The notes beneath the pieces are model-generated. The model had not been told where the DNA came from and did not search any database. It saw only the letters and a program-made list of their open reading frames with translations. From positions 565,293 through 629,292 of the forward strand of contig KV748256.1 in NCBI GenBank assembly GCA_001692895.1: a DNA stretch of 64,000 bases. Reading direction: 5' to 3'. This document shows positions 1-64,000 of this stretch, piece by piece (position 1 is the stretch's first letter; each line of letters starts with the position of its first letter). A program made the translations under genes and the position numbers. Origin of the DNA: Cenococcum geophilum 1.58. Taxonomy: Eukaryota; Ascomycota; Dothideomycetes; Gloniales; Gloniaceae.

Positions 1-1529
1 ACTCCTCTTAAAATAACGCCGACCTTATCTCTAAGAAGATAATATTAAACCTTAAAAAAGGACACATTAGAATCGCGATAGGGCCTATTATAGTCTTACC
101 TCTTAGCCTAGTGCTAAAATCGGATAGAGGATACTGCTAAATTTACAATCTCTCCTTTTTACTAGCATCTTTAGTTAATAACGCAATCCTAAAAGAATAT
201 AGAGCACTAGTATACACTACAGTTACCGCTATTTAAGCCTACGTTATTTCTGCAGGTTATAGATATCTACTGCTTAAAAGAGATATTAAAAACGCGTTTT
301 GTATAGTCCCCCTATCTTATAGGGTAAGAATATTAATAGGCTTCTCCTAGGAAGGTGTTACCTACCAGAAATACTGCCTATCCTTTAATCTTTAAACTGC
401 GCCGCTTATATTTAACCTCTTTATAGAAGGCCTGTACTAGATACTTTATTTATAACTGCCTTACGAGGTAGAATACTACCTAGATAACTTTATCTTTATC
501 TTTGCCAACCTAAATAACTTAGTGGCTGTTACCCAGACTTACATCTCTATTACTAACTCCTTAGGTATCCCTTAAAATGGCTCCAAAGACATAGCAGAAA
601 CTATTATTAAAGTTTTAGGATATACTATTAACACTATATAAATATAAACGCGATTATTACTATAGAAACAATTATGTGCTATTAAGAAAGTCACTACCGC
701 ACTCTAATACAGCTTATTATCGTTCCTTTAAGCCTAATAGCTTACGGGCTACCTCGTATAGTGCGCCTACGTAATTAAACTTGGTTAATCTTACTCTAAA
801 TTCCTTTAGATCTTTATTACTGCTTAGCTAAAGACTCTAGCAAATAAGTATAAACCTAGGCGATTCAGCACTAAGTTACGAAGTAACTTATATGTCTAGC
901 TTAACCTACTTACTATAAGTAATGGGGTATTATTCTTTAACAACGTTAAACGTACCCGCATTTATCTCTTTATTAACGCCTCTACCCGGTTTAGGTTTGG
1001 TGGCTTTTACTTTTTTAAGGAACTTAAACACGAGAATAACTGGTAGTGGTATATAGCCAACCTCCCTTAATCTTAGGCGTTTAGTATATTGCCTAAGCCC
1101 AGTTAATAAGTAGACTATATTAATTTAAAAGAGATATATGCTATTACTTACGTATTTAATCTATGGTCTACCAACTAGCAGTATAATGCGCTATCTATTT
1201 ATACTAATAGTATAGTGGTTTACCAGGGCATTAAGAAGACTGTTATCTATAGTATAGCAAACAAATCGCTCCGCAAGATTATGCTAGCTGCTATAGCTCA
1301 CGATATTATAATATCCGTAAAGTGGATCCCAGGTAATTTAAATGGCTTAGCTAATGCACTATCTTAATTTCAGGCCGCGGCTATCTATTAGTTCTGCCCA
1401 TACTAGGCCCTTAATTTATTACTACTAAAGCTAATGAGTTTTTAATAGGTGCCGTAAACCTAACGGACTACTTATAACCGCCTATAAACTTTAAAGATAA
1501 TATTAATGCGCCATTCGACCTCTACGCAC

Positions 1530-2490
1530 TCCTTCTCTAAAACGGCCTTACGCTAGTAACCCGTAGGAACTATTTCTTAGCAGTTAACAGCTAGGAGTCA
1601 TACTGCGCACTTAAAGGAGTCTCCCCCTACCTAGCTAAGCCGCGTAAACTAGGCGAATGGATTACCCGCCACGCGTTTAGTACCTCCTAGCTATAGATGG
1701 GCAGGCTTAAGGCCGAAACCTTATAAGCCTACATCTCCACAATTTACTTGCGCCACATGGATTACGGCATCTTAATTGCAGTATTTAAGAATCCTATAGT
1801 ACACTAATTACTTACTAAAGCAGCTACTATCTCTTCTTTAGCAAAAAAGGACAAGCAACCCATTACTAGGGATATTCTAGCCCAGGTAGTAATATACGGC
1901 CTATCGCTACTAGATATTAACACTAATGCCGCATTTACCCTCGTATTTGCTAAATTTCTACAGATAGGCGAGATTACGTATATTACGGCGGAGCTTAAGA
2001 ACCGAACGACTTTCCTAGTAAAAAAGGCCACTTAACACGATATCACCTTTACGCCTAGTAGGATAATATTCCGCCTTAAATAGAGCAAAGCCGACAAGTA
2101 ATACTAGGGCGTTAACGTCACCATTGCGGCGGTAGGCGGCCTATTATGCCCAGTTGCTGCTATAACGAAGCTATTTAATAGGGACCCTTAACCCCTTAAC
2201 TCTCCCTTATTTAGTCTTAATAGTAAACCCTTTACCTCTTTAGGGGTTCGTAAGATCCTTTCCTCCTATCTAGTAGCTGCTAGGATTAACCTAAGTAGTT
2301 ATTTAAACTACTCCTTCCGCTAGGGCGCTGCCTAGTTTACTAAAGATTTAGGGTGTTTATATTAGCAAATTTAGTAGCTAGGTTAGTGGTTATTAGAAGC
2401 CTTTCGCCTATATATTAGAACTAAAACCACTAACCTCCGTCGCCTTAACTCTTACTTTTAGCGTAGTGTACCGCTCTTAGCGTAAGGATT
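1530..2490 (+). pseudogene. tyrosine recombinase domain of the DIRS-like element
   Basis: This is the integration enzyme of the element. Known relatives cut and rejoin a circular DNA intermediate with an R...HxxR...Y active site. An arginine-containing block near 2315-2335 and a following GxW...AFRLYI-like block near 2380-2420 resemble the C-terminal half of phage-type recombinases. The domain follows directly on the RT and RNase H region, which argues against a Starship captain or a Crypton, both of which lack RT. The same domain recurs at 55730-57130. The copy is broken. Confidence 0.7.
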
Positions 2491-2619
2491 ACTATATAGT
2501 AGGTTAAGATATTAAGAGGGCCGTTAAGGCGCTAGTGGTAAGCGAGCTAATAGCGATTTTCTATACCGGGCATAAAAAATCCTAATTGGTTGGCTTATAA
2601 CTTAGGGTTAATAGAATAT

Positions 2620-2790
2620 AGCAGAATACGACAATATAGCAGAACTTGGCAGAATGCGACAATATAATAAAATTTGGCAGAATGCGACAATATAGCAGAA
2701 TTTGGCAGAATGCGATAATATAGCAGAATTTGGCAGAATGCGACAAGGTGGCAGAATTTGGCAGAATATAGTAGAATACGGTAATGTCTT
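2620..2790. repeat. 28-bp tandem array in the DIRS-like 3' region
   Basis: Units built on GGCAGAATGCGACAATA recur every 28 bp (starts near 2648, 2676 and 2704), with RIP-type variants between units. A shorter, more decayed version sits at the matching place in copy 2 (57262-57400), so the array belongs to the element. The short reading frame that crosses it is a by-product of the repeat. Confidence 0.75.
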
Positions 2791-2812
2791 GTTGGGCGCA
2801 GGAGCTTCGCTT

Positions 2813-2970
2813 AGGGACATCTAGCCGCTTTAGGGCAAATCCTTAGCAGATTTAAGTGCTAGGAACTAGCAAAACTATTAAGAACTAGCCCTAGAGCGAC
2901 CTTATAGCCCTACGCCTCCCAATTATACAAAAATTAAAATATCCCCTTACGTGACTGCGATAGATAGATA
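2813..2970 (+). repeat. Split direct repeat B1 of DIRS-like copy 1
   Basis: A 158-bp segment starting AGGGACATCT and ending in GATAGATAGATA is repeated almost unchanged at 3236-3393. Two B units separated by a different segment match the B1-A2-B2 end of PAT/Ngaro-type elements. The matching A1 unit would lie at the 5' end, outside this window. Confidence 0.75.
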
Positions 2971-3235
2971 CTAGCGTCTATATATTGCTTAGTAGTATCT
3001 ACCTTAGCAACGCACAATGCTAAGACCTCCCGCAATATTCGCGAATATTAAACGCAGTCACTACATAGCTAATTCGCTTTCCCTACCTACTATCCCTTAT
3101 ACTCAGTATGCATTATATATAGATAGCGCTTTAAGGCAATTCTTTAGTAGGTGCTAGGAACTAGCAAAACCACTAAGAGCTAGCCTTAATGCGATCACTA
3201 TAGTTAGATAGTCTTGCAGCCATAGGCTTGCGGTC
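2971..3235 (+). repeat. A2-like spacer between the split repeats, copy 1
   Basis: About 265 bp between the two B units, also present in copy 2 (57585-57849). At 3129-3200 it holds a diverged third version of part of the B unit (GTGCTAGGAACTAGCAAAAC-like). Its role as A2 is inferred from position only, since A1 is not visible. Confidence 0.5.
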
Positions 3236-3393
3236 AGGGACATCTGGCCGCTTTAGGGCAAATCCTTAGCAGATTTGAGTGCTAGGAACTAGCAAAACTG
3301 CTAAGAACTAGCCCTAGAGCGACCTTATAGCCCTACGCCTCCCAATTATACAAAAATTAAAATATCCCCTCACGTGACTGCGATAGATAGATA
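3236..3393 (+). repeat. Split direct repeat B2 and right terminus of DIRS-like copy 1
   Basis: The second 158-bp B unit. It ends with GATAGATAGATA exactly where homology to copy 2 stops, which fixes the element boundary. Gypsy sequence follows at once. Confidence 0.75.
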
Positions 3394-6300
3394 ATCCTTA
3401 GTCGGAAATAGATATCCTATTTTGATATCTGGCTAAATATACAATAAAGGCAGCTTATTTAGCCGAAGGATAGACCAAAATTACCCTCCTTTATTAAAGA
3501 GATCCGAACTAACCATAGGACATTAGCCGTAGAGGCGGATCCTACCTATAAGTAGGATATTAGGGACTGGGACCTAGCCTTTATATAGAAAGACGCCTAT
3601 CGCGAAGCTGGTAAGAACCCTATGCCAATAAAGATACTCTCCCGCAGTGCTATAGTTGAAGAGGACTCTACGTATAAAAGCGGAACGAATAGTAATATAG
3701 AAGTCGCCTAAGTTACGGAGATCCGACCTATATAGAAGAGGACCTACTAATAGGATACGAGAGATAGCCTCTAGAAGATGTAGTAGGAGCTAAATAGAGG
3801 AATAATAAGGTTAATACCCTAGAAGCCTCGGAAATTACATACACCCCTACTATCGCGTGACCCCCCTATATTAGATATCGCGGCTATTAGTGCTATAGGG
3901 TTCCACTTTAATATATACTAGAAGGATAACGAGGTTTTTACGACTAGCCTATACAAAATCGACCGGATTATTAACAAGAGGGAAAAAGGGCTAGCTGAGG
4001 AAAGTGACGAGGAGCTAGTTAAGCGCCTCCTTCTTACCTACCTCTTAAGCTATAGAGACGCGTTCTTAAAAGCAGCTTCGGATATGCTACCCCCCTACTA
4101 AATATAATAATTATAAGATTTAATTAAAAGCTAATAACTTGCTAGGATATAGCCCCCTCTACTAACAATTAATGGACAAGCTAAAGGCAATAAAGTAGTA
4201 CTTAATTAATAACCTTAATAAAGGGTTTATCGAGCCTAGCTAAGCCCCTTTTGCTTCCCCTATTTTATTTATAAAAAAGCCTAATAAAGGCCTTCGTTTT
4301 TATATTAACTATCAGAAGCTAAATGCTATTACTTAAAAGGATTAGTATTCTATTCCTTTAATTAACGAGACCCTTATATATCTAAGCTAGGTAAAGATCT
4401 TTACTAAACTTAATATCCGCTAAGCTTTCTACCAAATTAGGATAAACCCTGCATTTAAAGATTTAATAACGTTCCGTACCCATTATGGGTCCTATAAATA
4501 TAAAGTCCTTCCTTTTAGGTTAATAAATAGGCCGGCTATATACTAAAGGTATATAAACGATGTCCTTTTTAACTACCTCAATGAGTTCTACACGGTATAC
4601 CTGGATAACATCCTTATATACTTAGACGACGAACTTAAGTATAAAGTTTATATTAAGAAGGTCCTAGAGAGATTACGGAACGCGGGCTTATAAGTTAATA
4701 TTAAGAAATATAAATTTGGGGTAAAATATATAAAGTACCTTGGGTTTATTATAAGTATAGATAGAATCGAAGTTAACCCTAAGAAGGTTAAAGCAATCCG
4801 TAGCTAGAAGCCCCCTTATACTATAAAGGGGATCCAGTCCTTTCTTAGTTTTTATAATTTCTATTACCGGTTTATCCGTAACTATGGGGTTATAGCAAAG
4901 CCTCTTATACAACTTACCCGGAAAGATACGCCTTTTATATTTAATAATAACTATATAGAGGCCTTCGGAGAGTTAAAGGATTAGCTTATCTCTTCTCTAA
5001 TCCTACGTCATTATAACCCGGATCTTAAATTAATGCTAGAAACGGACGCTTCCGACGGAGTTATAGTAGGAGTCCTATTATAGTTATATCCGGACGGCGA
5101 ATGGTACCCTATCGCTTTCTTCTTAAAGATAATAAACCTGGCTGAGTATAACTATAAAGTACACGATAAAGAAATGCTGGCTATTATTTAATTATTGTCC
5201 TAATAGCGCGCGGAGCTTAAAGGCATAAACTCTTAGATTAAGGTCTATACTAATTATAAAGCCTTAGAGTATTTTATAATAATAAAGCAGCTTACCAGCC
5301 AATAGGCTTAATAGGCTAAAATACTCTCTTAATTCTTCTTTACAATTATATACCGCCTAGGTATACAAAACTCTAAGGCTAATACTTTAACCCGGAGAGA
5401 ATAGGACGTAGGCCCCCAGAATAAGCTAAAGGCGCAACATCGGATACGCGCCCTCCTTTATCCTAAACAGCTCGACCTACGCATCCTTAAGAAACTAAGC
5501 TCTAAAGAGAATAAGCTAGTACCTATAGAAGGAGAGTCCTTAGACGAGCCAATAGGATTAATTAACCGCATCTTAACCATAAACCACATAGTTAAATCCC
5601 TGAAGGCCCTCCGTAACTAGGCCTTAAAAGGTAACCCTAATTTAGAAATAGAAGAAGGACTGCTCTTATACTAAGAACGGCTTATAGTTCTAGATATTAA
5701 CAACCTATAGACAGAGCTAATCCGTAAGGCCCACTGTTAAGTCTTAACGGCGTACCCTAGTTAGGACAAGACCCACTAACTACTAGCGCCCCGTTACTAT
5801 TAGCGAGGACTCCTATCCAATATAAAACGATTTATTAGAAACTGCCACGCCTATAAACGCGCGGATGCCCCTAGGGATTAAACTCCTAGGTGGTTATATC
5901 CATTGCCGGTTCCAGAACGCCCTTAGCAATATATTATAATAGACTTTAAGTTGTTTCCAAAGGACGCCCACGGCCACAACGCGGCCTTTATAGTAATTAA
6001 CTAACTATATAAGCAATCCGTCTCCCTCCCTTACTTTAAGACTATAACTGCAAAGGATATAGCTCGCCTTTACGTCAACAATATCTATTAATTCTACGGC
6101 GCTCCTAAATTAATTATCTCTAACCGTGGTCCATAGTTTATATCAGACTTCTAGAATAAATTCTGCCGTATCCTTAGGATTAAGATTAAGCTCTCTACCA
6201 CATTCTACCCTTAGACTAACGGCTAAACCAAGATTATAAACCAGTACCTTAACTAGCGACTACATCCCTTCGTAAACTACTATTAGGATAACTGGTTAGA

Positions 6301-7355
6301 ATTACTGCCTATAATAGACTACGCGCAGCTTACGCTCCCCTATAATAGTATAGGGATATCGCCATTTAAACTGCTTAACGGGTACGCACTATAAACGTCA
6401 TTTAATTGGGATAGGCCCACTAAACCCGCTACGGCTCGCGAACGCCTTAGCTATAAAGAGGCCTAGGCATTTGCCGAGAGAATATATAGGGTCTAGGAGA
6501 CTGCTTAAATAATTATGAAAAAGGTATAAGAGAAGAAAGAGGCCGACGTGAATTAGCATTATTGCGAAGTAGACTTCTAAGTAGGAGATAAGGTATAGGT
6601 GTTAACAAAAAACTGGAAAACCCAGAGGCTAAGCCGTAAGTTAGACCACTAAATAGCTGGTCTATATAAGATTTTAGAGAAGATAGGATACTCCTTTAGG
6701 GTCAAACTACCAGATTTAATAAAGATCTACCCTATTTTCTCCCTAGACTAATTACAAAAGGCTGCAAATAACCTATTGCCTAAATAGTATAACGACCCTC
6801 CGCCGCTAATTTAGATTATAGAGGATGAGGAATAGAAAGTTAAGGAGATCCTAGCAGTTAAGAAGGTCTGTAGTGTCTTAAAATACTATATAAGCTAGGT
6901 TGGCCACAACAAGGACCTAGAATGGTATCCTACATCTAATTTTAAGTACTCCCCCTATAAACTACGGGACTTCTACCTAGCCTACCTAGACCTCCCCAGA
7001 CCACCAAGCAAGTTAGATAGCTGGATTAAATGCTAGAAAGAAGGGTTAGATAATTATAATAATCTAGATAACAATAAGGAACTCGGACAACGCCTAAGGG
7101 CAGGCTTTTTTAAGAGGGGGGGGGTAATGTAACGGTGCTGGTGCACGTCACCTGCCATATTCAACCAATCAGGATTTTCCATGCCCGGCATAGAAAATCG
7201 CTATTGGCTCGCTTACCACTAGCGCCTTGGCGGCCCTCGCGATATGTCTACCTACTGCCCCTAAACGATTCTCTTCTTCTTCTCCTTAGCTTAGTATCTT
7301 TACTAGATAGCAATCTACAAGCTTTGGTTCAGAGGCATTTGTGCGAGCCGTCACA
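3394..7355 (+). mobile_element. Ty3/Gypsy retrotransposon G1 (fossil, 5' end missing)
   Basis: Plus-strand pol remnants: reverse transcriptase about 4170-4700 with a YLDN block near 4600, RNase H about 5030-5400, zinc-binding and core integrase regions about 5690-6500, and a C-terminal tail to about 7090. A polypurine run lies just before an LTR-like segment starting TGTAACGG at 7128. The RT-then-integrase order is the Gypsy order. No 5' LTR is present; the left side stops at the DIRS-like end, which probably truncated it. The coding part is heavily RIP-mutated with dozens of breaks and is old. Confidence 0.8.
7128..7355 (+). repeat. 3' LTR of Gypsy G1, little RIP-mutated
   Basis: A 228-bp segment from TGTAACGG to CCGTCACA, with 8-bp near-inverted ends, directly after a polypurine tract (7112-7124). 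Unlike the internal region it keeps many CA and TG dinucleotides. Part of it (about 7160-7295) matches, inverted, the 3' regions of both DIRS-like copies. The right edge is provisional because a LINE target duplication begins at 7356. A solo LTR or a small later insertion is possible. Confidence 0.55.
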
Positions 7356-7365
7356 ATGGGACTAT

Positions 7366-7369
<4 letters not shown>

Positions 7370-7396
<27 letters not shown>

Positions 7397-8565
7397 TATC
7401 CGTTGTATTATACTACGTACAATACTGCGCATGCAGCCTTTAGCTATGGCGCTATAGTTCTATATACATGAATCCTTTCTAGGCAGCTTAACATGTACTA
7501 GTAGCTATGTCCTAGTAGTTATAATCCCTAAACTAGGGATTTACAGCTTCCTCGTAAGATACTAGGTTCTAACAACTATTAGGTAGTGAGAAAACGATAG
7601 GAAAATAATAGAAAAAATGGAAATAAATCCTAAATAATCCTAACGCCTGTCCCTGTCCTTTTTATAGTTTATTTCTGTCTTTTGCTTTCTATGGTCTATC
7701 TACTAGGACTTTAGTAGGAGTTGCCTCTTCTAGAGATCCTTCTGCTCTTAGCCACTTCCCAGTAGCTATTTTGTCCTACTTAGAATAGAAAAAGCGCCCT
7801 TCTTCCTTTCTTTGTACAAAAAAGCTTCTCTAAGGAGAGAGAAGAGCCTATTTGTCTTGCATTTCTTTCTATCTTCCCAATGTAGTCTGCATTCTAGTAA
7901 GAGGTGCGTAGGGGTTTGTACCGCGGTACAGTCCTTAAAGCATCTACCTTCTTTATCCTTCCCTATTGTTTTAGAGAAGGATTTAAAGAAGCCTTTTCCT
8001 AGTTTTAGTTGAAAGAAAGCTGATTGTAGCTTTTAGGAATATTTTCCTTAGTAGCTTTAAAAGAGAAAGGGTAGTTTCCTTTACAGATTCTAGTATAGTG
8101 TTTTCCTTTGCTTTTGTTCTGTTGCCAATTGTTTTTCCACTGTTCTAGTGTCTTTTCTCTTGCTCGTTTCCCTAGGTAGGCTAGAGAAGAATAAGAAGAT
8201 TTTATTTTTCTTCTAGAGAGGCCCTTTTTAGCTAGTTTATCTGCTATTTCATTTCCGTAGATTCCTAGGTGGCTAGGGACCCAATAGAAGTTAATAGAGA
8301 TATTCCTGCTAGCTAGATAGGAACAGCTTTGCGTAATTTTAAAGACTAGTTCTTGCCCTCCTGTAAGAGAATTAAGCTGTAATCTCTTAATAGCCGCTTG
8401 GCTATCTATAAAGATATAAACCTGTTTCTCTTCTAGTCTTTGTTGTTTTAGGTGTTCTAGGGCCCTATAGACTGCATAAAGCTCTGCGTCCATAATTTCC
8501 ATATAGGGCCCTAGATTCCAGTTTGTTGCATATTTAATCCTATTTCTCTCTCCTATTTTGCTGCT
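7370..8565 (-). mobile_element. 5'-truncated Tad-like LINE with poly-A tail and 14-bp target duplication
   Basis: On the minus strand the order is RNase H-coding sequence, zinc-knuckle coding sequence, about 370 bp of 3' untranslated sequence, and a 27-nt poly-A tail (T run at 7369-7395 on the plus strand). The 14-mer ATGGGACTATTCCT flanks it at 7356-7369 and 8566-8579. A poly-A tail, a variable-length duplication and 5' truncation are the marks of target-primed reverse transcription. GC content and CA/TG are normal, so it inserted after the surrounding fossils had been RIP-mutated or escaped RIP because of its small size. Total about 1.2 kb. Confidence 0.9.
7766..8565 (-). pseudogene. C-terminal RNase H and zinc-knuckle part of a LINE ORF2
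   Basis: The frame is open from the truncation point (8565) to a stop at 8005. It includes the RNase H segments DAELYAVYRALEHL (catalytic Glu) and VYIFIDSQAAIKRL (catalytic Asp), then VPSHLGIYGNEIADKLA, the usual C-terminal His/Asp block. The first catalytic Asp lies beyond the truncation. A single frameshift near 8010-8030 moves the reading into another frame, which runs to a stop at 7766. That frame carries CFKDC...HLLLEC, a CCHC-type cluster typical of Tad/I-type LINE C-termini. RNase H plus a C-terminal CCHC in a filamentous fungus points to the Tad1 clade. It cannot be active. Confidence 0.85.
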
Positions 8566-8579
8566 ATGGGACTATTCCT

Positions 8580-11500
8580 ATTAGGAAGAGCACTTAAGTA
8601 GTTTAAGTTTTACCTTATAGAGATATAAGCAAATGGAATAACGACCACTAATTAGGAGGTATAATTTATATTCTTAAGCTAGGAGGGGTTTACGGAGCGA
8701 CTTATATAAATATTTGGAGACCTAGAGGCGGTAACTATAGTAGAAAGAAAACTTTAAGATATTATGCAACGAACCTTAGCGATTAAGTATATAACGTAGT
8801 TCTAGACGCTAGTAATATAAGTTAAGTAAAATAATAGGGCGCTTATGGTATAGTATAAATAGGGACTTAAGGCTAAAGTCTAGGACGTAATTATCTTAAT
8901 AGAAGATACGGATACCCTATAAGACCTAATAGATTAAGCAATTAAGATTAATAATTAGATCTACTAAAGGGAATAGGCTAAGAGAGGTTAGGATAGAGTT
9001 TTATAGTTCTATAAGGCGTAGAGTACGCAATAACTAAAGCTAAATTAGAAACTATAGTATGGCGCAGAGCTAATAGACCTAAGTGGTACTAAAGAAGCCT
9101 ATAAGAGATGGAGTAAGAAACTATAGAAACCTAAAAGTTAAGGATTTAGTAATTATAGGACTAAGAAGCAGAGGCTAAACTAGGGATCTTAGCAGTAGAA
9201 GACATTTAGGCGGACTCTATAGCAAAGTTAATAGTTTAAAGATAGAGCTTATATAAATTGTAGAAAATAAGGTTACTTCGCGAAAGATTATAAAGATAGT
9301 TAGAGTTATTATATAATAAAGGGAACTAGACTAATAGAAGATATATACGTATAGAGGGATAATAGTATACTAAGAGGAACAACAGAGTGTTTAATTAGAA
9401 GTTTTGCGTTTTGTTATAATAACGTATACTAAATTTATAAAGACGCTAAGTATGGCGTAAGCTATTAGCTATAGGAGCTAATAACCTTAGAATATAGGGG
9501 AACTAACAAACTAGTTCGCAGATCGGATATTAAGGATAATAAGTTTAACGTAGGCGAAATATTCTATAACAATAAGGTAATAAGGGCAGCTTATTAGGAG
9601 TATATAGACCTTAAAGATGTTATAAAAGAGGTAGAGGATAATTCTACTACAGAATAGGGAACATTAGTAGGGATTAAGACCCTACTAGATATAATGTCTA
9701 TCGCTTTATAAGATATAAGAGAAGTAGGATAGCGAACTACTTTAGCACTTAATAAAGGTAAAAGGCTAAAGGCTTAAGATTCTTAAAATAAGATAAGAGA
9801 TAATTAAGATTCTTAAGACGAAATAAGGTAGACCTAAGGACCTATAACGGATAGAAACCGATAGAGTAGGGTAATAGCTTAGTTTAAAGATATATAAATA
9901 AGCTTAGGATAGAGTTTCCTACAGGTATAAGATTCTTAAGACGAGATAAGTAAGATTTAAGACTCTTAAGATAAGATGAGAATACCTAAGCCTAGTTAGA
10001 CTAAGGTAGGAGTAAAGCTTAAGTTAGAAGCAAGCTTAGGATTAAGAATCTTATAGAACTAAAACTTTAAGATATAAATAAAGACTATTAATAAGATTAG
10101 GAAGTAAGAAGACTTTAAGGATCTACTTATAAGGCGAAAACCAAAGGAAACTATAACAGAATTCCGAGTAAGAATTATCGCATAGTAATAGCAAAAGTTA
10201 GATTAGAGAACTAACACACTAGGACATACTAAGGACAGAGCACCTATATAAAGAATTACTAATAGGCCTAGGGCAGGCATACTAAGAGCTAAGTAGCTTA
10301 CTAAACTAGAAAATAAAAAGGATTTAAGGATTTTAACTAGGTTTAAGGAACGACATATAAAAGGCTGTTATAACGCAGTAATAAGGAGATACTTCCTTAC
10401 GGACAAGCCGTATACACTCTAGTAGCTATACTAAAAGTGGTATAGATAGCGACATAACGATAAGTGGGAAGATTTTTATATATAGCTAAACGAAAAAGTT
10501 GTCTAAAACCACCCGATTATAGAAAAGGCTATAAGTTATATTAAAGAAGCCTTAATTATAACGTTAAAGGATCTAAAGGAGTAATTAGAGGACTAAAGAA
10601 GTAAAAGACAAATTTTAGTACCTATAAATAAAGTTATAACGCTTAGATTAATATAAGAAAGGTTTAAACTTAAAGATAAAAATAAACTAAGAGTTAACCT
10701 AAGACACTAAGCATATTATATATTGGTATAGATTGTATATATAAATAATATATATAATATATATAGAGTACCCAAAGATAAGCACCGAAAGTACCTAGTA
10801 AGAATATATTAGGCACTAGATAAGGCGAAATATAAGAACGCTAAGTATATATATGGTTAGCACCTAGTAAAAGTATAAAGCTAAGGGGACTTAATACTTT
10901 AACTAGGAAGATTCCTTACGGAAGAATACCTAAACGGATAATAGTAGTAAGAATGCCTAAAGAATACGTATCTATAGTATATTAAAGATAAAAAGTAAAC
11001 TAAGTATTAGCTAAAAGTGGACTAAGTATAAATAGAATTAAGTAACTAATAATTAGGAAAAGCGGAGGCCTATAAAACTAGAGGGAACTAGTAATAGAGC
11101 CTTAAACCCTTAAAGGAATTTAAAAATAACACCTAAATTTATAAGTTAAGTGGCAAAATTAACAGTTTAAAGTATTAATAGATAAGAGAGTAATAAGGAA
11201 CTATATTTTACTAGCAGCAGTAAAAAAAAATAGGATTACTACACAGAAAAAAGGAGCACTCTTACCTATTAGTAACAATTTTAGGATTTCTAATAGCCTA
11301 TAGAGGAGGCATTATTAACCTTAAAACAGGACCTATTTAGTTAACCATTAAAGGGAAATAGATTAAGATGTCTTTTAATATATTACCGTTAGGGAATAAT
11401 AAGGCAGTATTAGGAATGCCTTAGTTATAGAAATATAATCTAAGGATTAATTAGATTACAGGNTAGGTCGATATTAGAGATACTTAATAATATAAGATAT

Positions 11501-12673
11501 AACAATAAGCTAAGTTAGTATAGTACTAAGTAGGAGCAACCTATAAAGAAATAGAGAAAGGATTAAGCTATATACTAAAAAGATACTATAAGTATAGTAA
11601 GAAACTATAGTCACTAGAAAGTAAGAAGCTGTTAGAGTATATAGCATAGAATTATAAATTAGAATTAGAACTAGGAATAAGTCTAAGGTTTTTTCTAATT
11701 TATAAGCTTACTAAAGAAGACGGTAAAGCACTAAAAGAGTTTATTTAAAAAAAACTTATAAAAGGGATATATCAGACTATTATAGTTATTAGTAGGATAT
11801 TTAGTACTATTTATACTAAAGAAAAATAGCAAACTAAGGCTGTATATTAATTACCGATAGTTAAATAGCATTACTAGAAAGAATAGGTATTCTTTACTCT
11901 TAATTAGCAAAATCTAAGATAGGATAGGTAATATATAAATCCTTATAAAGAGAGATCTGAGATAGGTGTACTATTAGATTAGAATTAAGGAAGGCGATAA
12001 ATAAAAAGCAGCCTTTAGGTTAAAGGAAGAACTATATAAACTATTAGTTATACAATTTAGGCTTATAAACGCACTAGTAACATTCTAGAAACGTATTAAT
12101 AGTATATTAAAAGAACACTTAGATAAATTTGTTATAGTATATCTTAACAATATTATTATCTACTTAATAAATAAGGAAGAGCATAGAGAACACGTTAAAT
12201 AGGTTTTAAAAAGACTATAAGAGGAACAGATACTAGTAGCAATTAAAAAATGCGAGTTTTTTACTAGGAAGACCGATTTTATTAAATTTATTATTAAACT
12301 AAGCCAACTTAGTATAGATCTAAAGAAGATTAAGGCTATAGTAAATTAGTAAAACTAAAGAATATTACGCAGTTAAGATTGTTTTTAGGGTTTTATAATT
12401 ACTATAGGAGGTTTATAACGCAATAGTTAAAAGATATTAAACTATTTATGCAATTAATAAAGAAAGAAGAACTATAGGCAGAGGGAGAGAAATAGCGAAA
12501 ATTATTTAAGAAAGTTAAAGAGTTGTTCACCTAGGAGCTAATTCTTAAAATCTATTAACTAGGACTAGAGACAGTTATAAAGATAAACGTATTAGACTTT
12601 ATACTAGGGGTATACTTTATATAAAAATATTAGGATAGATAGCACCTAGTAGTATATTACAGTTAAAAGATAA
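8580..12673 (+). mobile_element. Ty3/Gypsy chromovirus-like element G2, first part (fossil)
   Basis: Gag-like sequence (about 8650-9300) ends in a CCHC zinc knuckle at about 9238-9285. Retropepsin-end sequence lies near 11370-11460 (V/LGMP-type block), reverse transcriptase about 11700-12400 with a YLNN block near 12140, and the start of RNase H near 12590. The element is then split by element A at a TA site and resumes at 15437. No 5' LTR was found. Very AT-rich, with dozens of RIP-type breaks, old. One N lies at 11463. Confidence 0.75.
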
Positions 12674-12879
12674 TACATCAGGATTTTTTTTTTGGGCGCG
12701 TTGTTGCAGATTGCGGCAATTTGCTGCAAACTGTGCGATTTGCGTGGTCGTATATGGTCGTTAGCGATTTGCGTAAACCGCGCGTTTCGCAATAAATTTG
12801 TAGCATCTGCTAGCAAATTGCAGTAAAACGCTTAACTACTAAACTAATGCTAGCAAAACGCTACCCTATAAATAAATAG

Positions 12880-13025
12880 CGCGCAAACTGTATAAATTAT
12901 AAAAACTATACGAATTATAAAAACCGTATAAATTGTAAAAACCGTACGAATTATAAAAACTGTACAAATTGTAACTATATAAATTGTAACTATATAAATT
13001 ATAATTATATTACGTAATAACCAAA
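12880..13025. repeat. AT-rich array in element A
   Basis: Short units like AATTRTAAAAACYGTAY recur about every 17-18 bp. In B the corresponding stretch (24785-24870) is a different AT-rich array (ATAAAATATGCAAA-like), so this part of the element evolves quickly. Confidence 0.6.
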
Positions 13026-13149
13026 TTATCACATATTCCTATAGATTTCTATAATATACTTTTAAATATATTTATATTATAACTATATAAAATATAGAGC
13101 TATCTACTTTAGGCGTTAAGGGGGAAGCCTCTCGCGGAGGCTCTAAATT

Positions 13150-13310
13150 ATCTGCCTACCTACCTACCTGCCTGCCTGCCTGCTACCTGCCTGCCTGCTT
13201 GCCTGCCTACCTGCCTACCTGCCTGCCTACTTGCCTACCTACCTGTCTGTCCGTCCGTCTATACCTACCCGTCTATGCCTACCTATCTATGCCTACCTGT
13301 CTATGTCACC
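13150..13310. repeat. CCTGCCTA/CCTACCTG microsatellite in element A
   Basis: Imperfect 4- to 8-bp repeats of CTGC/CTAC with later TCTATGCC variants. The reverse complement occurs in B at 18775-18908 and 24490-24650, where the Copia element landed. Confidence 0.85.
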
Positions 13311-13369
13311 TTGATTCGATTGATCGATCGAATCGTTTATCGTGTTCGCTGGCTGGTTCGAACGGTTGT

Positions 13370-13865
13370 CGGGGCTCTGGCGACGTCGTGTGGCGATGAC
13401 GACGGTCGTCTAGCTCTGGCGAACGGTCATCTGGCTCCGGCGACGGTCGTCTAGCTCTGACGACGGTCGTCTGGCTCTGACGGTCGTCTAGCTCTGGCGA
13501 CGGTCATCTAGCTCCGGCGACGGTCGTCCAGCTCTGACGACGGTCGTCCAGCTCTGACGGTCGTCTAGCTCTGACGACGGTCGTCTGGCTCTGACGGTCG
13601 TCTAGCTCTGGCGACGGTCATCTAGCTCCGGCGACGGTCGTCTAGCTCTGACGACGGTCGTCTGGCTCTGACGGTCGTCTAGCTCTGGCGATGGTCATCT
13701 GGCTCCGGCGACGGTCGTCTGGCTCTGACGACGGTCGTCCAGCTCTGGCGACGGTCATCTGGCTCCGGCGACGGCCGTCTAGCTCTGACGACGGTCGTCT
13801 AGCTCCGGCGACGGTCGTCTAGCTCCGGCGATGGTCGTCTGGCTCCGGCGGCGGTCGTCTGCTGG
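13370..13865. repeat. GACGGTCGTCTAGCTCTG minisatellite in element A
   Basis: Units of roughly 18-21 bp (GACGACGGTCGTC plus TGGCTCTG or TAGCTCCG) repeat about 25 times. Each unit contains the small inverted motif GACGGTCGTC. B keeps only a short decayed equivalent at 18480-18700. Confidence 0.85.
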
Positions 13866-14029
13866 CTGTCGTTCTGGTATCTTCCTAGGTAGGGAGGATG
13901 TAAGGAAGGGTAAAAATGAGTGGCTATCTAGGTGTATATAGGGGGTATACTTGGCAGAGGCACGTGTAGAGGCTATCGGGAATATAGCGGGGACCCGATA
14001 GTAATGTATCGCGCGCACACACAAAGGCT

Positions 14030-15230
14030 TTGTGTAGAGCTTCGTATAGAGCCTCCGTACGTAGAGCTTCGCGCAGAGCCTCGTGTAGGAGCTTCGCGCA
14101 GAGCCTCGTACAGAGCCTCCATATGTAGAGCTTCGTGTAGAGCTTTATATAGAGCTTTGTGCAGAGCTTCGTGTAGAGCTTCGTGCAGAGCCTTGTGTAG
14201 AGCTTCGTGTAGAGCTTTCGTGCAGAGCCTCGTGCAGAGCCTCTATATGCAGAGCTTTGTGTAGAGCCTCGTGTAGAGCCTCGTGCAAAGCTTCGTGTAG
14301 AGCTTCGTGTAGAGCTTCGTGCAGAGTTTCGTGCAGAGCTTCGTGCGGAGCTTCGTGTAGAGCCTTGTGCAGAGCCTCTGTACGCAGAGCTTTATGTAGA
14401 GCTCGTGTAGAGCCTCGTGTAGAGCCTCGTGCAAAAGTTCGTGTAGAGCTTCGTGTAGAGCTTCGTGCAGAGCTTCGTGCAGAGCTTCGTACAGAGCTTC
14501 GCGTAGAGCCTCGTGCAGAGCCTCTGTACGTAGAGCTTTGTGTAGAGCCTTATGTAGAGCTCGTGCAAAGCTTCGTGTAAAGCTTCGTGCAGAGCTTCGT
14601 GTAGAGCCTCGTGTAGAGCTTCGTGCAGAGTCTCATGTAGAGCTTCGTGCAGAGCCTCGTGTAGAGCCTCATGCAGACCCTAGTGTAGAACCTCGTGCAG
14701 AGCTTCGTGTAGAGCTTCGTGTGGAGCTTCGTGTAGAGCTTCGTGTGGAGCTTCGTGTGGGAGCTTCGTGTAGAGCTTCGTGCAGAGCTTCGTGCAGAGC
14801 CTCGTGTAGAGCTCGTGGTTCGTGTAGAGCCTCGTGGCAAGAGCCTCTGTAGAAGCTCGTTACGGCAAAGCTTCGTGTAGAGCCTCGTGTAGAGCCTCGT
14901 GTAGAGCTTCGTGCAGAGCTTCGTGCAGAGCTTCGTGTAGAGCTTCGTGTAGAGCTTCGTGTAGAGCTTCGTGTAGAGCTTCGTGTAGAGCTTCGTGAGG
15001 AGCTTCGTGTAGAGCTTCGTGTAGAGCTTCGTGTAGAGCTTCGTGTAGAGCTTCGTGTAGAGCTTCGTGTAGAGCTTCGTGTAGAGCTTCGTGTAGAGCT
15101 TCGTGTAGAGCTTCGTGCAGAGCCTTGTGCAGAGCCTCTGTACGCAGAGCTTTATGTAGAGCCTTGTGTAGAACCTCGTGCAAAGCTTTGTGTAGAGCTT
15201 CGTATGGAGCTTCGTGCAGCGCTTTATGCA
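14030..15230. repeat. 12-bp minisatellite of element A (about 100 units)
   Basis: The unit is GAGCTTCGTGTA with variants GAGCCTCGTGCA and GAGCTTTGTGTA. Because 12 is a multiple of 3 and the unit lacks stops, long reading frames appear on both strands (for example CRAS or HEAL repeats). They show no start context, composition or conservation of a protein, so I treat them as by-products. Marker units CTCTGTACGCAGAGC recur at irregular steps (near 14051, 14240, 14373, 14519 and 15124). Confidence 0.9.
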
Positions 15231-15258
15231 GTTTTATGGTATTTTTGTTACATTTTTG

Positions 15259-15407
15259 TTGCAGCCAAAAATTAGGGTCTGCTTAAGTCGCTTAAGTCGC
15301 AATTTTAGCAATTTATATAAAGTAGCCTGCAAATCGCTGCAAATCGCCGCAAATTGCTAAAATTGCGACTTAAGCGAGTTAAGCAGACCCCAATTTTTGG
15401 CTGCAAC
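15259..15407. repeat. Subterminal hairpin at the right end of element A
   Basis: Arms of about 57 bp (15259-15315 and 15351-15407), starting GTTGCAGCCAAAAATT and ending in the complement, surround a loop of GCAAATCGC repeats. The matching end of B (16890-17125) has the same arms with a longer loop. Only this end has the hairpin; the other has only the simple terminal repeat. Confidence 0.75.
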
Positions 15408-15436
15408 AACGCGCCCAAAAAAAAAATCCTGATGTA

Positions 15437-16861
15437 CTACTAAAATTAAACTATAATATCTATAACAAGGAGTTATTAGGTATAGTTACAGCACTAAAGA
15501 AATAAAAAGTATTCTTATAAGGTATAGAGAAACTGTTTATAGTTAAGACGGATTATAAGAACTTAATAGGATTCTTAACGATAAAGGAACTTAACTAGAG
15601 ATAAGTAAGATAGGTAGAGATGCTTATAAAATACTATTTTAAGATTTAGTATACTAAGGGTATAGACAATATATAAGCAGATGCTCTAAGTTAAAAAGCT
15701 AAATTATAAAACAATAAAAAGCTATTAGGGGCTTTACCGCGAAAAGACATAAACGGACTAATTAGATATAATTATCTAAAAATTATAATAACTTAGGAGG
15801 AACTAAAAAGAGTTTACAAGTTACTAGAAAGCTTTTAGGTATAAAGAATTCTAGAGGTACAGCTAAAAGATCCATAGATGGATATATATAAAAATTAAGA
15901 AATAAAGTATATTCTAAGAAGTATAGCAGAACATTTTATAGAAGATTTCTATAAGGGAATAACTTAAGGACATAATAGAGCCACGGGCTTAGTATTAAGA
16001 CTTTAGGAGGAGTATATTATTAATAGAATCTAGGGCTTAGCGCGAAAAGTTATAAGAAAATATTTAAATTGCTAAAGAAATAAACTAATAAGGTATAAGC
16101 CGTATAAAGGGCTATAACCTATTAAAATACCAGAGAGACTATAGGAGGTTATATTATAGGACTTTATTATTAAGTTACTAAAGTTAAAAAACCCTATTAC
16201 CGGATAAGATTATAATATAATCTTAGTAATAGTAGATAAGCTTATAAAGTAGGGATACTTAATAGTATATATAGAAGAAATATTAGTAGAAGATATCGCT
16301 AGAATCTATATTAAAGAAGTATTTATAAGATATAGAGTATTAAGTAAAATTATATTAGACAGAGATCTAAGATTTATAGTAGTATTTTAAGAGGTATTCT
16401 TAGCGGAATAAGGAGTTAAAGTAGCAACATCTACTATATATTATCTGCAAATAGACGGCTAAACGGAAAGATTAAACTAGATACTAAAAGAGTATTTAAG
16501 ACATTATATTAATTACGCATAAAATAATTAGGTATTATTATTACTAGTTATATAGTTTATATATAATATAACACCATAAAAAGGAATAGGCATATTACTA
16601 TTTAAAGCAAATTACGGATATAAGCTAAGAATATTATTATTACTATAGTAAATAAAGAAAACAAATAGTATAGCTAAAGAAAGAATAAAGATACTAATAA
16701 ATCTTTATATAGACCTTATAGAAATAGCGAAAACAGTATAGTAAAGAATAAAAAGGTATTATGACGCTAAGAGATTTAAGGGACTAGATCTTAAGGAGGG
16801 AGATAAAGTATAGCTACTATATAAAAATTTTAAAAGTTAACGACTAAGTAAGAAGTTAGAC
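15437..16861 (+). mobile_element. Gypsy G2, middle part (fossil)
   Basis: Continues G2 after element A with the rest of RNase H (about 15440-15690) and integrase (about 15880-16800, with zinc-binding and core regions recognisable). It ends abruptly at the TA target site of element B. Same RIP-saturated composition as the first part. Confidence 0.75.
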
Positions 16862-17129
16862 TACATTAGGAAATTTTTTTTTAGGCACGTTGTCGCAAGC
16901 GAAAATCGGGGTCTGCAAAACCTGCGTAAGTCGCAATTTTGGCAATTTGCGGCAATTTGCAGCAATTTACTATAAATACGCAAGTAGCCTGTGCAAATTG
17001 CTGCAAATACGCAAGTAGCCTGTGCAAATTGCTGCAAATACGCAAGTAGCCTGTGCAAGTTGCTGCAAATTGCTAAAATTGCTAAAATCGCGACTTAAGC
17101 AGACCCTAATTTTTGGCTGTAATAAAAAT

Positions 17130-18360
17130 ACCACAAAGCTCTATACAAAGCTCTACTAAGGCTCTGTACGAAGCTTTGCACGAAGCTCTATATAAAGCTC
17201 TATATAAAGCTTTACACGAAGCTCTATATAAAGCTCTATATAAAGCTCTACACAAAGCTCTATACGAAGCTCTATACGAAGCTCTATATAAAGCTCTATA
17301 TAAAGCTCTATATAAAGCTCTATATAAAGCTTTATACGAAGCTCTATATAAAGCTCTATACAAAGCTTTATACGAGGCTCTATATAAGGCTCTATATAAA
17401 GGTCTACGTACAGAGGCTCTGTATAAGGCTCTATACGAAGCTCTATACGAAGCTCTGCATAAAGCTCTGCACGAAGCTCTATATAAAGCCCTGCACGAAG
17501 CTCTATATAAAGCTTTGCGCGAGGCTTTACACAAGGCTCTATATAAAGCTCTACGTATAGAGGCTCTATACGAGGCTCTGTACGAAGCTTTGTATAAAGC
17601 TTTATATAAAGCTCTACACGAAGCTCTATACGAAGCTCTATACGAAGCTCTACACAAAGCTCTATACGAAGCTTTGCATAAGGCTCTATATAAGGCTCTA
17701 TATAAAGGTCTACGTATAGAGGCTCTATATAAGGCTCTATACGAAGCTCTATACAAAGCTCTGTACGAAGCTCTATACGAAGCTCTATATAAAGCCCTGC
17801 ACGAAGCTCTATATAAAGCTTTGCGCGAGGCTTTATATAAGGCTCTATATAAAGCTCTACGTATAGAGGCTCTATGCGAGGCTCTATATAAAGCTCTACA
17901 CAAAGCTCTATACGAAGCTCTATACAAAGCTCTATACGAAGCTTTACACGAAGCTCTATATAAAGCTCTATACGAAGCTTTATACGAGGCTCTATATAAG
18001 GCTTTACACGAAGGTCTGCGTACAGAGGCTCTGTATAAGGCTCTATACGAAGCTCTGTACGAAGCTCTATATAAAGCTCTGTACAAAGCTCTATATAAAG
18101 CCCTGCATGAAGCTCTATATAAAGCTTTACGCGAGGCTTTACACAAGGCTCTATATAAAGCTCTGCGTATAGAGGCTCTATATAAGGCTCTATACGAAGC
18201 TCTGCACGAAGCTCTATACAAAGCTTTGCATGAGGCTCTATATAAGGCTCTATACGAAGCTCTGCATAGGGCTCTATATGAAGCTCTACGTACAGAGGCT
18301 CTGCACGAGGCTTTACGCGAAGCTCTGCGTATGGAGGCTCTACATGAAGCTCTGTATTGG
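17130..18360. repeat. 12-bp minisatellite of element B with 306-bp higher-order period
   Basis: The unit is GCTCTATACGAA or GCTCTATATAAA, the reverse complement of A's unit after C-to-T and G-to-A change. Marker units CTACGTA or CTGCGTA fall near 17404, 17551, 17710, 17858, 18016 and 18162. The steps are 147, 159, 148, 158 and 146, so pairs sum to about 306 bp. This is a two-block higher-order repeat on top of the 12-bp unit. The 437-438-codon frames on both strands are by-products. Confidence 0.85.
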
Positions 18361-18775
18361 GTCCCCACTATATTCCCGATAGCCTCTACACATGCCTCTA
18401 CTAAGATACCCCTTATATACACCTAGGTAGCCACCTTATTTTCTACCCTTTCTTATATCCTCCCTACCTAGGGAGACACCAGAACGACAGCTAGCAGACG
18501 ACCGTTGCCAGAACCAGACGACCACCGTTTAAACGACCATCCAGCAAACGCCACGAACGATTTAATCAACCGATCGATTGAATTAAACCAGAGCTTTAAT
18601 ATCGGCCCGTCGCCGAATCGAATCAAGGCCTCCTAGGTAGGCACCCCAGACGACCACCGTTCGAATATACAGCCAGCGAACGGCCGTAGAGAACGATTTA
18701 AATTAATACGATCAATCGATCAATCGAATCAGGCGGAGCCTTTGATCGGGCCGACCTTTCCCCCAAATTACAGAT
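18360..18775. other. Unique segment and decayed minisatellite of element B
   Basis: 18360-18480 matches, inverted, A's 13870-14010, including CCTACCTAGG and a shared GGGTCCCC junction to the array. 18480-18700 holds two or three decayed AGACGACCGT units. No gene is seen. Confidence 0.7.
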
Positions 18776-18908
18776 AGGTAGGTATAGACGGTAGCATAGA
18801 TAGGAGGCACAGACGGTAGGTATAGACGGTAGGTATAGACAGGTAGGCATAGACAGGTAGCATAGACAGGTAGGTACAGATAGGTAGGCACAGACAGTAG
18901 GCACAGAC

Positions 18909-19089
18909 TGTTGGAAAACAAGCCCGCAACGATATCACGTGATGAGACTTGTGGGAGAAAGCTCTTGGCAGGAATCTGACCAATCAGACAACTTCGACCG
19001 GCGGTCGAAGTTCCTTGAAATCTCTTTAACCACCTATATAGAAAATAAGCAATATATAGAGTTTTTAGCTACATAACCTTAATTCAATA
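18909..19089 (+). repeat. 5' LTR of the Copia element
   Basis: 181 bp, starting TGTTGGAAAAC. It contains the palindrome ATCACGTGAT and an inverted pair around CGACCGGCGGTCG. The boundary is fixed by the 5-bp duplication and by the primer-binding site that follows. Confidence 0.92.
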
Positions 19090-19112
19090 GGTTATGAGCC
19101 CGGGTTCGCGCC
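19090..19112 (+). promoter_or_regulatory. Primer-binding site matching the anticodon region of initiator tRNA-Met
   Basis: The sequence right after the LTR is complementary to GGGCTCATAACC, the anticodon stem-loop region of fungal initiator tRNA-Met (anticodon CAT). Priming by a cleaved half-tRNA is known for Drosophila copia and relatives. This matches an internal tRNA site rather than the tRNA 3' end. Confidence 0.7.
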
Positions 19113-22100
19113 TAATGAGCTAAATCTAATTGCTTTATTATTGTTACGATAATTGCTGTCGCAATATTACCACACGGGCGTTAACAGAAGTCGGTAAACG
19201 TTTACCAACTTATAATGCTAAAAACCTATAACAAGCAGCTATATAGCTGCTGACGGACTCTACGCCGAATGTATAAGAGGATCCTACTAAGGACGAGCCT
19301 AATACAGTCTATAACCAAATAGCGGCACCGGAGGCTTAGGAGGACCTCTTATTTAGTAGACAACCTTACTATCGTTATTATAGAACGATAGAGTTTCGAG
19401 AATAAAGCTTTATAATATCCGCATTAGTAGGGGATTAAAAGAAGCTTATTAGAACTGCCTATACTGGCTAAGGAATATATTAAGCCTACAGACTGCCTAC
19501 TATAAACTACCTATAATTAAAGCCCCGCTAATATAAGCGATAAATATACCGCCCAAGCCTCTGTTCGAAAGCTTGTTAAACGGGAAGACTGGCTAATGTT
19601 TAGTATTAACATACAAAACCACCTCCGATCCAAGAATATCGAGTAGGTCCTTAACGATCCACCATGGCCTTTTCCTACACTAGAGTTGATTAAGGAGAAA
19701 TGGGCGGACTTAGGCTTTACTAGTAAATAGCTAAAAATTAAACTAGCTAAGCTAGTAAAGGAACGGGAGAAATATAAGGAATAGCTAGCCTATACAGCCG
19801 GTTTTATTAACTAGAGCATTGGTAATATTTATAAGCCATTTATATTAAACGCCGGATAGGCGCTTAAAAAATGGAAGGCCTTAAAAGAACGTTTTAAGGA
19901 TCTTAATCCAGTAGCTGTTACCGATATTATAGCTACCCTCTTTACTAAACGTATATAAGACTTTAAGAACGTAGAGGAGTTTGTCTCCTATATTACATTA
20001 AACCTTAATCGTCTTATTAAAATAAACTAACCTATTAACTACAAACTCCTTGCCTAAGCGGCCCTTCTATATAGGGTCAACTCTACTAAATACGCTTAGT
20101 TTAAAACAATAAAACGAATAAATTGGATATGGGAAAATACTAACCCGCGAGCTTTAGGTAAGGAACTCATTGTTTTTAATAGCGAACTTAATTAAGAAGT
20201 CTCTATACTAGTAGTATAATTAAACGACAGAGGGTCTATAAAGAGAAAAATAGCACTAGTTGGGATATGTAAGCACCCTAACTACGTAAGATTTAACAGA
20301 ACTACGTACTATAAAGAAGACTATTAGGAGAGGAAGCCAGATAACGCTTTAAAGGAGATTAGCAATAAGATCTGCGTAAGGAAGAGGCCTAGGACTTAAG
20401 CGTCTGTCCAGCTTAACAAATATTCTAGTTAAGCTAAGCTTAACGCAAATCTATAACAAGAGCTTACAGCAGCGGTAGTATAAGCTTAACTAAGTAGGTA
20501 CGACTTTATCCTTAATACCGCCGCTACTATCTACTGCTGCAAAGATCGCGAACTTCTTTTTAACTACGTTAATGACGACACCTTATTAGGGACAGTTGGT
20601 CCCTATAGGGCTCGTTTAGTAAGTAAAGGGTCCGTCTTTATATAAACCGCACTACCTAATAGAAGCCATGGAAGCACGCTTACTATACACGATGTTTTTT
20701 ACGTACCATATTTACTAGCAAACCTTCTATCTAAAGGCCGACTTAAGGAAATGGGCGTCTTCTTTAATAATAAGACTTACGAACTTGAATATAACAGCGA
20801 GGTAATAGGATACGCGCCTAAAGTTTAACGACTTTACCCAATTTGATAGTATAATTATCCGTTAGAATCGGTCCTCTACACAATTAAAGACAACAAAAGC
20901 CTACCCATTTGGCATTACCGATTTGGCCACCTTAACTACAATGACCTTAAACGCTACCTAAATGAACTCGGTATTAAGTTTAATAACGTTAGCAATAAAC
21001 ACTGTGAGCCCTGCGCTTAATTTAAAGCCAGAAAGAAGTATAACAGAACACCTTAGGAACGAGCTACACGGCCGTTTTAATTCATCTACACGGATCTAGT
21101 GGGACATATTACCCCCGTTGGCTTTAAAGGCGAAAGATACTACGTGTCTTTTATCAACAACTATATAAGGTTTACCACAGTTTATACTATCCGTACGAAG
21201 GATAAGTGGCTCGGTACTCTATAGAGGTACTATAACTAAATCCACACTAAATTTAACCTTAAAATCGCTAGAATTCGTACCGATTACGGAGTAGAGCTTT
21301 ATAGCAAGAAAGCAACGACCTAGATGGACGATCTAGGTATAGAATTTAAACCTGCTGCCTTACACGCTTAGGAAGAGAACGGAGTAGCGGAGCGCTTATA
21401 GCGAACCTCCACCGAAATTACTCGCTTAATAATTCTCGCCGGCAATATACCAGACTTTCTGTAGCCTGACGTACTCCTTATAGCTATATATATTAAAAAT
21501 AGACGCCCTATAAGAGCTCTTGGTGGCATGTCACCTTATGAAAAACTTAAGGGTAAACGTCCCTTAGTATACTACCTGCGGGCTCTAGGATCTACTGTCT
21601 ACTCCCTTATAGCTAAAGAAGATCGCCTAAAATTAGCTAGGTTCGCTCCATAAGTAAAGAAGGGCGTTTTAATTGGCTATAATAGCAAGATAATCTATCG
21701 CGTTTGGCTACCAGATAAACAGAAGATCGAGCGCCTTAAGGACGTCGAGATCTACAAAGGTGACATTAATTTAAAGACTACTACTATATTTATAGAAGAA
21801 CTCGTTAACTTATTTAATGAGCAAGGGAGGGAAGATAAAGACACTACTACTCCTTAGCCGAAGCCTCTATTAAGAAAAAGACAACGAAGAATTAATCGGA
21901 AGGAAGGCCGCGATAGCTTGCCCCGCGGGCTTAAGTCTCTGCCCAAAAACCTTACTACTACTACTCGATCAGGCCGCTAGACGTTAAGAATTAACCTACT
22001 AAGTAACCTTACTGCCTTCCTTATAAGCCTTATAGGTATAGACTAAAGCCTTAACCAATGGGCCGATAATATTAATAAGCTACTAAGCAACTGGGATAAT

Positions 22101-24303
22101 GAAGTAGGTAACGAACTAATAGCCCTTCTATCTACCTTTCCCTCATAATCTATACCTTAAGATCCTCACTTAAACGACCGCGACGTGGTTAATCCTATAG
22201 CTCTACTAGCGGGCCATATTTGATATACTGGCTTACCCGATCTCGAAATATATACATCCACTACCTTAATTAACGAAGATGAGCCTTATACTTACGACCG
22301 AGTAATTAATAGCCTAAACAGCGAAGAATGGATAAAAGTAATGATAGAGAAAATAGGATCTCTAGTTAAGAACTAGACGTAGGAACTTGTTAACTCTACC
22401 TCCCTTAAGCCTCCTTATAAGCCTCTTGCTGGTAAATAGGTATTTAAAGTTAAAAGGGGACGTAATGGCGAGGTCCTCCGCTATAAGGCAAGATGGGTTG
22501 TTAAGGGAAATCTATAGCAGTACGGTGTCGACTACGACTAGACCTTTGCCGCGGTAGTAAAACCTATAGCTTTTAGAGCTCTATTCGCAATTGCTACCTA
22601 CTACGATCTTGAAATTAAACAGATGGACGTTAAAACCGCCTTTCTCTATGGACCGATTAACTAAGAACTCTATATCGTTATACTAAAAGGCTACGAAGAA
22701 GCTGGCAAAGTCTGCCGCCTTAAGAAGGCCCTCTATGGACTAAAACAGTTACCTCAAATCTGGTATAAGACGCTCTTAAAGTCTCTACTAGAAAAGCTTG
22801 GACTTTACCATCTACACGCGGATTACAGTATATTCGCCACCAGTAAAGAATAAAAAGGTTTAATTATTTCTGCCTACGTTAACGATACCAAAATTATTTA
22901 TAGGGATATAGCGGTAGTTAATCGGGCGAAAGCAGAGCTTAAAGCAGCCTTCTAAATAATAGATCTTGGGCTAATAAGCTTTTACTTGGGTATGATAGTT
23001 ATAAAAAATCAAACGAAGAAGAAGATTACACTCTTATAGCGAGCCTACCTTATTAAAGCTCTTAAACGCTTTAAATTGCGAAAAGCTAATACCTTACTAG
23101 TACCCATAAAGCACTTAATTAAGCTTATAGCCAATTAAGAAACTACTAGTGAGGATGATATTAGAAGATACTAGAGCATAGTCAGTTTAGTTATGTTTCC
23201 TATAATAGAAACAAGGCCAGATATCGCCTTTGCGGTATCAACGGTGAGCCGTTTTGCTTATAATCCTACCTCCACCCATATAACGGCCGTAAGGCTTATC
23301 CTTTAATACCTAGCCGGCTTGTTTAATAGAGGAATTACCTATAGAGGTAATAAGAACCTAGACCTTACACCAATTGGCTTTAGTAACGCCGACTAGGGAC
23401 AAGATAAAACCACAAGACGCTCTATATCGGGCTTTATATTTATATTAAACGGAGGACTAATTTCATGGAAATTAAAGCTATAAGCTACCGTTTTGCTATT
23501 AATATACTAATCAGAGTATATAGCTCTAACGGCTGCAGTAAAAGAGGCTACGTGGCTTCGACTTTTACTCACCGAACTAGGCGTACTAGACTAGAGCAAA
23601 CAGTTCGCTAGGATCTTAATTAAAACCGATAACTAAGCTGCAAAAGCGTTAGCCGAAAATCTAGTTTAACACAATTAAACGAAGCACATTAATATCTAGT
23701 TTTACTACGTAAGAGATAAGATAAACAGTGGCAGGATTAACCTTGTATACGTTGCTTCAATTAATATGGCGGCCGACGGCCTTACTAAGCCTCTCGCGGG
23801 TCCTTAATTCTATGCCTTCCTTAAACACCTTTGGATGGTGCAGAAACTTAATTAACTATACTAGACCTCAATAGGAAATCAGTACACGACCGGTAGATCC
23901 TTGAAAAGTGCGCTAAACGACGCCTTAAGGCCTCAAGACAAGCGACAGAACTTAACCTACTACCCGAACCTACTACCTAAACCTACTACCCGAATCCAAT
24001 GGCCACGACATTAGGAAGGGCTCATACCGGTAGGAAGGATGGACATACTTTAGAAGAGATGCAGGGTGAGGCTATAGGGCCTCTAGAGCTCTATGGGCAA
24101 TGTAGAATACCTATAGGGAGGTGCTGCCAAAATTTTAAGAGACGTTTTATAGAGTAGGCGCTGTCTCTAGACGCTAGGGAGGGCGTAACTCCTTATTAGA
24201 CACCTTTTCTACCTTAGAGGAGCTTTAGCAACCCTTATTAAGCAATCTTATACCCCTATATACAGTGTATATAGCGGTATCGTTGACTGAGCTTAAGGGA
24301 GGG

Positions 24304-24484
24304 TGTTGGAAAATAAGCCCGCAACGATATCACGTGATAAGACTTGTGGGAGAAAGCTCTTGGCAGGAATCTGACCAATTAGACAACTTCGACCGGCGGT
24401 CGAAGTTCCTTAAAATCTCTTCAACCACCTATATAGAAAATAAGCAATACACAGAGTTTTTAGCTACATAACCTCAATTCAACA
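24304..24484 (+). repeat. 3' LTR of the Copia element
   Basis: 181 bp. It ends CAATTCAACA directly before the CAGAC duplication. About 95 percent identical to the 5' LTR; every difference is C/T or G/A. Confidence 0.92.
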
Positions 24485-24540
24485 CAGACAGGTAGGCATA
24501 GATAGTAGGCATAGGTAGGTAGGCATAGGTAGGTATAGAC

Positions 24541-24571
<31 letters not shown>

Positions 24572-25086
24572 TAGGCAGGCAGGCAGATAGGCAGACAGGC
24601 AAACAGACAGATAGACAGACAGGTAGGCAGGCAGGCAGGTAGGCACTAGGCCTAGTTAGGAAATCGGTATACAGCCAGCAGATCATTAGGAATACCGCCA
24701 ATTGATGATTTGGAGCCTTTGTAAAGAGTATCCCCCTTATCTTAATTGCTTAATAAATAGCTCTACATTTTATATAGTTATATAGAAATATAAAATATGC
24801 AAAATATAAAATGTATAAAATATGCAAAATGTGCAAAATATATAAAATATATAAAATATACAAAACGTATAAAATACACAGGCTCTGCGCGTTTGCTGCG
24901 AGTTGCTATAAAATGCGCAGGCTTTGTGCAGTTTGCTGCAAGTTGCTATAAAATACGCAGGCTCTGTGCAGTTTGCCGTAAAATGCGTAAACCGCACAAG
25001 ACTATATACGACTGCCGCGACCGTATAGTTTGCCGCAAATTGCCGCAAACTGCAACAACGAGCCCAAAAAAAAATTTCCTGATGTA

Positions 25087-25450
25087 TGTTAAACTAGGAC
25101 CTTTTAAAATTATATAAAGGATTTCACCAGTTATATTTAAGTTAAACCTATTAGCTAAAATAAAGATCTACTCTATATAGTATATTATAATGCTAGAGCT
25201 AGTATATAAGAATATTAAGCTACTAGTTTATAAAGCAGACACGTATAGAGGATAAGAGGAAGATAAATAGTAAGTTTTAAAGATTATTAGTTATAAGGAT
25301 ATTAACGATAAAATATAGTATAAGGTTAAGTGGATAGGCTATAATAAGACTACCTAGAAGCTATTAGGGAATTTAAAGAATATTATAGGAAAGGTATAGA
25401 AGTATTAGAAGAGATTAGGTTAGGCAGTATTAATAAAAAAGGATTGCTAA
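25087..25450 (+). mobile_element. Gypsy G2, 3' part with chromodomain (fossil)
   Basis: G2 resumes after element B with the end of integrase and a chromodomain-like segment at about 25300-25350 (KVKWIGY followed by a T-W pair). A chromodomain places G2 in the chromovirus branch of Ty3/Gypsy, whose members target heterochromatin. The 3' LTR is not recognisable. Confidence 0.7.
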
Positions 25451-26585
25451 AAAATAAGTCACCTAAAGGGGACCTAAGAAGACCAGTTGCCGAGCTATTT
25501 AGATCTATTTCCTTCTTAGTTAAAGGAGAATCCGTTTTTTTATCGCTAAGTTCCTATAGACCTTATTTTATAAGTTTCTACTCTTTAGAACGGACTTTCT
25601 TATAAACTTTTTTAAGATAGATTAAATAAGTAAACGCAGTAAGACGAGAGTTAAGGGCCTACTATTAACTATTAGTAGCCTTACGCTCTATGTTATAAAA
25701 ATAATAAAGTTTAGCTAGTATAATAGAGAGCTTATTATTAAGCTTTATAGTAGCAAATTAAATATAAAACCCTAAGACAAATTAATTAGGGAACTAGACA
25801 ACTATTAAAAGTAATAGGTTATATATATTTAGTATTAGAAATAAAGTAAACATTATAGGATAAATAAATATTTACTTTAGTGCACTTAGAATATAAAGAG
25901 GGTTATTAGGAGGAAGGACTCGCTAACGTAATATAAACTAACCTCTTTTTCGTATAATAAGAATACGGAGATAGTATAATTTTACTAAAAGATAATATTG
26001 TAGTAATAGTACGAGACCGATAAGCTGTAGAAGAGGAAGAAGTTGCTTTAGGTATAATAAGCAATAATATTAACTAAATTAATTAGACGGATATTATACC
26101 TCTAGTAAATAACTTAGAGATATTTAGGATCTTTAAGGATAAAGATAAAGAGAAGGGAGATAGTGTTACGGACGCTTTAAGCACAATATTATAACTACTT
26201 AAAGAGGAGTTAAAAGAAGTTAGTTAGTTAATTTAGGCACGGTTTAGAATAGAGCTAGTAGAACTATATAATAAGGAATAGTAGTATAAGTTATATAAGG
26301 TAATCTGTATAATCTATATAATTTATATAATCTATAATAGAGTATATAGAGTATATATATATTATATATAAGGATTTTATAGGAGTACAGTTATATATTT
26401 AAGGACCCTTAGTCCCTACCTAGATAATTCCTTCCTTATAGTAATTCTTAGAATATAATTAGAGTTAATCTATTAGGCAACCACTCTACCAGTTATTATT
26501 ACGTTGTTAACTTTAATTTGCATTACCTATATACCTAGCCCATTAATAAGCCTATTGTAGTACTTACTACAAGGTTCCGTTATAG
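25450..26585. other. RIP-degraded sequence without recognisable gene
   Basis: Very AT-rich, including a TATATA-rich stretch at 26295-26370. It could be the decayed 3' LTR of G2 plus leader or gag of another element, but I cannot match it to anything else in the window. It ends where homology of the minus-strand Gypsy pair begins (about 26586). Confidence 0.4.
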
Positions 26586-29250
26586 CTAGTTTCTTAGCAT
26601 ATTAGGCCTAGTAAGTAGATAAGCTCTTAGTGGTTATAAAATACCTAAGATTATTATAATTGTAAAGTATGTGCGTTACATGCGCGGCGTATTTAAGGTA
26701 ATAGCGCTATATTTTAAAGTATTATACTATAGCAAGTAGTTCCTTATTATGCGTATTATACTATACTTCTAAACTAGTAAGCTTCTAACTATAATAGGTA
26801 ATTAAGTGCTAGTGGAGCTAATCTCCCTATTCTAAGGGCTGCAGAAGTATACCGCTATAGGTATAATTAGAAGCGTTAGTAATTATTATTAAGGGTAAAT
26901 TAGGGTTAAAGTAGTAAAGTAGTAAAGTTTATATAAACGCAGCGCGTAGCTTACGGAACGCCAACTAAGTATTATTAGGCTAGGACTAAGGTTAATACTA
27001 TTTAGTAGGCCCTTTTAACTTATATATTTACTTCTTCTTTCTATCTAACGTTAGGTTATAATGTGCCTATATAAGATCTATATAGGGGGTATATAGTATC
27101 TAAATAGTTCTAAATAAATCGCCTATAAAAGTTAGCAAAGCTAAGAAAGACCTAGATATCCCTATAGAACTTAGGCTTAGGCTATTCCTTAATAGCTTTT
27201 ACGCGGTTAGGGTCTATTATAATACCCCTAGGGGTAGTAATAAAGCCTAGAAACTTAATGTTCTTAATATAAAAGATATATTTTAATAGTTTGGCGTATA
27301 GGCCCTAAGCGTAAAGCTATTATTGTACCCGCTTAATATGCTTAATATACTTGTTATTATTATTTAAGTAGATAAAAATATTATCTAGGTAAACTATATA
27401 GATAGTATCTACTAGGGTTTTTAGAGCTTTATAAATATAGCTCTAGAATATTATAGGGGCGTTAGTAAGACTAAAGGGCATTACTAGGTACTTAAAGTAA
27501 CTATAGTATATCTTAAATATGGTCTTCTATTTATCTTCCTTTTTAATATAAATCCTATAGTACGTATTATAAAGATCTAGCTTTATAAATATCTTTATAT
27601 AACTAAGCCTATTAAAGAGTTCGCTAACTAGCGGTAGGGGGTACCAATTTTTAATTGTAATCTTATTTAGGCACCTATAGTTAACGTATAGCCGCATTAT
27701 ATTGTCTACTTTTGGCATAAAGAGGATAGGCGCTTTAGTAGGTAACTTACTAGGCCTAATTTAGCCCTTTTTAAGAGCACTATCTAAGTACTCTTATAAG
27801 ATCTATAACTCTTTCTATAAGAGGTTATAGAGGGGCATTTACGGTAGCGTCTTGCCCTCTTTTAAGTTAATTATATAATTATACTTAGAGTTCTATAGTA
27901 GCATACTTGCTAGCTTATTAAAGAAGACATTAATTTCCTTTTTATATATATTTAGTAGGCTAGGGGTCACGGAGGTTAAAGTAACTATTATATAGTAGTG
28001 TACTTCTAGAAGTTAGTAAAAAGAAGGGTATAACTAATATGCGTTTTATAGGTATAATTACACTAAAAGTATATATAGCTCTACTATAGTATACTTAATA
28101 GTTTTAGGGTTTAATTACCTCCCCCTTATATATAGGTAATCTACGCTAGCACTAGAGGGTCTCTATAGTTACTCGCTACTAGTAATAATAGGTCCTTTAC
28201 TATATTTATAACTAGTATCTCTATATCTAAAGGGTCTATATAAGTACTCGCTACCAGTAACAGTAGGCCCTCTATTATATTTATAACCGGTATAAAGAAA
28301 AAATCTTCTAGCTATAGCAAATAGACTATTTTACTAGCCTTAATATTTGCTAAAAAAGCGTTAAGAGTAACTATTTAGAGGCGTCTAGGGTTTAAAGTAC
28401 CCTAGATAAACTATCTAGAATGGAAGTTAATTAGTAAATCTGCTTCCGCGAGCTAATCCTATCTAAAAACTATATTATAACTATTAAATAAGCCGCCCTA
28501 AAAGGTCTACGGGCTAATAGTGCGAGGGGTACCTTAGGAGTTGCTAGTAGTAACCGTTAGATTATAAGTATCCTAGATTATTATCTAGTTGCTAACAAGG
28601 AAATATATAATAGGTTTATGTAAATATAGCGTATAGTATATAGGTAGGTTAAATCTATAGACGATATCTTAATTAATAAGGTTAATTTAGTACCTATTAT
28701 TATATAAAGTATATAGGCGGACTTCGCCCTAGGGCGTATCTATCGCAACGTATACTATAATACATTTCTTCTTTCTCTTTATATTAGGCTCTAGTTACAG
28801 TTAAGAGAGATATACTACTAGGGCTTTGAGTTTTCCAAAGGCTAAGCTAACTTCTCTTTATTAGCCTACTTCTAGTATTTCTTAGAGTGGCCGCCTGCAG
28901 TCCTTTAACTTATATACGCAGCACTAGCGTTTAGGGAATCCCCTAAGCCGTCTAGCTTTTAGGTAATCTCCCTAGGAGTTTACTTAAAGCGTCGCCCTTT
29001 TTAAATTCTATTCCCTAAACCTGGCTCTATAAAGCCTATACTGCGACCGCGCTTTATATATAATAATTTACTATTACTACTTACGCGATCTTCCGCGATC
29101 TTTATAGTATTAAGTGATTACTCTATATAGCGGATTTTATTAAAAAGGTCCTTAGCGGTTCTTACTTATTAGGCGAAGTTCTGTTAAAAGAGTTCTGCTT
29201 ATAAGTAGGCTAGAAGATATAAGAGCTAAAAGTCTACCTCTATTAGGAAA
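26586..29250 (-). mobile_element. Ty3/Gypsy element G3, copy a (fossil fragment)
   Basis: Minus-strand RNase H (about 26600-27100), reverse transcriptase (about 27150-27800) and, further right, protease/gag-like remnants to about 29250. A short open piece at 27527-27718 contains YVNYRCLNKITIKNWYPLPL, the early Gypsy RT block. A second copy (G3 copy b) lies at 58007-64000 in the same orientation. Copy a lacks the integrase half and LTRs. Dozens of breaks; old. Confidence 0.8.
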
Positions 29251-29460
29251 TTGTTCATGCCTCCTAATAGTACTAACAGGCTCCTAGCAGCTCCTATTAG
29301 GGCTGCCAGGATCTCTAGGAGATACTTACACTCAGTTTCCTGTCAGGAGCCTATTAGGAGCCTACCCGGACTACCCGGACCACCCGGACTACCCAGACTA
29401 CCTAGACTACCCAGACTACTAGGACCACTAGGATAACTAGGATAATTAGAATAATAAGAC
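29250..29460. repeat. AGGAGCCTATTAGG / CCCGGACTAC minisatellite
   Basis: Repeats of CTCCTAATAG and AGGAGCCTATTAGG, then about nine units of ACTACCCGG or ACTACCTAG. A related AGGAGCCTATTAGGAC array lies at 55255-55470. It keeps some CA/TG at its left part and decays rightward. Confidence 0.7.
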
Positions 29461-29900
29461 AAATAAAATCCTAGATTTAGGGATTAAGTATATTAGTAAA
29501 ATACTAGTTTTTCTATTACCTTTAAATTATTAAAATACTTAAGTAAATATAATACTTTAGCATTTATAACTAGCTAGAAAAAGTAAAAGATAGCTTAATT
29601 ATTTAATAATACTAAAGACTTTAATAATTTACTATATTAACAAAAGTTAAGACTATAAGTATAAGAGGCCTGGCCTAACTATTAAAGCAATATAAATATT
29701 GTTTTATAATTACGTGCGCTGGTATAAGTATAAAATGCTCAGGCTTAGACTTGGTAATGCTATATAACGCTATATGCTTTAGAAATCCTCCTCGCTGCTT
29801 TGCCAAAAAATAACCCCACTATAACCTTTTACAAACCGTACAAACTTCTAAAATACCTCATTATTATATACATACTAATCCTTACTAGCGTCGCTATTAT
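29460..29900. other. AT-rich interval, nothing recognised
   Basis: Mostly TA-rich sequence with no coding pattern that I can see. 29700-29800 keeps slightly higher GC. Confidence 0.5.
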
Positions 29901-30770
29901 ACCAGCCAGCTCCATCATCTGGTAAACCCAGGGTATTCTTAAAATCATCCTATATAAATTTGGAGTAGATAGGTACTTATACCCGCACTTTCTTCTAGCC
30001 TATTATAATTAAGTAGAAATCTAATATTTCCTCTTCGCCACCCTATATACTCGCAATTTCCTAGACGGTTATCTATATAGATACTTAGAGTTAGTATATA
30101 ACCGTATAAAGAAACTTAGAATTAAAGAAACCTAATATTATACCAGGTTATTCCCCTTTAAAGCACTTCCTCCAATTAGGCTAGGCCTAGGTAAGTTAAA
30201 AGAGTAGAGCTACATTAACAAGGTAGAGTAATTCAAATCAGCACCGCCGCACCATATTCGAATAGCAGCCTTTAAGCTTTCGGTGCTCTCATCGTCTAAA
30301 TCCTTAAATAAATTATCTAAGACATTATTATATGGATTCCGCCATGGTTTGGCATTAGGGTACTATTTGTTATTATTATCGTTGTAGAGTCGTGCTCTTA
30401 TCTTCGTATCTTTAAATATGCGAAACTTAATTACGACCCAGCGGTGTAGTGCCATAGCGTCCTACGTCGCAAGTAGCTCCCTATAGATTGCTTTATACTT
30501 ATTAGCAGTAAGATATAAGACATAGTAAATTTATTCTACCTTAAACCTCCTTACTACCAATATACTTAATAGTCTTGTGGTAGCCGGATAGGTACTTTAG
30601 AATACCGTGCCTTAAACCAACCGCGATAAAGCATATAGTTGCGCTAGCGAGCTTATTAAAATATTTAGCGGAAGACTAGTATCGGGCTATTTCTATTAAA
30701 CTATTTGCCCAGAATATATCCGCGTAGGCAGCAACGATTACTTTATAGTAGAATTGTCTTTTACCAACCT
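29900..30770 (-). pseudogene. Unrecognised minus-strand coding remnant
   Basis: Long stretches read as plausible protein on the minus strand with breaks between them, for example AMALHRWVVIKFRIFKDTK near 30390-30460 and LKAAIRIWCGG near 30240-30280. I do not recognise a family. It lies beside another unknown minus-strand remnant (31060-34600), and the two may belong to one larger element. The breaks look RIP-made. Confidence 0.45.
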
Positions 30771-30779
30771 ATTAATATT

Positions 30780-31060
30780 GGCAAAGTAGTACAGTTTCTA
30801 TTTATAATATAGGTAACATATAAAAGGGGGGCTACTAGTAGAAGATAATAGAAAGTAATAGAATTTATAGTGGAAAGAAGCAGAATTGTTATATAAAAGT
30901 ACGTAAATTTATAAGATGGAAAATAGTGGAAAGTTTAGGTAGAAAATAGAAGAAATTTAATACGAAGGATGGCTGAATTTAGGGGGTAGAAAACAGCGGA
31001 TCTCTAGCATAAAGAATTAGGCATAGTAATAGAGGGGTATATTTAAGAAGCATATACCTT
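30780..31060. repeat. Decayed GTAGAAAG-type array
   Basis: Irregular repeats of AATAGAAAGTAATAG and AGTGGAAAG. They resemble the decayed arrays at 40440-41050 and 49080-49660 and, in reverse complement, the array at 53100-53870. Possibly subterminal sequence of a transposon family. Confidence 0.5.
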
Positions 31061-34000
31061 TTTAGCCAGTTCGTATATAAAAGAGTGGTCTTTTAGTAAC
31101 CTCTTTGCCTTTTTAGTATTATGACCAAAGCCTAGGCCATATACTTCCTTAATAATAGCCCAGAACTTGCAATTTGCCTTAACTCTAAAGTCTCCTAACC
31201 TATCCTTTATCTACACGTATTTAGTTAATACAACTCCCCAACATATTAATATACTCTAAAAGTACCTTACGCGCGCTAACTTAATCAGGTTTACAATTTA
31301 CTTGTTTTCGTTCCTCCCTTAATAGACTAGCTTGGGTTACAGTCTATAATTTAACAATTAGTGTCTCTAATGTAAAAGGAAATCGATCCACCTAGGGATT
31401 AACTTATAGGTTTAAGGATACCCCCTTACCCATATATATTTTCGCAAGAAATATACTTATCGCTTAGTTAAGAACGGCTTTATAGGCATTCTTAACCTTT
31501 TAGTTTATACGGTATCCGTAGTAGTCCTATATAAAGCGCGCTCCAAGATAATATTATGTTTATACTTATACACGCATTCTTTTCCAGTTAGTTTTATTTA
31601 TATTAGATTCTACTAATCTGTTATAGGGAGGTGAGTTAAAACCACTATTAATATTATAGATAAGTGCGGCATCCAGTAATTTAGGGCTTAATTAACGGGG
31701 GTATAAGGCCGAAGCAAGTGTTATACAAGATAGTCGCTTAGGTTAAGTGCTTCTATACATAATACCTCTTTTAGGCGAGCTAAGTGGCTTTAGGTGGTGC
31801 TGTCTATATTTAATATTACGTAGCATTTCGGGTAAGCTTAGTGTATTAGACCTTAGTCCTCTCCTAATGCAATAAAAAGAGACGGGCTGCTAATTAAACT
31901 GCCTATTAGCACGTAATTAGTAATTTAGACGAGCCCCATACATATAATTTCAAAGGTGTTCTATTTATAAGACTTAGCTTAGCGTCTGTAGCCGGTTCAT
32001 CGGTTAAATTAAATATAGTATAGTTCGAGAATAAAGCGACAGAGGATATATTCTTAGTTATGCTATTGGGTAGGTGCCTCTTACGGGTGCCTGGCACTAG
32101 CATTAACGTATTACTCTCATTTTATAAGGTATCTTGGGTACTGGTATTAGTATATTATACGTTAGCCGCGTGTATGTTAATATAGTATCTAAGAAGCCTA
32201 CTTAAAAGCGCGTCTACGCCGCTTCGTAAGAACCTTCGCTATTCTCTTAGGGTATATTATAGCTCTGTATATTATATAAGCTAATTAAATACACCTCCTA
32301 ATAAAGCTTATAAGCCTATAGTAGCCTCTATTTGTTTAGCCTGGCGACGTTATCTTTTTTCTACGTGACTAGTAGTATAGGGACTTTATAGTTTCTAGTT
32401 TTATGGTATTATTTATAGGGTTAAGTAAATGGTCTAATAGCGGTAGGAAAAGTACTATATTGGAAGCAATTGTTTGTATAATAAGGGTTATTATTAGAGA
32501 GACGGATAAGTGTGTGGGAGAAAATAGGGGTTATAGTGCGTTATTTATGGTTAGAATGCGGACGAGCTAAGCTGTTCCCATTAAGCCACTATTAGAATTA
32601 TGTTAAATTAACACTATAACTTATAACTTTGTCTACTCTTTCTAGCCTTTAGACTAATTTTCTTAATAGCGCGCCCAGGATTTAATACTAAGAGATATAC
32701 TACGTGTGGCACACAATTAACTATCTTGGAGATAACTATAAAAAAGATATAATTAACCACCTTAAAGACGATTATAAGGAAGACATATGCACTAATACGC
32801 TAGAGACGAGTTACCCCTACCTTACTTAAGCGATGGCTTACAGGTTGTTTACTACTAATAGATACCAACTCTAACCTAATTCCCCTCTTAATACCTCTAT
32901 TTAATTTAGACTTTAACAGTATAGAGGAATAAGAAGTTATTTATATTTAGACTAAGGCCCCACTCGACCCTAGAATAGAGGTAATAGTTAAAAATTGTAC
33001 TCTAAGTCCACTACTATTTGCTGCGTCTGCCTCCTATACCTAAACCCCTTATCCTACTCTGTCTTATAGTCCGCTATTATAGTAGCGGCTAGTATTACGT
33101 ACTTACTAAGCCTCCGGGACTATTGCACTATAAGTATCTAATACTAAAAGCAAGTTAGATAGTATCCTATCTACGTAAAAAATTACAAACCCAGGCTTTG
33201 TGTTACATTAATTTATAACATAGCCACAGATAGAAGATTCTGCAATGGTGGATTTGGGCAAGACTTTAAGTCCGCAATTATATTGCCCTAAAACACAACT
33301 CTAAGCGTCGTTGCAGTTGTAGATAAGCCTAGTTCCGTTACCTTTATTATTACTAAAAACCGAGGGCCGGTTAAAAAAGCATTTTAATAGTAATAGGGAC
33401 CTAAGCGTTACGCCCTCTATACTAGCTTTTATTCCCTTTAAAGGGGAGGGAAAGGGAGACTATATTTCTAATAGTGAATACTTTAATCCCGCCCCCTTCG
33501 CTACTAGCCTAAAGGCTATAGGTTATAGGTCTATCTCTACTTACAACTTTATCCGCCTAAGGCTCTCTGGCGCTTTAAGGGGGGGCAAACTCCCAATTTA
33601 ATACCTTTTCTTTTTACTGGCGTCTTAACAGTTTTAGGTTAATTTAGAGGAGATAAACGTAGTGTGTCCGCTAGCATATTAGTAGTTAATGGTGTTAAAA
33701 TATCCTAGTAAGGTTAAGTTGGCGTATACGCTTTTAACAGTGGTGGTGTATAGCTTTGTTACTCTAATATAGGTAGTAAATTCTTTAATATAGTTATTAC
33801 TACACAAGTTAGTATATGGAATTAACTCTAATCTAGAATTTATAGCGTACTTAGGTAGTTTTATTTAATTATAAAATTAATAAAATTTAGACTAAGCGTA
33901 AACGCATAATCTATAATAGTCTTCTATATCCATTCACTAGTGACCTTTTACCGGTCTCCACTCCGGAAAACGTACATTAATATATTGTAGTCCTTTTTAA

Positions 34001-34600
34001 AGCCCACGTTCTGCTTTAGGGTATCCTTAAATATTAAAAAGATAAGCTTATCCACAGAAATATTATCTATGCTCTTTCCTTTAGGAAGTAGATCTCTTAG
34101 CCACATATATATTAATACTCCAGTGTCTAAAAATCGTTTAACGTATATTATTATTTCCCCGAACGTCTTAACTACCCGCTACCATTTTTCTGTTATTTTA
34201 TCTGCGGTTAATCCAGTAATAGGGTCTTTAAGGCTCTTTTAAGAGTGCTTTAAAGGTAAGGGTTTAGCATATTTATATTCTATTCGTCGCTTTTTATTAT
34301 AGTTATAGCGTTAAGCAACTGCTTAAATGTACCGCTCCTTATCCACATTTATAAGATCCGTAAAAATAGAATGGAATTGCGTATATAAGTAGGTTGTAGT
34401 ATTATAAAATTCGTTCCTCTTTTACTTAGTATTTAAGGGCTTCTCTAATAGACTAGACGCTTATATTGCATCCTTAACTACATCGTATATTGTTTTATAT
34501 TACATATTAGTAATGCCTATTTCGTCCTTAATCTGTCAAACCAACCAAAATCTATTTCTCGCGTCGCGTCCTTAATAAGGCCGCTAGGATAAGCTGTTGG
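31060..34600 (-). pseudogene. Large unrecognised minus-strand gene remnant(s)
   Basis: Protein-like stretches on the minus strand: 34000-34250 (TDKITEKW, VKRFLDTGVLIYMWLRDLLP), 33200-33350 (a cysteine-containing stretch with QYNCGLKVLPKSTIAESS), an open piece at 31906-32103 (NLTDEPATDAKLSLINRTPL), and 31060-31210 (CKFWAIIKEVYGLGFGHNT, close to the apparent C-terminus). Together they suggest a protein, or two neighbours, of over 1000 residues. I recognise no family. Plavaka-associated or other transposon cargo is only a guess from the neighbourhood. All reading frames are interrupted and TA-rich. Confidence 0.5.
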
Positions 34601-34990
34601 AGTCTAATATAGGGCTAACAGCGGTATATAACGCGTACGCCGGGAAAGAAAGGGATTTCTATATCGGCGATACGTCGTACCTATTATGGTTTAGTCGGCA
34701 ATCCTATTTTCTAATATTAATAATTATAGTCTCATATGGGCTGTTCCATAGTTCTTAGAAATAGGCGCCAGCTCTAATATATTAAGTCGCGATAATAGGC
34801 CGTATACGTAAGGGGTGGTGGTCTAAGCTTATATAACCGAATATAGGAAATTAGATTAGATAGTCTTTTTGGCTATAGACAGTAGGCTATAATAAGGTAA
34901 ATAGTTAAATTATAGTATAAATTAACAGTTACCTCTTTAATTATATAATATAGTATAATGCAATTACTATATATGTAGGACAACTTAAAG
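34600..34990. other. Interval before the first 81-bp array, nothing recognised
   Basis: AT-rich and without recognised coding pattern; the open frame ending at 34873 is an extension of the array frame that starts to the right. Confidence 0.4.
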
Positions 34991-36010
34991 GAACTAGTTA
35001 ATACTAGTAAAGGGTAATAGAAAGGGCATCCCCGTATTATATCTAAAGAAGAAGAGTATAATAGATTCTGCGGTGTAGTGGAGGGCGGTAGAGAATAGTA
35101 AAAAGGGAATCTAGTAGATTCTACGGTGCGGTAGAGGACAGTAGAGGGTAATAGAAAGAGTATCCTTATATTACGTCTAAAGAAGTAAAATGCAGTAAAT
35201 TCTGTAGTACGGTGGATAGGAGTGGAGAGTAGTAAAAAGAGTATCCTTATATTATGTCTAAAGAAGTAAAATACAGTAGATTCTGCGATGCGGTAGAAGG
35301 GAATAGAGGATAGTAGAAAGGGCATCCCCACGTTACGTCTAAAGAGGTAGAATTCAGTAGATTCTACGCTGCGGTAGAGGATAGTAGAGGGTAGTAAAAC
35401 GAGTTCCTTATATTAGTCTAAAGAAGTAAAATGTAGTAAATTCTGTACTGCGGTGGATAAGAATAGAGGACGGTAGAAAGAGCATCCCTATATTACGTTT
35501 AAAGAGGTAAAATATAGTAGATTCTATGGTACGGTAGAGGATAATAGAGGGTAGTAGAAATAGTATCCCTGTATTACGTCTAAAGAGGTAAAATGTAATA
35601 GATTCTATAGTGCGGTAGGGGGGAGTAAAGGGTAATAAAAAGAGTATCCCTGTGTTATATTTAAAGAGGTAGAGTACAGTGGATCCTATAGTGCGGTAGA
35701 GGGTAGTAGGGAGTAATAGAAAGCGCACTATCCCCTTATATCTAAAGATATGGAATATAGTAAATTCTACAATGCGGTGGACGTTAATAGAAAGCAATAG
35801 AAAGTGGATTATCCTCCTACCTCTAGGAATATGGAATATAGTAGATTTTATGGTACGGTAGATACTGGTAGAGAGTAATAAAAAGTAGATTATCCTTTTA
35901 CCTCTAGGGATATGGAATATAGTGGATTCTGCGGTATAGTTAATGCTAATAGAGAGTAGTAAAAAGTATATTACCCTTTTGCCTCTAAAGGAGTGGAATA
36001 AAGTAACTTC
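34990..36010. repeat. 81-bp tandem array, forward orientation, first cluster
   Basis: About 12 units of roughly 81 bp around GTAGATTCTGCGGTGCGGTAG, with the conserved TACGTCTAAAGAAGTA. On the minus strand, 34873-35331 and 35408-35797 stay open because 81 bp is 27 codons. The resulting peptide repeats a hydrophobic RNIGILFLLPSTxxYRTIES-like unit. Whether this is a protein remnant or a by-product is uncertain. Later units (35720 on) change to GGATTATCCTTTTACCTC-type. Confidence 0.8.
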
Positions 36011-36299
36011 TACGTTATGCTAGATATAAGTAGAAAGTTATTAGATAGACTCCCTACCTAAATATAAAACTCCGCTACTAAAACTAACCTACAAACATAG
36101 AACCTTTAAGCAATAGCCCTAAAATAGGAAGTAGTAATTTACTAATAATAAGATAAACGCTACTTCCTTATTTATACTTAGGCCTTATATATATATAAAA
36201 AGGATATACGCCTAACTAAACCACCTAAGCTTAAATATAACCTTTATAACTACCCCACCTATAGCAACTACACTATCGTTTAAATAATTATATTATTAT

Positions 36300-39200
36300 T
36301 ATTATAGAAGTTCTGCTCCTCTACGCGCTCTTTACCCTTACGTCTCTTCTTATTAACAGCCTTAGACTTTTCAGCCGCGCGTTTATCTTTATGGAGTTTA
36401 CTAGTAAAATTAACAGCGTCCCGTTCATTATTAGCGGTTAGTAGCTATATAACACTAGCAATAAATTTACATAATGTAGTTTTATTACTAAAAATAGCCT
36501 CTAATATTATATCCTTGTTAACTATATAATTTATAGTTACCTTACAATCTTGCCCTAAGCGGTAAGCTCGCTTTATAGCTTACTCTTTATATATTAATAG
36601 GTGCTATAGTTTAAGGAGTGTAATACATCTGCCGTAGTATAAGGTATAGCCTATGCTAATAGTTCCTATTATTCCAATAATAATGTCCGTTTTGGCCAAG
36701 ACTAGATAAATAACCTTATTACTAGAAACAGTTATTATTTCTTAGTAGCTGTGGATAATTTCCTATTAGTACTTTGGCCTTTAATAAGACCCATAGATAG
36801 TAACGTAAAACTCTAGATAAAACTTTCGCGCCTATTTATATATAATTAGGGTGTATATAGGAAAACAAGATATAATAATAATCTTATCTTTTTTCTTCTT
36901 CTTACCGTCCTAGTCTGTAGGGTTTTGGATAATTGCCTAGTTATTTATATATATCTTGTTTAGAACTTTATTAAGATAATAAAGCTTTACATTAGTATTG
37001 TACAACATATTAATATAGCGTTTTATTAGCAAGTCGCTACTATTATTATTAAACCAGCCCTTTTTATCCAAATTCTGTAAGTTCCAGCCTCTATTAAACT
37101 CCTTTTTAATCTTTATTAGACCTAGGAAGGAGCATATTAGTCTTATTTGGTATTATAATACCTTAAAATAACCTACAGCCTATCTAATAGGACAACGCTA
37201 GCCAGGATGTTTTTGTTTCCATTCTTACCTCTACTTTTCCCGTTTTAACTATAGTATTACTCTAAGATCGTTAATAAAGGCTTTAATATCCTTAACGACC
37301 TTATCTTATTAAACCCGGTTAGGTAGAACGCAGTTTAACTAATTATTATAGTTAAGTTTCGGCAGTTTAATAAGTGGCTTACTATCTAAACTAAGGGAAT
37401 TACTAGTCTAATAAATTATAATCACCTCTAGAACCAGACTGAATTTGTTAACCTAAACCTAAACGTTTACTAACTCTAAAGTTAATATAATATAATCCCT
37501 ACCCTTAGTAGTCTGCTATCTCTAGAGTGCGTTAAATGCGAGTTAAATATTTCGCAGATTCTCTTTAGAGCAAATATTATATGATATTTTAATTTCGTCT
37601 AAAGGGTTAATATTTATCTTCTAGTTTTATTATAGAAACTTAATATACGTTCCTAAGTCGGCCGGGCCTTTTTTAAACGGAGTTCCGGATATAGCCTACA
37701 GTATTAGTTGCCCGCAAAGCCTACAAAGAGTGGTCTTATAGAAATGAGACTTTTCGTTCTTAATTAAATAAAGTTTATTAATAACTACCATCGCCCACAA
37801 GATATAACGAATATTAGGTATTAGCCGCTTTATTAACTTAATAAAGACTTTCCAAATTCTAGCTAATTTATACTCTTCTTTAACCTCTTTAAAATGCCCA
37901 ACTATATTAAGGATCTAGCCCTTAACGGATCTGGATATAGTTAGAACTATATATTACGTTTAATTAAAGTGCCCTAAGTAAACATCTTTATCACCTATTA
38001 CAGTAATAGCTTTTACAGTTCTTAGCTTAGTTATATTTCTTTTATAACTAGGCCTTTACGCAGATAGCGCAGAAGTATATCCTATTAGTAAAATTATTAC
38101 TAGATAAGGCCCCATCGGATTACCGTTAAAGAGGTTATTAAACTCTTCCGTCTAATTTTATAGTAGTAGTATAAGAGTAATAATAAAACTAGGGCCTAAA
38201 CGGTACGGCAGCTTTACGGTACTACTATCTACTTTACACCAGTATTAAATAGGCCAATACTCTACAAACGGACAAGGGCCGGATTCCCCATCGGCGTAAT
38301 ATCTACGCTGTAGTGCATTATCCTTTCTATTATTCTTAATGTCGCGGGCATTTTATGCTAGTAGGTAATTAAAGGTAGTAAGAAGTAGCGCAAAGTAGGT
38401 TTTACTAAGGCCTTATTCGTTACTAATAATTCCACTAAAAAAATTATAATGCTGCATAAAGTACTAAGTGATTAGTAAGACCTAGTGGAGATAAAGTGTA
38501 TGCTTAAACCCTAGTAAAGTAACTTATGTCTTAAAATCATTTTTATCTCGTTTAAAAACGGTACATATTAAGGACTAATTTTCTTTTATTAGATGTTTAG
38601 TTTTGGCATTCTTGCCCTTTATCTTATTAAATATCTTATTAACTAGTAAAACGCGATCCTCTAATTCTATTGCAAAGTTATAGTCTAGCAATACCGCTGC
38701 CTCTTTATTGGTAAGGCCGGCCGTAGGGTTAACTACTTAAAAGTATAACCTATCTTCGCCTTCTTTTACTGCCTTAGCGGCAAGGTTTATATATTCCTCT
38801 AGAGTAGCAGGCGTGTTAAATGTATTATCTTTTAATTTAGCGGTATTATTATCCTTCTCTTCCTTACTATCTTCCTCTAGAATAGTTGCTAGTTTAACCT
38901 AGCAGGCGTTATCTCCTAAGGAGTAAATAGCGGTGCTCTCGCGCGCTAAGCGCTTAGCAAAAGCTTCCAATAAAGTAGCACTTCTATTAAGCCTTATAGC
39001 TGCCGTTTTCTTATTAATAAGCAGATTAGTAATAAGTTTGCCTATTTAACCAGGATATACTGCGTCGCTAGCATTATCCTTATTAGTAAAGGGGTAATCG
39101 GTACTATTAGTTAAAGGCTCTAAAACCGCTTAACGTTTGCTTTACTAGAGGTGCAAAGCTAGTATAACGTTAAAAATAAGCGGATAATGCCTTTTATTAT

Positions 39201-40300
39201 ACGCCGCTATTAAAAGTATAAATATTTTAAAGTGCGGGGATACCTACTTGCCGCTAAATACAGACCTACCGTTCCTAAGTACTAACGTTTCCGACTTAAA
39301 ATTAATGATGCCCTTAGCGCAGAGACGAGCGAGAAGTTTGTCGTAGTTAAACTGTGCGAAAGTTATGGGTTCTTTAGCACCATTGCGCTAGAATTAAGAT
39401 AAAGTAACCGTATTAAGGTCCTTTCTATTCTTTTGTATAACTATTATTGTATAATATTCGTCGTACTTCGGCGGTCTAGCGGGGATAGAGAGGCTTATTT
39501 ATAATAAGGCCGTATTAGTAAAGTAATAGCCCAATATATCTCTTTATATAGTAGGCTTATATAATAATCGGTGTCTAATAGGAGTGCTTAACTCTAGGGT
39601 CGGCAAGGTAGGGCCGTTATTAGTATTATTTAAACTAAGCATTAGAGTATTAGGAGAAGGGTTTAAGAGGTTAACTAGTTTACGTAAGGGCGTTAACTTC
39701 TTAGGCGTTGGTGCCAAGGGAACGCTATTCTTATTTTTTATTTTGGTAGTAGCTTGCTTAATATTAAGTTTAATAAGGCCATAGAGAAGGTTAAAGAAGC
39801 TTAGGTAATAAATTGGTATATTAAAAGCCGGTCCCTATTTAGTAATAACTAGTATAAGAATTTCTTGCCTATACTAACGCTTCTTAGTTATAGTACATTT
39901 TAAAGGCCATTATTTATTAGGAAAGCGATTTATAAAGCACTTTATAATATCTGCTTTTAGGGCAAGAAAATTATCTGGTTCTTCTTCTATATTAAATATC
40001 TCTTAAATTATACTTTAACGCCATTCCTTAGCCTTTCCTTTAATAGGCTGCCAATTATCCCTCCATTTTACGCCCTATTGCTTCTTTAGGTCTAGTTTAG
40101 GGATATAGCTCGGTAGTTTTATACTTATGGTTATACTAAATATAAAAAAATCGTAAAGCTAGCTATAGCCTAAAGAGATAAATTTATAGAACTAATAGGA
40201 ATAAGTAAATTAGTTATTAAGTATATACTTATAGGAATAACACGTTAGAGGATTCTGTCTATATATACCTGCTTAGATTAATCCAAAATTGCAGATTAAA
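36300..40300 (-). pseudogene. SNF2-type helicase/ATPase gene, copy a (degraded)
   Basis: SNF2 proteins use ATP to move along DNA and remodel chromatin or act in repair. Minus-strand motifs in the right order: motif I with SNE and GLSKTYFALLL at about 38370-38430 (relative of DE-GLGKT), motif II region VVINKLYLIKNEKS at about 37755-37800 (relative of DEAHxIKN), motif III AISGTPF at about 37675-37695, motif V near 36650, and motif VI AIKRAYRLGQDCKV at about 36535-36580. The spacing fits a Rad5/16-like core of about 600 residues with an N-terminal extension (38450-40300). Many breaks make it a pseudogene. A second copy lies at 45200-49050. Such a gene in several repeat-bound copies suggests a transposon-borne or amplified gene. 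Confidence 0.75.
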
Positions 40301-40439
40301 TGGAGTTTAGGTAAAGGTAAAGGTAAGGCGAGAGTATAAGTAAATATTAAACAATAGGTAACTTTGCTAAAATTAGTTACGTAAGGCTAATAAGTAAATA
40401 AGATTAAGGTATAAAGTAGACTTATATATATATATATAT

Positions 40440-41050
40440 GTGAATAAAATATAATAAAAACCTTAACCTAAAGTGGAATATAGTAGAAAGAGGTTGGCGT
40501 AGTAGAGAGCGAGCAGTAAAGTAGAAACTATTAGCTACCTAGCATAAAACTAATTAATAAGATTAAACGAGATGAAAATTAATTGAAAGCTAATAAAGCT
40601 AGTAGGTATTATAAAGTATAGTAGAAGTTGGCATAAGACTAGTAGAATATAGTAGAAGATATAATAAGAAATAGAGGCTAGTAGAGTACTAATAGAATCC
40701 GGCGAAGAATGATATAAAAGGTTAGGACGGATAAAGGGTTAGTGGAATCTAGTAGAGAATAATATAAGAAGTTAAAACGGGCAGAGTACCTATAGGGTTT
40801 AGTAGTAAGTAAGATAAGAAATAGAAACTAGCAGAGTATTAATAGAATTTAGTAGAAAATGGGATAAAGGGTGGAATCTAGTAGAGCACTAATGGAATTT
40901 AATAGTAAATATAACGAGAGAAGCAGACTGGTAGTTACTAGGTAGTTTTTAGTGGAAAAGGTGCTATTAAAATAGGATAAGCAGCAGGATATACCAAAAG
41001 AGGATATTAGTAGACTTTAGTGGAACTAAATTAAGTAATACCACTTTACT
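40440..41050. repeat. Decayed array right of helicase copy a
   Basis: Irregular units of about 50-60 bp containing AATCTAGTAGAGAATAATA and GCAGAGTACTAATAG. The same array follows helicase copy b at 49080-49660, so it is part of the duplicated module. It begins after a TATATA tract at 40420-40440. Confidence 0.65.
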
Positions 41051-41280
41051 GCATCCGCTTCTATATAATAACTTCTTGCTAATCTATTATTAGGCTGCTA
41101 TACCAATACTCCCCCCCTAAAGCTTATAATATATCAAAAGCGGACACTATACGTATACTAATAGCTTATTGCACCTTATGCGCGACTTTAATCGAATTCC
41201 CGCGTTATATACCCCTATTAAAGGTCCTTTAAATAACTAAGATAGTAAACGCATAGAGCAAAAGCCTTATCCTATCTTAA
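41050..41280. other. Short interval, nothing recognised
   Basis: Mixed AT-rich sequence with a C run near 41110; no coding pattern seen. Confidence 0.4.
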
Positions 41281-41765
41281 TTTTATATATTTGCCCCCCA
41301 TTAGATTTCCGTCGGATTACTATTCTACAGCTCACTCTCTAGCTTCTTAATCGCTCGGCCAACCTCTCTATAATAATTATTAGCCATCGGACTAACGGAG
41401 TTACCGACGTCGCTTACGACTTCAAAGAGCTGTCTATATTTGTTATTTAGACGGATAAAGGTTTTCTAGGTACTATTAAGTCTTTAGTTTATAGCGTCTA
41501 GTTTAGCTACCTTGGACTTTTTTAAGTCCTTAAAATTGGTATCACTTTCTTAATCCGTTTAATTTCTGCCTTTAACTTATCGCGCTCCTTTATAAGACGG
41601 ATTTCTGGGGCTAATTAGGCTGCCTTTATACGATCTAGCTCCGCCTTTAGCTAATCGCGCTTAAGCGTCTAAGAATCCACCATTGACTTTTATACGCTTT
41701 TTATGGCCTTTAATTCCTGCACGGATTCTTAAGCTTGGTCCATTTTAATGGACTCTTGCACAATA
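41280..41765 (-). pseudogene. Remnant of a coiled-coil protein gene
   Basis: On the minus strand the piece begins with an MDQA start near 41745. It continues with lysine/glutamate-rich heptad-like sequence (LKAELDRIKAA, IRLIKERDKLKAEIKRIK at about 41550-41660) and, in another frame, YRQLFEVVSDVGNSVSPMA near 41380-41430. The length is about 150 residues. The heptad pattern suggests a coiled coil; no family is recognised. It has the same orientation as the helicase remnant and lies just upstream of it, but helicase copy b has no such neighbour. It is less decayed than its surroundings, yet interrupted. Confidence 0.5.
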
Positions 41766-42680
41766 TATTGGATATAATAACTATTAATGCGCCCTGTATA
41801 GCTTATTAGGGGATATAAATAATATTAAAAAATAGGTAAAATAATTACCTGTAGAATTAAAGGATAGAGTAATAAATATATACACCTTTAGAAAGTAAGG
41901 GAATGTTTAGTTATAAAAGCGTTAAATTAGATCTAAACTAAAAGTCCGGCAGAAAAAACGCGTTCCTTCCCGATTTAATACACGTCTGTAGCTCTACGGG
42001 TTATACGGGCGTGCACAATCTAGAGTTTAAAGAAGGAGCTTTAAGCTCTAGATTTAAACTAACGCTAAGACCTTAGTTTAGATTCCATATATGGTAAAGT
42101 ACGTCTAGTTTTAGCGTGTTTTTTAGGCGGTTAAAGGAATATTAAAAACTTATGGCTGAAGTTAAGTTAAACTGGAATTTAACTAAATAGTCGCCTTAGA
42201 ATCAGATTGGGGCTCTAGATTAACTCGATTTTAAAGCCCTTATTCTAATTTAAACTTATAACTAAATGTTTCCTAAAGCTAGTTGTGTATAAAGCTGTAG
42301 AGCTCCTCTATTTAAAGCTTTAGTAGAGCTTTACACGGGGCAGAGCTTCGTCTAGTAGAGCCTCTAACTTAGTTTTAGCGCGTACTATATTTAACTAAGA
42401 GTCTACTAATCTATAATAATTCTAGCTTAAAGTAGACTCTATAATTAATTTCCCTAGCTACTAAAGCTTTACTAAAGCTTTACTAAAGGCTCTGTACCGG
42501 GCTCTATACAGAACTCTACTAAAAGCTTTGCTAGAAGCTCTATACGAAGCTCTATTAGAGGCTTAAAGCTCTATATAGAGCTCTATTAAAACTCCGTATA
42601 AAGCTCTACACGGAGCTCTATTAAAGCTCTATATTTACTATAACATCTACTATAATATATAAAATGGCAGCAAAAAGGGC
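41765..42680. other. Non-coding interval with AGCTCTATA-type motifs
   Basis: 41900-42290 has several short inverted motifs around CTCTAGA and TTTAAA. 42290-42645 has irregular repeats of GAGCTCTATTAAAGCT and GAAGCTCTATACGAAGCTC, close to the 12-bp unit of element B. One GCAGAGCTTCGT in A's orientation lies near 42341. No element ends are visible here. Confidence 0.55.
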
Positions 42681-43790
42681 ATACCCTTGCTAAGTTTAAG
42701 GAAGTAAAATATAAAGGTATTATAGTCTAGATAAATACTAGTAAAGGGTAATAGAAATAGCATACTAGTGTTATATCTAAAGAGTTAGGGTGTAGTGGAT
42801 TCTGCAGTCCGGTAGATATAAGTAAAAGGTAGTAAAAAGGGCATCCTTATATCGCGTCTAAAGAAGTAGAATGTAGTAGATTTTATGGTATAGTAGAGGG
42901 CAGCCGAGGGTAGCTGGGGGCAGTTAGAAAGGCATCCCAATATTATATCTAAAGAGTTAGGGTGTAGTAGATTCTGCGGTATAGTAAAGTATAGTAAAGG
43001 GTAATAGAAAGAGTATCCCCGTATTACGTCTAAAGAAGTAAAATGCAGTAGATTTTACAGTATAGTAGATAGAAGTAGAGGATAGTAGAAAGGGCTCCCT
43101 ATATTACGTCTAAAGAGGTAGAATATAGTAGATTCTACGCTACGGTGGGTAGGAGTAGAGAATAGTAAAAAGGGTATTCCCGTATTATATCTAAAGAGGT
43201 AAAATATAGTAGATTCTATAGTGCGGTAGAGGGCAGTAAAGGGTAGTAAAAAGAGTATCCTTGTATTATATCTGAAGAAGTAAAATATAGTAGATTCTAT
43301 AGTGCAGTAGAGGGCAGTAGAGGGTAGTGGAAAGAGTATCCCTATATTATATCTAAAGAAGTAAAATATAATAAATTCTACGCTGCAATAGAAGGGAGTA
43401 GAGGACGGTAGAAAGGGCATCCCTATATTACGTCTAAAGAGGTAGAGTATAGTAGATTCTATAGTGCGGTAAATAATAGTAGGGAGTAATAGAAAGCGCA
43501 CTATCCTTTTATATTTAAAAATATAGAATATAGTAGATTCTGCAGTGCGGTGGATGCTAGTAAAAAGTAATAAAAAGTGGATTATTCTCTTACCTCTAAG
43601 GATATAGAATATAGTGGATTTTATAGTATAGTAGATACTAGTAAAAAGTAATAGAAAGTAGATTATCCTTTTACCTCTAGGGATATAGAATATAGTGGAT
43701 TCTACGGTATAGTAGATGCTAGTAGAGAGTAATAGAAAGTAGATTATTTTCTTACCTCTAGGGATATAGAATATAGTAGTTTCGCTAAGT
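42680..43790. repeat. 81-bp tandem array, forward orientation, second cluster
   Basis: About 13 units of the same family as 34990-36010. The minus-strand 27-codon frame is again open over 43055-43501. The last units are the GGATTATCCTTTTACCTCTAG type. It abuts a fold-back segment at 43801. Confidence 0.8.
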
Positions 43791-43800
43791 AGTAGTCCTA

Positions 43801-44240
43801 ATACTAGAAGGAGTAATTTAAAATATTTAAGTTTTATAACCTTTAATACTTATATATACTTATATAATAATATATATAGGCTTAAAACTATATATATATA
43901 ATATATATTAGAAATTTAGAAAATAATATAATATTTTATATATAAAAATTAGTTATAACGTATACGATAGGCGAGCTGCCCGGATAGGCGAGCTGCCCGG
44001 GCAGCTCGCCTATCGTGTACGTTATATATATTTTAATAATTAATAATTATAAGATCTTCTACTATATAAGTATTAAATTTAAATTATAAAAATAAAAAAA
44101 AGACCTTTAAAACCTTACTATTAATTTATCTATAATAGGTATATATTAAATAGTTTTAAGCCTATATATATTATTATATAAGTATATATAAGTATTAAAG
44201 GTTATAAAACTTAAATATTTTAAATTACTCCTTCTAGTAT
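43801..44240. mobile_element. 440-bp fold-back (MITE-like) segment between opposed arrays
   Basis: Terminal inverted repeats of 90 bp (43801-43890 and 44151-44240), beginning ATACTAGAAGGAGTAAT, match almost perfectly. The interior is AT-rich except for a GC-rich hairpin at its centre. No clear target duplication could be fixed. It is either a MITE or the hinge of an inverted duplication, since the arrays on its two sides run in opposite directions. Confidence 0.65.
43954..44029. repeat. GC-rich hairpin at the centre of the fold-back segment
   Basis: TATAACGTATACGATAGG and its complement frame two copies of ATAGGCGAGCTGCCCGG and one inverted copy. The pairing is nearly complete over about 26 bp. 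It contrasts sharply with the surrounding sequence and contains few CA/TG targets, which may be why it survived. Confidence 0.75.
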
Positions 44241-44965
44241 AATCTACTTTCTATTACTCTTTATTAGTATCTACTATATTATAGAATCTACTATATTCTA
44301 TATCCCTAGAGGTAAAAGGATAATCTACTTTCTATTACTCTTTACTAGTATTTACCGTACTATAAAATCTACTATATTCCATATCCCTAAAGGTAGGAGG
44401 ATAATTTACTTTTTATTACTTTTTATTAGTATCCACCGTACTATAGAATCTACTATATTCTATATTCCTAAAGGTAAAAGGATAATCTACTTTCTATTAG
44501 TCTTTATTAGTATTTATTATACTATAAAATCCACTATATTCTATATCCCTAGAGGTAGGAAAATAATCTACTTTTTATTACTTTTTACTAGTATTCACCG
44601 CACTATAGAATCCACTATATTCTATATCCCTAGAGGTAAGAGGATAATCTACTTTCTATTACTCTCTATTAGTATTTACCATACTATAGAATTTACTATA
44701 TTCTATATCCTTAGAGGTAAAAGAATAATCTACTTTCTATTACTTTTTACTAGTATCCACTATACTATAGAATCTACTATATTCTATATCCCTAGAAGTA
44801 GGAGAATAATCTACTTTCTATTACTTTTTACTAGTATCTACTGTATTATAGAATCCACTATATTCTATATCCCTAGAGGTAAAAGAATAATCTACTTTTT
44901 ATTACTCTCTACTAGCATCTACCGCACTGTAAAATCTATTATATTCTATATTTTTAGATATAAGG
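44241..44965. repeat. 81-bp tandem array, reverse orientation
   Basis: Nine units starting AATCTACTTTCTATTACTC (starts near 44241, 44322, 44403 and 44484), exactly 81 bp apart. They are the reverse complement of the last units of the forward array ending at 43790. Variation is almost all transitions. Confidence 0.85.
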
Positions 44966-44971
44966 GTAGTA

Positions 44972-45117
44972 TAAGGGGGCAACTTAAGTAGGCTATTTAC
45001 CCTCCCTATAAGTTCTAGTGGCATTATAGCCGCGTACTTACTATTTTCCTAGGATATTACTATAATATTATTAAAACTTATAGGAAGGGCGAGTGACCTA
45101 CTTAGGTTGCCCCCTTA
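44972..45117. mobile_element. 146-bp MITE with 44-bp inverted repeats and TA flanks
   Basis: The ends are TAAGGGGGCAAC and GTTGCCCCCTTA; the inverted repeats extend for about 44 bp with transition differences. TA lies at 44970-44971 and 45118-45119. It separates the reverse array from helicase copy b. Too short to code for anything. Confidence 0.75.
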
Positions 45118-45199
45118 TAGGGTAGAAAAATTATATACCACGTAAGACCATATATTACGCGAAGATCTATAGTAGTAGCTATACCGGCGTTTAAATAAT

Positions 45200-48100
45200 C
45201 TTCTTCTAACGCCTAGTAGCTCTTTCCTTCTATATATCTACAGACTAAGCTTTTCTAACTAAGTACCCTTCTTCCTTAATCCTACTAACAAAAATAGTCG
45301 TATTCTCTTTATCGTCAGCATTTAAAGGCTGCATAATACTAGCAATTAATTTTCTTAACTTAGTCTTATTGCTAAACATAGCCTTTAATAGCATGTCCTT
45401 GTTAACGAGGCGCTATGTAAACACTTTACGATATTATTCTAGATAATAATTAGCTTTATAGCCTAGAGGTTATACGTTAATAAGGGCTAAGTCTTAAGGA
45501 GTATAACTTATTTACCTTAATGTAAAGTATAGCCAGTCCTAAGTGATCCTATTGTTTTAATAATAATGTCTATATAGGACGGAATAACGTAAATAGGGTT
45601 GCCCTTGCTATTATAGGATATTATCTCTTAGTAGCTATAAATAATTGTCTACTATGGCTTTGCCCTTAGGTAAGACCTATATAGTGTAATACTAAAATCT
45701 GGATAGGCCTTTTGCAGTCATTTATATATAATTAATATGTATATAGGAAAGATATATATAATGTCAATTTTTTCTATATTGCGTATTTTGAAATCCTTAT
45801 CTATAGAGTTTACCCTAATTTCCTAGTTAAGTTTGCAGATCTCTTCTATAAATCCGTTAATATAATAAAGCTTTACGCTGGTGTTTTATAATATATCAAT
45901 ACTTCTCTAAACCAGTAAGTTACGGTAGTTGCTATAAAGCTAGCCCTTCTTAGTTAAGTTATTAAGGTTCTAGCCTCTATTAAAATTTAAAAGTTAGCTT
46001 AATTTTAACTAAAGCTAAGTTTAGTACTATAGCGCTTTAAATTAACCTAAGGCCCACCCAATTAGACAAATCTAGCTAGGGTGGCTTTGTCCTTATCCTT
46101 ATTTCTGCCTTTTATATTCTAATCGCAGCACTAACTAGAGATTTTTAATAAAGGCTGCGATATTATTAACGATCTTCGCTTATAGAACCGGGTGATAGAA
46201 TATAGTTTACATTGCTATTATAGTAGAGTGGTAGCAGCTTAATAAATAGTATCCTATCTAGCTAAAGGGGATCCGCAGTCTATAGAATTATAATAACCTT
46301 AAGGACCTGACCGAATTTAATAATAGAAGCCTAGACCTTTTCTAGTTGTATATCTTTTAAACCAAACTCCTTCGCCTTTACCTTTTGGTATTTCTAAAGG
46401 GTATTAAATATAGACTAGATAGATTTACTCTTTAAGTCTAAGCAAAGGTTATAAGTAGCTTAAATTTATTTAGGAGGGTTATTATTCTTCTTTTATATCT
46501 ATTGCAGAAATATAATGTATAAAGCTAAGTTGGCTAAACCTTTTTTAAATAGGGTTCCGGATATAGCCTACACTATTAGTTGCCCGCGAAGCCTATAAAG
46601 AGTAGTCTTATAGAAATAAGACTTTTTATTCTTAGTTAAATAAAGTTTACTAATAACTACTGTCGCCCACGAGACCTAATAATGGTTGGGTCTAGCATAA
46701 TTAATATCTTAATTTTGACTTTCTAACTTCTAGGCCGATTAAACTTTCTCTAACCTTATGGGGATGCCCAACTATATTAACAACCTAGCCTTTAATAGAT
46801 GCGGATATAGTTAGAATAATATATTACGTTTAATCGGGGTGCCCGAAGTAGATATCCTTATTATCTTTATAGTAGCAGTTTTTATAGTTCTTAGCTTAGT
46901 TATATTATTTCTATAACTAGGCCTTTACGCGGATGGCGCAGAGGTATATCCTATTAGTAAAATTATTGCTAGACAAGGCCCTATTGGATTACCGTTAAAG
47001 ATACTACTAAACTCTTCCATCTGATTTAGTAGTAGTAGTGCAGGAGTAAAGATAAGACTAGGGCCTAGATAGAATGGCAGCTTCGCAGTACTACTGCCTA
47101 CTTTATACCGATATTAGATAGGCTAATACTCTGCAGACGGATAAGGGCCGGGCTCCCTATCTGCGCGATGCCTATACTGTAGTGCATTACTCTTTCTATC
47201 GTTATTAATGTCGCAGTTATTCTATACTAGTAAGTAATTAAAGACGATAAAAAGAGGCCTAGAAGAGATTTTACCGAAGCCTTATTTATCGCCAATAACC
47301 CTACTATAAAAATCCTAATACTATATAAAGCCTAAAGTAATAAGCAAGACCTCGTGGAGATAAAATGCGTACTTAAACTGGGTGAGTAAAGACGAGTCTA
47401 GAATGTAACTTTTGTCTAGATTTAATTAGTGCGCATTAATAACCAATTTTCTTTTATTAAATTTTCTGTTTTAATATTTTTCGCATTTACTATTTTAAAT
47501 AGTGTGACCGGCAACTAGGTTAATAACCTAAAAGTGTCCTATCTTTACCTTCTTCTACTATAGCAGTAAGGTTTATGCATTCTTCTAAAGTAGTAGGTGT
47601 GTTAAATATATTATCCTTTAATTTAGCGGCGTTATTATCCTTCTCTTTCTTATTGTCTTTCTTCGGAATAGTATTGAGCTTAGTATTACGGGCTTTATCT
47701 CCTAGTAAAGAGACAGTAATACTCTTACGCACTAAGCGCTCTATAAAAGCTTCTAGTAAAGTAGTATTTCTGTTAAGCCTTATAGCTGCTGTTTCTTTAT
47801 TAATAAACGGCTTAGCACTAAGTTTGCCCGCCCGACTATACCACACTATATCGCTAGCGTTGTCGTTATTGCTAGTAAAGTAATTGGTACCATTAGCTAA
47901 AGGATTTAAAACTACTTAGCGCTTTTTATGCTTAAGGTATAGGGCCGGTATAACTTTAAAAATAATAGGGTGCTCCCTTTTATTATACGCCGCCATTAAG
48001 AATTAGGAAATTTGGGGCTATATACTTACCGCTAAATGCAGACCTACTATTTTTAAGTGCTAAGGTTTCCGGCTTAAGATTAATAATGCTATTAGCGCAT

Positions 48101-49050
48101 AGACGAACGAGAAGTTTATTATATTAAACTATACGAAAGTTACGGGTTCTATAGCACTATTACGCTAGAATTAATAACTTAGCAAATATACTAACTACCT
48201 ATAACTACATAATGTTTATCGTACTTTAGTCGGCTAATAGGGATAGAGGGACTTGGTTATAATAGGGCTATAACTATAAAGTAGTGGCCTAACGTATCTC
48301 TCCGTGCTATAGTCTTGCGTAATAATTAGAGCTTAACGCAAGCGCTTAACTCTAGTTGGCGAGGTAGGACTATAATTAGTGTTATCTAAATTAAGCATTA
48401 GTGTGTTAAGAGAAGGGTTTAAAAGGTTAACTAGTTCGCGTAAGGGTTAGGGGATAGCGTTAGTAGATTTGATTTATTAGGCGTTGGTTTAAGGGAACGT
48501 TATCCTTAGTCTTAATTTTGGCAGTAGCTTACTTAATATTAAGTTTAATAAGGCAATAGGGAAGGTCGAAGGAGCTAGGGTAATGAGTTAGTATATTAAA
48601 AGCCGGTCCCTATTTAGCAATAACTAGCATAAGAATTTGCCTACACTAACGCTTTTTAGTTATGGAAGCTTTCGCAGGCTATTATTTATTAGGAAAATAA
48701 TATATAAAGTATATCATTATATCTGCTTTTAGGGCAAGAAAGTTCTCTGGTTCTCGTCCTATATCCAGTATCTCTTAGATCTAATTTTTACACCATTTTA
48801 TCTTGCCTCCTCTATTAGGGGCCTAATAATCCCTCTATTCTACGCCCTATTGCTTCTTCGGATCTAGTTTATAGATATAGCTTAGTGGTTCTAGACCTAT
48901 AGTTATATATATAAAATAGTTATAAAAACTGCTACGGCTTAGAGGGATAAGTTGGTAGACCTAATAGGAATAAGTAAGTTAGTTATTAAGCATATACTTA
49001 TAGGAATAACATATTAGGGATTCTGTATATATATACCTACTTAGCTTAAT
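45200..49050 (-). pseudogene. SNF2-type helicase/ATPase gene, copy b (degraded)
   Basis: Collinear with copy a over its whole length (36300-40300). AISGTP (motif III) is visible near 46550, a decayed motif I near 47250-47280, and the N-terminal extension at 47520-49050. An open N-terminal piece at 47520-47846 is lysine-rich and charged (KKDNKKEKDNNAAKLKD). The downstream end matches at GCATATACTTATAGGAATAA near 48995. Both copies are broken; this one has lost motif I and VI residues that copy a still shows, so it is the more decayed. Its left neighbour is the reverse array and a MITE, whereas copy a has a forward array there. Confidence 0.7.
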
Positions 49051-49079
49051 TTAAATTACTTTTTTACTAAGATTACGGG

Positions 49080-49660
49080 ATAAGTATAAAGAAGAGAATA
49101 TTAGATAAGGTATAGAGCTTAATAAGCAAAGCAGAAAACTGTTTTATTATTAGAATTTAGCAGAGACGTAAGGCTAACCACCTAGCATAAATAAATTGAT
49201 AAGGTGAAACGAGACGGAAATTGGTTAAAAGCTAATAGGAGCTAACGGGTACTATAAAGCTAGGTATAATGGAAGCTAGCATAGAACTAGTAGAATACGG
49301 TAGAAAATATAATAAGAGATGGAGACTGGTAGAGTACTAATAGAATCTAGCAGAGAATAATGCGAGAGGTTAAGACGGATAGAGGGTTAGTAGAATCCGG
49401 TAGAGAGTAAAATAAGAAGTTAAGACGGGCAGAGCGCCTATAGGGTCTAGTAGGAAGTGAGATAAGAGATAGAAACTAGTAGAACGCTGGTGAAATCGGA
49501 TAGAAAATGGGGTAAGGAGTGGAAACTAGTAAGCGCTAGTGGAATCTAGTAGTAAATGTGATAAGAAGAGGAGACTAGAGGCTACTAGGTAGTGCTTAGT
49601 AAAAAAGATACTATTAAGACAGGGCGTTATTAGACTTTAGTAAAACTCTTAAGCTTTGTA
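49080..49660. repeat. Decayed array right of helicase copy b
   Basis: Same family as 40440-41050 (GTAGAGTACTAATAGAATC units). Its orientation is opposite to the pyrimidine-rich array at 53100-53870, so the Plavaka-type gene lies between oppositely oriented arrays. Confidence 0.6.
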
Positions 49661-50300
49661 GATTTTAATAGATTAATAGTAAGTTATCTTAGCTATAATA
49701 ATAGCTATTAACCCTTTATAGTATATATTAAGGATAGTAATCTAGAATTTAAAATATATACTACTCTATAATAGGGAGCTATAAATATAATTTATATATA
49801 ATTTATATTATTATATAAAAGGGTTAAGAAGTTAATATATTTTTATTTTAGTAGGGTAAAAAAGTATATATCCGTGTATAAGATAGCCTAAACGCCTAGC
49901 TAGAAAACTACTTTACTAAGACTAATTTTCCTTACTAAAACACTATCTTGTTAATATAAACCGCGGATATAGATGGTATAACTTTATTCCTAAGAATAAC
50001 TAAGGCCTATTACTCTATTTACGCCGCTATAAATTACAACCTAAAGCCCAAGCCTAGATTCTACACGACGACACTAACGTAGACGCGCCTCTATATGCTT
50101 ACCTTGACCTATAAGCAAAGCCTAATACAGGGATACACTAATATTTAGCTAGTAGGGGTGGTGAGTTTAAGGGTTTTAGTGCGTCTAGATACTAAGAGGA
50201 GTGTACTTTAGAAAATGGGAATAATATACTACGTAGCGGAGACAGTAATCGCACCGAACTACTGTCTATATCATCGTCGCTATATATTAAAACTTTTAAG
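49660..50300. other. Interval before the transposase remnant
   Basis: 49660-49850 is TA-rich and non-coding. 49880-50300 shows weak plus-strand coding texture that may be the N-terminal part of the Plavaka-type protein, but no motif is visible. Confidence 0.4.
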
Positions 50301-52900
50301 GAGCGGATAAATAAATAAGCCGGTATCCCAATTGCAAGCATTAAGGATTGGGTAGATAAGTAATAAGTAGCAACGCTGTCCTAGGTAATCCTACTAATCT
50401 AAGCCGCAGACCGCCATTTTCATTCCACCCCTTTACTAGTGAATTCGACTATGCCTTTATAGTATGGCTATACAGTATATAAAGTACAAAAGGCGATATT
50501 AAGCGGTTGTTAAATAACACCCGGCTTAACCAACTAACATCCTACCTTAGTTTTAAATTAGCAGATAATTAGGAGAAGAAGTTACACAGACTACCACTAG
50601 GTATAGTTAATAAAGAATAGATAAAAACTTACTATAAACCTATTATACGTATACAAGGCATCCACCGGCCTTTATATTACTGCGTATACCGAGATATTAT
50701 AAAGGTAATTAAGTTTCTTATTAGTTATAGACCCTTTAGAGATGCCCTTATGTACGCCCTAACGAGAGTATACAATACCTATAATTAGAGGGTCTATAAC
50801 GAACTATATACTACTAATTAGTGGTAGGAAACCTAGGCACGGCTACTAGACGGCGCAACCGTTATACTAGTGCTACTCGCTACAGATAAAACGCAGCTAA
50901 TAACGCATTATAGTAATAAGTCCTCATAGCCAGTATATATTACTATTAGTAATCTTAATTAAAAAACGCGTAGGAAATAGAACTTACCTACTAACCTACT
51001 GCTTAGGTTTATTTCTAATATAAAGAATATAGACTATAATACGCGGAGTGCTTATTATTATAAAGCTATAGAGGAGATATTAAAACGTAAGTGCTTAATA
51101 TATAATAAGTAGGAACCCCATCTAACAAGTCTTATAGCGCTTAAAAATCTCTAGTATAGAGGCATTAATATAGAATATGCAGATAGGAGAATCCGCTAAT
51201 ATTACCCCATTATATATGGAATAATAGTAGACTATAAGGAGTAGGTTCTTATTACCGGTGTAAAAAGCTAGTAACACTATATAATATACCAAGTACCACC
51301 TAATAGACGCGAAACCCTTTTAGAGCGTCACCTGCTTAGGACGCATAAATTAATTAAAAAGTAGATTATAGCCTAATAAGTAAATAACACACCTTAAACG
51401 GATCTAGATTGGGTGTACCCTATACCGTGCTTTATATAGAAATACGGCCTAATTAATATACATAACGTAATAATAGTAGATATTCTCCATTAACTGCTAA
51501 AAGGCATTATTATTAAGCGTCTTATTAAATAGATATAAAAGGTAATAAGTAAAGTTATCCCTGCTAGTAAGAAACGAAAACGTTATAGGAGAACTGTTTA
51601 AGACATTTTAGCAGAGAGTTAGATTAATTAGCGTTTTATAAAAATACCTTAATATCCTAGCTTAAAAGTATTTTATAATACTCCATTTAGTTAAATATTA
51701 TAGTAAACTAGCAATAAGTAAAAGTTAATCCTAAAGCAACTAATTCCTACCCTAGCTCCACTTCTTACTAGTAAGGCACTATATGCAATACACTTTACTT
51801 AGGCGACACTAAATTTTATTACTATAGTATAGTACTAAACTTATAATAAAGAGACACTCCGGTATATAGAGTATACGCTATATCGGATTAATAAACTAAA
51901 AGGCGTATTTTAAGGTTTCCAACCTAAGACAAGGGATTCGGACGAGGGGCATTTTAACTTCCCAAAGTTTTATACTATAACCCATTTTATGGATTATATC
52001 CGCCAGTTTGGCGCCGCTAACGGTTATAATATATTAAACGGAGAAGCTGCCTATAAGTACGCTGTAAAGGCGTATTGGCATCAAATAAATAAATAAAGTA
52101 ATTTTAAGTTATAGATCTACCTCTATAACACTTAGCGCGTATCTATACTAGTAATAGAGAGTTAGTTATTGTATTGCAATTTTAGAACTATATCTACCGC
52201 AGAACGTAGTATAGTACTATAATTAACTAAACTAACGCGTTATATTAATATGCGATTAGCCCCTTAGGGTCTAAAAACGGACTAGTATGCCTATATATCC
52301 TAATACGGTCTTAGTCTTATAAAATAGCGGATAGTAGGGATATTAGCCGACAGTCTTAAGATATCTGATTTTAAGGACGCGCTCGCTATATTTCTTTATA
52401 AATGTAGAAGGAAGGTTATTGGCTAAAATTCTACGTAAGCTAATATGGACTGCTGTGACCTAGACCTTTCTTAGATTAGGCTATACTTTATTTAAGTATA
52501 CCTCTCCTTAAAATGCTAAAAGTGGACAAGTGTGGATCTAAACGACCTTAACCAAGTAGCTAAGGAAATCGTACACTACGCACTAAATTGGCGAAAGTTA
52601 AGTAATTAGAAGCGTAATTATATATAGGTATAAAAATATACAGCCGACGATAGAGATGGGAGAGGGAAGACTAGGCCTATAGGCGGAAGAATAGTAGAAC
52701 AACTCTAGGTTATTATTACCATATTAAATTATTCTACTTTAGGGGATAATAGCCTCCCTCTTTAATTTACTGGGGTAATAGTAAACCTTATACAGTACTA
52801 AAACAATAGTAGGCCTTACCCCGTCTATAGTATAACTAAGGTTAAACACTAGCATTTAACTACTACTAGAAACCCACGCTCCCTAGCTAGTAGTAGATTT
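50300..52900 (+). pseudogene. Plavaka-type DNA transposon transposase (degraded)
   Basis: Plavaka elements are fungal cut-and-paste transposons of the CACTA/KDZ-related group with a very large transposase. Plus-strand blocks in family order: PFHPFTSEFDYAFIVWL near 50430, RPFRDALMYALTRVYNTYN near 50730, DGATVILVLLATDKTQLITH near 50850 (counterpart of the SDKT...PVYLTIGN block), VYPIPCF and INIHNVIIVDILH near 51415-51490 (counterpart of DILHQLHKG), and HFNFPKFYTITHFMDYIRQF near 51950 followed by a GYN block. The size, about 870 codons, fits. Many RIP-type breaks; not functional. It sits between oppositely oriented arrays (49080-49660 and 53100-53870) that may be its subterminal repeats. Confidence 0.8.
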
Positions 52901-53099
52901 TACTTTATACAGTCTATACTATAAAGTGCTTATATAGTTTTAGCTGGTTATAGTTACCCTAACCTATTTTATATTAATAACTATATTAACTAGAACTAAT
53001 ATAATATAATATATTTACCAGATTTCTTAAAAGGAGGGTTTTAAATTATATTAGTATATTAATAGGCTACCGCCAAAAGGCCATTTTTACTATAAGTTT

Positions 53100-53870
53100 T
53101 AACTATATATTCCGTTTACTGTTTTCTATACTACTTTCTACTGCTTTCTACTACTTTCTACTATCCCACTACTTTCCACTGCTTTTTACTATTTCACTAC
53201 TTTCCACTACTTTCTACTATCCTACTACTTTCCACTACTTTCCACTATCCTACTGCTTTTTACTGCTTTCTACTACTTTCCACTATCCTACTGCTTTCCA
53301 CTGCTTTTTACTATCCTACTACTTTCCACTGCTTTTTACTATCCCACTACTTTCTACTACTTTTTACTATCCTACTACTTTCTACTACTTTCTACTGCTT
53401 TCTACTGCTTTCTACTATCCTACTACTTTCCACTACTTTCCACTATCCCACTGCTTTCCACTACTTTCTACTACTTTTTACTATCCTACTGCTTTCCACT
53501 GCTTTCTACTATCCTACTGCTTTCCATTACTTTTTACTATCCTACTGCTTTTTACTATCCCACTGCTTTCTACTATCCCACTGCTTTCTACTATCCCACT
53601 GCTTTCTACTATCCCACTGCTTTCTACTATCCCACTACTTTCCACTATCCCACTGCTTTCCACTATCCTACTACTTTCCACTATCCTAATACTTTCTACT
53701 GCTTTCTACTGCTTTCCGCTATCCTATTGCTTTCTACTGCTTTCTACTATCCTACTACTTTCTACTACTTTCCACTGCTTTTTACTACGTTCTACTACTT
53801 TCTATTGCTTTCTACTACATTCTACTACGTTTTATTACTTTCTACTACGTTCCACTGCTTTTAATTTTAT
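53100..53870. repeat. Pyrimidine-rich CTACTTTCCACTGC / CTATCCCACTGC array
   Basis: About 770 bp of alternating TTTCYACT and ATCCYACT units of 10-12 bp. Units differ mainly as CA versus TA and TG versus TA, so the variation itself looks like graded RIP. It follows the Plavaka-type gene and shares the TACTTTCTATTACT core with the 81-bp arrays. Confidence 0.85.
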
Positions 53871-53879
53871 TATCTTCTA

Positions 53880-54848
53880 ATTAGAGGTCCCGACCTTCGC
53901 CGAAATACTTTAATATCTATAATAAGGGCTAGAATATTATTAGTAAAAACGGAGATACTCCACTATAAGTTAATAAGATCTTAGGTCCGTATAGCTCAAC
54001 GAAGGAGTATCTAAGCTCTTAGTATAATCTTTTAAGAAGACACGATTAAACCGTTAAGAGAGGTAGTAGGTTAAAATAGACCCTTTTAATTTAACGGAAT
54101 CTAGATATAGTAATGGGGTCGGTATATATAAATAGGTAAGCATGCTATAATTCTATAGCAGTTATCTACTAACATCTGCAAGGTCCATATTAGCTTAGTA
54201 ATATTTTTACCTTAAGGGCTAGCAATCCGCGTGGCGTTATTACTTAGGAGAGTAGGGAAGATAATCCGTTAGGATTAGTTAAAAAGACTAGTCGCCAGAT
54301 CTCTAGTTGCTTTAACTCCTAAGACTAACAATTTTCGAACGAAATATATACTTGCGATAGTGGCGGCAAAGCTATTAGCCGTATTAAAACAGAATCCCCT
54401 AGAGGTTAACTTATTCTCTACTAGACCTAAAGAGATTAATATTAACCCATCTATATTATAGACGATAGTTAAGGAATAAGCTGGATTTTGCGAAGCTAGT
54501 TACTATACTATATTAGCATTACAAAAGCTAGCAAGAGTGCTGTAAGTATACGATGTTTTCTAAATAAGAAGATATCTAACCATTAATAGATTCCCGTTAT
54601 TAGAAAACCTTATTTAAGTCTAATAGAATGTTAAAGCACTATAATATGTTATAAATAAGCCTTATACGGATCTTAGTTCAATTATGGCAATTGAGGATAC
54701 TTCCTTAGTTAAGAATGTAAATATTCTTAAAGACTGGCCCCTTTTTCTATTAAAGCTATCACCTTACGCTATACTTGATATTTATATAAGGAAGGTCTCT
54801 GTAACATAGCTTAACCCTACCACGGATATAAATGATATTGGTAGGGGG
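53880..54848 (+). pseudogene. Unrecognised plus-strand coding remnant
   Basis: From about 54250 the plus strand reads as protein-like pieces (ILAIVAAKLLAVLKQNP near 54360, ILKDWPLFLLKLSPYAILD near 54720), ending near 54850 at a purine-rich GGTAGGGGG. No family is recognised. The purine run just before an LTR-like segment suggests the end of a retroelement, but I see no pol motif. 53880-54250 shows nothing clear. Confidence 0.4.
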
Positions 54849-55205
54849 TGATAGATTTTTTGGAGTTGATTTCCCAGGGAGACTTTTGGTTTTCTATGCT
54901 AAAAATCGCATCACGTGATGACGTTCGGGGACGCAAACATATACGTTACTAAGGAGATCTAATATCTATGGAGGTCTGGACGTAGCTGCTAGGTAGCCCT
55001 AGGGGGCCGCTAGCTGCGCATAGAGGTGGTTAATGGGGTTTTTTATCCTACTAAGGTAGCTTATAGGGTTTTTGTCCCCTAATACCAGGGGGTTTTTCCT
55101 ATAAAATATTAAATTTCCCCTAGGTGCGGAGTAGTCTGCGTAGGCCCAATAGGGATCTAAATTAGACGTTAAGCAATAAATAAATAAATAATAATTAATT
55201 TAATT
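54849..55205 (+). repeat. LTR-like segment, little RIP-mutated
   Basis: It begins TGATAGATTTTTTGGAG after a polypurine run and contains the palindrome ATCACGTGAT, a TATAAAATA motif near 55100 and an AATAAATAAATA run near its end. It is followed by TGGTATATAACTATAGAGC, which resembles a retroelement primer-binding site. CA/TG are frequent. No partner LTR is in the window, so boundaries and class (possibly Copia) are uncertain. Confidence 0.45.
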
Positions 55206-55254
55206 AGTGGTATATAACTATAGAGCTTATATCTAAATAGAATTTTGTTAGGAT

Positions 55255-55470
55255 TCTGCCAGAAGCCTTTTAGTACAATTAGGAAATACTAGGTTCCTGC
55301 TAAGAGCCTATTAAAACGATTAGGAAATACTAGGTTCCTACTAGGAGCCTATTAGGACGATTAGGAAATAATTATCCTGCTAGGTTCCTGTTAGGAGCCT
55401 ATTAGGACAATTAGGACGATTAGGAAAATCAAAATCCTGCTAGGAGGCCTCTAGGATCTTAGCACCCTAA
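55255..55470. repeat. AGGTTCCTGCTAGGAGCC minisatellite
   Basis: Four to five units of about 45-55 bp: ATTAGGAAATACTAGGTTCC plus AGGAGCCTATTAGGACG. Related to 29250-29460. It borders the truncated start of DIRS-like copy 2. Confidence 0.7.
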
Positions 55471-56496
55471 CAAAATGCTAATGTGCTATAGCTTATAATA
55501 TTACAATATCCGCGAAGTAGATCCTAGGTGATTTAAATGGCTTAGCTAATATACTATCTTAATTCTAGGCCGCGGCTATCTATTAGTTCTGCCCATACTA
55601 GGCCCTTAATTTATTACTACTAAAGCTAATAAGTTTTTAATAGGTGCCGTAAACCTAATAGACTACTTATAACCGCCTATAAACTTTAAAGATAATATTA
55701 ACGCGCTATTTAACCTTTACGCGCTCCTTTTCTGGAATGGCCTTACGCCAGCAACCTATAGGAACTATTCCTTAACAGTTAACAGCTGGGAGTTATACTA
55801 CGCACTTAAAGGAGTCTCCCCCTACCTGGCTAAGCTGCGTAAACTAGGCAAATGAATTACCTACCGCGCGTTTAGTACCTCCTAGCTATAGATAGGTAGG
55901 CTTAAGGCTAAAACCTTACAAGCTTACGTCTCCGTAATTCGCTCACGCTATATAGATTACGGTATCTTAATTATAGTATTTAAGGATTCTATAGTACACT
56001 AATTACTCACCGGAGTAGCCGCTATCTCTCCCTTAGTAAAAAAGGATAAGTAACCTATTACTAGGGATATTCTAGCCTAGGTAGTAATATACGGCCTATT
56101 GCTACTAGATATTAACACTAATGCCATATTTACCCTTGCATTTGCTAGATTTTTACGGATAGACGAGATTATATATACTATAGCGGAGCTTAAGAACCGA
56201 ACGACCTTCCTAGTAAAAAAGGCCACTTGATATAATATCACTTTTACGCCTAGTAGGATAATATTCCGCCTTAAATAGAGCAAAGCCAATAAGTAATACT
56301 AGGGCGTTAACGTTACTATCGCGGCGGTAGGCGGCCTATTATGCCTAGTTGCTATTATAATAAAGCTGTTTAATAGGGACCCTTAACCCCTTAACTCTCC
56401 CTTATTTAGTCTTAATAGTAAACCCTTTACCTCTTTAGGGGTTCGCAAGATCCTTCCCTCTTATCTAGTAGCTGCTAGGATTAACCTAAGTAGTTA

Positions 56497-56952
56497 CAGT
56501 ACTAGGACAAAAGTCTTTGCGTCTAAGCGATTTCACACCAAAACTCACCATATTCGCAGTATAATTTCTACTACTATAAATTATAAATTTATTCTAAAAA
56601 AATTAATAATTAAAAATAAATAGTATTCCTAAAAATCTATCTATTTAGATTTTTGTTTAATAAAGAATTAGTCTAAATAAATATACTTTAAAGTTAAAGA
56701 AGAGTAAAAAAAGAGTGTTTTATATACAAATTCGATTAAATTTTATAATACCTAACTTTACAGTATATTTATCTAAGCTAATTCTTTATTAAACAAAAAT
56801 CTAAATAAATAGATTTTTAGGAATACTATTTATTTTTAATTATTAATTTTTTTAGAATAAATTTATAATTTATAGTAGTAGAAATTATACTGCGAATATG
56901 GTGAGTTTTGGTGTGAAATCGCTTAGACGCAAAGACTTTTGTCCTGTGACTG
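56497..56952. mobile_element. 456-bp fold-back MITE, Tc1/mariner (Fot1/pogo-like) type
   Basis: Inverted repeats of 175 bp (56497-56671 and 56778-56952), about 98 percent identical, start CAGT and contain AGGACAAAAGTCTTTGCG. TA is duplicated at 56495-56496 and 56953-56954. The empty site is visible in DIRS-like copy 1 around 2300-2301. The 106-bp centre codes for nothing. CAGT ends and a TA target fit the Fot1/pogo group. The low difference between arms and absence of RIP-type change mark it as young. Confidence 0.92.
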
Positions 56953-57261
56953 TACTTAAACTACTTCTTCCGCTAGGGCGCTGCCTAGTTCGCTAAAGAT
57001 TTAGGGTGTTTATATTAGCAAATTTAGCAGCTAGGTTAGTGGTTATTAGAGGCCTTTCGCCTATATATTAAAACTAAAACTACTAACCTTCGTTGCCTTA
57101 ACTCTTACTTCTAGCGTAGTATACCGCTCTTAGCGTAAGAATTACTAGGTAGTAGGTTAAGATATTAAAGGGGCCGCTAAGGCGCTAGTAGTAAGCGAGC
57201 TAATAGCGATTTTCTATACCGGGCATAGAAAATCCTAATTGGTTGGCTTATAACTTAGGGT

Positions 57262-57400
57262 TAGCAGAATATAGCAGAATATAATAATATGGCAGAACTT
57301 AGCAGAATATAACAATATAGCAGAATTTAGTAGAATGCGATAAGGTGGCAGAATTTGGCAGAATATAATAATATGGCAGAATATAGCAGAATGCGGTAAT
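57262..57400. repeat. Tandem array of DIRS-like copy 2
   Basis: Decayed counterpart of the 28-bp array at 2620-2790, with TATAGCAGAATTTAGCAGAA-like units. Confidence 0.65.
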
Positions 57401-57427
57401 ATCTTATTAGGCGTAGGAGCTTCGCTT

Positions 57428-57584
57428 AGGGATATCTGGCCGCTTTAGGGCAAATCCTTAGCAGATTTAAGTGCTAGAAACTAGTAAAACTACTAAAAAC
57501 TAGCCCTAGAGCGACCTTATAGCCCTACGCCTCCCAATTATATAAAAATTAAATATCCCCTTACGTGACTGCAATAGATAGATA
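57428..57584 (+). repeat. Split repeat B1 of DIRS-like copy 2
   Basis: 157 bp, homologous to 2813-2970; ends GATAGATAGATA. Confidence 0.7.
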
Positions 57585-57849
57585 CTAGCCTCTATATATT
57601 GCTTAGCAGCATCTACCTTAGTAACACATAATACTAAGACCTTCTATAATATTCGCGAATATCAAACGCAGTCACTATATAGCTAATTAGCTTTCCCTAC
57701 CCACTATCCCTTATACTTAGTATACATTATATATAAATAGCGCTTTAAGGTAATTCTTTAGTAGGTACTAGGAACTAGCAAAACTACTAAGAGCCAGCCT
57801 TAATGCGACCACTATAGTTAGATAGTCTTATAGCTATAGGCTTACGGTT

Positions 57850-58006
57850 AGGGACATCTGGCCGCTTTAGGGCAAATCCTTAGCAGATTTGAGTGCTAGG
57901 AACTAGTAAAACTGCTAAGAACTAGCCCTAGAGCGACCTTATAGCCCTACGCCTCCCAATTATACAAAAATTAAATATCCCCTTACGTGACTGCGATAGA
58001 TAGATA
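57850..58006 (+). repeat. Split repeat B2 and terminus of DIRS-like copy 2
   Basis: 157 bp, homologous to 3236-3393. Unrelated Gypsy sequence follows at 58007, confirming the right boundary. Confidence 0.75.
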
Positions 58007-61000
58007 GCTATTAATATAACTATTACTACTAATTATAAGTAAAGCGCGTAGTCTTTAAGCTAGAGCCTCTTTTTATCTAAAAGACCGTATTAAAAAAGGA
58101 TTACTTTATACTTTTATATTAGTAATATAGGAGCTTTACCTAATAGTAACCGTTTATTAATAACTTAGTATTTATATTTACTAGTAAGCTTAACTAGATC
58201 TTAGCTAAAAGTTTAAATATCCTTAACTTCTAATAAAAGCTTTAACTTACTACTAAATCTTACCGCTAAGACAGCGAGCTGCTAGCTAGCTGCAGTTTTA
58301 TAGCTAACTGACTGTCATAACTCTATAAGCTCGCTAACTGCTTACATTATTAGCCTCTTGGCAGCGAAGCTAACTTTTAGAGACACTGGCCGTAGCCTTA
58401 CCTATAAGTCGCTTATAAGTTGCTTATAGGTCACTGGTATAGTCGGGTTACGTTAAAGTGTGGCTTATATAGAATATCAATAAATTAATACTTTACCCTA
58501 TATATATACCGCAGTTCTTACCACAAGCGTTACGTATTCTTTAATCCCTTAGAACATCCTCTGCTCCACTTTAGTATAGGTTATATTTTAGCAGCAGCGC
58601 TTACTTTTCGCCTACGCTTTAACTACGAGGCTAGGGTATTCCGCTTACGGTACTCGTTTAGCAGTTATTAATAATTCTTAAGTTCTATCTCGTATTTCCA
58701 TTTATTATACTTATTTAGCTATCTTAGCTATTTAATAAGGTACTGTAGTTATCTAGCACAATCCTAGTAGGCGATAATTACTTCTACTTCCTAGCTGCCT
58801 TCTTTAAGCTCTTTTACTACTAGGGGTTAAAACCTAGAGCGTAACCTATAAGGCTCTAGTAGGGAGATATAGAAGACTAGGTAGAGCCGTGCTATAATAG
58901 GTAGGAGCTTTAGCTTATATACTTGCTACCTTACACGCTCTAGGATCTAAAACGGTCCTATAAACTTATAGTTAAGCTTTTTATAGGGACGTTTTGTGCA
59001 GATATTCTTAGAGGAGAGTAGGACTCGTTTACCGACGGCGAAGTACTTGGCTAGGTAGTAACGATTATAGTATTTTACCTAAAGCTTTTAGGCATATATT
59101 ATTAACGCCGCCGCCGCCTTATATATAAGGCGTAGGCGTTATAGATACATCTCTACAAGTTAAATATTTATTAACTTAAACCCCTCCCCACCTTACTAGG
59201 CGTCTTAAACGCTATCTAAAACTCTATCTGGGACGTTTAGTAGCTAGCTATAAGTGGGCTTAATAGGGAACAATTTATTATAGTATAGACCTTAAAGTTA
59301 TAGGTAAAGGCTACTTCTTCGAGTAGGGAGGCCTAATTAGACTGTTCCTAGTTTATAAATATATATAGGTATACCTTAAGCTCCTAGTTCTAACGCTCTG
59401 TCTAACTATCTATTTACGAGTAAAATATAGTACTAAGTTTACGTTAAACGCGGAGATAGTAGCATATGGTACTTTAGTACTCGCTTATAAATATACTACC
59501 CCTATTAAAGACGATATTATTTAGAGGCACTATTTACGTAAAGACTCTAAATAAGAGTTCTATAAGTTGTATAGTATTAATTATCTTACGTACTAGATAG
59601 TAGTACACTAGCTTTATAAAACGGTCTATAAGGATAAAAATAGAGTTATACTCTATGTTATTGGGAGTTTTAAACTCTAGGAGATCTATAATAAAGTTAA
59701 GTATATAATACTGTTAAGCTTAGGTAGGGGCCTAAAAAGGCTATAACTTACTATAGGGTTTATAGCAGCGCGATTTAGAGTATTAGTAGGCATTATAATT
59801 ATCTAGGTATTTGCGGAGGTTCTAGGTAAAGCCGTTCTAAGCGTACTTTTGCACAATTACTTTAAAGGTACGGTTAAAACTATAGTAGCCGCCTATAAGA
59901 TTGTTATAATTCTGCTTAAGAATCTCCTATTATAGTAATGTGTAATTCAGCACTTAAACCTTATTATTTTACCTTAGAAGTCCTTAATTATTAGGGGTAT
60001 AGTCCTTATTACTAGTAGGAACTTATCTTTAAGTTAACTAATTATATATAAAGCGTATAAAGGCATCCCTTTTTTATACTCTATAAATAAAATTAACTAG
60101 TAACTTAGAGGGGTGTTCTATAACCGCCGTTTTAGCTAAAGTAGCTACTACTACCTCTTACTATAGCACGAGACTCTACGTACAGTTAGTGCTAGTAAAG
60201 TACCATATAATATATAGATAACTTACTAGGTTATTATAGGGGACTGTAGCCTAGGCTAAGGGGTCTTCCTTAGGGTTAAGCGCTATTAGGTTAGTTAAAG
60301 TAGCCTTAAAGAGAATAGTAGGACGCTCTAGTCCGCCGGCGCCAAGTTTATAAAGGTCGCTCGCATACTACACGCATACTACTCGCTAGTTTAGTATAGT
60401 AGCACTAGGGCCGCCTATAAGGCCTATAACCCGCAACTTTTGCTATAATATAGGTAGTATAGTATTAAGACCTATCCTCTTACTACTATCTTTAAAGCCT
60501 TTAGCATAATCCAGGCGCCGGAATAGCGTGTTAGTAGAATTTACTTTACCTAGCTTATATTTAATCTTAAAATTAAACTTAGCTAGTTCTTTAGTGTACT
60601 AGGCCTAGTAAGCAGATAAGCTTTTAGTAGTTATAAAGTATCTAAGATTATTATAATCGTAGAGTACGCGTATTATATACGCGGCGTATTTAAGGTAATA
60701 GCGCCACGTCTTAAAGTATTGCACTATAGCGAGTAGTTTTTTTATTATACGTATTATACTATACTTCTAGGCTAGTAAGCTTTTAACTGCAATAGGTAAT
60801 CGGGTATTAGTAGAGTTAATCTCCCTATCCTAAGGGCTATAGAAGTATACCACTATAGGCATAGTTAGAAGCGTTAGTAATTACTATTAAGGGTAGATTA
60901 GAGTTAAAGTGGTAAAGTAATAAAGCTTATATAAATGTAGCGCGTATCTTACAGAATGCCTACTAAGTGTTATTAGGCTAGGACCAAGGTTAATACTATT

Positions 61001-61069
61001 TAGTAGGCCCTTTTAACTTACGTCTTTGCTTTTTCTTCCTATCTAACGTTAGGTTATAATGTGCCTATA
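58007..61069 (-). mobile_element. Ty3/Gypsy element G3, copy b, left part (fossil)
   Basis: Minus-strand integrase occupies about 58500-60200, with a C-terminal block near 58930-59050 (VGKRVLLSSKNI). RNase H begins around 60560, from where it matches copy a (26586 onward). It is interrupted at 61070 by an LTR element and resumes at 63342. No LTR of its own is visible on the left, where DIRS-like copy 2 begins. Dozens of breaks; old. Confidence 0.8.
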
Positions 61070-61316
61070 TGTCACGGAAGTGGGCACGAGCTGGAATACA
61101 ATATACTAAACAGGGTAGTAATTAACGAAGGCTACGTACGCGTAACTATACGTGGTTGATACAAAGACATTTGGATGAAGAAGATTCTTNGTGTGCCAGG
61201 TCGGGTATAAATAGGGGTTGTAGGGGAACGTGCGTAGGTGTCTCGGGACGAACGTGAGCACGGGTTAAGAACGTCAAAACGCGCAGGGACGTGAGAGCGT
61301 GTGAGTCCCGGTGACA
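61070..61316 (+). repeat. Left LTR of the non-autonomous element
   Basis: 247 bp, TGTCACGG to CGGTGACA, with one N at 61190. Contains a TATA-box-like TATAAATAGG at 61206-61215 followed by a G-rich stretch. Orientation is taken as plus from the TATA motif only. Confidence 0.88.
61206..61215 (+). promoter_or_regulatory. TATA-box-like motif in the left LTR
   Basis: TATAAATAGG, about 110 bp before the LTR end, is a good match to a core promoter. It is repeated in the right LTR near 63226-63235. Confidence 0.5.
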
Positions 61317-61679
61317 GTACCTCCCCCTTACTTCCGAGCCTCCTGCGAGGCGTGTCGTGTCATATATACCAAAAAAAACCCCAATACGGGAAAAAAAATT
61401 CGTCAGCCTTCTCTGCCGCTTCTACGTCCTCCGTTGTACAGGCTCCTCCAGTTCGGTCCTTCTATGTTTGATCGTTAGGCCACTAACTTGTTAGGCCAAA
61501 GCATAGCCAGCTTCCGTCGCCAGCTATACTCCTGTCCTCGCCGCTTGGAGACGCATTGCTGAAGCTCATACAGTCCCTTTCTCGCTTCTAGCAGCTCTAC
61601 GGCCTTCCCTTCCTATACTCCCAGGTCCCCCTAAAAATTACCCCAATTTTTGGTCCAAAATGGGCGTTTTAGGCAGTAT

Positions 61680-62900
61680 TTATTGGCCTAAACGGCAGTA
61701 TAGTACGGTGTTCGTGGTCGTGGTAAGGCATATTCTTAGCAGGTTCTTGTCGATGCGGTGCAGTATTCGTATCGTAGGCAGGTTTCTTATCGGTAGCAGT
61801 ACGGGTGCTAGCGTCAGGTTCGGGTTTCCGTAGGCATATCGGCACGGGACCTTATCAGATTCGGGTAGCAGGTACGGTGCTAGCGACGTGTTTCGGGTTC
61901 CGTAGCGAATCGCCGCACGGAGCTTATCAGTTCATGTGGTAGCAGTACGGTGCCAGCCGACGGGGTCGTCTCGTAGGCATATCGGCACGAGGCTTGTCGG
62001 TTCGGGTTAGGTAGCCAGTACGATGCCAGCGACGGGGCATCTCGTGGCGTATCGGCCACGAGGCTTGTCGGTTCAGGCAGCCAGTACGATGCAAGCGACG
62101 GGTTCGGGGGTCTAGGGAACGAGGCTCTACCTAGTCGTGTTCGGCTCGGTAGGCGTATCGGCCACGGAGGCTTGTCGGTTTCGGGTAGCAGTACGATGCA
62201 AGCGACGGCGCGCTTAAGACAGTCTGGGTATCGGATGCGAATAGCTTCGGCGGCGACAGTACGATGCTAGCGACAGGTTCGGGCGCCTTAGGAACAAATC
62301 GGTATCAGATGCAGAGAGCTTCGGGCGGCAGGTTCGAGACGTTGGTAGTACTGTACCAGCGACCGTGGGTCGTCTCGTATGCATATCGGCGCGAGATGGT
62401 CTTGTCAACAGGTTCGGGGGTAGCAGTACGAATGCCAGCCGATAGGGTCGTCTCGTAGGCATATCGGCACGAGGCTTGTCGTTCGGGTATAGGTAGCAGT
62501 ACGATGCAAGCGACGGGTTCCGGGGGTCTAGGGAGCCAAGGCGTCTACCTAGTCGTGTTCGGGTAGCAGTACGATGCAAGCGATAGGGTCGTAGGCCGGT
62601 ATCGGCACGACGGGTTATCGGGGTCGTTTCGCAGGCGTATCGGCGCGAGGGTCTTTGTCGGTTACCGTAGCGGCAGTGCGTGCAGCGTCGGTAGGACATG
62701 TAGTAGTAAGATTACCAGCTTCCGTGTTCGTGTTCGTCATGCAATTAGGATGCGAGCCATCAGAGGTCAAAACGAGGGGCAGTAACGTGCCTGTTCGTAG
62801 TCCGGTAGGCAGTAGGTGCAAGCCATCGAGGTCGCAGGCGTATCGGCGCGATGTCTTGTCGTCGGGTCCGTAATGCAAATCGGCGCGAGACTTGTCGTAC
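61680..62900. repeat. GC-rich minisatellite inside the non-autonomous LTR element
   Basis: Units of about 60-75 bp contain GTAGCAGTACGATGC, AAGCGACGGGTTCGGG and CGTATCGGCACGAGG. Copies recur near 61790, 61870, 61932, 62005, 62080, 62186, 62258, 62420, 62495 and 62565. Short frames on both strands follow from the repeat and are not credible genes. Confidence 0.8.
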
Positions 62901-63085
62901 CAGACCAGCTCCAGAACCCCCCCAGCGTCCTAGTCTACCCGTCTAGCTAGCAGCCTCCCCACTATGCACAGCCAGCTAGCTCCGGTAGAATAGGCTCTAC
63001 TGCTCGTAGGCGATACAAAGACATGGCTTCCGAGCCAGTACCCACAGGCCCGCCAGGTACGGTTGAAAAGGGATCCAAAATGTAG

Positions 63086-63336
63086 TGTCACGGAAGTGGG
63101 CCACGAGCTGGAATACAATATACTAAACACAGGGTAGTAATTGCAAGAAGGCTACGTACGCGTAACTATACGTGGTTGATACAAAGACATTTGGATGAAG
63201 AAGATTCTTCCGTGTGCCAGGTCGGGTATAAATAGGGGTTGTAGGGGAACGTGCGTAGGTGTCTCGGGACGAACGTGAGCACGGGTCAAGAACGTCAAAA
63301 CGCGCAGGGACGTGAGAGCGTGTAAGTCCCGTGACA
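63086..63336 (+). repeat. Right LTR of the non-autonomous element
   Basis: 251 bp, TGTCACGG to CCGTGACA, directly before the CTATA duplication. A short purine-rich stretch (GAAAAGGGA) precedes it at 63066-63074. Confidence 0.88.
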
Positions 63337-63341
63337 CTATA

Positions 63342-64000
63342 TAAGATATATATATAGGGGGTATGCGGTATCTAAATAGTTTTAGATAAATCGCTTATAA
63401 AAGTTAGTGAAGCTAAGAAAGACCTAAATGTCCCTATAGGGCTTAGGCTTAGGCCATTTCTTAATAGCTTTTACGCGGTTAGGGTCTATTATAATACCCC
63501 TAGGGGTGATAATAAAGCCTAGGAACTTAACATTCTTAGTATAAAAGATGGAATTTAATAGTTTAGCGTATAGGCTATAAGCGCTGAGCTGTTATAGTAC
63601 CTACTTAACATACTTAACGTACTTATCCTTATTATTTAAGTAGATAAAAATATTATCTAGATAAACTATATAGATAGTATCTACTAGGGTTCCTAAAGCT
63701 TTATAAATATAGCTCTAAAACGTTATAGGGGCGTTAGTAAAACTAAAGGGCATTACTAGGTACTTAAAGTAACTATAGTATATCTTAAATACGGTCTTCT
63801 ATTTATCTCCCTTTTTAATGCGAATTCTATAGTACGCATTATAAAGATCTAGCTTTATAAATATCTTCGTATAGCTAAGCCTATTAAAGAGTTCGCCGAC
63901 TAGCGGTAAGGGGTACTAATTCTTAATCGTGATCTTATTTAGGCGTCTATAGTTAACGTATAGCCGTATTATACTGTCTGCTTTTAGTATAAAGAGGATA
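63342..64000 (-). mobile_element. Ty3/Gypsy element G3, copy b, right part (fossil, runs out of window)
   Basis: Continues G3 copy b with minus-strand reverse transcriptase, matching copy a at about 27072-27730. It runs off the window end. Same RIP-saturated composition. Confidence 0.8.

Follow-up and report, generated by a model that had tools for sequence, protein, structure and literature searches.

Two elements, A and B, lying between positions 12,676 and 25,084 of the window (the 64,000 nucleotides of Cenococcum geophilum 1.58, contig KV748256.1, that were analysed), are very probably non-autonomous copies of a PlavakaB-type DNA transposon, likely moved in trans by the Plavaka transposase of coding copies in the same genome. 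They are filed there because the published termini and duplications fit and because Plavaka is found in coding copies that begin with this left end. In the portion of the published description that was available (PMC12730594) the termini of PlavakaB are given as 5'-CATCA..TGATG-3' and its target duplications as 2 or 3 bp, and the TGT..ACA ends given for PlavakaA do not fit the family. The copies studied here have CATCAGGA at both ends and a 2-bp duplication in 25 of 27 cases, ten of them with empty sites that align to the junction, and both features had been determined before the comparison with PMC12730594 was made. Judged only by the ends, the family appears to belong with PlavakaB rather than with PlavakaA. 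The first-pass annotation had regarded the element as unfamiliar, a description that has to be given up, since both its ends and its duplication agree with PlavakaB and its left end recurs in Plavaka coding copies.

Copy A (12676-15434, forward strand, 2759 bp) is flanked by TA on the left (12674-12675) and on the right (15435-15436), and in the corresponding empty site in locus L035 a single TA is found. The ends consist of the sequence CATCAGGA(T)10GGGCGCGTTGTTGC in inverted orientation, and the left terminal repeat (12676-12707) is the same as the right one (15403-15434, reverse strand) in 32 out of 32 bases. The left end block (12676-12884), which is common to the Plavaka coding copies, contains subterminal GCAATTTGC-like motifs; five distinct sites were located in the left end and three in the right end, and none in the stretch of the body that was tested. 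It is followed by array 1 (12885-13010), with units of 9, 18 and 36 bp and with a 9-bp based array at the same place in the coding copies, and by core 1 (13011-13151), the first half of which is common to the coding copies before the sequences diverge abruptly. Thereafter come array 2 (13152-13306, units of 4 and 14 bp), core 2 (13307-13400), array 3 (13401-13860, units of 20 bp), core 3 (13861-14026), which is 93-100% identical among 40 scored places in the genome, and array 4 (14027-15224) with about 98 units of 12 bp, all on the forward strand. The periods reported by TRF for the four arrays were 18/36 bp, 4 and 14 bp, 20/77 bp and 12 bp. Beyond array 4 a hairpin (15256-15409, forward strand) is present at the right end only, as had been noticed before, and its folding energy is -68.4 kcal/mol compared with -24.4 (sd 3.5) in shuffled sequences (z -12.6). 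In some copies two facing terminal repeats are found about 220 bases apart at the right end, and the hairpin may therefore be a derivative of a second end-like copy.

Copy B (16864-25084, reverse strand) is 8221 bp long including a retrotransposon of 5576 bp (18909-24484), and when this is removed together with a 5-bp duplication 2640 bp remain, in agreement with the earlier estimate. The LTRs of the retrotransposon are 95.5% identical over 179 aligned bases, and its TG..CA ends and the CAGAC duplication were read by eye; the name Copia is the label of the earlier annotation, and genes were not observed in it. A and B are in opposite orientation with 1429 bases between them, and in this host stretch, which owes its label Gypsy to the earlier annotation, the (CA+TG)/(AC+GT) ratio is 0.29. 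It had been proposed that the two copies share four arrays in the same order, which stands for array 4 (17133-18302 in B, about 95 units of 12 bp) and for array 2, which is divided by the retrotransposon into a part to the left of it (18772-18908) and a remainder (24490-24645), all on the reverse strand. It does not stand in full for the other two; the array found at the place of array 1 (24788-24880, reverse strand) is 9-bp based and corresponds by place and period without a sequence match, and array 3 is reduced to a short non-tandem remnant beside core 3, while core 2 is kept.

The genome (177,193,698 bases in 162 contigs) was searched with the ends of A, and the first 225 bases gave 420 candidates at first look, of which the 40 that were scored are 84-100% identical. 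The exact end motif, CATCAGGA..GGCGCGTTGTTGC, occurs 39 times in the genome and not once in a reversed control, and its inner half, with at most one mismatch, 599 times against a single occurrence in the control, so that the ends are by no means confined to this place. As some copies hold three motifs each, the number of copies genome-wide is estimated at about 200-300. Among 40 fetched loci (L011-L050) both ends were recognised in 25, which together with A and B gives 27 two-ended copies, 1649-8221 bp in length; left out were eight loci of a long type (L018-L021, L024, L025, L027 and L029) and seven others (L026, L033, L035, L043, L044, L048 and L049) with one end unrecognised or outside. All nine blocks, from the left end through array 1, core 1, array 2, core 2, array 3, core 3 and array 4 to the right hairpin, follow in that order in 25 of the 27, the exceptions being L038, with no match to core 2, and B, with no match to array 1.

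Tandem repeats make up 52-77% of the 21 copies that have no large insert and 22-52% of the six that are split by one (B, L016, L031, L032, L040 and L042), and the suggestion of a transposon with a body mostly of tandem arrays is borne out, as is its spread over the genome. The span of array 4 in copies without a large insert varies from 361 bp (L037) to 1582 bp (L046), and C-to-T variants of the CATCAGGA termini are found in some copies. At least 8 of the 40 scored core 3 places are flanked within 4.5 kb by a listed end on both sides and at least 11 on one side, figures that are a floor, with the listed ends being 100 of 599 and 100 of 129 and with A itself among the 21 places that have no listed end; at least 13 facing end pairs were seen among the listed ends. 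One array-4-like patch with neither element ends nor cores was found in the window and the fetched loci, at 42458-42634 of the window, and is the single candidate there for a free array of the kind that the proposed seeding of satellites would leave behind.

A direct 2-bp duplication borders 25 of the 27 copies (none was seen in L011 and L017), compared with the 29% in which a random pairing of left and right flanks would match. The dinucleotide is TA in 14 cases, CT, GG and AT in two each, and CA, AC, TC, CC and AA in one each. TA is a preference and not a rule, since 11 of the 27 have other dinucleotides, and the earlier description of a TA-flanked element applies to the duplication as such and, as far as TA is concerned, to these 14 copies. 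Empty sites were identified for 15 copies, in related repeats within the DNA examined. Both flanks align up to the junction with an exact 2-base overlap for ten of them (A, B, L012, L028, L031, L038, L040, L041, L042 and L045). The remaining sites are weaker; L016, L037 and L050 show the 2-bp overlap by extrapolation only, for L030 one row shows it while another has -12, and L036 has an overlap of -3 with the end placed one base short in a C run.

Of 20 loci that were retrieved with the left end of A as query, eight were found not to run on into arrays 2-4. Seven of these (L019, L020, L021, L024, L025, L027 and L029) have an A-type left start and 3.6-4.6 kb in common at 90-92% identity, and correspond to A in the left end, in array 1 and in core 1 up to its middle, a stretch of about 420 bases of A with 85% and then 71% identity that ends in an abrupt break. 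Their upstream flanks differ from each other, with the single exception of a 131-base match, out of register, between two of them, and the left end is therefore a true border of the coding loci. A Pfam search with ten fragments of the coding interior gave one match, on the reverse strand, to DUF6532 (PF20149), a domain of unknown function, with an E-value of 4e-5 and exactly at the 24-bit cut-off. The deep coding interior is found in 37 places in the genome, 35 of them of at least 200 bases, and DUF6532 lies 2.5-2.6 kb upstream of it in 16 of the 35, with no match at the expected place in 19. The Plavaka transposase (PF18759) lies downstream on the opposite strand in 29 of the 35, with no match in six, at distances from the interior of 1.85-1.97 kb (23) and 1.43 kb (11). 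These neighbourhood counts used all rows, 76 for DUF6532 and 123 for PF18759; when single-piece PF18759 rows were taken, 66 or 67 in number, 31 was obtained either way. An A-type left end, among the 40 left ends scored, is present at nine of the 35 places, seven at 4.07-4.16 kb and two at 10.5-11.5 kb, and in four of them (C31, C24, C4 and C30, corresponding to loci L029, L027, L020 and L024) left end, interior and transposase are all present, at distances that are nearly equal from place to place.

For a transposase gene between the same ends there is support on the left side, from the chain of PF18759 with the same left end in four places; on the right side, the end of the coding element was not found in the pattern lists or among the 40 scored DNA matches to the right end, one of which lies near a coding copy (C53) and faces the wrong way. 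Stop codons are listed in every one of the 123 PF18759 rows, so that no live source of transposase is shown. Searches for Transposase_21 (PF02992), KDZ (PF18758) and Tet_JBP (PF12851) gave no match in this genome, but as the control genomes gave none either the result carries little weight. With 47 of its 76 matches, DUF6532 seems to accompany Plavaka elements regularly in the genome as a companion gene; in the portion of the literature available DUF6532 is named beside Plavaka with no connection drawn between them.

That A and B instead represent one segmental duplication of an array-rich region, with no transposition involved, might be proposed as a single host repeat contains both copies at a distance of 1.4 kb, but their orientations are opposite and their flanks differ, the 599 end motifs across the genome argue against a single event, and in the version of this host stretch at locus L035 neither site is occupied, the two lying 1430 bp from each other; A and B are thus two independent insertions into one fossil repeat, and the probability left for a segmental duplication is negligible. 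A miniature element of the Tc1/mariner or pogo type, as the TA duplications in 14 of the 27 copies might indicate, is very unlikely. Tc1/mariner elements are strict for TA, and such a reading is contradicted by the eleven copies with CT, GG, AT, CA, AC, TC, CC or AA, in four of which (L012, L038, L041 and L042) an empty site reads through the junction, and also by the presence of PF18759 in coding copies with the same left end. Very little probability is likewise given to the idea that the frame of array 4 encodes a repeat protein (KALYEALY..) of importance to the element. A stop-free frame of 438 codons is present in array 4 of B, and helical Pfam families, among them HAM1_C and DUF7750, score above the cut-offs on the array 4 frame; against this, any frame free of stops stays open in an array with a 12-bp period, open frames are carried by both strands, TRF reports indels of 6% in array 4 of A and of 0-5% in the rows of B, and the matches are spread over many unrelated families. 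The same was seen when nine array open frames were run against Pfam, a few matches rising above the cut-offs and falling in many unrelated families simultaneously, and they are therefore taken as a repeat artefact involving helical families. The long open frames of A and B are the arrays themselves with no believable coding, just as the annotation had it.

A different question is whether ends and body have the same history. It is possible, though we hold it to be the less probable view, that the array body is a cassette which has repeatedly been joined to different Plavaka ends, so that the cassette and not the element would be the unit of inheritance. Nine of the 27 copies belong to another left-end group, in which the identity to the left end of A is 72-80% over the matched parts (these cover all or nearly all of the block in five of the nine copies), while the values are 94-98% for core 1 and 87-96% for core 3. 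Fourteen right ends match A over the outer ~105 bases only, at 83-90%, and in four copies (L011, L023, L038 and L042) the left end groups with that of A and the right end is of the other type, although the left-end identity to A is 83% in L038 and 78% in L042. In two coding copies, C25 and C29, the deep interior is preceded at 4150 and 4151 bases by a left terminal repeat of the GGGG type, at the position expected for the left end. On the other hand, ends could diverge faster than the body or be converted toward the coding copies, and array 1 and half of core 1 derive from the coding element itself. Of the end types, the two on the right are less certain than the two on the left, since a grouping by the outer 110 bases unites all 27 right ends at the threshold used and the two types rest on BLAST coverage. 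Taken as sequence comparisons, these data suggest that one body may have been joined to at least two end sets.

The substitutions are dominated by transitions, with 1077 transitions and 25 transversions in seven coding interiors, 145 and 29 in core 3 of 26 short copies and 105 and 5 in core 1 of 23 short copies. Such a bias is in keeping with repeat-induced point mutation; it is most marked in the coding copies and is seen also in the short ones, in core 1 strongly. That arrays protect the short copies from point mutation is consequently only a guess. Together with the ratio of 0.29 in the host stretch between A and B, the substitutions suggest the genome of a filamentous ascomycete. The combined proposal, that a single cassette has been passed among Plavaka end sets with the arrays as exchanged passenger, and that the array body in addition helps short copies to outlast a mutation defence that destroys coding copies, is considered improbable.

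Returning to the preferred reading, of non-autonomous PlavakaB-type copies moved in trans, the short copies would have kept, from a coding Plavaka element, the outer part of the left end, which comprises the terminal repeat, the subterminal motifs, array 1 and one half of core 1, and the genes would have been replaced by three further tandem arrays and further cores. Plavaka transposase from coding copies would recognise the ends, excise the element and join it to a new site, leaving a 2-bp duplication, and the sequence between the ends would travel as passenger. In CACTA elements subterminal motifs are transposase binding sites, and by analogy the GCAATTTGC-like motifs are putative binding sites here. 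The movement of the short copies by the Plavaka transposase is what we infer from this arrangement, as are the changes in array length between copies, where arrays probably grew and shrank by slippage or unequal exchange.

CACTA/EnSpm elements, which belong to the same wider group (CACTA/EnSpm-Mirage-Chapaev-Transib), also have short motifs in both orientations beside their ends, but the ends of the present family are CATCAGGA and not CACTA. Helentrons are rolling-circle elements, and Helentrons and Helitrons are not known to have terminal inverted repeats or target duplications of such a kind; the 32-bp inverted ends and the 2-bp duplications speak against membership there. Compared with PlavakaB, as far as the available portion of its description goes, the likeness lies in the CATCA..TGATG ends, the 2-bp duplications and the Plavaka transposase of those coding relatives that have this left end, and the difference in that the short copies are gene-less and consist mostly of tandem arrays and that the coding copies carry DUF6532; TET/JBP, which some PlavakaB elements carry, gave no match here, in a search that was silent in the control genomes too. 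According to the part of the report available (PMC7492417), the Cg_HINE Helentrons of the Pacific oyster are likewise non-autonomous and disperse satellite-like arrays, with modular flanks and central repeats, but belong to the Helentron superfamily and hold repeats from one, exceptionally two clusters per element, whereas the present family is bounded by terminal inverted repeats, duplicates 2 bp of the target and holds four arrays. The Tetris foldback element of Drosophila virilis, in the available portion of its description (PMC4079207), is non-autonomous with internal tandem repeats and a fold-back structure, its repeats lying inside long inverted repeats and being a source of longer satellite arrays, while in the family studied here the arrays lie between the ends and not inside inverted repeats. 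Titles and abstracts that deal with tandem repeats or satellites in CACTA or DNA transposons revealed no Plavaka or CACTA element built of arrays, nor did the literature searches give a Plavaka example with four different arrays. Satellite-carrying transposons are thus already known, and the difference here is the class of transposon and the number of different arrays.

The analysis assigns an element consisting of arrays to a named lineage of transposons and to a coding partner within its own genome, and describes a case where an element with inverted ends has taken four different tandem arrays to many places. The copies for which empty sites are available are a good system for following how array length changes after insertion, and the family is useful for the study of end swapping between lineages and of how a point-mutation defence acts on arrays compared with genes.

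When the organism's own genome was searched with PF18759, the Plavaka transposase, a match was found on the forward strand at 50675–51526 of the window (615967–616818 of the contig, C81). This match is a member of a second Plavaka family; it forms a single piece, differing there from the coding partner of the satellite-bodied copies A and B (the first family), and contains both TAG (n = 12) and TAA (n = 7) stop codons.

Elsewhere in the window, 12-bp units resembling array 4 of the short copies lie at 42458–42634, with neither element ends nor cores (the non-array blocks). Nearby, at 42793–44963, 81-bp arrays in inverted arrangement are centred on a 94-nt inverted repeat (43801–43894 and 44147–44240, arms 99% complementary). 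An array of about 78 units of 10 bp (TACTACTTTC) occupies 53129–53861, and a hairpin with 202-nt arms (96% complementary) and a 56-nt spacer is located at 56495–56954.

Among the end motifs listed for the genome, terminal repeats face each other at a distance of 150–320 bp in at least 13 distinct pairs, for example at 601–859 of L034, a locus of the A/B family; in one right-end type, the hairpin has end-like repeats on each side.

Genome-wide, by raw positional count, 31 of the 76 DUF6532 (PF20149) matches are divergent to a single-piece PF18759 match at a spacing of 14.9–27.6 kb, which in 17 of these 31 pairs is 15.1–15.5 kb. A disjoint set of 16 accompanies the first family, so that 47/76 DUF6532 matches, again as a raw positional count, occur with Plavaka.
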